Source: Saururus chinensis
Taxonomy: Eukaryota; Streptophyta; Magnoliopsida; Piperales; Saururaceae
Assembly: GCA_035235625.1 (NCBI GenBank)
Contig: CP141149.1
Location: 33,597,753-33,661,752 of the forward strand
Direction: 5' to 3'
Length of the DNA stretch: 64,000 nt
The position numbers were made by a program, and so were the translations under genes. Shown here piece after piece: positions 1 to 64,000 of this stretch (positions are counted from its first letter, which is position 1; every line of letters begins with the position of its first letter). Below the pieces are notes generated by a model that saw only the letters and a program-made list of their open reading frames with translations, was not told the DNA's origin and searched no databases.

Positions 1-187
1 ACAAACAGCTGAACAGTTCAAGACATCATGTTCTCTGATTAGCTAGTAGACCCGATAGTTTTCACAAGGGAAGGTTCAAAGCCAAAAGCTATCTATCCCC
101 CATGCATAATCTTTTCAATACTGCTTTCACAATTTATCTGTATTATCTTGCATAATTATCCAGCTAATTTTCATTCATGTGGGGGAT

Positions 188-773
188 TGTTAGAAGTGAG
201 CATTACATTAAATGAGTTAAGCTCATATCATTAAGGTGGGTATAATATTTACATAGGCTATGCTCATAATATTTATGTGGGTCAAGCCCATATTACTCAA
301 GTGGGATTTAGTTCATACGGTAGAGAGCTCAAGCCCACTTTGTGTTGAATGAGAATCACACATGTGACTTGGTTAAAGAAGTAAATAGTCCTACATCACC
401 TAAAAGAAGGTGATGGTGTTGGTATATAAGGCATTAGTTTGGCCTTTTAAGTTAGGCCATTGGGCCAACCCACTTTTGTAGGGGAGAGAGATGTTGGACT
501 AATGTACCTAGGTGGGCTAACCCACATGCCCGTCGCCACTGCCGTCCGTCCGGCCAGCTCGGTTTGGGTCGGGTTAGGTTGGGTCAACAAGATAATATTT
601 TTAGGATAAATTCATTTGGTGTGGTTTTGTCTGGTTTGTTTTCCCTAAATAATGTGTCCGTTTGAATGGGAAAGAGTGTCTTCAACGGGATTTTCTATAA
701 AATCATTGAAAACGATTTCTATACTAATCTTACATTGAATTTTCGTCTGTTTTCATTTCTGTGAGAACATACA
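188..773 (+). mobile_element. Ty1/copia-type 3' LTR (element mostly outside window)
   Basis: A G-rich polypurine-like stretch (about 178-187) is followed directly by TGTTAGAAG, a common start of plant copia LTRs. The body has TATATAAGG near 423, which could be the LTR TATA box. Bases 1-187 would then be the 3' end of the internal region. They show no recognisable reverse transcriptase or RNase H tail. The right end is uncertain: ACATACA near 773 is only a guess, because the partner LTR and target duplication lie outside the window. Confidence 0.45.
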
Positions 774-2300
774 TATTATGGTTCACTGTATGTGCTGTAT
801 TAGAGGTGCTCCTACGGTACATGGTTGATCGTCTTATCTTACAAGGCAGACGCCCAAGAGTTTTAAGCACCATCAAGGAGGGCAAATTCTGTCTTGAGAA
901 CAGAGCGACTTACTTGATTCGATCATAAAACTTTGAGTAAAGTTTTTTATCACCATATTTGCAAAGGTACAAAATAATAGCAGCAACTTGGTGGCTTCCT
1001 AATGCAAATAACAATGATAATTGAGAGTTGAAGGGAAAACAGAATCCACAAAATTTACTTAAATGCCCTCTTTCGGTGATTACATAAAATTGAGGGCAGA
1101 AGTTGAATGGAATAAAAAAAAATTAATTTTGCGGTAGTTTACTGCCCTAATAAGAATTTAATATATTGGACAGGGTGACGGATCTGGGCCTGGTTGTTGG
1201 CCTCCTTACAAGAACAAGGGGATAATCGGATAGATAAAGCGGCCACACTAGTCTAGCAATAAGAGCCTAGAGCCTATCATTCTGATTTGTCACGTGTCTC
1301 TTAGCAAATTAGCATTTGAGAATGTTTTTTTTTAGTATTTAAAAATATTTTTTTATAAGAGACTACGTGGTTGACTGTAATACCTCTAGGGACGTCTGGT
1401 GAAGTTTTACCAAAGGGATTATAATTCTACAGTCGCCAAGCAACTTGAGTCAACCCATGGATGTCGGGGGCGAGTCGGGCACTTGGTCGGAAAGGGAACC
1501 CTAGTGGAAGGGGAGTGATCGAGTGGAAGAAGATACAGGAGCGTCGCCAAGGCCGATCGAAGTGGGGGCAATTCGGAAAAAGGGACATTCCGCCCCCCTT
1601 TTATGAATTGGGGGTTTGACGTCCGATCTGCGTGTGGTCCTCCTCTTTTCAAAATTTTCTCACCGACGCCGTTGGGGACTTGCCCGTTACTTGACGCCAT
1701 TAACTCCGTGGGAGTACTCCATTGTTTGTTTGTCCGATTAGTTGAAAAAACTTTTGGGCAAACGTGACGGCATGTGTGGCCCCCATCTGGATTTGGATTT
1801 TGACTCGAATGAGATAAAGGCCTTTTTGTTCCAATTATCCGCTTCTGTTGAACCGGCCGAACCAAACCAAAGTGGGTTTGATCAGTTTTTACAGATCGGT
1901 TTCTCGTTCGCCGAGTGTGGATTTCTCCTCTATCCTTTTTTGTAATTTCGTTCAGATTTCTGTTTTGTCAGTTTTGAGCACAATCGTCCTAGTTTGTCTA
2001 GGTTTATGAACTAGCTGATCAAAGCATGTTTTTCTTTGCTGATAAGTCAGTGATACAGTCATCATTCAGTGATATACAAAAGATCATGGTCAGGATCCAA
2101 GGGGATTATTCTTATTTTTAATGATACAGAAGATTCATTTAAAAAGCAATGGTAGACATAAGTATAGTGGCTGGGATAGCCTAAGATATGTAGATTTGAA
2201 GAGCAATCTTATTTGGAAAAAGTTAGTGTATGGTGCAAGGATGTTGGGTACATCACAAGCCGTCGGATTAAGATTTGATGATACAAATTATTCAAAGGGG
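774..2300. other. Unassigned region with a GC-rich block
   Basis: No gene can be supported here. Bases 1400-1950 are clearly richer in G+C than the flanks and give overlapping ORFs on both strands, none resembling a known family. The block could be a 5' untranslated or promoter fragment, or a captured gene piece. A CACGTG core (G-box-like) lies near 1291. The rest is AT-rich without clear structure. Confidence 0.3.
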
Positions 2301-2402
2301 TGAATAAGTAATTCAAACCAGCTTACCTCTTAAATAACACACTCAATTGAATGGAAACAAAGCAATCCCAGCCAGATAGTGATATTTCTAAAATCTTACC
2401 CC

Positions 2403-2560
2403 TTAAATAAAAAAAATATTTACAAAAATTTACACAAAGAGTTTTGATTAGACTTCATAAGTGAGCTCAACACAAAGCTTACATGGGCTCACTTATCTAG
2501 ACTAATTAAAATTCGTGTATGAGCTTTTGATGTGTTTTCTTTTATGTAAAAATTTCATTT
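2403..2560. repeat. Hairpin-forming repeat, copy 1
   Basis: The arms at 2441-2466 and 2487-2512 are imperfect reverse complements (about 26 bp each) around a short loop, so a single strand can fold into a hairpin. A second copy with the same arm design lies at about 2685-2825. The outer parts are also AT-rich and partly complementary. This looks like a MITE-type or foldback repeat. No target duplication was identified. Confidence 0.45.
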
Positions 2561-2684
2561 TTTATGTCATAAGGCTGAGATTTGGCTTTAAGACTTTCCC
2601 CTGTGAAGGGAAAGAACAAAATAGTGCATCATATATTGGAGTTTTGCAATTATGACTTAAAAAATGATAGTGATATTCCCACAA

Positions 2685-2825
2685 TAAAAATACCTACAAA
2701 AACTCACACAAAAGTTTTGATTGGACTTCACAAGTAGATCCTACACAAAATTCACATGGGTTCACTTATCTAAACCAATCAAACTTATGTATGACTTATT
2801 AATGTGTGCTTTTTATGTAAAATAC
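2685..2825. repeat. Hairpin-forming repeat, copy 2
   Basis: This is a diverged copy of the 2403-2560 repeat in the same orientation. Its arms lie at about 2712-2740 and 2758-2785 and share the AGTTTTGATTGGACTTCA-type core with copy 1. The stretch between this copy and 3640 shows no gene. Confidence 0.45.
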
Positions 2826-3639
2826 TATTTTCCTTTCAAAAATGACGCTTTCTTTTCTTATATGAGGATATAAGCATCAACCAACTCCTCAAGAGCTACT
2901 AGTGTGACCTTCAACTAGATTTCCTAAGTTTAGTCAAATGTCAACAAGAAGAAGCCCATACACTAATAGAGCGATGATTTCTTTCAGGTTGAAGGAGCCC
3001 ATAAAGAAAAATAACTCCTGGGATCCAATTTTCTTTTACCAATCAAAATTTGGTATAAGGTTATCATCATCCTTTAAATGATGAAGGACTCTTCTAGCCT
3101 AACTATGCTCCATGACTATGGCAAATGGGTCGAAGCATGATACATAGAGCCTTAAATCTCTATGTATCATGCTAGAACATTCAAGTTCTATGGTCATAGA
3201 CTTTAACAACATGGAACATAATTATCATGCACCCAATTTTTTAAACCGTAATATTTTTTTATTGTTTTTATTATGATGTAGTGGAATAAAATTGGAAAAG
3301 AATAAACTTTCGAAAAAGGTCATAAAATCATGACTTAAGAAAATCTTGAGAGCAAAATTAATCATTTGCATAAACAAAAACATTGAGTTATCATAAAAAA
3401 ATATAGTCCTAATTAACTAAAGTAAATTAACAAACATGTAATCCAAGTTGAGCATTTGGTTGTCGTTATATCATTTTAAAAGAACAAAATATTTTGACAC
3501 TCTCGCGTTCTTACATCCACTAACAAACATAAAAAAGAAACCCATAAGATTATCTACTGCATAAACAAAAGTTGTTCCCATAACCGTAACAATAATTAGC
3601 ACTCTCCAAAATCATAACTAGATAACCAACCATGTTCTT
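2826..3639. other. AT-rich intergenic DNA, nothing recognised
   Basis: No ORF of interest, RNA gene or clear repeat is visible. A short dyad near 3140-3170 (TACATAGAGCC ... CTCTATGTATCATG) is the only structure noted. Confidence 0.4.
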
Positions 3640-5280
3640 ATTGTAACTACAACACCCAAAAATTTCCTAAATTCCTTATACTTAGCCATGTGGAAATAAA
3701 TGAATTTGACCTTTAGGTCTTCTTGGTGTAATAATTTTCTATATACATGGATTTTGAATGCGAAACATTATTATTGATTATTAGACATAAAGAGCTTTGT
3801 AAAGCTACCAAGAGTGCGCAAATTGAAGCTTAGATGAGGAAGTAATAATAAATCCAACATCAAGCAAGTTTTGGAGTACATGTGGAAAATACTGAATTTG
3901 GCCTTTGAGCATTCTTAATAAAATAAATTATCTTTTGGTTTTAAAACTTTAAGAATATAAACTATACAGAAATAGCTTTGAAACGCCTCTAAGAATGCAT
4001 GAGATGAAGGAGTTATAATTACCTAAAGTTGGACCTGAGATATAGTCATTACTTACATATACCTACCGATCAGACCCTTAGTTATTTTTAAGGTTATAAC
4101 TTTTAGACAAGATATTTTTTTATCTAAATTTTTGGGTTTGGAAAATAGGTAGAAATATATTGATAATGCCACTAAGAATGTATTAATCGGAGTTTGCATG
4201 AGGAAGTTATGGTCGTCCAAAGTTGCAATCAAATGTTGTTGTCAACAAGGTTTGACACCTTGATCACCTTATTGGTGGTTCAAGCAGTTCTATAGTTGAG
4301 CTCAAAAACTATAACGTCTAGGAATTTTCTAAATTCCCTAAGTTGATCATGTAGAAAATTTAATATTTGACCCCTTGACATTCTTATGAGAATAAGTGTC
4401 TCGACTCCAACTCGAGCTACGAGTGTGGTTGCTCTGCATAAGTGAGTCCTAGCAACATTAGGAGTCCATCCCTAAGTGCACATATAAGATCCCTGCTCTT
4501 GAATTGGTTTCAATTCATTTTGTTTAATTGCTTTCGTGTGGTTTAAGGTTAATTTTGATTAGTTTTGGATAATTTTAAAATTTTGAGTATTTTCCAAAGA
4601 TTTTAACCAAAACCAGCTTCACATATATAGGTTTAAGTGAATTTGAGTCAATTGTGAATTTTTGGGATTTTTTTAAAATTTTTACGAATTTCTTGAAAAT
4701 TATGGTTTGGCGAGACCCCCTATGGGCCCCATGATCAAATTTAGGGTTTTTTGTCTGAAACATCCTATACATCAAAACAAGTCACTACAAAAAAATTTAA
4801 ATTTTTTCCGGTCCTAATGAGAGTTTAAATGGCCAAATACCCATTTTTAATTTAAGATTTTATTCTCACCCCAAGTTTTAATTAGGTATACCTTAATCCT
4901 TTATGTAAAAGGAAAGGGGTCGAGTCATTTCAAAATTGGGAATTGGCTATACAAGGGTGTTTAGTGCCTAATCCCCAACTAGGCCCAAAGAGGAAGTGAT
5001 TAGAGGTATGTTCTTCCCTAATCCATGCTTAATAATTAAAGTTTTTCTAATCCTCTCATAAATCTATCTTTCTCCATTCATTCAATCCGATTTCAAACCA
5101 TTTAATCATTATTTTACTTCTCTATTTTAAACTCTAACCTTCAAAAAATTAGTTTTTATGTCTCCTAAGCTCTAGATATAGGGTTAGTTTTATGATTTTC
5201 AAGTCTAAATTGAGTTTGAGAGTGTTTTAATATAAAAATCTTACTTTTGGAATATTTCGGAGGTGATTGAAGAGTAAATC
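3640..5280 (+). mobile_element. Degenerate LTR-derived sequence, left part (split by the 14-kb element)
   Basis: From about 3690 to 4230, three degenerate modules of roughly 190 bp repeat the theme CATGTGGAAA, TTGACC, ACTAAGAATG, GATGAGGAAG. Modules of this kind are typical of plant Ty3/gypsy LTRs. From about 4560 to 4760 the sequence matches, in opposite orientation, part of the solo LTR at 51115-54732: both carry the theme TTTTAACCAAAA, GGGATTTTT, GGGGCCCA, AAACCCTAA. The sequence resumes at 19394 after the inserted retrotransposon. Outer boundaries are approximate. Confidence 0.5.
5276..5280. repeat. Target site duplication AAATC (left)
   Basis: AAATC directly precedes the 5' LTR and recurs at 19389-19393 directly after the 3' LTR. 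This fixes the outer borders of the element at 5281 and 19388. Confidence 0.75.
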
Positions 5281-6873
5281 TATTACACCTCGTGTTCCGA
5301 TTACGCTTAACCTCATAGGGTTAGGGGTAATTATGTAATATTAGTTAACTTTTCAAGGCTTTTAAGAGTTGAAATTCTCATATTTGGTTAGAGCTCGAAG
5401 TAACGAGCACAACGCATCTAAGACACTTAAAACAGAGGTCGGGAATGAAAGTTACGACCTCGGGAAGCATGCCATATGGGCGGGACCTACTTTAAAAGTG
5501 TGAGATAAACTACCCATGTGGGGTCTAGTTTTAAGGGCTCATCGATACGAATCCATCAGTACCAAGATCGTGCAATTCTGACTTCAGGATAAAAAGTTAT
5601 TCCGTTTTGAAGTTAGAATTATATTTGATTAAATAATAATAAAATATTCAAGAAAGGACGAAATAGCTGACGTTAGCTAGCCGAGCCAAGACGGAGTTGG
5701 AGCCAAGCCCCCGTGCTTCTGAGCCGCCGTGCCACAACCGTGTCGCGTGATCGCGGTCATTCTTGTTATGCCGATCCCGCGCGATTGCGAGGCTGACAGC
5801 GCGACGTGCGCGGGACGTGCGGCGGATGCACGCGTCATGCATTAGATGCGCACACCGCGCACAGCACGGTGATGCGCATTCCATCTTCCTCCATTCACTC
5901 GCACGCGCATTCCATCTTCCATGTTCCCGGGTTAAGGGGAGGTTCTGTCTGTAGCTTAAGGGCACGGAAAGAGAAAGTATTCTGGAGTTAGAGGAGGTTC
6001 TGCCCACCATCTTCGGACCTGAAAGGAAAGACGCTATGAGGAAATGAGCAACTTTGAATGTCATCACTTCTGAAACTATACGGGAGTATGCTTTTCTAAT
6101 CTTCTAATTTAATATAAGTTATATGAATGCATATCTTAATTAGTAAAATAATAATTAAGATATATACTTTGTTATGGTATGATATATGCTTATATGTTTC
6201 TATTTGATCTATTTTGATATATTATGTGGTGATACGAATTACACTCAAATTCTCTATTGCGATCTGATATACTCCGATCTAATCTGATGTGATCAGTATG
6301 GTCGGATGAAATCTGATATTATCTGATAGGATCTGATATGATCCAACATGCTCTATTGTGTATTTCGCTCCTCTCTATGATAGATTGGAATGTGTCATTT
6401 TGCTCACTTACGTGAGATGTGTATTTCACTACTTTATTGACTTCTATTTGACTCCGATGATTTATAAGATTTTTGTCTAATTCTGAATTAATTATTCGGA
6501 TATAAAGTATACGTATTTTATCGTATATAATTTTTTGATATCTGATAAATGTAGTAGCCATTAGGTAAAACTATATTCGGATCTTATTGTATTGGAATAA
6601 CGTCAAAGATAGTATCCAATATGTACGTAGGCAACCAACGATTAAATAACATTAGCCCAATCCAAATTAGTTATAAAATTAGGTTTGTTCTGATCTATGC
6701 GCAACAGAACATTATACCTTTGTAGTGCATAGAAGTATGTTATGTCCCTCGCACTCAGAGTCTGTAGCTCCTAGTCAAACGGTTTTAATTTTTTCGCTTA
6801 TTTTATACACTCTGATTCTGTCTTCCGATCTAACCCCCGGTCCGGGTCGGGTTATTTGGGTCGGGGCATTACA
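5281..6873 (+). repeat. 5' LTR of the 14-kb element
   Basis: About 1.59 kb, aligning to 14164-14650 and 18437-19388 of the 3' LTR. It carries a GC-rich block (about 5700-5910) that the 3' LTR lacks. It misses the 3' LTR stretch with the TATAAATAG box: the copies diverge near 5912 and rejoin at GTTCCCGGG (5923 here, 18438 there). As it stands this LTR may have no core promoter. Confidence 0.75.
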
Positions 6874-6876
6874 GAA

Positions 6877-6888
6877 TGGTATCGGAGC
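6877..6888 (+). other. Primer-binding site (initiator tRNA-Met type)
   Basis: TGGTATCGGAGC lies 3 bp after the 5' LTR. It matches the usual plant tRNA-iMet primer-binding sequence TGGTATCAGAGC at 11 of 12 positions. Its position and match support the LTR end at 6873 and a plus orientation. Confidence 0.75.
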
Positions 6889-8264
6889 ATTGCTCTATCT
6901 GTGAGCGAAAAATATTTGAACATATATTTTGATTTGTTTCAAATTCTAATTTTTTAAATTGGAATATTTTCGTTATGAGTGTGTTAACAGATTTAAAATC
7001 ATGATCCATTATCATTTTTGTTGTTGCGAATTTGAATGTATTGTTCTGCAATTATGACTTCAGAATTAATATCACCTCTGCTTAAGTTTTTACTGTTCCG
7101 CATATGTGTTAATTGCATGTGTGATATTAGAATTAAGGAAAATTATGATTGTAAACCTCCATTCTCTATGATTAATAGCATATGTAATGCTTATACCAAT
7201 TTTGAATTTGTTTCGTACATGTGATATCAAATTGAATGCCGACTCTCATTTTTGAATTTTATGTTCCACATTTGATTAAAGGACATTTCCGATTGTGAAC
7301 CTTTCATTCTTGACATATGATATTGAATTTGAGAATTTTGATTTTTAACTTCCACGTGTTGTATATAATTCAAGGTGAATTCCGATTATGAGTTTTCTAT
7401 ACTTCAATGTTACATTCGATTTAATACAAACTACAATTTTATGACTTACTATGTTTTAAAATGTATGTCTCGCATCCTTTGTAAGAAATTGATACTAGCA
7501 TTGATTTTATGAATTGGGATTTCAAATCAGAAATTATTTGAATGTTTGAAGTTGTTACATAAGGATTTGATACGACAATCCAATTTCTATATTTGTACTC
7601 TTGAATCTAAAATGATTTAAAATTGTTACTACGAATAAACCGTATTGGGTTTTCATTCGTAATTTTGTTTTACGAGTGTGACATTGGAATTATTATTATT
7701 TCACATTACTATTCCAAATCTCAGTTAAATGCGAATTCCGATTTTTGAATTAGTTTGATATTTTGTTTTAACTATGACATAGTATTTAATGCGAATTATG
7801 ATGTTCTAAATTTTGCATTTGAATAGTTAATAATTAAAATTATTTTTTTGAATATCGGTTGGATACATATGCCGATTTTCGATAGAATTAATTTGACATT
7901 TGGTTTCAATTGTGCTACTTGAATTAATATGACTTCCAATTTTGAACTTTCTCTTTGATATCAATACATCCAATTAAATATAATATGAATGTTGAACATG
8001 ATTTTCCGAATGTGATTTAATAAGAACCTTTTGTTATATTGAAATTGATGAGAATTATGTTACATGTGTTACATCAAAATTTTGATGGACTCTGATGTTA
8101 TGAAATCCGGTTTATAATTCAAGAATGATTTGCCCTGTTTGAATGTTGAATTCCTCTTTTGAATCACTCAGAAATATTTGTTCTGAATGCGCTACATGAT
8201 TCTTTTAGTAACTTAAATTTCAAAGTCTGTCAAATTTACTCTAGTAGAATTACCACGAAAAATT

Positions 8265-9155
8265 CATCAAACGCCTGTGACATAGAAATGGGACTTAGTG
8301 GATAACTCCACTGTTAATTCTGCTAGTGTAGTAAGACAGTTTCAAATTCAAGATTGGTTTGACAATTTTGTTCTAAATCAGTTATATCGAATTTAATTTA
8401 AAATTCTGTTTTATGTTCCATCATATTCCCGGTGGACTTCGATTTTATGAAATTCGATTTTATAATTCAAGAATGATTTGAAATCTTATTTTGTTAATAT
8501 AGTGTCAGACTTGATCTGAATTCTTATTTTTATGAATTTCTATTTTGAATTAGTCGGAAATGTTTATTATGAATTCGTTGCACGATTATTTAGCAACCTC
8601 GATTTCAAATAGCATGTCAAAATTATTTTCAGCAATGATAGAATTTCCGAGCAACTACTACACACCACAATATGGGATGTGAGGTGTTTGTGGATAGTTC
8701 TACGGCAAATTCTACTGATATTTTAACACAAGATGTACTTTTGAAGTATCTGTATTTGTAAAATAGTGGACCTACCTCAAATGAAACACTAAACACTCGC
8801 GGTATGGGACACAAGTTTTTAGTGGATCACTCTTGGGCTAGTTTTGCTGGTGTGTTGAAATTTAATCCAACTATTTTCAAAGACAGTGGAATTTCCTTAG
8901 AGAAACTGCTAAATACTCGTGGTATGGGACGCGTGGTATTAGTGGTCCACTCTAAGGTTGAGTCTACTATTGGATTTAAGATAGAAATTGAATTCAAATG
9001 TTCTGTGTTTTGGAAAAATGATTGTCAAGTTATCTCGATGGATAATAAAATTACTGCGGAAAAACCATCAAACGCCTGTGGTATGAGACATGGGGGTTAG
9101 TAGATAGCTCCAATGTTGATTCTACTCATATATTAAGATAGATTTCAATTTCAAG
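8265..9155 (+). repeat. Degenerate tandem modules in the retrotransposon internal region
   Basis: Four to five diverged units share the order AAACGCCTGTGGTATG, GGG-C/A-C..., TTAGTGGAT, ACTCCA...GTTGATTCTACT. Clear occurrences begin near 8270, 8660, 8795, 8910 and 9067. Reading frames are not conserved between units, so this looks like non-coding repeat expansion rather than a repeated protein domain. Confidence 0.5.
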
Positions 9156-9619
9156 TCTGGTTTGATTTGAAATAATTATTTTGAGTATGAAGTAACTCTT
9201 GAATGTACGTTTTGACCTAAATGTGTGACACATTTATTTTAAGTTTTCTACTGCTTCTGTGAAAAAGAGTATAATTGATTTCTGACTTATATTCTGTCCG
9301 ATATTTTAAATTTATTTTCTGTCAAATGCTTTAAATCTCGAATGCCTCTATGATTTAATTCAATTATGATTCCTCTTGAATGATTTAATCTCCGTAAAAA
9401 GTATATTTTCTGTCATATGTTTTAAATTTTGAATGTTGCTGTAAAACGATTATTAATGTTAATTTCTAATTAAGATGTTTCATTTGAATTTCTGAAGGAT
9501 AGTTATCTGGTATAAAGTCCAGGACTATCAAATAGTTATTTGGTATAAAATCCAAAAACTATCGGAGCATCACTCCTTGATACCGCCAAGAAAAATAATC
9601 GGCACCGGCGCGCGCATGG

Positions 9620-12600
9620 GTGTGGAGCATCATGGGTCTTATAGTGCCATAGAATCACCCACCATAATAGGTCTTATAGTGCTAGAGAATTGCCCACCAT
9701 AATGGGTCTTATAGTGCCATTGCCACTCTTGGGCAGAAAACATACAATGCCACTTGGGCAGAAACGTACAGTGCCACTCTTGGGCAGAAACATACAACGC
9801 TCTCAATAGAGCATCAAACGTCTGGGCTTATATAGCATGCAGACCAAACCGAAAACATACGTCGCTCCCAACAGAGCATCAGATGTCTAGGCTTCATACA
9901 GCACACAGACAAAGTCAGAAACATACATCGTTCTCAACAAAGCATCAAACGTCTGGGTTGATAAAGCACGCATACCAAATCAGAAACAACGTCGCTCTTA
10001 GCAGAGCATCAGACGTCCGGTGCTCTATACAGCACACAGACAACATCCCGCAAGATAAACACCATAGCAAGACATGAGAAATGCTCAGCCGACTCACTAT
10101 CGGCTAGCTCAAACACGGAACTTAATCCGTCAAACCCTCATGTCTCAAACTTACAACGCTATCATTAGCTGTGCTTATAATTCAAGTTTGAATTAAGTAT
10201 ATTATGCGGTACAATTATGCCACACAAACTCATAGTCCTCGACTAGTCAAACTGAAGCTGAGCCCGATCGAAACCCTAGTTCGTCAAGGCAACAGACTTC
10301 ACTTACCCATCCACATCATGGACAAAACTCATCATACACCAAAAATCCTTACAGTCTTACATACTTCGCCATCCATCTTATGGCCAAAACATCTTACATT
10401 CACATCCTCAAATAACGCTCCTCAGAGCCAACCCAGTTGTCGCCATCTTACTTATATCTCACTTATTATACTTACTTTTCACTTCATAATCTGTACGTTA
10501 TGCTTGTACAATTATGAACACTCTTACTGTCTGACAAACGCCCAACATACAATCCACCCCAAACTGATCCATTCTAATCCTTGCCCGTCATACTCATATC
10601 CTCTGTCATACGCTTACACAACCATATCCAAATTCAGACAAAGCCTTTGTCGCCTCTTACTGTCCATCGCCCATACCTCTGCCCACATACACTTACACAT
10701 AACCATATCATAAGCAATAGTCATCATACATATGTATGTCTCACACATATGTATAACATACACATACGGTCATACATACGTAACTTACAAACATGCACGC
10801 TAGCCATCACTAACACATGCATACATATGTCAAACATACACGCTAGCCATCACTAGCACATGCACAAACATTCATACATACTCCAAACATGCATACTAGC
10901 CATCACTAGCACATGCATAATCCATACATACTCCAAACATGCACGCTAGCCATCACTAGCACAGGCATAATTCATACATACTCCAAATATGCACGCTAGC
11001 CATCACTAGCACATGCATAACACATACGTAGCATACTGACATATTTGCTAGCCATCGCTAGCGCATACATAATCCACATCCATAAAACGTGCATACATCT
11101 CATGCATATCAATCATACCATACAATCATGCTTACACGCACATCATGCAATCGGATCATAACTTAACATCCAAGCATGGAATCATACAGTCCTAGCATGC
11201 TGCTACTCATTCAAAGCATGCTTCATGAATTTACGAGTTCAAAGCTCCCCTACCTCATAATCATGACGTTCGATGGCGGGCACACGACGGTGGCGGCGTT
11301 GGCGGATGAGTTGGCGGTCAAAACAGTTGCCAAGTGGAGAGAGTTGCTGTCTCGAGGGTTTTAGGATGCGCCGGAACTATCACGGCCAAACAGGGTGTCA
11401 GAAATTAATGCGGTAAAACCCGTAATCCACGGCGGCACACTAGGGCGGCCGGGAGAAATATCATGCTAACATAAGTGGTGGTGTGACCATAGGTCGATGG
11501 TGTACTCACTGAAGATGGGCCAGTGGCTAAAATGTGCTCAGCCGGCCACAAAATGTCGAAATCGGTCGTGGACAGCACCCAACGGCGATGATTTCGGTCA
11601 ACAAAGGCCTACATAATGGCGGAGAGCGTGGGGCAACGCTCGAGGACAAAGAAAAGGTGGAGGAGGGCTATGTGTCAACTCCAATCGGTGGCCAAGCCAT
11701 CCGATGGTCAGGTGGCGCGAATGCGGCTCCTAAACCCAGAAGTACACGCGGCCCAAAGGGGCAGGGGAGAGGGCTGAAAGGGGGCAACCCAAGGCCCACA
11801 AAAGCCAACAGGGCTAAGACCCTAGCTGTGGCCAATCTAAGCGGCGACATCGCCGATCGCCACCCACAACCAATACCCATGGTGCGGGCGGCTGTGCATC
11901 TCGCACGACAGAGAGCAGGGGGAGGGTTCAGGGTCGAGCAAAGGCCATGAGGCCGTCACTGGCCAAGGCCTGTGCAGATGAACCCGTCCACCTTCTGTCA
12001 AGGTAAGACATACAAACTCTTGTCAGAGGCCGTCCGGTACCAACGGCGTAAAATGGGCAAGAAAGGTCAACGGGCAAATATGTCGGTGAGCGGAACCAAT
12101 TGCGGCTACGGGCCACAAGGAAAGGCACAAGTCAGAGGCAATCAAACCGTGCAAGGTGGGACCGTCTCTACTCGTTACTAGACTGAGGCAGAATCCTCGG
12201 TGGCCATTCGGCCACTACCGGCCAATGCCGATGGCGTCAAAAGCCAAACACAGAGGGGCAGACCGGGGAAAACCCATAAGGGCGGAGCGGCCATGGGGAC
12301 AGAGGCTGAATCGGTCCAAGTGGGTGGGGCCATCCCTGGGCCATCGCTAGGCCAGGGCAGAGCCCACGGTGGTCAAGTCACCCTCACCCGCCAACGATGG
12401 CGGTGCCAGCCCACTGAAAATCCACCCACAGTCGGACTGGGCGGAGTAGAGGACGACAGCGGGGATGGAACCAGGCTGGATGGAGTGGTCCTTAGCCTTC
12501 GCCGGACCAAGGCGAGGCTGGAGAGAGGTCGAATCGGCCACGAATCAACACCGGCGGCCACTGTTTACCCAAAATAGTGTGTCGGCGGAACAGGGCAGAG

Positions 12601-13359
12601 AGGGGGATGAGGACGGGGCGGTGGAACAGAGGCCAACCGGGCCGGGAGGGATGGCCTCCCACCATCGCCGGCCCAGGGCGGAGCCATGGCCGACCGGTCG
12701 GGGCGTGCCGGCCCGTGGCGGCGGCGGCGGAACGGCACGATACAGAGGGGCGAAAAACAGAGGCAGATGGGGAAAACGGAGCGGGATGGCGGAGCAGAGG
12801 CCGTCTGGGGCCGGGAGGAGTATCCTCCCGCCGTCACCAGCCCATGGTGGAGCCATGGGCAGCTGGCCTGCCCTCGCCGGCCCACGGCGGCGGCGGAAAC
12901 AAAAGAGACAGTGGGGAGAGATGGCAGACCGGGAGAAGACGGCGCGGCCGGGGCAGTGGCCCCTTGGCATCGCACCGCCGGGGTGGAGCCTGTGCCGACG
13001 TCTTGCGGCCTACCGGCGGCGGCCGGGCACAGGGAACAGACGGGAAGGGGGGGAGGCGCATTGTTCATCGTCCAGGAGGTTCTGGATCGGGCGATCCCGA
13101 TCCACATTTTTCCTTTTTATTTTTTTATCCCCAACACGCGTTAACTCACTAGTTACGCGTCGAACCACCAAAATTCGCTCCGTAAGCGCGCAGCGCGGCC
13201 CGTGGCCCGCGACTAAGCCCCACACCCGACTCTACAAGTATAAATACAAGAAAATACAAAAATATGCATACGCTGAAACGTCATATTTTTCTGCCAAAAA
13301 TAACCAGAAAAATAGTAGGAAAAATCCCAAAAAATTGTAAAAAAATCAAGGACCTTACA
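9620..13359 (-). mobile_element. Truncated LTR-type unit (copy 1) nested in the internal region
   Basis: The right end ...CCTTACA (13359) reads on the minus strand as TGTAAGGTCC, a common start for plant gypsy LTRs. Bases 9710-10200 and 11190-11330 match 15810-16090 and 16520-16660 of the complete unit at 14732-17919 (shared phrases CACTCTTGGGCAGAA, AACTTAATCCGTCAAAC, GGCTAGCTCAA). The first ~1 kb of that family is missing here, and no clean target duplication was found. GGTGKGGAGCATCATGGG occurs at both edges (about 9619 and 13360). The 11.24-13.25 kb part is very GC-rich and makes many overlapping ORFs on both strands; none looks like a real protein. Confidence 0.55.
10790..11060. repeat. 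Minisatellite, about 50 bp x 6
   Basis: The core GCTAGCCATCACTAGCACA recurs at about 10799, 10842, 10895, 10945, 10995 and 11047, with spacings of 43-53 bp. The linkers are rich in CATACATA. It lies inside the truncated LTR-type unit and explains the ORFs there. Confidence 0.7.
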
Positions 13360-13435
13360 GGTGGGGAGCATCATGGGAAAGCTCCTCACTTTCTAAGCCT
13401 CTCGCTACCCCATGAGTGTCGGGGGGAACGCCATT

Positions 13436-13447
13436 TGGTATCACAGC
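13436..13447 (+). other. Second primer-binding-site-like sequence
   Basis: TGGTATCACAGC matches the tRNA-iMet primer-binding sequence at 11 of 12 positions. It follows GTCGGGGGGAACGCCA, which resembles the end of this element's own LTR (GGTCGGGGCATTACA). It may mark the remnant of a second LTR and internal-region start inside the element. Confidence 0.4.
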
Positions 13448-14149
13448 TCTGATTTATCTGTTCTGTGTTGATTCGAAAAATTTATTATTCGTTTATCCGA
13501 TCTTAAATTATGTGATTTATCAAATGATTTAATTCTGGAAATTTTTGAACTGATCTGTCTATTTATATTCAGATGTTGTTATCTGATCTTGAATTATGTG
13601 ACCTATCGGATAATTTAATTCCGAAAATTTCTGAATTAATCTGTCTACTCTATTTTGATTTTACTCTAATTTTATCCAATTCTGTATGATATGATTTATC
13701 CGAATTAATTAGATTTACATTAAAGTGTTTTTATCTGATCATAACTTATCAAATTGTAGATTTGAAAGGTTTTGAAATTATGTAAAAAGATTTCATTAAC
13801 CTTGCCATACTATAGTATATTCAGAATAATGACTTATCTGATTTTAAATGAAGAAATTATGTTTAAAGTATTCTATTTGATTATGTTTCCAAATGGTTTA
13901 CTCTGATTGTGATTTATCAGGTATCTTTTTGTGATATCCGAATTTAAACTATCGACTTATGAGTTTTATTTGATAAGTTATTGGATTATGTTATCCGATT
14001 ATAACTTAGTTAATTGTGTTTCTGAATGTTATATTCGATTATACATCAATCGAAGTCATGTTTGTTATCCGACTAACGGTTGGAATTTTTTCTCATTTTA
14101 TTGTGTTTTGAAAAGTATTTTTAGGAGAATTGCGAGGACGCAATTCGTT

Positions 14150-14163
14150 TAAGGGGGGAAGAA
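14150..14163 (+). other. Polypurine tract and remnant of the polyprotein end
   Basis: An AAGGGGGGAAG-type purine run lies directly before the 3' LTR. Just upstream, 14113-14150 can be read as RRIARTQFV followed by a stop, which is reminiscent of the end of a Ty3/gypsy polyprotein. The rest of the polyprotein is not recognisable. Confidence 0.6.
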
Positions 14164-17100
14164 TATTATACCCTGTGTTCCGATTATAGTTAACCTCATA
14201 GGGTTAGGGGTAATTATATAATATTAGTTAACTTTTCAAGGGTTTTAAGAGTTGAAATTCTCATATTTTGTTAGAGCTCGAAGTAACGAGCACAACGCAT
14301 CCAAGAACACTCAAAACAGAGGTTGGGAACGAAAGTTACGACCTCGGGAAGTGTGCCACATGGGCGGGACCCACTTTAAAAGTGTGTGATAACGTACTCA
14401 TGTGGGGTCTAATTTTCAAGGGCTCGTCGATACGAGTCCATCGATACCAAGATCGTACAATTTCGACTTCGGGATAAAAAATTATTGTGTTTTGAAGTTG
14501 AAATTGTATTTGATTAAAATAATAATAAAATATTCAAAAAAGGACAAAATAGCTGACGTTAGCCAGCCGAGCCGAGCCGAGACGGAGTTGGACCATTCAG
14601 TGCATGCCACGTGGCACGAGAACATGCGCACACATTCCATCTTCCTCCGTTCGCTCGCACGTCAATTCCCTATAAATAGTCATTTTGTTCATTCTTCCAG
14701 GGGAGTTTCTGGAGTCATTATACGTATGTTTTGTCACAGCCAGGGTTTTTCAAACCATTTTCCAGTAAATTTCATGAAAAATTTTTGCAATATAACGGCT
14801 GTATTTTGTGAAAATTGACGAATATCGAAACCTGTGAAAACATTTTATATTTCTCACATCATCAATTTAAAATCACACAACCTTAAACTTTCTTTTAAAT
14901 CATCAAAACATACCGACTAAACACCCGGGTGTGAGATCAAACAAACACACATAAAAACACGAGTGCCATGGCCATGGGCTTAAATACACATCTCCCAGGC
15001 ATAGCCGAGTACAAGTCCGATAACAGTCCCAATATAAACAGTCCATATACAAGTCCAAAATAATACATGCATAAGCTCTCAACTCGCCCAATACATGTAT
15101 ACTCAAAATTTGCATCAGATCGTGGCATAACTAAACAAAAGAAACTGAACAGTCAAAAATCGACCTGAAGTCCGCAAGTCTGTCCTCTCCTCCAAAACTA
15201 AGTCCCGCCTACGAAGCTCTCGTCTTTGGGACCCGCGAGAGAAATCCTTGGAGGATCTGAAATTCAAGAGAGGGAAAGTGAGTATTTTCATACTCAGTAG
15301 AAAATACCCAGTAGGGGATTTCTAACAATGAACTTGTAAGCCTAAACGTAGTTGCCTTCATGAAGCATAACATGAAGCAACAAAACATGGCAATCAAAGT
15401 CTCTCAAAATATGATGCTCACAACCACACACATATCACGAACTCATGTTCGTTCCATCTTTCCACACAATCCTACGCATATACCTACACTTACTGTCTTA
15501 CTTAACTCTTACACTTACGGTCTGATCTTACAGTCATACTCAACACATACACTTACGATCGACACCTAGAGCTCATTATCAAACTAATAAGCTCCAACGT
15601 CGACGGAAAGGAATGCCACTGGGGCGTCACCTTAACCTCCGGAGAGTACTAGACGCCATGGACTTTTCCGAAGGTAAGGTACACCTATGCTCATGGGGCA
15701 CAGGATCAAACAGGTAAGAGTAGTTCCATGATACTACTTACCTGAGCGCGCAAACATAAACGGCCACACATTAGGGTCATACAATTGCCCATACTTTAGG
15801 GTCTTATAGTGCCAATGCCACTCTTGGGCAGAATTCATACAGTGCCACTCTTGGGCAGAATCATAAGGTGCTCTCAATAGAGCATCAACCGTCTGGGCTT
15901 AATTACAACACACAGACCAACTCCCGCAGGATACACACCATGGCTAGACAGGAGAAATGCTTAGCCGATTAATCACCGGCTAGCTCAACCACGGAACTTA
16001 ATCCGTCAAACTACTAAAGTCTCAAACTCATAAGGTTAACATTTTAGTTTTTACTTAACATTCCAGTTTGAATTAAGTACGTTATGCTCGAGTAATTTTC
16101 CTCTAAAATCATACTATCATAAAGTCTCTCGATGAACTCAAAACTACGTCTGTTTTCCCCGAGAACCCTGAAGCTTTCCGCTCATGGCATCAAAGCCTGA
16201 TCCAATCCAAACTAATCTTAGCCCATCAAGCGTATACATATCGATACCATCGATATAAACATTCATCATTCCGTATGTATTTGTCCATCCACACACATCT
16301 AACCAAACCCTACTTACGATTATAGCACATCCATTATATGCATAAACCATTGCATACGTATGCAGATAAATTATCCTACTAGCATGCAAATAATTACCCC
16401 GTAAACCTATACATCCATCATTTGTCAAGCCAATAACATGTCATTTAATTAGCATTAGCATAAGCTAATATCACACCATTACACGCGATATCCATAGCAT
16501 TACGCGTTATGAAGCATGTAATTAAATTGGCCCTAGCATGCATTCTAACATACTAAGCACGCTACGATAGAATTACAAATTCAAAGCCCCCTACCTCGCT
16601 TTCCGGGTGTACGGTGTTGTCGGGGCGCACAACTGTAGCGGCGTTAGTGGCAACTTCGGCGAACCCAAGCGTCGCTTTCTATAAAACGAGCTGCCCCTGG
16701 GTGCAAAAGTGCCGCAAGCTTGCCGGGGTTTACACGATGAACTGGTCCAGTCCCGATTCAACACCCGTCGATCTCCGTGCCTCCCGTTGACGTGTACAAG
16801 AGGTGGTCGGGGGTGGACACTGCGCCCAAAAGGGCTGCTATGCAAATCCAAATTCTGTGTGGTGTCTAGCTCCACCGTCAATCACCGGGCGTCGTGGCGA
16901 ATCGCTGGAAGCCCAAATCGTACCGGGTAGAGGTCGACAATCGTGGTTCTGGAGGCCAAAACCCACATACAAGGGCTGGAGGGGCGTGATCTAAGGTAGA
17001 GAGGTGAGGAGGAGGAGAAACAAGGCGAGGGTGGCCAGCCACGGCCGCCGGCAAGGCCACACGACTGCTGGACAGCAAGGTTCTTGCTTCCCGGTGTGAG

Positions 17101-19388
17101 CTTTTGGGTGAAAAACAGGGGACGGTGGATGGGAGGAAGGTCGGAGAGGAGAAAGAAGGGCGTGGGGAGGAAGCCTCTGACCGGAGGAGGGGTGGAGAGG
17201 TGGTGGCCGGCCAGAAACGGCGCACGACGGTCACCAAACGAAGCCCCGACGCTCCAACGGCCAAAAGAGTGAAAACCGAGCCAAAATCCGGAAGCGCGAG
17301 GAGGAGCAAGGAGGTGACGGCGGAAGCTCTAGTCGGTACCACCAGACTCGTGGCGGCCGGGTGAAGCGAGATCCGGCAAGAAACAGCGGATTCCGACCAA
17401 GGAGGAGGCGCGACGGAGGGTCCGGAAAAAAATCTTACTGGAGTTCTGGAATGAATAGTGGTCGTGGCTGGAAAGCCACGATCCACTATTCCTTTATAAG
17501 GTTTTAATTTAATCCATATAAGCTTTTCAATATTTTTTACAACAGCCTCCCTGTTTTACACGTTGCCGCTCCCGTACACGTGCCACGCCGCCTCTAACGC
17601 GCCCAAAAGCTAATACACCTCGGGCCCACCCTTTTCACACCGAAGCTTCCCTTCGCACGGCGAAGCTTTATTTTATGCACCAAAGCCTCGACTTACGTGC
17701 CAAAACGTATTTTAGGTGCAAAACCCCTTTTTGCGCGTCAAAACCTTCTCTTCACGCCAAAGGTTTAATTTACACGCAAACCTCTCCACTTACTCAAGCT
17801 CCAAACGTAACACATGTACACATACATATACGGAACAAATGCAAATTAAATATAAGGGGCAACTTGATTTATTTTCCACAAAACAAGTAGAAACCGCGGA
17901 AAAAAACCGGGTCATTACATGTTTCCTTCCATTCAAAAAGTGTTCTTATATAATTCGAGGGTGTTCTACGCAATGGAAGCGTCTATTCTTTGAGTTAGCA
18001 ATGCTTTATAAGGGAAATGTACCAGGGCAAGGAGAGGTTCCGTCCGCTGCCTACAGGCGCAAAACAGGTAAAGTATCTCCGGATGAGGGGAGACTCTCCC
18101 ACGTTTTCTCATCTTCTGTTCTTCATTTCTCACTCATTTTAAGTCCGATTCGAGTCGTTCAAGAGGCGTTCCTAGCTAATTCGAGGGTGATCTACATAAT
18201 GGAAGCATTCATTCCTTGAGTTAGCAATGTTATATAGGGGAAACATCCCAGGTTAAGGAGAGGTTCTGCCCACTGCCCACGGGTGCGGGAAGGGAAAAGT
18301 GTCTCCAGGCAAGCGGAGGTTCTACTTGTCACCTACGGGCATGGGAAGGGTAAAGCGCCTACGGGCACAGGAAGGAAAAGTGTCTCCGGGCAAGGGGAGG
18401 TTATGTCTACCACCTATGAGTGCAGGAAGGGAAAAGTGTTCCCGGGTTAAGAGGAGGTTCTGTACGTAGCTTACGGGCACAGAAAGAAAAAGTATTCCGG
18501 AGTTAGAGGAGGTTCTGCCCACCATCTTCGGACCTGAAAAGAAAGATGCTATGAGGAAACGAGCAACTTTGAACGTCATCACTTTTGAAACTGTAGGGGA
18601 GTACGCTTTTCTAATCTTCTAATTTAATATAAGTTATATGCATGCATATCTTAATTAGTAATATACTAATTAAGATATATACTTTGTTATGGTATGATAT
18701 ATGCTTATATGTTTCTATTTGATCTATTTTGATATATTCTGTGGTGATCTGAATTAAACTAAAATGCTCTATTATGATCTGATATACTTCGATTTGATCT
18801 GATGTGATCAGTATGGTATGATGAAATCTGATATTATCTGATAGGATCTGATATGATCCAACATGCTCTGTTGTGTGTTCTGCTCCGCTTTATGATAGAT
18901 TGGAATGTGTGGTTTTGCTCACCTACGTGAGATGTGTATTTCACTACTTTATTGACTTCTATTTGACTCTGATGATTTATAAGATTTTCGTCAGATTCTG
19001 AATTAATTATTCAGATATAAAGTATACGTATTTTATCGTATATAATTTTTTGATATCTGATGAATGTAGTAACCGTTAAGCAGAACTACGTTAAGATCCG
19101 ATAGTATTGGAATAACGTTAATGATGGTATCTAATATGTACGTAGGCAACCAACAATTAAATAACATTGGCCCGATCCAAATTAGTTATAAAATTAGGTT
19201 TGTTCTAATCTATGCGCAACAAAACATTATAGTTTTGTAGCGCACAGAAGTATGTTATGACTCTCGCGCTCAGAGTCTACAGCTCCTGGTCAGACGGTTT
19301 AAATTTTTTCGCTTATTTTATACACTCTGATTTTGTCTTTCGATCTAACCCCCGGTCCGGGTTGGGTTATTCAAGTCGGGGAGTTACA
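14164..19388 (+). repeat. 3' LTR of the 14-kb element, interrupted
   Basis: It starts TATTATACCC, matching the 5' LTR start TATTACACCT, and ends GAGTTACA before the AAATC duplication. It keeps a TATAAATAG box at 14671. The LTR-type unit at 14732-17919 splits it. After that unit, 17953-18050 and 18179-18278 are a diverged direct repeat (~97 bp), and 18245-18495 holds about four units of ~60 bp (theme GGGAAAAGTGTCTCCGGGCA, GGAGGTTCTG). Without the insert this LTR is about 2.03 kb, against 1.59 kb for the 5' LTR. Confidence 0.7.
14727..17924 (-). mobile_element. Complete solo LTR-type unit nested in the 3' LTR (copy 2)
   Basis: The unit 14732-17919 begins TGTCACAGCC and ends CATTACA on the plus strand. 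On the minus strand it begins TGTAATGACCCGG, a typical gypsy LTR start. TGTTT at 14727-14731 and again at 17920-17924 is a perfect 5-bp duplication. At 3188 bp with no primer-binding site, polypurine tract or coding region inside, it is best explained as a solo LTR left by recombination. TTATAAAGG near 17500 on the minus strand fits a TATA box in that orientation. Confidence 0.75.
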
Positions 19389-19393
19389 AAATC
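19389..19393. repeat. Target site duplication AAATC (right)
   Basis: This is the second copy of AAATC, directly after the TTACA end of the 3' LTR. Removing the element and one copy rejoins the older LTR-derived sequence smoothly. Confidence 0.75.
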
Positions 19394-20450
19394 TGACTCA
19401 AATTAAGTAAAGAAGTAGTGGGTTTTCAAATCTTAGCCTTGTTATGGTGAAAATCTTGATTTTTATGAGTTTTCTTGATTAGGGCTTTAATGGTAGATTT
19501 ATGAAATGTTTAATCTTTTGCCTTGATTTCTTAGGGTTTTACCTTAGAATGGATTCAATTAGCTTTTTGGAATGTTTGATTGAATTTTGATGGTGTATGA
19601 GGCTTAGGATGAAAGTTTTATGGCTTAACAATAGTGTTTTAGTTTTGAATTTTGAAATGAAGAAGGCTCGAATTGCTTGTTGGCGATCGATCGACCACAT
19701 AGCAATTTTTGTCCTTTACGATTTACATGCTTATTTTGGTATTTTCCTCCCAATTGATGCTTTTAATATTTATTGGAAGTGTTTTATACTAGAATTAAGT
19801 TATTGGAATGGTGTAGAATTTGTAATGGAGATTTATGAAGTATGCTCAAAGGCTTTGGCCTCGAAGAGCATATTTATGTGATAAGGGGGTTACTCAATGG
19901 CTCCGGCCTAGAGGAGCATGTTTGTGTCCTCTATTTGTAGATATGAATATTAGATTAGTGTGATTGAGACACTATTATGCAGCTTTATGTGATATGAATG
20001 TATAATCTAAATAGTGTGATTGAGACACTATTATGCATGTTTATGTGATATGAATGCATGATCTAAATAGTGTGGTTGAGAAACTATTATGTAAGTTTAT
20101 GTGATATGAATGCATGATCTAAATAGTATAATTAAGACACTATTATGCATATTTATGTGATATGAATATATAGTGTGGTTGAGACACTATTATGTAGGTT
20201 TATGTGATATGAATGTATGATCTAAATAGTGTAATTGAGACACTATTATGCAGGTTTTTGTGATGTGAATGCATGATCTGAATTGTGTGATTTAGACATG
20301 ATTATGTAGTTTTATGTGATATGGTTGCATGATTAGAAAATGTATGATAGACACTTCTCATGCAGTTTATGATGATATTATGCTTGAATCGGTTAGATGT
20401 GAACTTTTACCTATACAAAATAGATGTTAAGTGATAACTTGATCATTTAT
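19394..20450 (+). mobile_element. Degenerate LTR-derived sequence, right part
   Basis: This continues the sequence interrupted at 5280. Around 19410-19470 it matches, in reverse orientation, 53870-53950 of the solo LTR at 51115-54732 (shared order: TAGTGGGT, TTTTCAAATCT, TGGTGAAAATCTTGATTTTT). It contains the tandem array at 19955-20330. The right end is not defined, and 20450-20810 shows nothing further. Confidence 0.5.
19955..20330. repeat. Tandem repeat, 56 bp x about 7
   Basis: The phrase GTGTGATTGAGACACTATTA recurs at about 19959, 20015, 20071 and 20127, and in shorter or diverged form at about 20174, 20230 and 20285. The period is 56 bp. A repeat with the same period occurs in the solo LTR at 51.8-52.1 kb. 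Confidence 0.75.
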
Positions 20451-21293
20451 GCCTTGACTTTGACAAGTGTACTATATGCATGCTAGTTTTTATATTTATA
20501 GATAAATAGGGGTTTAGCAAAGGTATGATCAGAAAAAGGTATACAATGTCAATTATGAATCTAAAAAACTGTATGGCTGATCCAATAAAACTACTGTTGT
20601 CCACAGTAGCAGAAAAAAATGGTTATTTTGTAAACCGTTAGATGGAAATTAGAATTTCTTTTGTTATTGGAATGATCTAGAAAAGCCAGTATACTAGGGA
20701 GATCCTCCAACTGGCCACTAATAGTAAAAAAAGTGTTTTGGTCTTTCACACAAAAAAATTAAGAGGCCTTGAAGTTGAACCACTCATTTGAAGATATGAG
20801 AAAAAAAAAAGACAATCCAAGAGAAAGAGAAACCCCGAGAAACCCCGAGATTGCTAAAATGTTCTACCATTTGGTTGTGCCATAGAAAATTATAGAGGAA
20901 CAGTATTTCAAGCCTTTTAAATTCTATATCACTTCACAACACAAGAACTATCTCCAGTCAGCCATTCAAATTACATTGTATTCTTTCAATTGGTGTATGG
21001 TAATCAACTATGCTCTCCTGCTAACAACATGTCAGTGGGTCAGTCCAGATTTTGTTGCACGTGATAATATTCCTGCTCACTGCCACAGGTTCATCGTGGT
21101 AATGATTATCAACATTATAGTTCAGGATATTGACATTGAATAAGCGCACGTTCATCATGTAGATGAGTATCAACATTATAGTTCAGGAAATTCCTTCTGC
21201 TGTTGGATATGGAAGAAAAAACTTCTCATTTTATGGGTGAACTAATGAAAATGTATTAACTAAGTGCAAAAAAATATATTAACTACAACTTAC
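20451..21293. other. Intergenic, no gene seen
   Basis: No alcohol dehydrogenase exon continues here, although the exon at 21294-21376 ends with an intact splice donor pointing this way. A ~45-bp direct repeat (TATCAACATTATAGTTCAGG at about 21109 and 21169) is the only structure noted. Confidence 0.4.
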
Positions 21294-21778
21294 AGCAAGA
21301 CCAACTGTCCCTAAGCCAAAGATAGCAACTGAGGAGCCCTTCTTTGGTTTAGCAACATTCAATGTAGCACCCAAACCTGCAATACACTTACAACTTGTCA
21401 ATTTTGAGAGCACATCGATTTCAAAGCAAATTTGAACACATGTGAAATTTACCTGTTGATATGCCACAACTAAGAATACAAACTTTATCAAGGGGCGCCA
21501 AAGGATTAATTTTTGCAAGACAACCAGCATGAACGACGGTGTACTTACAGAAGGTAGATGTTCCCAAAAAGTGATTGATGGGAGTCCCATTACAGGAAAA
21601 TCTAGATTTTCCATCACTAAGCATTACTCCTCTATCAGTACTTATTCTTAGGAAATCACACAGATTGCTCTCCTCAGACTTGTAATGTGCACATTCTTTA
21701 CATTCCCCAGTAAATACAGGTAGCACATAGTCTCCAACTTGCAGGTCAGTAACGCCTTCACCCAAACTCTCCACAACC
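21294..21778 (-). pseudogene. Alcohol dehydrogenase (class P, ADH1-like) two-exon fragment
   Basis: Two exons are readable: 21778-21453, then 21376-21294, joined in frame by a short GT-AG intron. The protein resembles the middle of plant zinc alcohol dehydrogenase: [48 protein letters not shown], then [13 protein letters not shown] and [12 protein letters not shown], the start of the NAD-binding fold. In the family the structural zinc is held by four cysteines of pattern CxxCxxCx7C. Here the third is tyrosine ([15 protein letters not shown]). The catalytic-zinc N-terminal exons and the rest of the Rossmann fold are absent on both sides, although the exon ends still carry splice signals. No stop lies inside. 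It is most likely a relic or partial duplicate, not a working enzyme. Confidence 0.75.
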
Positions 21779-21799
21779 CTATTATGATCCATTACAAAT

Positions 21800-24700
21800 A
21801 TATCAAAAAAAATTCGGCCACTAGAAATTTTGATTTACTACAGATAGGATACTTCAAAAACACTTATAACAAGTAGTTCTAAAACATTTATAACTTGTCC
21901 AATAAAATATGAAAGTAGAAATCTTTTAATAGGTTTGATTTGTAATGGCTTTAAGTTCCTGCCTCTCAAAGAGAAATGACTTTATGAGACCTTAATAAAA
22001 AAAACTTACAAACTATTAGTGAAGGTCATGAATTATAATATACGATAATTTGAATGCATATTATTCGCCATCAAGTCAAACAATACACATACCAAACTTA
22101 CTTCCAGTTGCTATGACCAGGTCAACTTCAGCTCAAGAGTTCTAATCCGCTCTCCAAGGTTTAGATTGCATTTTCTTTTAACCTAATGTTCTTACAGGGA
22201 GCACATTACATGCACACAACTGAAAGCTTGTCCGTGATCAGTAGTTTCATATAGTTTAAACTTTAATAGGTATCTTATAATAAAACTATGACTCTATTGA
22301 AGGATCTTCTTATATTGAGGAGTTTTTAACTAGAAATCTTAATTTCATTGAGGCGGTTGTAGCAGCAATGTCAATAGATAGTACTCGCCTTGCTGATGGA
22401 AATATTGGTTTTTCTAGGCCTATGCTTGTTCCCTTCTTTTTCACCTTTTTGGCAATGGTTTAATATAATGTGCATTGCATTATCATGGAAATAGTTTGTG
22501 TTTCCAAAAGTATAATATTGTTGATTCCTTTGTCTTATATTTGATTTTTGAAGTTGAATTTTCTTTCAATTGAAGGAGAGTGTGGATGGAAGCTAATTAA
22601 TTCAGTTATATGTTTCATTTTATTGTACTTGAATTCTGATTTAATGTTTGTGTTAAGGGAATCTATGTTTTATGTCTATATCTTATGTTTTGTACTGGTT
22701 TGCAACAGAACAAATCTGCAGAATAAATTTGCTTGAGTATAATTGATTTCAACTCAGTTCTTTGAAACACTTGTCTGAATTTTTCTACATTTCTACCTGC
22801 CAGCTAGGAGAGCTTCATCTTTTGTTTAATCCATATACACACTTCTGATAGGACAATTATGATGTGTTTGTGATCAAGAGTGTATGTTCACTGGGCATGG
22901 TTTGATTTGGTGAAACATCGATTTCACCACAGTTATGAGGGGCTTTTACTTTTATGCTTTAATTACTATGTTAGTCCTTCAATTAATTTTTATTTGATAG
23001 TTCCTTTTAATCAGTCTTTTTCCGCTTGTGCTGAGCAAGTAGTTTTCAATGTGGAATTTTCTTGACAAAATGAGTATAGAAATCTTAAACTGAATTTTCA
23101 TAACAAATGCTTTACCTGATTTTGCAGTTTGATACAAGTCTGTTCTACGACATTTGATTTTTATGCACAAGCTACTGCAGCACAAGAAATTTTTGGCCAC
23201 ACATTATAGTGTTATACAAGTGAATTTGCACTGGTTTGCAACGCTTCCTCTTTGAGAGTTCTTCTGCAGCTGTCTCCATATTCACTTCTTCATGGCCCAA
23301 ATTAGTGCCCTGAAGACTGTAACTACTCCGACCAGAGGGTGAAGCTTTATTTTTGCCTTCCTTGCATTAATAGATGTAGATCCTAATGCTCCAGCAAGCC
23401 AGCCCACCATGTCCCTCCTGCTTTTATTGCATAACAAATAAATTCCTCATGCATTTTGCGCCTCAGTTCACATGGGTTTTCAATACATGGCATTCCAGAT
23501 TGGCGGAGGAACTCCATTGTACAAGCCTAAAACTCGAATCAAGAAGAAAATATGATGGCTGGTCAAGCTGATTCAGAGACTGAGGAAGCAATAAGCTTTG
23601 CTTCTTGGTTGTCGTGATACTGGTCTTGCTGGTTAGTATGCTCCATCAAATGGGGACTTTTTAGCATATCATGATTCCCATCCAATTCAATGTCAGCAGA
23701 AGATTGCAGCCTTGCTGTCTCACCAAGAGACAAACAGAATTTTTCAAAGTAAATTTTTCAACGTCAGCAGGAATTTTTAGCCTTGCTGCCTTGCAGCTAT
23801 TGGATTGTAGGCGTTTACATTGTCTTTCAGCTAGGATGACTGCCAGATTGCTAGGAAAAAAAATGGTAGGGCATGAACAACAATTCAGTTATTTCAGGAA
23901 ATACAAACCAAGTCAGGTTAGGCTTTGGCTGTTGCGTATGCATGCCTTTTTTATTGGGCTTGTGCATCTGTTTTCCATGATGAATACATATTACACCATT
24001 GCGAGTTATATTCTCTGCTATGTATAGTAGTTTCATTATCTTGGAAGTATGCTAATCTCCAAAGGATGTTCCACGTAAGTGCTCTTTAAGTCTTGGCCTG
24101 CAAAGGACAAGGTTCCCATACTTGTACCAAAGAGGTCAGTTTTAATTTTTTAAGAACAAAATTTTCAATGCCAATGTACAGCTTTCTATTTCCCCAAAAA
24201 TATTGAACCACCTCCGGTGCAAATGACCACAATTGTGGTGACATCTTCTTATAAGCAGACAGTGCAGCAAATGACAATTCAATTTGCAAAATTTTCCGGA
24301 CTACAACTGTTAAAATTTGGGAGCTAAGACACAAATGACATGAAGAAAGTAGACCATAATGTGACATTGAAGCCAAAGCTTAAGTCCACAGGAAAATCAC
24401 ATAGCATTCACTTTCCCCTACCCTGAACAATTGAGTGATAGTACCTACCATACAATAGAGGCCCTTAGTGCCAAATAATTGACGTAATATGAAATCACAT
24501 GGTACTATAAAGTAAGCAACGAGTACCCATGTTCATTGCAGGTAGAACTGCCAACTGTACCATAAGAACAAACTGCTACAAAGAATCTGGATGCACCAAA
24601 CCTAAATGATAAGCTCCTCTCACTATGACATCCATCAGTAACATAAATACAAAAACTAATCATATATATAACACTCTCTCTCTCTTCTATGCTTTAGAAA

Positions 24701-25720
24701 CTCAATTTACTAAGAATTTGAAAAGAAAAGAAGAAGCATAAGTACATGATGACTAAAATTAGTTCAGTGAAGCAAATACTTCAACATCACTGAAACAATA
24801 ACAATGTACAATGTGACAATTGTTGTGGCAAAATGAAAGAGAGGGGGAAGAGAAAGATGGGCAATGAGAATGGACAAACATGACTCCCATAGTCGAATGT
24901 GCAAATAGATTATTCAGATCAATTTTTCAAAAAAACATTTCCACAATGAGTCCTTGACATCTGCTCACACCTGAACAATCCTCAATACTGGAAGTTGGTT
25001 CCTTTGTGCCACTTGGAAGTCATTTTTGATGTTTCTGCAGTGAACTCTGCACGAGGTGTGATATTTTCTTCTTGGGTGCTTTGATTTGAAGATACCCAAA
25101 TAATTGTATAAACATAAGACCACAAATGGCCGCTATCTGTACAATTCCTTTAGAATGAATTGCAGACCAATTTCTAAATGCCATACCAAGAAAATGACCA
25201 ATTGCAGGCCAATTTCTAAATGCCATACCAAGACTGTAGAGTCTAATATTGGGCAATTGGCTTTCTACTCCTACATTGTGGAATTATACCAAAAAAAGAA
25301 GAAAAAAACATAAACTCACCTTCAAGAGTATTTACAAAAATATGGAAACAAAATCATTTTCTTATGCTTAGCTCGTGTACAAGATGTGCACCATCGTATA
25401 AGCTGAAATAATCAGATAGGTAAGTGTAATTTTTTGAACTTAATGAAAAGTTCATCAGTTCTAAATCACTTATAAAAAAGCTCTTTAATGAAAGATCTAC
25501 ATGAACAAGCAACACAAAGACTTGCCATGGAAGATTGCAAGCTCTTACACTGAAACAAACATACAATCAAAAGCAGGGAGAGAACACAACTATTGGCACA
25601 TATAATGGCAACCTTAGTTACCAATGCACTTCTACAAGCACTTCTTCCTCTCATATAAGTGCAAATGGAGAGCACAAAGATGACCTGATAAAAACAACTT
25701 GATCACAAAAACAGCATGTT
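21800..25720. other. Intergenic DNA and probable CDKB1 3' flank
   Basis: AT-rich sequence with only short ORFs on both strands and no family resemblance. A ~43-bp direct duplication is centred on CAATTTCTAAATGCCATACC at about 25168 and 25212. A CT-rich microsatellite lies near 24670. The part nearest 25720 is likely the 3' untranslated region of the kinase gene, but no poly(A) site can be fixed. Confidence 0.4.
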
Positions 25721-28485
25721 TTAGAACTGCATCTTGTCGAGGCTGTCGAAGAACGGATGATCAAGAGCCTGCTTGGCCGAAATCCTACTTGCTGGATCAT
25801 ATTGAAGCATGTTCTGCAAAAATTTCACATGACATAAGTATCTTCATTAATATAATGGCAATACTTACTATTCTAATTGCAAAAAGATTTCATAAAGGAT
25901 GCAGTAAATGTTACAAATGAAGTGAGTAAGGCGGGTTGAGAGTATAGATACCGAAAGGAGGTCAACTCCTTCAGGGCTTAACGAGGGAACAACTCGCGCC
26001 AAGTTCTGAGGCTTCCACTTTGGGTATTCATGCCAATCTCTCAGTGAGCTGACTCCAGGCCACATCTCCTCAGTTGGAGTACCTAGCAACCTGTAATTCC
26101 AGGAATTAGCATCTCAATTGACATTTATCAGGAAAAAAGTGAAAGCAAACAAGAGAATAGTTGGTCCATCTCTTAAAAAATGCATATGCAGGTACCGAAT
26201 GTGTAAAAAATTTGTTACAGCTATGAAAATGCACATCTTTTAAAGTAAATAAAAATGATGTAAAAACTAGATTTCAGAACAGGTAGAGATGAAGTGAGCT
26301 CAATAAAACGCTAATCCCTAATTTGGCATTTACTTCGTAAAATAATACTTTCTCGACATGCATGACTACAGAATCAAGCCTTCAACAACAATCAAGTGGC
26401 AAGCATGATAATGTCTTTTATGTGTGTAATGGCCAAATTTGTCTTCAAAATTTTTCATGGGCTCCAACTTCAATGGCCAAAATTGAATTAATATCAAGAA
26501 AAATGGAATGAAATATTATCGCTTATAATGTTATAATAAATAACTATGTTTTGCCAAGCAGCCAAAGCTGAAGATGTGCTAAGCACATCTTGCCCTAGTG
26601 GAAAGTTTGAGGCTATCATTTCCCATGTTCCCATTTTGAGTCCCCGGAAGGATTGGCACCTGTTTCCCCTTAATTATTGTTATAATAGCTTTTGGGGGGG
26701 GGGGGTGGTGAAGGAAGAAGTGCACCTGAAGATATGAAGCAGTTGTTGCAACTCAGAGTCTCCAGGGAAAAGAGCCTGCCTTCTCACCATTTCAGCTGAA
26801 TACGGAAGATTTGAGTAATATATGAAAAGGTAATATGAGACAAGAAAAAGCATCCAAATAAGCAGTTATATGAGAAAAAAGAATTCTTTTCTCTTAAAAG
26901 AGGGCAAACAGAATTAATAGAATAGCGCAACAATAGTTGCACTAACACTAATTTAAATTACTAAAAAATCATTTTCACAATTGACACTTTTTCGTGTGTT
27001 TCATCTTCATTTATAAGTTTTTCACTAACATACATGACATATTGTTGCCATAGATATCTAATTGAAAATGTTGACACTGCATTTTAAAATACCTTTGCAG
27101 ATCTGCAAAAACAATGATCCTTTACCTCAATGTTACAAAAAAATGACCAGAAAATACAATACATATGTGTATAATGTGAAAACTACAATTAAAATGACAA
27201 AAGGAAGACAAAAAAATTGGAATTTTATACGCCCAAAAAAGGAATTGATATTTAATGCATATATTTAAAAACATACCAAAAATGCATCCCACGGACCACA
27301 TGTCCACTCCTGTAGAGTAATGAGTTGTTCCTAGCAGAACCTCGGGGGCTCTATACCAAAGTGTAACAATCTGGAACAGAGAATAAAAATACACAATTGA
27401 ATATGTTTACATTGAACTTTTTGAAACAGCTCCCTTGTCTCACAGTTCCTAAATCAGCAAACCTCGTGGGTGTAATTTTTAAGTGGAATGGTGAATGATC
27501 GTCCAAGCCCAAGGTCTGCAATCTTCAGTATACCCTTTTCCTTGTCAACCAAAAGATTCTGGGGTTTCAGATCTCTGTTGAACACCAATTATAAATTCAT
27601 ATATAAGCTATGTATGCAATAACGTCTTATTTAATGCTTTAATAGATATTAGAGAATTGTCAGACTTTTAAATAAGGTATTCAATAAATGATACCTATGG
27701 AGCACACCATGGCCATGACAATGAGCAACTCCCTTGCACAATTGGTACAAAAAGCTCTGGGAATGATAAAGAAATTGATATAATCAGAATAATGATTGAA
27801 CCAAGCATATAGCTGACGTAAAGGTGCGATCTCAATTTACTAAAGAAATTCATGACATGCAATACATGATGATTTGCTTAACAAAAAACTCATTTACCTC
27901 ACATGCAAAAGAATCAAATTTCAAGGCCCAAAATGCGAAGTAACAAATAACGAACAACAGGGCACAAAAACAGAAAGAGATAAATGGTAGTAACAAGTAC
28001 CTGAATGATCTCAGGGGGTAGCGGCCTCGGACTGGGGCCCTTGCGGTAAGTATCAATGTATTTCTTGAGATCGGTCTCGAGAAATTCAAACACCAGGTAT
28101 AGCAACGGCTTGCCGTTCTTCTCCACATGCTCCACGCACAGCAATCTGCCGCACCCCAATTCCAAAAAATAAAGGTGAAAAAAAAACATGTAATACTCCA
28201 AGCAACAAGATATCCGAACGCAAAACAAAAAAGACGGGATATTTCAAATACTCGGAAAACATATAGAAAAAGGGACGAACAAACGAACCGGACGATGTGG
28301 AGGGAATGGGAGAGTAACTGAAGGAGGGAGATCTCGCGGAGGGCAGTGGGGGGAATGCCTTCCTCGTCCATCTCGAGCCTCGTCTTCTTCAAAGCGACGA
28401 GCTGGCCCGTCCCCTTGTCCTTCGCCTTATATACCTTCCCGTACGTCCCCTCCCCTACCTTTTCGATCTTCTCATACTTCTCCAT
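25721..28485 (-). CDS. CDKB1: B1-type cyclin-dependent kinase (CDKB1)
   Basis: Eight exons: 28485-28289, 28145-28001, 27756-27695, 27574-27463, 27370-27277, 26795-26726, 26090-25952, 25813-25721. All junctions are GT-AG and in frame, giving 303 aa, the usual CDKB1 length. Features seen: glycine loop GEGTYGKV (11-18) with the inhibitory T14/Y15 pair, catalytic lysine K33, the PPTALRE helix (45-51) that defines B1-type CDKs instead of PSTAIRE, HRDLKPQN (134-141), DLG (155-157), activation-loop T170 in YTHE, and WYRAPE. CDKB kinases are plant-specific, pair with A- and B-type cyclins, and act from S to M phase, including in stomatal-lineage divisions. The ATG at 28485 is chosen because MEKYEK is the family start; the upstream in-frame ATG at 28554 would add unrelated residues. 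The gene looks intact. Confidence 0.95.
26694..26705. repeat. G12 homopolymer in a CDKB1 intron
   Basis: A run of twelve G on the plus strand lies 20 bp inside the intron after the exon ending at 26726. It reads as C12 in the transcript, close to the splice donor. Confidence 0.8.
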
Positions 28486-31400
28486 CGGTACCAGGAACAG
28501 CGAAATCCACTGACCGAGCGAAAACCTGAAAAAAGTTCCGAGCTTTCTTCCCACGCTGGACTCGCTGCGCTGCTGCTGGCTACAATACTCTCCTCTCTGG
28601 AGTGGGTGCGAGTCGCGCGATATGACTTTTAAATTTGAAACTTGGGAGAAGAGGGAAGAAGGGAGCGTGTGGGGATGGGGGCTTTTCCGAGTAGCCCGCT
28701 GGAGTACGGGAAATGTTTCGAAATAAATGGGTAATGAAAGAGCGAGCCCCCATCTTTATAGATATACAAATCTTCTTTATTAAATTTAAATTTAAAATGG
28801 TATAAGACTTATGGTGTATAAAAAATATAGTACTTAGGTCATACGCGCCTAGATGCATCTTAGATGTTTAAGACTTATTATTAAAAAAAAATTTGCTAAG
28901 AAGACAGACAGACTAGTGCATCCTTCGATGTTTACGAAGCTGTGTTTCATAGAGTTGTTTTTCTGAATTTATGGCTCACCCATCCGTTACATTTATAGCT
29001 TTGGGTTTATGTACCATGTTGATACGTACTAGAGGAGTGCCTGCCAAAAGAATGCTGAAGCTCATGAGCTTTTTGTAGGGATAGGGTCGAGGAGCAGATA
29101 GGTTTTCTATATAATTCACTTGTCTTATCTGAACAGTAGAAGAAGCTGAGAGAGGGCACTAGTTTGTGTATTATGGCCAGATAATGGTCTAATTTGTGTA
29201 TTACTGCCAAATAATGGTTTAAACCTCCTGCTGATGTTTTCGGCTGATCTTAGCTTGGGGTATGACTGTTAGATGTAAATTTAGTTGTAAGATCATCACT
29301 TAGGGATAAAGCATAAGGTAAATGACATAATAACTAAAGATAAAAGGCGTACTTGTTCCTTTGCTATATATAAATACAAGAGGATCCAACAATATGAATA
29401 ATACCAAGTTTTCTTTACTTTTTTTGTCAAGAATAGATGGGGAACCTTAAGATTGACAAGTGAGTGAAGGAACTAGGCATATATATAGCTTCATGGTGAC
29501 CCTTCCCATTAAAGTGATACCAATAAATGGCCTCACACACACCCCTTAGTAACCGGCCAAATTAATTTTGAATTTTTATTTTAATAAATACAAAATATGA
29601 CTTTTTATTTTCAAATAACTTTTCATTTTATTCATGACTTTTGGGTTTCCAATAGAGTCCACATGTGGGAACATACCAACAATGACATGTTCATACATTT
29701 TTTCCTATTAGTGTACTTTTGCATTGTCTGTGCAGTTGCAAATCCATTACGTAATTTCCTTGTTTTATTAGTTCTTTTTTCCCTATTCTGTAAACAAAGC
29801 CGATGTTGATTTTTTTTTTTTTTGCATGGCAAGTGAGTGAGTAAAAGAAAAAGAGCCGACAGAAGAAACCAAGAATTATATCAATAGATTCTAAAATCCT
29901 CATCTCTGTTCATGATTCTGATCTTGCTAGTAGACAATTAACTCTACCATGGTTACACTTTGCTCACAAATTAATTTACAGAAAATGGTGAGTGATAAAA
30001 AAATTGAAGTATAACTGTAGGACAGTAGGAGAACACCTTTGGGCGTGATGGTTGGATTTGGTTGATGAGATTGACCTTTTAAAAGTTCTCTAGAGCCAAT
30101 TGTAGCAAAATTTCATGGCAAGTACGATGCATTTTGGCTTATTTTGTTATTAACTTTTTATGATGGAGATGATCTAATCACATAAAAAAATGCACAGACT
30201 CAATCAAATTCATGTTGGATACAATAAGAATAACTGCAAAAGCTGTGTGTTCGTTTTGCTCTTAGCATTGTCAGAGATATGGAGACCATTGATGCTTAAC
30301 TACAAATGCTTATTGTTGCCATGCACTGCATCGACATAATACTTTGAAGATGAACTTGAGATCTAAAGTTCTCAATTAAGAATAATGTGATCCCAATAGT
30401 TATCACTATCATGTTTTTGCAACCTCCTGTTGGGTCTAAGCAATCTCGTTTGTTGCTTTCTTGATTGGCCCTTAAGGACCATTTAATTCTTGCTTAGGGT
30501 GTGATTAGATGAACTTTCAATATTAATAATTATCTAAGTTGTGTTTTAAGTATTGAGGTTAATAGAGGTTTTATGGATTTTTGGCTTATGTAATGTTGCC
30601 TTATGTACGCCCATTCATTTTTCACTTTCATTTCAACTTCTCTCAAATGTCCACTTTCTTGCCAAACAAGTATTTCAATTTTTTTGAAAATTAGTATGGT
30701 TCTGCCAAACAGGTTAACTCTTGAAATACAACAATTTCAAAAATTGGGACAAAATTCCAAATGCACTAGATCTTGGGGGCAAAAATGCCTCGAAAACAAA
30801 AATGCTCCCAAACAGGCTATTAAACCATCGAGCTGCCTGCTTCCTCTTCTTTTGCTGGCGCTAGTACTAGACACCCTAGTTGCTTCTTCCAGCCGCTGGC
30901 CTCTGCGCCGCCACTAGTTCCACTGTTGTGGCTTGCCTTTCCACTGCACGCATGCTCTAGTGACCACTGAAATGGTGGTTTGGTCATTCGTGCTCTAAGA
31001 CTAAAAACTTTGTTTTACTGGAACATGTGCAGAGTGAGATGGGATCAGAGGTGATCAGTGAGGAGCACCTTCACTGATTACCTCCGGCCAAGTTCAATTT
31101 ACATCCTCTGGAATGACCCAGCTTAGTGGTGTTGAGGCTTTTGGCAAAATCCATTGTAAGGTATAAAGTTCAACACTTATATTACAAATCCTTAATTATA
31201 TTGATAGAAGTTAAGATTTTTTTTTATTTGCGGAGAGAAAGTGGAATTGTATGTATGGTTCCTTGTGGAGAGAGAGTACCAGTTTGTACTGTTTTGTTTG
31301 AGAGATGTGGTTATTGGATAATGAATGCCCTTTCATGTTCAGTAGTCGACTAGGTGTAGTCTACGGGAGAGAACCTTTGTGCCTTGGGCTGTTTCAATTT

Positions 31401-32460
31401 GCTTTCATTGAAGCCATTCAATGCAATACCCTCTGTGGTTTACCTGTCCTGGTGACTAAGGCCCTGGAGGTATGTTCATCTTGGTGGCCATACTCCCTCT
31501 GGCAACCTTCCCAAAACCGTTTGCTCCACTCTGCCAACATTCCTGAAAATATGAAATGCAAGATGGGTGTATCAATCTGAATATGGCGTCTTTCATTTTA
31601 TTATTTTATTTCCATACTGTTCATGTGTATAGGAATAGCGGGGAGGAAGCTTCCTCTTTTTCATGCAATCTTTTAAATCTTCATGCTTTGCGGAACTAAA
31701 CTAAGTTCTGTTGCTTTTTCAGTGTCGGAAGGTTTGACAGAAGAGTAAGTGTTATTAGTAAGTGAAAGTTTCATCCGAAAGTTGCAGGCACAATTTTTAC
31801 GTTGATTGCTTGGAAGGATCAGTACATATACCAATTATGGATGGTAAGCACACCATGTGAAGAAAATTATTTTGCGAAGTTCATCTGTTATACTTCTTGT
31901 TGAGAATTTTAAATATGTTAATGATTTGCTCCTTATATACTGTCAGAGTTCCTTTTTTTGTGTGTCCCAGTTGTTTGCCAAGTACAGATTACAAGGCACT
32001 TACAACTTTGAACTTGTCAACAACACTCTTTTTATGTCGATGGTCTAAATATGAAACAAAATTTAGGGTGTCAATTAGTATGGGCATTTTTTGGAATATA
32101 GTCTGAAAGTAATGGAAAACTGACTACATTAATTATGTTTTCTAATGTGTTTTTTGCCAAATATTTAAAATGGATTGGAGGGTATAGGTTTCAATTGTAG
32201 AATTAGATATACTACATGATAATCGGTGGGCCTTAGTAGAGCTTAAACCTTGAATAATAATAGGTGGGCTATGTCTGAAGAAATTCATATGTGCTTCTCA
32301 GATTACCTCCCTGTTGGTTTATAAACTAGATCTGGAACTCTCTACTTACATGGATAGTTGATGCCTGCTTTGTCAAAAATTATTTCAGAATAATGTTGTT
32401 ATCATGAATTTTTTTTACTATAATGATTAATAAACTTGCTTTGTTTTCTGTATTTTTAGT
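28486..32460. other. Intergenic region between CDKB1 and the twin-CX9C gene
   Basis: The two genes diverge, so this holds both promoters. The CDKB1 side (28486-28720) is mixed GC-rich and purine-rich. A 33-bp direct duplication (TTTGTGTATTA...GCCA.ATAATGGT) lies at about 29162-29218. A moderately GC-rich patch at 30830-31000 could hold the first, untranslated exon of the twin-CX9C gene. A small exon-like piece flanked by AG and GTAAGTG lies at about 31722-31743. No protein-coding gene is supported. Confidence 0.4.
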
Positions 32461-32476
32461 GGATTCGCAACCAAGC

Positions 32477-35400
32477 ATGGAGGAGACTATCCTCGTGGGT
32501 GATGACCTCATGATGGGTCCTCCGTCTCCTCTCATACCCCAGGAAATAGCTTCCCATGTACTAGAAGGAGTTGATTTATGTGATGGAATTTTAAGGAATC
32601 TTTTCTTGTGTAAGTTGTAAATCTTTTTATCCTTAAAGTTGTTATCGTGTCAACATCTAAATACTTGGCATCCATGTGTACTTGTTATTTTAGCATGTAC
32701 ATACCCCATTTTTGGAGTGAAATATACTCTACTCACAAATTGCCATCTTATATATCTATGCACTGTTTATGTTTTATCTTTTTGCAATTTGTTTTAACTG
32801 TAATTTGGTTTGAGAGACCTATAGGTGGAATCAAACACCAAAAAACACCTTGACACACTTCCTTCCCACGGGCAAAACCTGTTGGACATTTCTTACTGCA
32901 ATGACTTGGCACACATTCGAAAATGGAATGTGATCAATACAAAATTTAATGTGTACAAAGATAAAGAAAAAATTGTTATTCTGAATTAACACATTTATGG
33001 TGTATAGACTGATTGTAAGATTTTTTTTCCTTTTTAACCTCCAGTGAAGTGCATGTAGATTATTGTGCTCAGACCTTTAAGTTGTTTTTTTTTTCAGGTC
33101 TGCAAATCAATGATATTGAGCCATTTTGCCAGGATGAGATTGCTTTATATCAGCAATGTGCAGAAAGACGAGTACAATTCTTCTGCTTTCTTTCTTCTTC
33201 TTTTTTGTGTTTTTTTGTTTATGGTGTTGCTTTCATGATGATGCTGGCTCTTTGTATATGACTTCTGTTTGGGATTGATACTATCTCAAGAGACTTGCGT
33301 ACTTTAACTTGTAAGTGAATTCTTAGTTGCTGTATGTTTTGATATTATGCATTCAAACTGCAGGATAAGATACTACGGGAAAAGCTTGTGGAGAGTGAAC
33401 GTAAGTTGGGCATGTCCATGCCCTTGGATAAAGCAAAGGAAAGAGCTAACAAACTTCAATCTGAGTTGACTCTTTTAGACAGGTGAAATTCTTTTGTTAT
33501 GGTTTTACCATCTGTTTTCAATGTTTTAGCCCTTATTATTATTATTATTATTTCATTTTTAGAGTTGATTATGACCAAAATTATTTTAAACTGTTTTTTC
33601 ATATTTTGATCAATTTTTTCATGAAAATTGTTTTTGATTTTGCAGGCACATGATACTTGCAAGTGGGCTTGACGGCATGGAAGGGTTTCGTCAAAGATGG
33701 AGTTTACATGGGCAACTAGAAGACACGAGGTATCTAGCATGCAAAATTTTCATCCTTATTGGTTGTTATTTTGAAATTATATAATGTACTTTTTTTGGAG
33801 TTTTTAATCTAGCTTCCCAAGTGTCTTATAGGGCTTGGACTCTTTATGAACAAAATACATCTCCTCTGTCTAGTGTGCCTAGATACAAGGTTAGAATGGA
33901 TAGAAAGTAGGGAAATTAAATACTACAATTAGAGAATTTTAAAGGTGCATTTCTGTAATTTTAGAAAAGTCAGGCATTTTGTAATTTTGCACCTGTAGCA
34001 GCCAGCTTCAGATGGGTCGTGCTCCAGTAGGAAACTTAGTTCTTAAGTCATCTTTTATGTTTCATTGTCAATTTGAAGTGGTAATTAGATGCTGATCTTA
34101 TTTTAGGTATGGTGTGGGTTCATAATAATCAGTTTTCTTAGGAAAATCCTAGTTTAGTTGGAAGATTTCTAATCATGAGAATGGGCGCTGTTGTTTTGGG
34201 GAAACTTTAGAATATGACAGTAGAGTCCTCAGTTCAGTATAAGTTACTTTTGTTATAGGTTATTATGCTTGTAAAACAGGGTATCATTTTTTTGTAATAT
34301 CAGTTCTGATGAATAAAATATTACCTTTCTCTTATTTTCTTATTACTGTTATTCCATTCTTCTTCTTTTTTTTATATATTCAAGTTCGTGCTGTACAGCC
34401 ATTTTATGGTCATTTTGGTGGTTCAAAGCAGTGCTGGTCGTTAAAATCCAGTATTGTTGCTTCTTCTCCAACAACAAATATGATGGCAAGGGGGTCTTAT
34501 TAATTGACCGTTTCCAGGGAATTGGTTAATGTTATTGGTACCCATTGACGGCAGGAAATTTTAATTCCTACTCTACAAATCTAACAGTGATCTCAATTTA
34601 TCAGATGCCAAAAATATTTTATTCTGCACTTGAATCCTTTAGTAGTGTTTTTTATTTGTAAAACTGAGTCTTCTTTTTTTTTTTTTAATTTCCACATTTC
34701 ATCATGGCTAACTGGGGAGTCTTCAGTGTTCATTTTGTACTCTCTTTATCCATAGCAGTCCTTAGATATCTAAATTGAGAAAAATGAGGTTTTATGTGAC
34801 TTTTATATGCAATATAACCTGTTTCAACAGAACAAATGTAGATCTGCTGATTTCTTTGACTCCACCAACTGGGTCGATTTGGTTGTAATTCTAATGCAAC
34901 CTGGTTCAGCCGAGCAAATGTAGCCCTTCTGATTGTATTGACTCCACAAACTGGGTCAATGTGCTTATATGAGAGAATGCCAAAGTAACTTGGGATGCTA
35001 TCAAGGTTAAGGAGTTTGTATCAACTTCTGCCGGACTTGGGTAGGTTTGGCCCAAATCCAAGCTAGTTTAACTTGAGATTCTCCCTAAATTATCCGATTA
35101 ATAAAGTAATATTTTTAATCTTGGAACTAGGATGTCAGGTCATTATTGTTAAGTTCCCCGTGTTTATTTTCCCTGTTCTTTACGTGATGATTTGATAGTT
35201 GTATTGTCGTTGTTGGTTAATATAGTGGACCATAGCACTTAGGTCTAGTATTTCATCTACTGCTAACTGAACTTCAATGCTACTGCCAGCATTTTGACAT
35301 ATATTTTGTCTCCAAGTTCAACATTCTTTTTACTGCATCTAGTACATATTCCGGAAAGGTTTATACCTAGATCATTCATGATGATATTAGTTAAGTCATT

Positions 35401-35639
35401 AACTTTAAGGCAAATGTTCATAATGGAAAAGGCTTTCAGGTGGCATATTAATTAGCTGCTGGCTGCATCTCAAATATTCTTCTGCATTACGAATGGTTCA
35501 CTGACTCACTTTAATTAACTTTAATATAAATATCGTATCCAGGAAGAGACTAGAATCATTAAATCAAGGGATTGCAATCAGGAAAAAGGAAGAAAGAATT
35601 GGAGGAAACGATAGCAAAAAGAAATGGTTTCTGTGGTAG
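32477..35639 (+). CDS. Twin CX9C (CHCH-like) protein, probably mitochondrial
   Basis: Five coding exons: 32477-32609, 33098-33171, 33364-33482, 33646-33729, 35543-35639, all GT-AG and in frame, giving 168 aa. Residues 35-65 hold a regular twin CX9C motif: C35-x9-C45, nine residues, C55-x9-C65 (CDGILRNLFLC and CQDEIALYQQC). The family knowledge is that such pairs form a disulphide-locked helical hairpin and are usually imported into the mitochondrial intermembrane space by MIA40. The rest (about 70-145) is highly charged and helical, likely coiled coil, and the protein ends KKKWFLW. There is no N-terminal presequence, as expected for MIA40 clients. The first intron splits the C45 codon. The coding start is preceded by TTTTTAG, so a 5' untranslated exon probably lies upstream. 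I recall similar uncharacterised plant proteins but cannot name a function; a role in respiratory-chain assembly is only a guess. Confidence 0.85.
34818..34966. repeat. Tandem duplication in intron 4 of the twin-CX9C gene
   Basis: Two ~75-bp units are centred on CAGAACAAATGTAG... and CCGAGCAAATGTAG..., each followed by TTGACTCCACAAACTGGGTC-like text. They lie inside the 1.8-kb last intron, which is otherwise featureless. Confidence 0.55.
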
Positions 35640-36453
35640 AATAATGCCTTGTGCAGCCTTTTTCTATTCTTTCTGTATGCGTTATTAGTTGCAGTTTCTG
35701 CACAAAAACTCTCTCTTTATAAAATTAGAAGAATGTTTTCCATCATCATTCTTTACAAACAAAGGTTATTGCTTGTATCAATTTTTAAATGTTACTGATA
35801 TTTGTGAGCTGATAGCAAAACCAGATGTGGTAAGTTGAATAAAGTAGCTTTCCCCCAGACCCTGTTACATCCAGAAGGGAAGACACTGTTACATCCAGAG
35901 GTAATCACAATGGTAAAGACTGGTGGAAGAATTACTAAGAAATACTGTGATCACACTGGTAAGGACTGGTGGAAGAATGAGATAGAAATACAAATACTAT
36001 GATCATCTTGTTGCACACATATTTATTATCACTTGGGACTACGTTTTTTGCCGTGTGGGTCAGCGAAGTGATGGGTTCGACATCTGTCTTGCAATAAGAA
36101 TGGGAAAAGCACGCAAGATTAGTGGAAGTTCAATTTATTGACAGCTTTGATACGTGAGCTTGGCACATTTATGGGTGTTTTTGTTTACCTTCAGGTTTAT
36201 CAGGAGATTCTCATGCCCTTCTGCATTTTCCTTGGTAATTAATATTATGAAAATTTATATCATGTGTCCCAAAATTAAAAAATCGCTAGTCTCTCAGAAA
36301 TGAGGTGGGCATAGATTATAGCACACCTAATTTTATTTAGAGCGTTAAAATAATGGATGTGTAAGTCAACATTAAAACCAGGTTTTTAAAAAGAAGCGTG
36401 AATGTATGGACATCGACTTTGGGTTTCTTGCAGCTAGGGCTGTGCTTTCCTTA

Positions 36454-36929
36454 ATGGCCTCCCGGTTACTCCTTACTATCTTCATTCTCGATCTCGTTGC
36501 CTTTGTCCTTGCTGTTTCCGCCGAGCTCCTGATTAGAAGCAAGGTGAGGATGGAGCATGATGAGGAAGCAAATCACAATCAGTGTGTGTACGCTACAGAC
36601 ATGGTCGTCGGACTGGGACTTGGTGCAACTCTCTGCCTGCTTCTTAGCCATGGCCCTGAAAATGTTCAAAACCAGGTATTTCAGCCGCTTGCTCACTTCC
36701 AGTGCCCCAGAAGCCTGGGAAGCCTTCCTCTCCATCGCCTGCTTCATGACGTTTCTGATAGGGGCATCCTGTCTGCTATCAGCCACGGCCATGAATGCCA
36801 ACCTAACAAGTTACAGTGGGGTGTCTACGCCGGCCACCTTATGTAATAGGGCCAGGAAGGGAGTCTACGATGCTGGGTCCGCATTTGTCTTTCTTAACCT
36901 ACTTGCTTTTGGAATGGATAGGGTGTGAA
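36454..36929 (+). pseudogene. DUF1218 membrane protein gene with a 1-bp frameshift
   Basis: From the ATG at 36454 (MASRLLLTIFILDL) the frame gives a first membrane helix, then the family motif QCVYATDMVVGLGLGAT and LLLS. The next family-like stretch continues in the next frame: ALKMF, then a cysteine-containing helix (SIACFMTFLIGASCLL), then CNRARKGVY. The switch falls at AGCCATGGCC (about 36645-36654). Removing one T at 36651 would give SQAL, the residues expected in DUF1218 proteins. The uncorrected frame ends at 36846. DUF1218 proteins are four-helix plant membrane proteins, some linked to secondary-wall lignin or leaf symmetry. The tail after CNRARKGVY is also shorter than usual. Either a pseudogene or a base-call error. 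Confidence 0.7.
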
Positions 36930-38986
36930 ATTTTGGCGGCCTGGATTCTGCTGTGTAGTTTAACACACCGCGTCATATATACATCAACTAGGAAGACGAA
37001 CGGTTACAATGCCATAAACGAATTCAAGTGGATTATATTTGCATCAGGTGACCCGCGGGCAAAGTATAGCAAATATTGCGTGCCATATGGGCGAGCTCTT
37101 CACTGACTACAGTGATTACGTAATTGTAGTCGCGTCAATGTGCAATAGTGAATACTACTGTCATGATGACATAATCTCTGCAGTCATCCCATGAACAACT
37201 AGGCAAAGAGCGGATAAAGAAGGCCGCAGAAGAAGTCATCTTGGCTGGTCAGGAATAGGAGTCAAGAAACGACCAGGTAATTAGAGAAGACTTGACTTGG
37301 AGCTAGCACACATACAAGTGAGATGAAATACTTGAAGGAGGTTCATCTACCAGATCGGTAGTATACACGTTACCATATTAAGATGGGTGGGTTTATGGTG
37401 AGAATGCAAAAGTCATCCCTTCTTCCTATTTTCCTAACTACTAACACCTATAAATGCGTCTAGTGTGATCGATCTTCATAACAAAACCACTACCACTGCC
37501 CACTGCCCACTGCCCACACAGGTCTTCATATATATTACATAAGAAATCAATATCCCCTTATGTACCACGTTCGGAACTAATACAATCTGCAGGCATGGGG
37601 CCCGCCAATCCGCGCTGCATTTGGTCAACTGTCACAATAGTTTCCTTTCTGCCAAAACCACCCAAACCGAAAATGAAAAGGAATTGTTGAGGAGGGAGCT
37701 CATCTGGTAACTTCAAGACTTCAATACGCAATGGCAGTGGCAGTGGGTCCCTTAATGGACGCAAAATAGGGACATCACATCCCGTAACCCTTTATCGTCA
37801 GCCGCCCCTTCCCAGGGCAAGCCGGCGAAAAACCAACTACATGTTCACTCACGCAGCGCAACCAGTCCAAATTTGTACGTCTTTCGACTCGATTCAATTA
37901 TATCCGTACCAAGTGGGTGACGACGAAACCAGCCAAAGCTTCCATCCACTGATCCTCTTGTTAAATAAGATCACCATTCCTTTGGACGACCTTGCTTTGA
38001 CACCATGTCAGAAAAATCAAAATTGTTGTTTGCCTTTAACCCACTCCATTTTAGCTTTCACCCGCTGCCATCAGGACTGACTAGTTCCATTGAACAACTA
38101 AAGTTTGTATTGTGTATTGTCACCAGTTGTGATTCCGGATAAAGAATTCAATCACTTCTCTGAAAATTCGTTGTGGGTAGGAAGGAACAGGGGAAGAGGT
38201 GAACCGAATCGAATAAACATTTGCAAGCTGAAGCAGCGGCATAAACGGCTGGCCATTAACTAAAGGGGAAGACTTTACAACGAAGACTCGGGTCGTTGCT
38301 CTTTATACGTATAATAATGTTATAAAGAAAGCCCAAGCAGGCAACCCGGCCGCAACGCCACGGCAGCATCGAAGAGAGAATTCTCTCATCGTTTATCCTG
38401 GAGTTTGCAGAATTAGATTGACTAGACACGCAAGAGACGAAAACGAGCCAGGCCGGAACTCCGGAGACGTCGAAGAAGAAGGATCACGTATCAGACGGGG
38501 AATGTCAGTCTGTACTCTTCATTATATCTTCCAATTCAGCAAGTTATGTGGCCCGATTATGAAAGCCCACCTCCTGAATCCTCCCCTGTTTCATGCCCAG
38601 ATCGTCAATTACTAGCACGCTCTCGTTGAATACCTGCGTATTTTGTTGATAGGTAAAGTATCTGCAATCGGTCTGAATCTCTAGCAAGTTTCTCAATCTC
38701 TCTCTCTCTCTCTGTACACAGGATTTTGATTTCCTGAATTTCAAATCGTCACATTTCTTGGCGGAAAGGAGGTTCTTATTTCAGTTTCATCTGAACGGGC
38801 TCTTCTCTTGTTTGCGGTCGATTATTCTTCATATTCCAATTCTACGCATATCTTCTTTCTTCTGATCTTCTCCTTTCGCACCCAATTCTGCTTATGTTTC
38901 AATATTGTATAGTTCGTCCTGTTTATTCTTCCCCGAGCAATTTGCGATTCTCTTCTAATTTGAATTGATCCTGTTTCAGACTAGAG
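36930..38986. other. Intergenic DNA and probable BTB gene 5' region
   Basis: No confident gene. A minus-strand ORF at 37558-37764 (68 aa, contains FLFIFGLGGFGRKETIVTV) has a plausible protein-like composition but no recognised family. A CT microsatellite lies at 38698-38715, a common feature of plant 5' regions. TTTCAG followed by ACTAGAGATG at about 38975-38989 suggests that a 5' untranslated intron ends just before the BTB start codon. Confidence 0.4.
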
Positions 38987-40321
38987 ATGCCGAATCCGAG
39001 AGGGCGGGTGCGGTTCAACGTTGGCGGCAAAGTCTTCGAGACCACCTCCACTACCCTGGCCAACGCCGGCCGCCACTCCATGCTCGGCGCCCTGCTCGAC
39101 GACCACTGGAACATCAGGCCGGATGCCCCCGACGAGTACTTCATCGACCGGAACCCCCGCTGCTTCGCCGTCCTTCTCGACCTCCTCCGCACTGGCGATC
39201 TCCACATCCCCCCCAACCTTCCCGAGAAGCTCCTGTACAGAGAGGCCTCCTTCTACGGCATCCTCGACCACGTCCGCTCCGCCAGGTGGGGCCCCTTCGA
39301 CGGCAACCGCCTCATCCTATCTAACTCCGTCACCGGACGGGCCCCCGGGGACGGGACCGCCATCTGCGCCGGCCCCAATGGCGGCTGCTGCGTGGCCCAC
39401 GGCAGCATGGTCCACGTCTACGATTGGATGCTAGAGGAACATTCACCAATTAACCTCAATTACCAGAGGATCAACGACGTCGGCTACGTGGATTCAGACA
39501 ACATCGTCGTCACTGCTTGTGAGCGGCCCGGACGGGGGGACGGCGGGATGGCTGTGTTTAGCTCCTCCTCCGGCCATCTCAGGCACAAGTTCCAGGTGAG
39601 CCATGGCGATCAAAGCAAGAGCTTTACTGCTGGAGCTCTGAGTTTTAGCCCGGAGAATGGGAGGATCTTTGCTAGCTGCAAGGGAAGGAGCAACGAGTAT
39701 GGGATAGGAATGTGGGATCAGGAGACTGGTAAACAGGTCGATTTCTTCTATGAATCTCCAGGTTGGTCACTGGGGGATGCTGATAAACTCCAATGGCTTA
39801 ATGGGTCCAACTGTTTGATGGTCACCACTCTGTTTCCGAAGAAGGACAACTGTTACATCAGCTGCTTGGACTTCAGGGACAAGAACATGGTGTGGTCCTG
39901 GTCCGACCATGGTGCACCCCGGACGCTGGACGAGAAGAGGGTACTGGATGCGATCGCCATGGAGGAGAGCTGTTCGATCTGCGTGGTGAACCAGTACGAT
40001 GATCTGGGGTTCATGGATTGGAGGGGCAACAATGGTGGTGGGGGTGTGAGGTGGAGCTCTAGGAGTCGGATCATGAAGGGGCGGCTGCCGGACGAGATGT
40101 GCAATCCCAAGCTGGCGGCGAATGGAGGACAGCTCTTCTCCTCCATGAACGATAGCATCTCGGTGTTTTGCGGGCCGGAGTGGGTGTTGACGGCTCGGCT
40201 GGGCAGCAGCTATGGAGGTTCCATCTGCGATTTCTCCATAGGAGGGGACCGGCTGTTTGCTCTCCACAGTGAGGAGAACGTATTTGATGTGTGGGAGACG
40301 CCCTCTGGTCCGGTTCTCTGA
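38987..40321 (+). CDS. BTB/POZ (KCTD-type) protein with WD40-like C-terminal region
   Basis: One uninterrupted exon of 444 aa. Residues 7-105 are a potassium-channel-tetramerisation-type BTB domain: RVRFNVGGKVFETT at the start, YFIDRNPRCFAVLLDLLRTG in the middle and LLYREASFYGI at the end. Residues about 130-440 form a beta-rich region with repeated W/D-G patterns (GMWDQETGKQVDFFYE, VFDVWETP), like the YVTN/WD40-like domain of Arabidopsis BTB proteins such as At2g24240 and At4g30940. BTB proteins of this class generally act as adaptors for CUL3 ubiquitin ligases. The substrate is unknown and that role is inferred. The gene is strongly GC-rich at third positions, unlike its flanks, and intronless in its coding part. 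The start codon context AGAGATGCC is acceptable and starts right at the domain. It appears intact. Confidence 0.92.
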   Translation: MPNPRGRVRFNVGGKVFETTSTTLANAGRHSMLGALLDDHWNIRPDAPDEYFIDRNPRCFAVLLDLLRTGDLHIPPNLPEKLLYREASFYGILDHVRSARWGPFDGNRLILSNSVTGRAPGDGTAICAGPNGGCCVAHGSMVHVYDWMLEEHSPINLNYQRINDVGYVDSDNIVVTACERPGRGDGGMAVFSSSSGHLRHKFQVSHGDQSKSFTAGALSFSPENGRIFASCKGRSNEYGIGMWDQETGKQVDFFYESPGWSLGDADKLQWLNGSNCLMVTTLFPKKDNCYISCLDFRDKNMVWSWSDHGAPRTLDEKRVLDAIAMEESCSICVVNQYDDLGFMDWRGNNGGGGVRWSSRSRIMKGRLPDEMCNPKLAANGGQLFSSMNDSISVFCGPEWVLTARLGSSYGGSICDFSIGGDRLFALHSEENVFDVWETPSGPVL

Positions 40322-42122
40322 ACCAAATTTTGATTAGTTGCTGGTTTATCAGTTAAATTCTTTCATGTTCTTCATGGAAAAAGATGGATTCTTCGGTTAT
40401 TGTACAGATATGTGGAAGACCAAGCAGTTTTGAAACCAAATTTCGGCTTTCAGTTTGATTTTTTGTTTGTTTGTTTTGTCTTTCTTCTTCGTCTTAGAAG
40501 AGTGGGTTGCATATGCAAAACAAATGTTTACACTTTACAGCAGACAGTAGTTACTTACTTCAGTAGACTGACACCGGGGGAGGGGCTTTCCTTATTGTGT
40601 GTTGATTATTTAGCTATGATTCTTGTAACTCCGTATCGATTGCATAAATCATTAATCTTTTACCAGCTTTTCTTTATTACAGCTTGATTTCATATCCATG
40701 GTCTCCCCTCTTTATCCCTGCAACTGCCAAAGTTCGCCCCAACTCCACTAACTCTAAGTTCGAACTAAAGCCAAAAGCAGCTTGCTTTTTACTTCGGCTG
40801 AGGGGATCCCGGTGACATTAGCTTAGCCTCAATTCAAGGTTCCGCGTAGAGTTGCTTTACGTGTTAGGATTTTCCTCCTTTCCGCTGGGGTCTACTCCAA
40901 ACTGTTTCCCACTGCAGCTGCTACACTTGCCCACTTCACAAGATTGGTTGCTTTGATGTCACCGCATGAAATGCCCGCCAGACTTTTCCTCTTTGCGTTC
41001 AGATCACTTAAAAACCAGTAGTTATCCTATACAGTTCTTGTGCTGGCTAAAGCTTCAAAGCCAAGCAACTTCGGCAATAGATTACATCAGCGACTAAACT
41101 CCGACACCAGACCGGAAGATTGGAGGGAATATAGAAAAAGGCAGGAAGTTGACCCCCCATTTGTTGTTTTCTGAATCATCAATTTATTTTAGTAACAAAG
41201 CTGGAACTTGCCTGCCATTGTCCACTCCCTCGACTAATATCCAAACAATAAACAATTGCATTATTACCCAAATGGTGGCGTGGGCGTCAGGGGACGGCAT
41301 CGCGGAGATCCGATGCATTCTTTAGTTTAATTGGAGAGATTCCCAGCCTAATAGATGCAGACATCAGTGGACATGACTCCCCAACATGTCTAACACAATT
41401 AACTGTTTCCGGACTAGGAGCCGACATCTCAGATATAGTAAAATTGACCTTCGGCTCTTCTCAAACAGGTGTTAATGGATAATTTCCGCAAGCAGTTAAA
41501 CCCCACGCAAGCAGACACTAATAGAGGCCCGTGCTTCTTTTTTCAGAAAAATGGAGATTGTACATCATTCTTACCTGCTCGTCGGGCACAAATTATGCCT
41601 CTTGAAATGTTTCAGCCTGGAGATTAAGCAAATTTCCAAATTTACAATAGAGGCTAGAAGACAATTGCAAGAATGCTTCTTTCCTCTTCTTACACCACCT
41701 TAAGTACTATCCTATCTTCCTCCTTTTGCGTTGCTACAAGATTATCTGAGTACTAATATAGCTCAAGACATGGTGCATTGATAAGGACGGCCCCTGCTCC
41801 ACTGTCCCATCAGTAACATAAGTGCACCTTCCTGGATCTTTTCAACTCCACTATAGGTTTTTCACATTTTAAAGATACACAAGGAATCGGAAAGTTCACA
41901 GCAAGCATTCCCAAAAATGCCAGTGTCGTGTAGATATGTCCTCTTATGTACGATAGGTTTGATGCCATCACAGCAGTTATTTTACCGTTGAACGACAATA
42001 GGATACAAAAAGATGTCCTTCCATTTTTTAGTATAAGTTAAACAAATTAGAACAATTTAAATTAATTGAGAACAAATTGCTAAGAATTGAATGGTAAGAC
42101 TTGAAAACCTTCGCCAAAAATG
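40322..42122. other. Intergenic region between convergent BTB and FAD6 genes
   Basis: This holds the 3' flanks of two genes transcribed toward each other. Only short ORFs occur, none recognised. No transposon ends or repeats stood out. Confidence 0.4.
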
Positions 42123-45100
42123 TCATGCATAATCAGGCATCACTTTCTTGAGAAATAAAATCGGTTGAGAGTCTTCAGGAGCCAATTCATCGAAAGCTAC
42201 ATAATTCCTCTCTTTGTTGTAGATATGACATGTTGTCATTATCGTTTTCATTAACCGCCAGTTCCAGTTGGCTTCATTGAGATACTGTGGATATAAAAAA
42301 CAACAATGAACAAAGGTGAGAAGGAAAATTTATGTCTTGAAAAAGGAAATTTAGCAATAATCATGGGCCACTCATATGTGTCTGCCAAAAACTGATAGGA
42401 CTGTTTCGTAGCTGAAAAATATAGGCCATTCAAGCCTTTGCTTTACGGGAGCCTTTAACCTTCAAGATCAGGCTGTCATTTAGCTCCCGGAGGGGATACG
42501 AAGCAGGCAAAGTGCAGCCTGAAAACCTAGCTCCTTCTCTCACTAAGGACAAAGTGTTATCAGCAAACATGTGTACACATGAACATATACGAGGCTAGTG
42601 CAGTTGTACCTTGCCCCAATTTTCCTGAAGTGACTTATGGGCTGCCCGAAGGTTATAACTTGGTATCCGTGGAGATATATGGTGAGGAATGTGAACATTA
42701 ATATCATGACAAAGGATCTCTATCCTGCCAAAATCAAACAACAAAAATGAGAAGTAAGAAATAATATCATTGTAGTTACCTGCTGTCAAGCACTGGACCA
42801 ACTCAACTCAAACTAAAACAGATCAGCCAGAGTTATCTGAATCAAGTTCAATCCCGAAATTAGCACCCACATCAAAAGATAAAACATGCTGGAAGCATGA
42901 CAATGCCAGCAGGAACTTTTGAGAATATTAGGTGCACATTACATGATTAATGGCTGTCAGGTTTTTTGGCTGAGTGGCACAGTGTCTAGCATCTTGACAA
43001 GTCCTTTGCAATAGCAGTTTTACATATACTTACAATTACAGAAATCAACATCTTCATTTACGTCAAAGCTAATTCTCTTTCCTTTCAAAGGCTTTGCTTA
43101 TAAGCATAAAGCCAGGACAATGAATTGAGGGGGATGAAGATGAAAGAAAGAAAGGAGGGGAACCACTTCATTTTGTCCAAAATCCTCAATTTTTGGAAGG
43201 AAAAAGATTGGGGGAGATATAGCCCTGATTTGGACCCAGGTCTACCTCAGTTCCCATTCCCATCCTATCTACATTCTGGAGGCATGACAAGGCCAGCAGG
43301 AACTTTGAGAATATTAGGTGCACATTTCATGATTAATGGCTGTCAGGCTTTTTGGCTGAGTGGCATAGTATTTAGCATCTTGACTAGTCCTTTGGATTAG
43401 CAGTTTCACATATAATTACAATTTCAGCAACCAACACCTTCATTCATGTCAAAGCCAATTCTTTTCTTTTTGAAGGCTTTGTTTATACGAATATAATCCT
43501 GGGCAATGATTTGAGGGGGGCGAAGATGAAAGCAAGAAAGGAGGGGACCCACTTCATTTTGTCCAAAACCCTCAATTTTTTGAAGGAAAAAGATTGGGGA
43601 GATATTGCCCTGATTTGGACCCAGGTCTACCTCAGTTGCATTTCCATCCTATCTCCCCCATGCAACCAAATGGTGGAAAGCAGAAGGTTATGATTGAAAT
43701 CTTTCCCTTTACCCTGCTTTCCATGCATCCAGACAGATTTCAATTATGGATTATCAACAAAAAAATAGTTTCAAATACCACATCAATTCTTCAACTTCAA
43801 AGTTACTATAAAGAAATAGAAATGCCCAGAAGGTTCCGTTACCACTGAGGATAGTTGCAATGGACGGTCCCACCAAGCTGAGATTGAGCTGCGTTCCAAT
43901 CTTCAGGAGCTTTGAAGGGTATATGAGGAGCAGTGTGATGAACCATTGTGAAAGTACTCATCTGAAATAATACCAGTAAATACAGATTAGATAACAGAAG
44001 ATAGAATTTGTACTATGAACCAAGTAGAGGAATCTTCAGTACCCAGAAATGATAGCCCAACCACGGCATCAACCAGTACTTTATCCATCCCACAATTCCC
44101 GTCTTGTAGACAATCAGAGGCCACCCAATGGCCATAAACGCGAAAACACATGCCAAACTTATTTTCACCCTCTTAATTTCATTTGGTCTGAACTTTTTCA
44201 AGTCAAAGTGCCAAATCAACCTATAAGATTACTAAATAGTTGTAAGATAAATTATCAAATAAGAAAATAAAAAAGGAAAGACAAAGAGTAGCAGAAAAGG
44301 TATTGCAGCTTGTATGCGATGCAAATACAGACAAACATTTGCAAAAAGAAGGTTTTGATGCATAATTAGCATCATACCAGTGAGCTATAGACATCCAAGG
44401 ACGTAATGGTCCATATCCAAAAATAATGGACTTCCGAAGAGCTGTGGCTGATTCAAATTCTTTCTCCCAAACAGGGTGCCAGGCAGTGTCTTCCGACAAC
44501 CTACAGAATGGAAAGATCGAAGACAATTAGAGGGATTAAGAGAGAGTGAAATTGAGAGAAGGATGTTATATTGCTCAAGCCGGACCAGAATGTAGAAAGA
44601 GCATAGAGCAAGAGGAGTAATAAAAAATAGTACACTAAAAGATGTTTTAGTTGCGGGACAAGGCAACTATGACAACTATGACACAGGGCTTCACTTATTC
44701 CATAGATCCTAGCATACCTTCCAAATGTTCTAAAATAAATTAAATTATAGTTATCAGAACTATAATCTAAATAATAAATAAGGATTTCCTTAATTGCAGG
44801 CACAGCTAACCAAGAGATATGTAGAATTCATACAGCCGAATAACGCAAGTCGATATATTCCAGGCATTTTAGACAAGAATAATATGAGTCCATCTCACGC
44901 AATTCTTTAAGGCCATAAAACCTTTCTATTTTCCATAGTAAAAATTACGTTTTAATAAATTGCTCAGTAGTCCTGAATCCCAGGAAAAAATTGTTCCACT
45001 ATATTAATATAATATTTACCCAATATACCTCCCTATTATACCATTAGGTCCTGCATCTCAGGAAATATTTCTTTCACTGTATTAATATTATATTTGTCCA

Positions 45101-46909
45101 TCTATTGTACCATTATGCATTGATGTAGTTCCTTTAATTTCTTTCTACTCATCATTTGGGGATGGATGAATTACCCTTGTAATCAATCCTATGAATATAG
45201 ATAAAAAATAAATATTTCAGCACTCCAAAAAGAGGCATTGTTCACTACAGAACAACATATTCTTTTCCAACCAAATATCTCCTCGATTACTTCAAACTTA
45301 TGTTGCATGTATCACCAAAATCATGTCAAAGACACTTTTCTACTAGCCAAATCTAGTAACATTTTCACCATACAGTCTCTTAAACATTAATTAAAAACTA
45401 ATGGTACCACTAGTTAAAAGACTTAAAAACAGCTAAACCCTCAGTTGCAGTTATATTTATAAATTAAATTATTGTAGGAAAAAATATACGCACATGTTCG
45501 TCTTTGCATGGTGCCTGTCATGCTTAAAGCGCCATGGTTCATAAGGATATATAAGAGGCATAAATGCCAGAGTTCCAACAATGTCTTCAATTAGCTTGTT
45601 TTTTGAAAATGATTTATGTGCACAATCATGCCCTATCACAAAAAACTTAAGACATAACAAAAAAGTCATCATAATTCGTGTGAAGAGTAAACAAACAACT
45701 GAAACACTGAAGATAAGCTTCCTTTAAAAAGTAATAAATAAAGCTAACCCCTGTTATAGCAGTGCCGGTCCAAGCCCAAGCAAACGGGAGCAAGTACCAA
45801 GGAGATTTTGATATCAAAAAGATCCCCAATGCATAGGACGTGACCGATATCAAAACTGACGTCCAAGCTTTAATATCATCAATTTCAAATACCTAAAAGG
45901 AAATTCCCAATACCTCAACATAACTTTCATTTTACTAAAACATCTTGACTGTAATTATTGCATGGAATGCTTCTTATCCATCTGTTGTGCTATTTAAAGA
46001 TGGTATATCATCATACCTTTTTGGGTAGAGACTCAATGACATCTTTCAATGTAATATCATCAGGAACTGGCTCCCCTATTTGTGTAAATCCGTATCTTTC
46101 ACATAATTCCTTTCTTGGCACCTCATTATCTATCAAAACTGGCTCCATCGGAAGGGCTATGGCCTTAATGGCCATATTCATCTTCCTACGAGATAAACCT
46201 TGACGAAAATTTGAACCTTTTTGGTGAAGACTAATGCATGTTATACTATTTCTGCCTGTCCACCCAAAGAAGGTTGCCATAGCAGTTATCAAAATACATG
46301 AAAACACACAACTTAGAGAACAAGAGAGGTAGCGTAAGATGAATTCAACAAATTGAATTCCAAACGAGACTATTATAAGAAGTCAATTATCTCCTATCTT
46401 CACTGCAATTGTCCAATTTCAGCTTATTACTGGAAACAAAAATGAGCGTCTTGGGACACCATAATATGATAGCAGCAGTTGGAATATTAGATTTCTAGCA
46501 AATGTATTGTCAAAGGAAGATTCAAATATTAAAGGCCACGCCGTTCAATTCCTTTTACGACATTACAGACATAAAGCGAGTAGCGACTGAACTTTGCGCA
46601 CTCAACGAAACCATCCTTCCGAAGCCAAATTTTCATAAAACAAGGAAAGGTGGTAGGATATAGAAGTGCGTCTTTGAAGTAGATAAGAGCATATACCAGT
46701 AGAAATTCTGTACCCGAACCTAGTCCTAGGAGCAGCGGCTCTTTGATGGGGAACCTGGGAGAAGTCACAACCAATCCAAAGCAATGGACTTTCAGATTAA
46801 CAAATGCAAAAGTAAAAGTAAAATGAAAACAGAATAGACAGCGAGAATGAGATAAATCTAATGAACTTACCAAGAAATGGAGCCCGGAATCTGCAAGCCT
46901 GCAACCCAT
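42123..46909 (-). CDS. FAD6: Plastid omega-6 fatty acid desaturase (FAD6)
   Basis: Ten exons: 46909-46871, 46754-46697, 46255-46017, 45892-45749, 45645-45494, 44500-44378, 44220-44043, 43961-43843, 42724-42610, 42284-42123. All are GT-AG and in frame; 442 aa, close to the usual ~445. The enzyme inserts the second double bond (oleoyl to linoleoyl, and 16:1 to 16:2) in plastid galactolipids, using ferredoxin. The three di-iron histidine boxes are present: HDCAH (166-170), HDRHH (202-206), HIPHH (362-366), with the family phrases [14 protein letters not shown] and [16 protein letters not shown]. Residues 1 to about 60 are basic and serine/arginine-rich, fitting a plastid transit peptide. Four hydrophobic segments match the membrane helices. 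The first exon has only 13 codons; its ATG is chosen because GCRLADS matches the known N-terminus. The gene looks functional. Confidence 0.95.
42890..43658. repeat. Tandem duplication of ~385 bp in FAD6 intron 8
   Basis: 42890-43273 and 43275-43658 are diverged direct copies. Both run from CTGGARGCATGACAAKGCC through GGACCCAGGTCTACCTCAGTT. They cover about two thirds of the intron between the exons at 43843 and 42724. Neither copy disturbs the splice sites. Confidence 0.8.
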
Positions 46910-47775
46910 TTTGCAAGAGAGCAGAGACCCAGAAGTTCCAGCTCAAAGTACCCCTCCCCCTCTACAAGACAGTCATGGAATGTTACTCGACTATCTGCAT
47001 GAGTGCATGTTAAAAGGGAAGAAAGCCAGAAAGATGAAGGGCGGTTTGTGGAGTGTGGATACTGGATAGGGAGAGGAGACTCGTCGACTAGGAGCCACAA
47101 TCGCCTCCTCCAAAAATCGCCCACCGGAAACTGAGTTGAAATTGGATGGTCCTGAAGAAGAGCGGGCGTGAAACAGGTGAGAAACGACACGACCGACTAC
47201 AGAGCTCTGGCCCGCCGCCCGCCCCGCCTAAATTTCGTGGTCCATAACCAAACCAGAATGACTCACCCGTTGGGAAGCTAGCTAGTCTTGTGTCTAATTC
47301 ATTACATGCGGGAAGATCGACAATAATGAGCACAATTTACACGAGAACGCATATTATTCACCGGGAAGAGTTTTTCGTGTTATCCTGTGAGAGTGACATA
47401 CAGCGTAAGAAATGTAACGATAACATATTTGAAATTAATGGTACATATATTAGCTTAAGTTAGTGTTAGAACTACCAAGGCTAATATGTATTAACATATG
47501 TGTTTCTTTATATTGGACTCATTAAAAATTACTTCCTAAACCTTAGTCACCATCCACTAAGCACTACGAGTGCAAAACTAACAAGGCCTGGGAAACCTAG
47601 TCTACAAAGCACGACATACACGTGGTCATGTGCCAGTCTACTAAATTGCTTACAAGGGAGAAATATGTTCAATGTAAAGTGAGAAAGTTAGTATGAATTA
47701 GGGTTTATGTATATATGGCTGTCAGATCAAAATTTGAAGGCCGAAGATGTTTAGCCTCAGGTCACAAGCTTATCA
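46910..47775. other. FAD6 5' untranslated and promoter region
   Basis: Bases 46910-47230 are moderately GC-rich and carry the presumed 5' leader of FAD6. The stretch from 47240 to 47775 is AT-rich and ends at the Mutator-like element. No further gene is seen, and no TATA box can be assigned with confidence. Confidence 0.4.
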
Positions 47776-47784
47776 TAATAATAA
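47776..47784. repeat. 9-bp target duplication of the MULE (left)
   Basis: TAATAATAA at 47776-47784 recurs at 56352-56360, directly outside the two inverted repeats. Nine bases is the typical Mutator duplication length. The sequence is low-complexity, so chance agreement is possible. Confidence 0.6.
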
Positions 47785-47935
47785 AGAAATTTTATTTAAA
47801 TAATAATTTTAAAAAAATTATTTACCAAATTAATTTACTTTATAAAATATTTCTTATAATGGTATTATTTTTTGCCACGTAGGTGCTAGTTAAACTGTTG
47901 GTGCCTATGTACTTTTTTTATAAAAAAATATATGA
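47785..47935. repeat. Left terminal inverted repeat of the MULE
   Basis: AT-rich, about 150 bp, and a diverged reverse complement of about 56205-56351. The pairing is clearest over TTATTTAAATAATAATT and GGTATTATTTTTT. Confidence 0.7.
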
Positions 47936-48099
47936 TTTCGTCCTTTGGCATCGTTTAGAATGACAAAATCATAATACATTACTTACGTCGATTTCATCCT
48001 TCTAAATGATGAAATTGTCATATTTCGGCCTTTAATATGTCTATGCCAAATGTGATTTCGTCCTCTTAAATGACAAAATCGTCTTTGTTTTTAACCTGA

Positions 48100-49020
48100 T
48101 TCCGCTTCTCCGCTCTAGTTCATCTTGCATTTATTTCTGCTCTGTGTTCGTTCCCTTTTCCGCCCCACTACTGTGCTTCGTGTTTGAGCACTACCGCCAA
48201 GATCCCATCCTCCGGTGTCCTTTGCCCTCCCAAATCCCGTTCTTCGTTGTATTTCATGTTTGTTTTCCCTAATTCTGCTAGTGTCCTTTATCCCAATTTC
48301 AATTTTGGGTGTTCATTGATTTCCCATCCTCTGGCTTTGTTTAACTCGTGAGCAACTTGGGTGGTGCCTGTAATTGCGGGCTGTGATTTCAATGCGACCA
48401 AGTTGATAAGATGCCGACATGAAAAATTTTAAAAACCAATAAAATGTTTGTGCCAAATTAATAAACACAGCTACTCTTCCTAATTATTCTTTCCTCCAGC
48501 CATTAGGACAAAATTGTCCAAGGTCGATTTGCCTCTTTATTTACTCTTTAATTAAATGTTGTTGTGGTTTTTAAATGCCGAAATAGGACAAGAAAATTTG
48601 GTGTATAAAGAAAAATAACCCAACTAATTCTAAATTAATTAGTTTCTAAATTACTTTATTTTAGGAGTAATGATGCTAGGGGACTTGATTGGTCAATAGA
48701 GTCATAGGGAAAAACATCTCCTCTTAGGAGGAGAATTGCATCCTTCAAAATAGTCTCTTGCTTATGATGGTTTTAGGAGATTGGGCATCACGACTACAAA
48801 TATGACGAGGATTACCCATGTAGGCTTTAGTGTGAGCTACTTTTTATCAGGTAGTAAAAATTTTCTTTAAACAATCTTTTGTCATATCTACCATAGCCAC
48901 CCTGTATACTCCGAGAGTGGAAGTGATAATTAGAAAACAAACAAGAAAAATTGGGGAGTATATAGTTAATAGGATCAACAACAACGACTACGAAGTGATG
49001 TCAATCATGGTCGAAAGGTT
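48100..49020. other. Leader-like sequence inside the MULE
   Basis: Bases 48110-48400 are pyrimidine-rich and less AT-rich than the surroundings, like a 5' untranslated leader or a captured host gene fragment. No transposase catalytic region (DDE) or other protein family can be read in this stretch. Confidence 0.3.
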
Positions 49021-49089
49021 GTGGTGAATGCGAGGGTTCATACTTTTACATTCAATATTACTCAGGTTTATTTGTATCTTTGCTCACAT

Positions 49090-49404
49090 CTTATTGTTAT
49101 GTGGGGAAAGCGGCGGGAGCTTATACAGGTAGGACTTTGTTACACATCTACTGCTTACAAAAATGTGTATTCAACACAATTCTATTCTCCTCGTGGTCAG
49201 GAGTATTGGGAGAGGGATATACCTTATGTGTTATTTCCTCCGAGAGCAACAAGCGAACCCAGTCGCCCACGGTCCGTTCACATTAGAAATACAATGGACT
49301 GTATGACTATGGAAAGAGATGGTAGAGGAGGGTATAAATGCGAGAAGTGCAAACAAAGTGGACATAATAGTAAATCATGTAGAAACCCTCATGTTGATTG
49401 GTAA
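49090..49404 (+). pseudogene. MULE transposase C-terminal fragment with zinc knuckle
   Basis: The frame ending at 49404 reads CYTSTAYKNVYSTQFYSP, then VLFPPRATSEPSRPRS, and finally CEKCKQSGHNSKSC, a CX2CX4HX4C zinc knuckle four codons before the stop region. This order (YS..AY..Y segment, a proline-rich bridge, then a zinc knuckle) is typical of the C-terminal end of MuDR-type transposases. The catalytic core and the MULE and SWIM domains upstream are not recognisable. Translation from an internal start is unlikely; treat it as a remnant. Confidence 0.65.
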
Positions 49405-49580
49405 ACATATAATACGTCTTTTTATTTTTTTATTTTAGGTATAATTATGTGTTCCTAGTGATCTTAATTATCTGTATATCATATGGATTATGTGGAGCCT
49501 TTTTATAGGCCAGGCCCGATTGATGAGTCAGTACTTGTCCAGCAGGAGTCGCATATGTCGGCTTCCATTTGGCGATGAGA
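49205..49580 (+). other. Junction between transposase remnant and PMD gene
   Basis: Only about 85 bp separates the transposase stop (49404) from the first PMD-like residues (RPGPIDESVLVQQESHMS, read from about 49508). Both are on the same strand. The spacing suggests that the PMD gene is a second gene of the element or once formed a joint transcript with the transposase. Confidence 0.35.
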
Positions 49581-51779
49581 GGTATGATAAGTTGATAACT
49601 CTTTATAAAAATTATTTTATTTTTTTAGATTATAAATTACATTGGGTTATAATTTTAAAATTTATTATAGGACCCTAGGTGCCTTGAGTGCACTAAACAT
49701 TTTATATATCTTTGTCAATGGCCTGTAGATGAGCGTATGTTACTGTATATCGAGCGAGCAGGATTTAGTCGAGTGAGCCTTCGATGGCTGCTAGGCGAGT
49801 TTTGTGAGCTCCTAGTGGATGCTACAAAGGTAGTTATCGAGCAACATGTACGGCTTATTTATTACATTTACTTGGGGCCACGATATTTGTGGATACCACG
49901 AGTAGCCATGTACATGTTTCAAATCTCTCCCTACTTGCAGACTTCAACATGGTGGGTGCTTATTCATGGGGCAAGTGCTACTCTTACTTTTTTATACCAA
50001 GAGTTAGGGAAAACATGTCAGACCATGACCTTGGGGATTGGAGGTTGTTTAAACCTTCTTCAGGTAAATAAATTCGTAACTTCAAATATTTTTGTTGTAT
50101 GTATAATTCCTTCATTTTTTTAATAACTTTTATCATATTTTGTGACATAGTTATAGTTGTGGGAGCATTTACACGTCAGTCGATCAAGTATTTAGATGGG
50201 TAACTTAGTCGAGGGTGTTCTATTAGGAGCGAGGTAGGCTCTATTTATTTTTATCACTTAATTTTTTTAGCAAGGTTTTATTTACATATGTTGGAACTCA
50301 TTTTTAAAATTTAACTCCTTAAGGTGGAATGTTCAGAAAAGGAAAACCAAAAATCCACAAGGAGTCCTCCGATTATATAGAGGGGAGTTAGACCACGAGC
50401 GGCCATATCATGTAATTTTATTTTATTATTAACTTGTTTACAATGATTATAAGATATGTGAGGTTATTTAAACTTAATTATCTTTATATATTATATAGGT
50501 TATTTGGCAGTTGCACTCACCGGGAGTATTAGTTGTGTTACCTCCTGTATGCACCCACGGTCGAGATGTGTGGCTATCGTGAATGCCACTAATCTGTTAT
50601 GAGAGTATAGAGATGTATATGTTGGACTGTGTAATGCTCCAGTTTAACATAGAGCAAGTGGACCCACCTTCTACCATTGAGTTTGTCTATCGCATCACTT
50701 GACGGGGCACCATATTACTGATTGGGTTATACATCATGCAACATATATCGCTTAATGAGATGATAGGAGAGCCACTATTATCCATGGGGAGATGACTACA
50801 ATATAGCAAGATATTCATAGCGCATATATGCAGTGGTATTTATCGATTACACGACAATATATTTTACCGCATAATGATGTAGAGGAGATGACATATTAGC
50901 CTAGAGGTACGTTCGAGGCAGCTTTGGTAAGTATAACTTTGTTAATTAAGACACATATTATTTTCTTATTTCTTATTTTTATAATTTTTAATTTATTTTT
51001 GTATAATTTTGTTTAGCGCAACATACACATGAGCATTTGACTGACATAATTAACACATGTACTTTGGGTGAGGACTTTTTAGCATTATGTTAGTTGATGC
51101 TTAAGGAGCATGATTGTCACGCCCCGGCGATGCCCGACCCGAGCCGAACCCGGTCCAAGGGCTAGTCAAGCGCGCGGGGGCGACGAAGTGAAATTGAGAA
51201 ATGATCTAGCGGAAGACTTAACCCTAACCACGAGCGATTAACAGAAATACGGAGTACGCACAATCCTTTGAGCAAGAGTAAATAAAAGGGAAGAAAGAGT
51301 GTTGCTTATCACAAAGTAAACAACTAATCTCAAACCCACAAGCTTAGTTAATTAAAGCCCACACCGGCTCAAAATAAGTCATAAGCATCACAACTGTAAA
51401 ATGTGACATAAATCCAAAACAAAGAACCCTACACAAATGTTCTAACATAAAGCATAAAACCCAAAGAAAATAAGTCACACAATGATCTCCATGATCACAT
51501 CCAAGCCATCTCCGACCTTTCCTCAAAGAGGAGATCTTGTTCGTTTGCGTGTCGCACCACTCAGCCCCAAATCAAAACACAAGAAAGAGGGGTGAGTTTA
51601 ACAAACTCTGCAATGGTTTTTAATATTACTAGTAACATTGAAAATACAATAGCATAGCAATATAGTCATTTAGATCAAAGATTTACATGATGCATCATTT
51701 TCTGATCACACATACATATCACCTAACACTGCATCATGGTGCATAATCCACATAATGTCATTAACATCATAACATCCTG

Positions 51780-52115
51780 CATGAAATGTATCTCTAACAT
51801 ACATATTCTATCATGCATTATATCAAAATCAACCTGCATGGATATATCTCTAGCATACATATTCCCACATGCATCATATCATAATCAACCTGCATGGATA
51901 TATTTCTAACATACATATTCCCACATGCATCATATCATAATCAACCTGCATGGATGTATCTCTAATATACATATTCCCACATGCATTATATCAAAATCAA
52001 CCTGCATGGATGTATCTCTAACATATATATTCCCACATGCATTATATCATAATCAACCTACATGGATGTATCTCTAACATACATATTTCCACATGCATTA
52101 TATCATAACAACCTC
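51780..52115. repeat. Tandem repeat in the solo LTR, 56 bp x about 6
   Basis: The unit reads CAACCTGCATGGATATATCT, a CATACATATTCCC stretch, then ACATGCATCATATCATAAT. It recurs every 56 bp from about 51780. The period equals that of the array at 19955-20330 in the related LTR sequence. Confidence 0.75.
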
Positions 52116-52220
52116 CATGAAGGAGTAATCACAAATTTGGTGTCACATAGACGGGAACATAGACAAGGCCACGAAGGCTTGTCATGGTCCAAAATTCTAC
52201 ACAAGAATTAAAGAAAGTTC

Positions 52221-52466
52221 AGGGTTGTCAATCCCTAATGTTGCTCGCCCTGGACGATCCTGGCCAAGGATGTCCCATTCTCACACAGAGAATCTAGAGC
52301 AGGGGTGTTCGCCCAGGGACATCTCCTGCGGAGGGAAGAGCCTAGGGTTGTCAATCCCTAATGCTGCTCGCCCTGGACGATCCTGGCCAAGGATGTCCCA
52401 TTCTCACACAGAGAATCTAGAGCAGGGGTGTTCGCCTAGGGACATCTCCTGCAGAGGGAAGAGCCC
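52221..52466. repeat. Direct duplication of 123 bp in the solo LTR
   Basis: 52221-52343 and 52344-52466 are almost identical. Each starts AGGGTTGTCAATCCCTAATG and ends GGGAAGAGCC. The high identity points to a recent duplication. It produces a 107-codon ORF with a repeated sequence that has no known family. Confidence 0.85.
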
Positions 52467-53472
52467 GAGTTCTCACACAGAGAACCCTAGAACACGTGGT
52501 AGCGGGGTGCACACGGCATACCACACTGGATTCTCAGGGTCCAGATGACACTCATAATAACATTCTCACAATCCGCAAGACAAGTACACAACTCGTCCTC
52601 ACATAATCCCATTTAATTAGACTCAACCCGGGGAGTGCACTCATTCCACACGGGAACTCAAATCAAAACATGTCCTTTCGGACCAATCAACTTACGATTA
52701 ATCCACGACCGATCAATTCGGCACACAATTTCACCACATTGCATCCAATCGGTCAAATTCGATTAACCTCAATGAAGCCTCAATTTGAAATCCATTCTCA
52801 TGATGCATGCAGCATGGTACATACGTGGGAAAGGCATACATGAATCCTAATCCATAATAAGTGCTCTTATCAGCCCCTAATGCATCATTCATAATCACAA
52901 TATCAAGCTTCAACATTATCATTTAACCTCTACATGTGTGTGTGTAACTAGTAGAAGTACTTCACTCAATGCATTTCAACATGCTTGAAATTAACTTACT
53001 ACTACACTACACATGTGAATTTCCATCTAAACATGAATTCCAGCAGAAATCATAGAAGAAGAATCGTTGAAATAGTATCCCAATTCAAATCTCAACCACA
53101 AAGGCTAGACACATATAAGATCATTCATTTCATCATTGAGTCATGACATTCACCAACATCCGCACACCAACTAACCACACTCTATCATGACAAATCAGTC
53201 CAATAATAAGTTGTAGTCTTACTGAAAATATGCTTAACCAAAGGGAATTAACCATTCATAATTTCAAGATGACATTTCCAACATCATGCCACAAAACATA
53301 AGCCATTCTATAAATCTCTAATCATATGTCCCAACTTCACAACCTCAATAGCATGCATTTTCAGGAACATAATATGGCTCAAAACACTCCACATTCACAT
53401 AAAAATGGCAAGCTAAAGTGAAATCATCGAAATAAACATCATATGCACAACATACAATTTTACTGTGTAGTC

Positions 53473-53632
53473 GTTCGAACGCTCTTCAGGCTGTTTGATC
53501 GGTTAAACGTAAAAATTTAAAATTCACAGTTTGGTCGTTCGAACGCCTAGCAGGCCATTCGATCGGCTGAACTGGAAAACTGTCGTTCCGACAGTGTTGC
53601 CGTTCGAACGCCCAGAAGGGCCGTTCGAACGC
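53473..53632. repeat. Cluster of GTTCGAACGC palindromes
   Basis: GTTCGAACGC occurs four times (53473, 53537, 53602, 53623), with related words GTTTGATCG, TTCGATCGGC and GTTCCGACA between. The core TTCGAA is palindromic. It is a short degenerate tandem array inside the LTR. Confidence 0.65.
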
Positions 53633-55136
53633 CAACAAGGCAGAACTGAATCATCTTCTTCCTTTCGCAAATCCAAACCGAAACACCATTGATAACACTT
53701 CAAATTCACATCTAACACCCTAATCATCATCAAAAGTCCTTCTTGACTTTCAGAATGTTAAACCATATCATAATAATGCAAAACCCTAAGAAATCGGGAT
53801 TAAATATATTCATTTTCTAATCATGTCATTAACACACCAATTTAAGCAACTCCATTTAAAATAAGCCAAAAATCAAGAATTTTACCATGGATAAACTGAG
53901 ATTTCGAAGACCCATTACCTTAGCACTCGATTAAGCTTGGATTGGAGAGTCACCCTTCTTGAAATCCTTGAAAACCCAATGAGTTTGAATTAAACTCTAT
54001 TAAAAATCGATTTACCAAAGAAATCCCTAATTAAAACCTAGATCTAGGGCTTGTTGATAGTAAAAATCGAATTTTGAATGTTATGGTTTGTAGTAAAACA
54101 CAAATCAGTAGTTTTTGATGTCCAAAAACGAATTGAAACAAGGGGAAAATGGTAGATTTGGAAGAGATTAAGAAGAAAACTAGGTTTAGTGCTTAATTGG
54201 AGTAGGCTTACCTTAATCTGCTTCTAATTCGGGCCTAATTGGGGATTAGGCCAGACCTCCCTCCTTAGCCTATTCCCAAAAATGTAAATGGCTTAGGTTT
54301 GCTCTTTTATAGTAAGGATTGGGGTATGTATGGGTAAGTTACGGAGTGTAAATAGAAAAAGTAGGCTAAAAATAGGTATTTTACAAATTTAAGTACTAAT
54401 TAAGCCTAAGAAAATTTTGAAATTTTTTGTATAACCTTAGGTAGATGTCTGGGTCCATTTGACCCAAAAACCAAAATTTCGACGGTGGGGCCCACAGAAT
54501 CCCACCAAAACCCTAATTTTTGGAAAAATAGTAAAAATTCAGAAAAATCCCAAAAAATCACATTTGTTTTAAAATCACTTCAAATCACTAATCTTAAAGT
54601 TGATTTTGGTTAAAACTGTCACAAATACTATTTATTCACGAAATCGCTGAATAAATCAGAAAACACGTAAGTCTCACGATAATCAATAATTAAAGGAAAC
54701 CAGAAACCGGTTTAGAGACGAGGGTCCTTACAATGATGATGTCCTTCATAGCTTGTCACTGCTTCAGTCGGTGATTATGGATGTTCATAACAATTATCCC
54801 ATCGACAGGTTGCTCAGACACAGCTGAGGCACGATTCATTCCCTGATATTCCATCTTCATTAGTAGCGCATAGCTCTCCTCCCTGTTCATCATTTTCAGC
54901 CACTCCACATGTAGCTTATCCTCAGTCATATCCGATATTATATTATAGACGACATCAATTAGCTAGTGTTGAGCCATCTATTACTTATGCGGAGCCAGGG
55001 CCAGAGCCACATCCAAAGCCAGAGCCACATCCAGAGCCAGAGTTAGCTTATCCTCAACCATATCCGATATTATATTATATACAACATCGGCCAGCTCGTG
55101 TTTAGCCATCTATTACTTATGCGGAGCCAGAGCCAA

Positions 55137-55578
55137 AGCCACATCCAAAGTCGGAGCCAAAGCCACATCCAGAGCCATAGCCGGAGCCAGAGCAAGCTGA
55201 TCATGAGGAGCATGTAGACCATGAGGAGGAGCTCGTACGACAACGTCGGGGTCAAGGACGTAGTTGATCATGACATTGAGTGCATTAGATTTATCATATG
55301 CTTCTTTTGAACTAAACATTTTATTAACGCGTGATATAATATATTTTATAAATATTTATATCTTACGCCACATCCAAAGCCGAAGCCAGAGCCTCATCCA
55401 AAGCCAGAACTAGAGCCAGAGCAGGCGGATCATGAGGAGCGGGTAGACCATGAGGAGGAGCTCGTATGGCAGTGTCAGGGTCGAGGACATAGGAGATCGT
55501 GACATTGAGTGTATTAAATTTGTCATATGTTTCTTTTAAACTAAACATTTTATTAACATGTGATGTAATATACGCTTA
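55137..55578. repeat. Direct duplication of the PMD 3' end
   Basis: 55137-55347 recurs with divergence at about 55368-55578. Both contain CACATCCAAAGCCG, GATCATGAGGAG, GACCATGAGGAGGAGCTCGT and the 3' flank CTAAACATTTTATTAAC. The second copy has decayed further. Confidence 0.7.
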
Positions 55579-55679
55579 TTTTTATGTTGTATAGATGATG
55601 GTTGATGTCGATAACTTTAATGTTATGTAAATAATAGTTAATGTAGATAAGTTTGATTTTTGTAAATGTTAATTTAAAC

Positions 55680-55935
55680 ATATGTATGGAATGTGTGTGG
55701 AATAAATGAACAGGGACAAATGTATTTGTATAATGTGTGTTGATTGAATTTATGATCGTATAATATGTGTGGAATGAATGACCAGGGGCAAATGTATTTG
55801 TATAATGTGTCGATTAAATTTATGATTGTGTTAATGTGTTGAATGAATGAACAGGGACAAATGTATTTGTATAATGTGTGTCAATTTAATTTATGATTAT
55901 ATAATGTATTGAATGAATGAACAGGGACATGTGTT
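55680..55935. repeat. Tandem repeat, about 80 bp x 3
   Basis: The phrase AATGAACAGGGACAAATGTA followed by TTTGTATAATGTGT recurs at about 55705, 55780 and 55850, with a partial copy at 55915. It lies between the PMD tail and the right end of the MULE. Confidence 0.65.
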
Positions 55936-56204
55936 AAATTTAGTTTAAAAGATTTTTTTTTTAAATTTTGAATTAGATTTCGTTATTCTAAAGGACAAAA
56001 TCAGTTAAAAACCAGACATGCGTGCTTTATTGTATTACTGATTTTGTCATTCTAAGGGTGACAAAATCGGCTTAACCTCTTGTACTTTAGAAGGACGGCC
56101 TTAAGCTTATTTCGTAATTTTAAAGGATGACATCGGCTTAACCCGTTATAACCCTATTTCGTCATTTAGAATGATAAAATTAACTTAAACTTGTTTTGTC
56201 CTTA

Positions 56205-56351
56205 TATAAATTTTTTTTAAAAAAAACCACATAAGCGTTAGTGGCTTGGCTAGCACTTATGTGATAAAAAATAATACCACTTTAAAAAATACTTTTTAAA
56301 ATATATTAATTTAATAAATTTTATTTTAATTATTATTTAAATAATTTTTTC
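56205..56351. repeat. Right terminal inverted repeat of the MULE
   Basis: Reverse-complement partner of 47785-47935. The matching 9-bp duplication TAATAATAA follows at 56352-56360. Confidence 0.7.
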
Positions 56352-56360
56352 TAATAATAA

Positions 56361-57975
56361 CAGGGCTCAATGTAAAGATGTTTTAAACTGTAGACAGACG
56401 AGAGTGAAGAGACAACGAACTAAAATTGAACTCGGCCCATATTACAAAGGGGCTTGCGGGGTGAAAGATGTGAGTGATGTCTGGGCCTGGCTCCGGATCC
56501 ACACGGGTGCCAATATGCATCATCTATTCCTTGAGGCCCGAAACGGGGAGCCGGGAGGTGGGGCCAGAGCCGAAGTGGGCACCACGACCGTCGGTGCCAA
56601 TGCTCATTGCTCACGGAGCAGGACAATAATCATCATTCATCGTCTCGTCGATCTCTCCACCGTATCCCCCCACTCATTTCACTTCCATTTCATGTCTTGC
56701 TTCGATATCATTATACAATTTCTTTGCTTCCTATCCTGGCCACCACAGACGGACGGTTCCAGCAAGAAAAGACGAAATCGAAATAGTTTGTGTCCTTGCA
56801 TATCTCTTTTAAAATGCCCTTTAAGTAGCTATATAGTATAAACATTGTAGCCTAAAATGTGCTCCATGTCTGGCAGTGTGACAACCACTAACAGCCATCC
56901 CTGCGCTCCCATGTCCATCTGCCACCCCAATCTTCATGTAATCTTGCCTCGGGCTCAAAAAGAAAATGAGACAAAATGAAAAACCCCACAAAGTTGGTGT
57001 TGGCCGTGACCGACCAAAAAAACTTCTCAAGTTGAAGTTGTTGGCTTCTAAAGCCTAAATGGTGAGCTAAACAGACTTTCGTGCCGTACCGATACGCGAT
57101 TGCGATACTGCCTCGTGCCGCTCGGGTCGTATCGCGCAAATCCGACGACCAGCGATCCGCTGCGCAGTTCATCATCCGACAATCGGGCGGATGAGTCGCG
57201 ATGTATTTCCGTTGAATACCGAAATCACCCCTGGGCGGGCGATGAACAAACGAAACTTTTTTGTCGCCCTTGCCGCAGCCACACGTGCAAAGGCAACTCG
57301 ATGTCACAATCCGAAATTCTGAGCAGATGAACTAATTATTGCCCGTAATAGATGAATTAATTGTAAGAGGGAGTTAATCAATTGGATTTACTTAAAACAA
57401 AACAACAAAGACATGAGCTCCATCTGCGGTCTCAAGAAAGATCATCATTAATCGGACAGAGAGAGCGAGACAGACGCAATCATCATTTCCTTCCATCAAC
57501 TCATCTCAATCTCGACGGCATCGTCTTCCCCGGCCCGCTCTAACGAACCTGATAAATTGCCATTTCCCTTTTCCCCTTGGCCTTCTTTTGGGTTTCCTCA
57601 CATCGAAAGCGAAGTCTCCTGCAAAAGCAGAAACACAGGGCGAGGGTGGAGGTGAGTGTCAGGGAAGGAGAGGTTAAATATAAAAAGGGGAGGGAAAACG
57701 ATTTCTTAAAGCTGCAGCAAAATCCATGCCCCTCGTCATCCTCGATTCCTGAATCCATACTCCCCGGAGGGCATGAGGAGGTATTTGAGAGGTGGATTGA
57801 GGAGGGACGGATTATGGTAGTTTGCCCCTTGTGCTGTTGGTTCGACCTTGGCTGGAGGGAGAGATTTGGCGCCGAATTTCTTCTGGGATTTTGAGATTTT
57901 CGTTTTCCCTGCTGGTCGCGCGCGGCTGCCTCGATGCTCTGAGGTCGTTTGCTGGATCGCGTTTGAGCTTGAGGC
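56361..57975. other. Intergenic DNA and formin promoter or leader
   Basis: Contains GC-rich patches (56450-56620 and 57070-57300) with ORFs on both strands that match no family. From about 57420 the sequence becomes rich in GAGA/CTTC-type stretches and then GC, as in plant 5' leaders. The formin transcript probably begins in this part. No TATA box can be assigned. Confidence 0.4.
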
Positions 57976-60900
57976 ATGGCGCTCTTCCGGAAGTTCTTCT
58001 ACCGGAAGCCGCCCGACGGGCTTCTGGAGATCTCCGAGAGAGTTTACGGTACGTGGGGGGAGCTCATTGTTTGTTTTTTCTCAGTGATTATGAATGTTGA
58101 ATTTTTTGAGTTGAGTAATGAAGCTGTCATTTGAGGGAAGACCGAGTTGAATTTGTTTTTTTGTCTCCTTTTACTTTGGCTTTTAGCATCCGTTACGCAC
58201 ATTGTTAGCTGGGGAGGTGAAATTTTTTAGAGGGTTGCAATTATGGGACTTTCTTACGCCTTAGACAGTTGCCGAGCTGCATTTTGTTTTTCATTGCCTC
58301 TGATTGTATTACTTATCTAATGGCATATTGTTAGATGATCTCATATTAGGATGACAATCTATCTTCTAACATGTTAAGATTTGGAAGTTTTTTTTCGTTT
58401 TCTATGAAACTTTCCACTTTTTCCTTGGTTTACAATTACAGTTTTTCATTGCTTTCTTTTTTTCTTTTTTGTCTTATTGGATGAGCTTCAGCTCGGAAGT
58501 ATCCTCATTTATCGGAGAATTAAACTCCAAACATCTGTAGTAAAATTCTAAGGCGTTGGGACATCAAGCAATACCCAATCGCTTTTAGAGGATGTAAAAC
58601 AGTTAAAAAAGGGGAGAAAACAACTTAAGATGGAAGAACACCTATCTCATTGCATGCACGAAACTGGATAACGAGATGAGTGTTATTCTTTCTCAAGTTG
58701 ACTCGTATTATCTGGTATGTGCAGTATTTGATTGCTGCTTCTCCACCGATGTTCTCGAAGAAGATGAGTTCAAAGTGTACATGGGAGGTATAGTGGGTCA
58801 ACTACGCGGCCATTTTCCAGATGCATCTTTCATGGTGTTTAATTTCCGAGAAGGAGAGAGGCCAAGTCAAATCTCTGATATATTATCTGAATATGACATG
58901 ACTGTGATGGATTATCCTCGGCATTATGAAGGATGTCCTTTACTCACAATGGAAATGATTCACCACTTCTTAAGGTCGAGTGAGAGCTGGCTCTCTCTTG
59001 GTCAGCAGAATGTTCTATTAATGCACTGTGAACGAGGTGGCTGGCCAGTTCTAGCTTTCATGCTTGCTGGTCTTCTGATCTACAGAAAGCAATATACAGG
59101 GGAGCAGAAGACACTGGACATGATATATAAGCAAGCACCACGCGAGCTTTTACAACTTTTGTCTCCGCTAAATCCAATTCCATCACAGTTGAGATATCTC
59201 CAATATGTTTCGAGGAGGAATGTAGGATCTGAATGGCCGCCTCTGGATAGAGCACTTACATTGGATTGTGTAATTCTTCGAATGATTCCTAACTTTGATG
59301 GGGAGGGAGGATGTCGACCCATATTTCGAATATATGGGCAGGATCCTTTTATTGCCACTGATCGGACTCCAAAAGTTCTGTTTTCAACACCAAAAAGGAG
59401 CAAAAGTGTTAGGCCTTACAAACAGGTAATTTGGATTTCACTGTTTTTTTTCCCTTTTTTATCTTGTTTCTTATTAAGCTTCTTTATTTAGAAAGACAGG
59501 TTCTTAAGTTTCATTCAAAATGCAATTGTTATTTCCATAAAATTTTGGCACATGATTTTCACAAAAGCAAGTATGGCTTATCAGAATGGCATGCATTTCA
59601 AGTTAGTATCTCTTGTCATAGACGTCAGCCTGTGCCTTTTAAGCCACCTTAATTCAGAAGTTTGTTACAAGTAGGCATGGTTCGAATTCCCATGGTCCAT
59701 GAACAGTTGAATAGCCTTACAATTGTGAAAGCATTATGGAAGTTGATGGCAGAGGCTGTTAGAACCTCTGTGTGTGTGTTTTTTTTACATGATCCACTAT
59801 GAGGAAAATATAGTAGTCTTGCTGAAAGGACATTTTGGATAATACAAGTTTCTTAAAAAAATCATGAAGAGTGCATATAACGGCCCCTTTTTTTATTAAT
59901 ATACAAATAAGGGTTTTCATGCTTGCTGGTCTTTTGTTATCTTATTCTTTTTTTTCTTCAAAAGCTTGCTTGTTGGTCAAATTTCTTTCTCCTTCCCTTT
60001 TTTTGATGGAAATAAAATTATTTCTCCTTCCTGAATAGTTGATTTGTTGCAGTCAGATTGTGACCTTGTTAAAATTGATATCCACTGCCACATTCAAGGC
60101 GACGTTGTGCTGGAGTGCATTAACCTTGATGAAGATCTTGAACGTGAAGAGATGATGTTCAGAGTCATGTTCAACACAGCATTCATTAGGTCAAATATTT
60201 TAATTCTTAACCGTGATGAAATTGACATCCTATGGAATGCTAAGGACCATTTTCCTAAGGATTTTAGGGCAGAGGTGCGTCTCACTATCCATTTATCCTT
60301 TTGAAATTAACACCTTATTTTTCTATGCTGAAAGAGCTTTTTTTTGTCAGTTCATGGTGGCAGTTTAATGTTTCTCTCTCCCACCTGAACTACATGTCTG
60401 TTGTTTTTTTGTGTTTTCTGAAGGTTCTCTTATCAGAAATGGATGCGGCTTCTTCTCTAATTACTGTGGATTTGGCTGGTGGGGAAGAAAAGGAAGGGCT
60501 TCCAATGGAAGCATTTTCTAAAGTACAAGAAATTTTCAGCACCGTTGATTGGTTGGATCCCAAAGCAGATGCTGCGCTTTCTGTAATTCAGCGCATAACC
60601 TCGACAAATGTTCTGCAAGAAAGGTTAGAATCAGTTTTTGCACAGGATGATGAAGACAAGGGAAGTCCACCAGATGCTCTCCAAGACAAGGTTAAGATGG
60701 AGATGGATACTCTTCAGCAGCCAGTTGATGATAAACTTCTAGAGAATCCGTTGTCTGACTCTTCCAAAAATAAAATCAAGGCATCTGGGACTCCAACTCT
60801 TGAAAAGTCCTTTGAAACTGATTTAGTCAAACACGGGATTCGACCTCAAGAAGTGGTTGCTGCACTTCAATCCTCCTCCCAGCCAAAAATTATCTCTCAA

Positions 60901-63900
60901 CGAGTCCCACAGTCATCTTTGTCCAACCCTGTATCTTACTCTAATTCTTTGCAGGGCTCACCATTGTCCATGTCTCGCTATCATAGTGCACCCTCGATTC
61001 TTGGAATCACAGATCTTCTTCAAGATCATATGGCCTATGGCAGTAAAGAGGTTGCTTTGTCTGAGAAAAGATTCCCTCCTATAACATTTTCTTCAGTTAT
61101 TGAGCAGTCAAGTTTAACTGATATAATAAAACCCGGTTTAGTTGAACCCTCAAAACCTGTATCATCCTTGCAGCCTCCATCATCTCCTCCAGAAGTTCAT
61201 GTGACTGATGTTTCCAAACCTGTTCCTTCTCCAAGTCCACTGACACCAGTACAAGCTTTAACAGCATTGGATACTGCTTCTATAACTTCTCAACCACAAC
61301 CACAGAATTCAGTCCATCCTCCCATCTCACTCATGTCATTACAAACTCAATCACCCTCAAAACAATCTCCATTACAGTCAATGCTGGCTTCCTCTTCTCC
61401 TCCATCACCACCACAACCACCACCTCTGCCACAGGTACCAACATCCCCTTCCCTGGCCCATTTGTCGTCTCAGGCACAATCTTCCTTAAGACAAGTACCT
61501 TCTTCAAAATCAAAGTCAACCCCTCCCCCACCACCCCCTCCTCCTCTGGTAAAAAAAGACATCTTGCCGTCAACTGTGCCTCCTCCCCCACCACTACCTA
61601 TAGTAAAAAAGGGCACCTCACTGTCAACTCCTCTTCCACCACCTCCTCCTCCTCCTCATACCAAGAAAAGCAGCCTATCCTCTAATCCTCCTCCTCCTCC
61701 ACCACCTCCTCCTCCTCAAGCCAAGAAAAGCAGCCTACCATCTAGTTCTCCTCCCCCACCACCACCTCCTCCTTTAGCTAAAAGAGACAATGTGCCTTCT
61801 ATTGTTCCTTCCCCTCCGCCACTGCTCCCTACATCTGGAGTGAAGCGAACTACTCCTCCTCCACCTCCCCCTCCTATACACCCTGCGTCTGCCTCAGGAC
61901 CCAATGTTGCACCATCTGTACCACCCCCACCCCCACCACTTCAGTCCTCTAAAGGTCCTTCATATGTTCCTCCTGCCCCCCCGCTTATTCCCGGAAGTAA
62001 TTCACCTTTCTCAAAGGGAATAGGTACAGCATCTCCTCAATTAGGCAGCAGTGGAGTGGGGCCCCCTCCACCTGGAGTATTTCCAAGCTTCAGCACAAAG
62101 GGCCGTCAACTCTCTCGCTCTGCAAGCCCAAAGACTCAGTCAACGCCCAAAAGAGCTTCTCTAAAGCCACTGCATTGGGTCAAAGTAACAAGAGCAATGC
62201 AGGGGAGTCTATGGGCAGAGTCACAGAAACAAGATGAAGCTTCAAAGTATCATGATTTTCTTTAGTTCTGTGATACTTTATCATCATGAATCTTATGATT
62301 CTGAACTATGCGATATTCCTATTTCTTCTCGTGGCAGGGCACCAGAATTTGACATGACAGAACTTGAGAATCTTTTTTCAGCTGTAGTGCCAAATTCTGA
62401 TCAAGGGAAGTCAAGTGGTAAATCCGGCCGTCGAACATCACTCGGCTCTAAACCTGACAAAATACACTTGGTATTTTCTTTGTTATTATTTTGTATTGAA
62501 AGTTTGACTGAAATATGCATGATGACATTATCTACATTCTCTATTTATTGATTAAATATGAAATATCAAATTCTTTTATTGCCTTCCAATTCGAAATTTT
62601 GGTGAGTATTAGTCAGGACAAACTGTATTTAGGCAAACTGAAGACTTCATTTGTGCATTTTGGGCTTTTAATTGATCATGAATTGCAGGGTTACATGGTG
62701 ATTTTGCAATCTGTTGACCTCAATATGCTATAATCGTTTCTTTTAGTTGAAAAATGATTATGTCAATTCCATGACCTTCAGTATTTTGGGAGCTTAATAT
62801 TGTTTTGTTCTCTAATTGCTACATGTGCATTCAGATTGATCTAAGACGGGCTAATAATTGTGAAATTATGCTTACCAAGGTTAAGATTCCATTGCCTGAC
62901 CTAATGGTAAGCTAATATACCTATGAATCTGTTTTTATACTTTGACTTCTTGCATGGATTTTGGTGCACATTGTTTATGTTTCACAATATCTGTAAGGCA
63001 CTAAATTTTTACGGTTCCATAGTCTCATCCATGGTAAGCTAATATGTAATCTTGTTTTATCCATTAACTTTTTTGTGTTACATTGCTATATTGTTTATGC
63101 TTCACAATATGTAAAGCAACAATTATTTTCGTGTTTTTATTTGAAACATTATGTATATTATTACAGGGCTCATTGCTGGCATTGGATGATACAATTTTAG
63201 ACGTGGACCAGGTCGATAACCTTATAAAATTCTGTCCAACGAAAGAGGAAATGGAGTTGCTTAAGGTATCTGTTATCTTGATGTATCTTTCTTATGGTTC
63301 TTGTATGTTCGTTTATGTTTATTATGTTGAGTTAGTCTGCATTCTAGTAATAAAAACAAGAGTTGATCTGTGTTCTATTCTGTGTCATCATGTGAGATTT
63401 ATTGAAATCATAATTGTGATTTTGATATATTTTGAAGTATCTAAGAATGAATTTGGATTTCAGTGGCTCATATTGAATCATCATAATATGTGATTATTAA
63501 CTATCGATCAAAACCATCTCTATGTGTAACTTTGCTGTTATAAATTTGTTAGGGTTTTACGGGTGATAAACAAAATCTGGGAAAATGTGAACAGGTTAGT
63601 CAACTCCTCATCTCCTTCTGGCTCAATGATGCAATATTTTCTTTCTTTCTTCTTTTTATTTTCTTGCGGACAGTAGTTACTTAATATATGTGCATTGTTG
63701 TAATAGTTCTTCCTGGAGTTGATGAAAGTACCTCGTGTAGAATCTAAGCTCAGGGTCTTCTCATTCAAAATACAATTCCGCTCCCAGGTCATACTTATTC
63801 ATTATAGCTAAATTGTGATTCTATCTGAATGGATTTTAGAAGTCCACTTGATTCATTTTTATATGGTAATTTCAGGTTTCTGATCTTAGCAATAGTCTTA

Positions 63901-63926
63901 ACCTTGTTAATTCTGCTGCAGAGGAG
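57976..63926 (+). CDS. Class II formin (PTEN-like, C2, FH1, partial FH2), 3' truncated by window
   Basis: Exons in the window: 57976-58048, 58725-59425, 60053-60274, 60424-62246, 62338-62470, 62835-62906, 63167-63265, 63553-63594, 63707-63787, 63876-63926; 1099 codons so far, all in frame. Formins nucleate and elongate actin filaments. Order seen: N-terminal MALFRKFFYRKPP; PTEN-like region (about 25-190) with the signature replaced by HCERGGWP (125-132, no arginine at the catalytic place); C2-like region (about 195-335); low-complexity linker; FH1 with many polyproline runs (about 655-885); FH2 starting LKPLHWVKV (from 912) and running off the window. Class II plant formins use the PTEN/C2 part for membrane lipid binding rather than phosphatase action. 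It resembles rice FH5 type. All introns are GT-AG except the last visible donor, which is GC. Confidence 0.93.
61385..62080 (+). other. FH1 proline-rich coding repeats
   Basis: Within the formin exon at 60424-62246, at least eight blocks of 5-10 prolines are separated by AKKSSLPS-like spacers (for example TKKSSLSSNP and QAKKSSLPSS). This is the profilin-actin delivery region. The DNA is a CCT/CCA-rich minisatellite and creates the glycine-rich ORFs on the opposite strand, which are not real genes. Confidence 0.85.
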
Positions 63927-63932
63927 GCAAGT
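63927..63932 (+). other. GC-type splice donor of the formin
   Basis: The exon ends NSAAEE at 63926 and the intron begins GCAAGT. In formins NSAAEE is followed by a conserved helix that does not continue in the genomic reading here. AG|GCAAGT is the strongest known form of GC-AG donor. Confidence 0.65.
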
Positions 63933-64000
63933 ATTTTATTTGTCCCACATTATCTCTAGATTCTCTTTGGACAGTGATCTCATGTACTTCTGCAATTTTG

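Follow-up and report, generated by a model that had tools for sequence, protein, structure and literature searches.

A dead Mutator-like element with a second gene

When a plant mobile domain (PMD) gene lies directly behind a transposase remnant, is it a gene of the transposon, and what might it do there? The question is raised by positions 47785-56351 of the window, the 64,000-nt stretch of Saururus chinensis DNA analysed here. This interval is a dead Mutator-like element (MULE). Its inverted ends are long, a 9-bp duplication (TAATAATAA) flanks it, and inside lie a transposase tail and, on the same strand, a PMD gene (Table 1). The family is abundant in the Saururus chinensis genome, where the places listed number no fewer than 150 for the transposase and 221 for PMD.

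Inverted repeats, a 9-bp flanking duplication and a zinc-knuckle transposase tail had been proposed in a sequence-only reading of the locus, and all three hold. Terminal inverted repeats are present in the window copy and its relatives; in the window, one pair of arms (47802-47933 and 56206-56337) matches over 132 nt at 74% identity and a second (47778-47824 and 56312-56358) over 47 nt at 77%. The duplication at 47776-47784 and 56352-56360 carries little weight by itself, given AT-rich flanks and an equal score for an internal match of 11 bp, and it is supported by perfect 9-bp duplications at matching ends in six further copies. Across the 15 loci checked, the duplication was perfect in the window and these six relatives, had one mismatch at one locus and was not found at seven. 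L011 lacks a long inverted repeat pair enclosing its PMD. A tRNA scan of the window found no tRNA.

The transposase remnant aligns at 79% identity with the final 769 bp of the main transposase frame (2,055 bp) of L018, a relative that has both genes, and includes a CX2CX4HX4C knuckle read by eye; Pfam scores of the tail itself are below cut-off. In L018 the MULE catalytic domain PF10551, which lies in the part missing from the window copy, scores 70 bits (cut-off 27.6), and DBD_Tnp_Mut (41 bits) and SWIM (23.5 bits) each exceed their cut-offs. Judged by its sequence, the transposase of the long family members is of MuDR type.

Directly behind this tail on the same strand, as the sequence-only reading had it, the PMD start codon stands at 49483; the spacing given there as about 100 bp measures 78 bp from the transposase stop. 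The window PMD pieces reach only 20.3 and 16.5 bits against the Pfam PMD profile (PF10536, cut-off 34.9) because 252 bp of exon 2 are missing; in L018, exon 2 scores 171.1 bits and exon 5 75.9 bits. Exon 6 has AA at its acceptor where relatives have the splice AG, and its second part contains local duplications of 132 bp and 206 bp. Overall, the window copy has lost more than three fifths of the transposase along with the 252 bp of PMD, has acquired stops and houses a 3.6-kb solo LTR, to which related stretches exist in L016 and L030.

Table 1. Coordinates of the element's features within the window
Feature	Position	Strand	Remarks
Target site duplication, left copy	47776..47784	.	TAATAATAA; as long as the perfect duplications flanking six further copies
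5' terminal inverted repeat and subterminal region	47785..48096	+	right limit chosen by us
Palindrome half-sites, 5' end region	47936, 47962, 48056, 48072		
5' subterminal non-coding region	48097..48670	+	common to other genomic copies (L026 86%, L027 87%)
Transposase remnant	48671..49404	+	contains zinc knuckle and ends in TAA; matches last 769 bp of L018 main transposase frame
Intergenic spacer	49405..49482	+	78 bp; 52-97 bp in 19 junction-spanning copies
PMD exon 1	49483..49581	+	own ATG; one in-frame TGA
PMD exon 2	49671..50063	+	internal 252-bp loss at 49765/49766
PMD exon 3	50151..50233	+	
PMD exon 4	50324..50411	+	aligned 50324-50407; end by splice site
PMD exon 5	50499..50926	+	aligned 50500-50923; ends by splice sites
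PMD exon 6, first part	51007..51109	+	upstream of LTR insertion; aligned 51021-51103
Duplication of nested LTR, left copy	51110..51114	.	ATGAT, 5 bp
Nested solo LTR	51115..54732	.	TGTCACGCC...CTTACA; 3,618 bp
Duplication of nested LTR, right copy	54733..54737	.	ATGAT, 5 bp
PMD exon 6, second part	54738..55270	+	acidic EP-rich tail; right limit approximate
3' terminal inverted repeat and subterminal region	55951..56351	-	left limit chosen by us
Palindrome half-sites, 3' end region	55994, 56042, 56060, 56157, 56194		
Target site duplication, right copy	56352..56360	.	TAATAATAA

Transposase and PMD genes are paired across the genome

Comparison of the top-150 match lists of transposase and PMD over the whole genome yielded 78 same-strand pairs. 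In 76 of these the distance is 239-295 bp (mode 281), and in every pair the PMD lies in sense downstream of the transposase. Opposite-strand pairs within 6 kb were absent, also with the Pfam list (221 PMD places) added. Random placement of the 221 PMD places gave a mean of 0.2 pairs over 200 runs, with a maximum of 2.

The sequence-only reading took the association to be accidental should other genomic copies of the ends never enclose a PMD, or should PMD copies lack terminal inverted repeats; neither was the case, as copies of the ends do enclose PMDs. Intact relatives, for which it suggested a search, were found in part: six copies (L018, L019, L021, L023, L012, L010) have the transposase as well as the PMD, with perfect 9-bp duplications at their matching ends, and the long relatives have a transposase plus all six PMD exons. 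At the same time, none of the copies seen is fully open, since stops interrupt every PMD frame read (1-11 in each of the 20 aligned sequences), and in none of these 20 are both frames open together. Some copies (L022, L024, L031, L037, L046) keep a PMD with little or no transposase, which shows that the link between the two is not invariable. The proposed two-gene unit is borne out by the near-constant spacing genome-wide, the six copies with complete ends and purifying selection on the PMD (see below); as far as architecture alone is concerned, we are close to certain that this is a two-gene MULE family.

Selection on the PMD gene and possible exchange of modules

The PMD is, with high confidence, under selection. 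With the window copy left out, dN/dS over exons 1-5 had a median of 0.21 in 64 pairs at dS 0.35-0.6, and was 0.70 in 12 pairs at dS <0.05. For the transposase, without the window copy, L024 and L022 (in which the gene is mostly gone and the remainder aligns poorly), the values were 0.25 in 76 pairs at dS 0.2-0.35 and 1.07 in 11 pairs at dS <0.05; above dS 0.6 the median was 0.63 with all copies included (48 pairs) and 0.27 without these three (14 pairs). With the PMD read in a wrong frame, median values lay at 0.67-1.00 for bins of dS above 0.1. Between subfamilies, PMD dN/dS is thus about 0.2, similar to that of the transposase, and purifying selection is seen up to dS 0.9. Together with the layout, these ratios show that the PMD is the element's own gene, maintained by selection through amplification.

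In two copies, which are mosaics, the breakpoint falls close to the gene boundary. In the pair L023/L013, PMD dS is 0.51 versus 0.22 for the transposase; a generally faster PMD rate is disfavoured as the cause of such a difference, because L013/L015 and L013/L009 reverse the order of identity.

What the PMD might do for the element

Our preferred explanation, to which we give a probability of roughly 0.6 as a whole, is a two-gene MULE with a selected PMD, expressed from one transcript and acting against silencing in trans. A long member (6.7-7.1 kb) runs from a 5' inverted repeat through a MuDR-type transposase, its stop and a spacer of 52-97 bp to a PMD on the same strand, which has six exons, a start codon of its own and an acidic tail rich in EP and RG, and closes with a 3' inverted repeat; insertion produces 9-bp duplications. 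A single transcript from the 5' end most likely encodes both proteins; access to the PMD start may come from re-initiation or from a splice to the AG that lies five bases upstream. The PMD protein would most likely act in trans in the nucleus, weakening MAIN/MAIL-type host silencing of the element, either through competition for partners or through an action at the palindrome arrays of the ends. Taken by itself, a function in countering host silencing is a tentative assignment with slightly less than an even chance. A fuller version, in which a MULE-encoded relative of the host silencing factor recognises the end palindromes as a trans-acting anti-silencing protein, independent of VANC and exchanged as a module separately from the transposase, is doubtful; if true, it would mean an anti-silencing system made out of the host silencing machinery.

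The strongest competitor is that the PMD serves transposition directly, for example as a binder of the end palindromes or as an aid to integration, with no relation to silencing. We consider this unlikely, yet it is the alternative that survives best: selection on the PMD resembles that on the transposase, palindrome half-sites occur at both ends of nine elements and nowhere in 3.9 kb of the L018 gene region, and maize mudrB is apparently required for integration (PMC6446971). Host PMD proteins of known role, on the other hand, function in silencing and in the expression of genes (PMC5418596, PMC7156037). Anti-silencing and transposition roles of the PMD may overlap.

Probably two genes rather than one fusion

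MULE transposases fused to a PMD have been published from grasses and Amborella (PMC5418596), and splicing might make one protein of the two genes here as well. We compared 19 junction-spanning copies, with their junction sequences read by one of us (L024, without a junction, was dropped), and combined GT donors near the transposase stop with the AGs of the spacer. A GT overlaps the stop in all 19 copies and an AG precedes the PMD start in most (five bases upstream of the ATG in 17 of 19); L006 and L008 have an AG one base upstream of the ATG, which makes an in-frame, open junction possible. In the other 17, combinations of near-stop GTs with spacer AGs yield no such junction, and the usual pair of sites leads to a stop. 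The unspliced frame, moreover, ends at the identical codon in 19/19 and a separate PMD ATG is kept in 18/19, so that, with stop and start both conserved, this looks like two separate genes rather than a fusion, which we regard as improbable.

Still less credible is a functionless passenger of the Pack-MULE kind. MULEs do carry gene fragments (PMC4583175) and every PMD frame seen has at least one stop; Pack-MULEs, however, lack a transposase and hold fragments, while the long relatives here retain a transposase beside a six-exon PMD in near-constant layout, and this layout and the dN/dS values led us to reject the idea. Chance adjacency of a MULE and a PMD gene, for which nothing speaks except the single window copy, is refuted by the pairing test (78 pairs, against 0.2 expected) and has a negligible probability.

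Relation to known systems

The mudrA and mudrB genes of maize MuDR are convergent. Like MuDR, the present family pairs a transposase with a second gene, mudrB being listed there as of unknown function (PMC6446971). VANDAL elements with VANC likewise add a second, trans-acting gene to a MULE and have repeats in their non-coding regions, represented here by a palindrome array as read from sequence; unlike in our family, that gene encodes VANC, a protein different from PMD, and loss of silent marks is reported from experiments for VANC and a guess for PMD (PMC5735166; PMC10398659; PMC13317346).

Use of transposon PMDs against host silencing figures in the sources cited as a proposal (PMC5418596; PMC8616336), and the idea that transposons escape MAIN/MAIL silencing through PMD proteins of their own has stood in print as a guess since 2017 (PMC5418596). 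Ikeda et al. 2017 (PMC5418596) report MULE-encoded PMD-C proteins from grasses and Amborella, which share with our family the combination of MULE transposase and PMD and the suggested anti-silencing use. They are described as fusions, whereas here two frames are divided by a conserved stop and start. MULEs with a PMD and the anti-silencing proposal are thus known in print; on PMD selection, fixed layout or module exchange in such MULEs we found nothing in the literature. An abundant family with near-constant layout and measurable PMD selection offers material for testing the anti-silencing guess.

Plant MULE groups with a PMD were tabulated by Dupeyron et al. 2019 (MuDR-9_OS, MULE-Monocots, MDR, MUDRAVI2, MUDR and others; PMC6446971). 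Their table is without selection, spacing or copy data, and their main text leaves 'mobile domain' unspelled. These groups resemble ours in being plant MULEs with long inverted repeats, 9-bp duplications where given, and SWIM and/or CCHC motifs, the PMD being listed as another motif or ORF; there, however, the PMD is often antisense (PMC6446971), whereas here it is in sense and downstream in 78 of 78 pairs.

Transposase and PMD genes recur as a two-gene unit

The sequence-only reading had described a Mutator-like element (MULE) in which a transposase and a plant mobile domain (PMD) gene might form a two-gene unit, and both element and unit are real. Genome searches (516 Mb, 11 contigs; the window is 33597753-33661752 of one contig) with two stretches of L018, a long reference copy, namely its transposase tail and its PMD exon 2, yielded, among the best 150 of 2375 and of 2194 candidates, at least 78 same-strand pairs with the PMD downstream of the transposase, 76 of them at 239-295 bp and two at about 3.5-3.7 kb. 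Adding the Pfam list brought the PMD places to 221, and at least 88 of the 150 transposase places then had a listed PMD downstream; among these 150 and 221 places no PMD was found upstream in the same orientation, nor within 6 kb in the opposite one. When the 221 PMD places were scattered at random, 200 runs gave a mean of 0.2 pairs and a maximum of 2.

The junction between the genes is spanned by 19 of our 20 aligned sequences, L024 being the exception. As read from the alignment rows, the transposase ends at the same stop codon in all 19, 18 retain the PMD ATG (all but L014), and an AG stands five bases ahead of that ATG in 17 (absent in L010 and the window copy), with a spacer of 52-97 bp. 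In two copies (L006 and L008) a GT close to the stop can be spliced to a spacer AG in frame and with an open junction; in the other 17 none of these GT-AG combinations does so, and the usual pair creates a stop.

The L018 transposase frame encodes 684 aa without stops and matches MULE, DBD_Tnp_Mut, SWIM and Mutator-family domains. The PMD gene has six exons; judged by eye, their GT-AG borders are intact in most of the 14 copies compared. Joined, the exons of L023 give 634 codons including the stop codon, with one internal stop; the tail is rich in EP and the end in RG. All 20 sequences have stops in the PMD frame (1-11 each).

Element ends enclose PMD genes elsewhere in the genome

Scanning for the Pfam PMD domain gave at least 186 matches (117 of 2740 candidates scored), and 16 stretches of ~9.9 kb were fetched from the best places, a non-random sample. 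L011 is a PMD locus of another kind and L022 and L024 retain little transposase; the others, in the alignments listed, match one another across transposase and PMD. Of 15 loci whose ends were examined (14 fetched plus the window; L011 and L017 left out), seven, window counted, had matching ends flanked by a perfect 9-bp duplication, L024 had one with a single mismatch, and none was found in seven (L022, L014, L020, L013, L009, L015 and L016). Both genes are present in the six non-window copies with the perfect duplication (L018, L019, L021, L023, L012 and L010). The 9-bp duplication of the window copy tied in score with an internal 11-bp match, and we preferred the former because it lies at the repeat ends.

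Searching with the window 5' end gave at least 58 matches (40 of 1095 candidates scored). Family transposase adjoins the end or subterminal region at 20 of the 30 loci read around these matches, window included; the stretch reaches a PMD in two of the 20, the window and L048, the loci being only 3.2-3.6 kb long, too short to show a PMD that follows a full-length transposase. Three loci (L031, L037 and L046) have a PMD without transposase, and seven have neither in their 3.2-3.6 kb. The association had been held to depend on element ends elsewhere enclosing PMDs, and around the 5'-end matches they do. L031, L037 and L046, together with L022 and L024, have family ends and a PMD with little or no transposase, and are deletion derivatives keeping the PMD. 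L011 is possibly another MULE-PMD association with the genes opposed: a PMD of other type (4213-5520, plus; 76.3 bits) and a MULE transposase domain (8634-9583, minus; 87.3 bits) lie ~3 kb apart, and a search of this stretch for inverted repeats found no long enclosing pair.

Each of the nine elements examined has half-sites TTTYGTC / GACRAAA at both ends (10-21 per element), often as palindromic pairs with a 16-bp spacing, whereas 3.9 kb of the L018 gene region has none. Of the window's 44 half-sites, 10 fall in the 1.8 kb taken as the element's ends. Either protein may bind at these half-sites.

Both genes bear marks of selection and may part company

Pairwise dN/dS (NG86, a crude method, applied to 20 sequences aligned with MAFFT; pairs are non-independent and carry inherited changes common to copies) for PMD exons 1-5, with the window copy left out (171 pairs), had a median of 0.70 at dS below 0.05 (12 pairs), then 0.44 (9), 0.41 (23) and 0.29 (44) in the next three bins, 0.21 at dS 0.35-0.6 (64) and 0.21 above 0.6 (19). 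Transposase medians by rising dS, leaving out the window copy, L024 and L022 (136 pairs), were 1.07 (11), 0.41 (1), 0.32 (32), 0.25 (76), 0.35 (2) and 0.27 (14); adding the three back raised the last bin to 0.63 (48 pairs). Ten chosen pairs without the window gave 0.18-0.28 for PMD exons 1-5 (bootstrap upper limits at most 0.39), 0.25-0.36 for the whole PMD and 0.18-0.31 for the transposase, and two pairs with the window 0.32 and 0.28 for PMD exons 1-5. A wrong-frame PMD count, used as a control, gave medians of 0.67-1.00 in bins above dS 0.1. As far as these alignments tell, the pattern is that of genes constrained in the moving lineage and free once inserted.

Identity in 300-bp steps and trees of 18 sequences located one mosaic group of two copies, L005 and L013. 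Through the transposase L013 is 91-95% identical to L023 and 85-94% to L015; in the PMD the values are 81-86% and 91-97%. In agreement with these steps, L005 and L013 fall near L006 and L008 in the transposase tree (supports 0.93-0.98) and group with L009 and L015 in the PMD tree (0.97-0.99). The apparent switch falls at about element position 3900-4000, next to the boundary between the genes, which suggests that transposase and PMD are exchangeable between lineages.

MULEs with a PMD are already a known kind of element. According to published work, the PMD is found only in angiosperms (PMC8616336), from which a plant origin of the window follows. It was first described with a rice MULE, and grasses and Amborella are reported to have fusions of PMD-C with MULE transposases, with two captures (PMC5418596); PMD-C of eudicots is described as mainly genic (PMC7156037), and PMDs are listed in seven plant MULE groups, often antisense (PMC6446971). 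Anti-silencing use of MULE PMDs was "tempting to speculate" (PMC5418596), an idea since restated (PMC8616336), and tea PMD genes give phased siRNAs, which may repress PMD transcripts (PMC10673657). Among the open-licence papers listed, no title or abstract opening dealt with how MULE PMDs are selected or spaced, which is weak evidence of absence. What our analysis adds is evidence for the PMD as a selected second gene exchangeable apart from the transposase.

The window copy and its surroundings

The window copy is non-functional: its transposase is mostly gone (only the last 769 bp of the 2,055-bp main frame are matched), PMD exon 2 is short by 252 bp, and stops are present in both frames. 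Stretches related to its solo LTR occur in L016 and L030.

Features of the window copy and its neighbourhood
Feature	Position	Remarks
MULE	47785-56351	Flanked both sides by TAATAATAA (9-bp duplication); inverted-repeat ends of 132 nt (74% identity) and 47 nt (77%)
Transposase remnant	48671-49404	Left of PMD gene
PMD start codon	49483	Between transposase remnant and 3' repeat
Solo LTR	51115-54732	3,618 bp; breaks PMD gene; 5-bp duplication ATGAT
Tandem units in LTR	51730-52164	56-bp spacing
Duplication in LTR	52221-52465	122 bp
Palindromes in LTR	53462-53640	Several CGTTCGAACG
Duplication in PMD tail	54905-55168	132 bp, local
Duplication in PMD tail	55138-55572	206 bp, local
Four degenerate tandem units	55691-55934	~70-bp spacing; between PMD tail and 3' repeat
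Probable formin-like host gene	58607-62265	Element's strand; first frame ~2.2 kb past element
PTEN_C2 frame	58607-59491	35.9 bits
Proline-rich frame	60268-62265	
BTB / At2g24240-like gene	38969-40321	562.7 bits
Protein kinase exon	27850-28755	44.7 bits

The proline-rich frame found no match in a Pfam search; presumably it resembles formin. With the BTB / At2g24240-like gene and the protein kinase exon nearby, the element therefore sits in gene-bearing surroundings.
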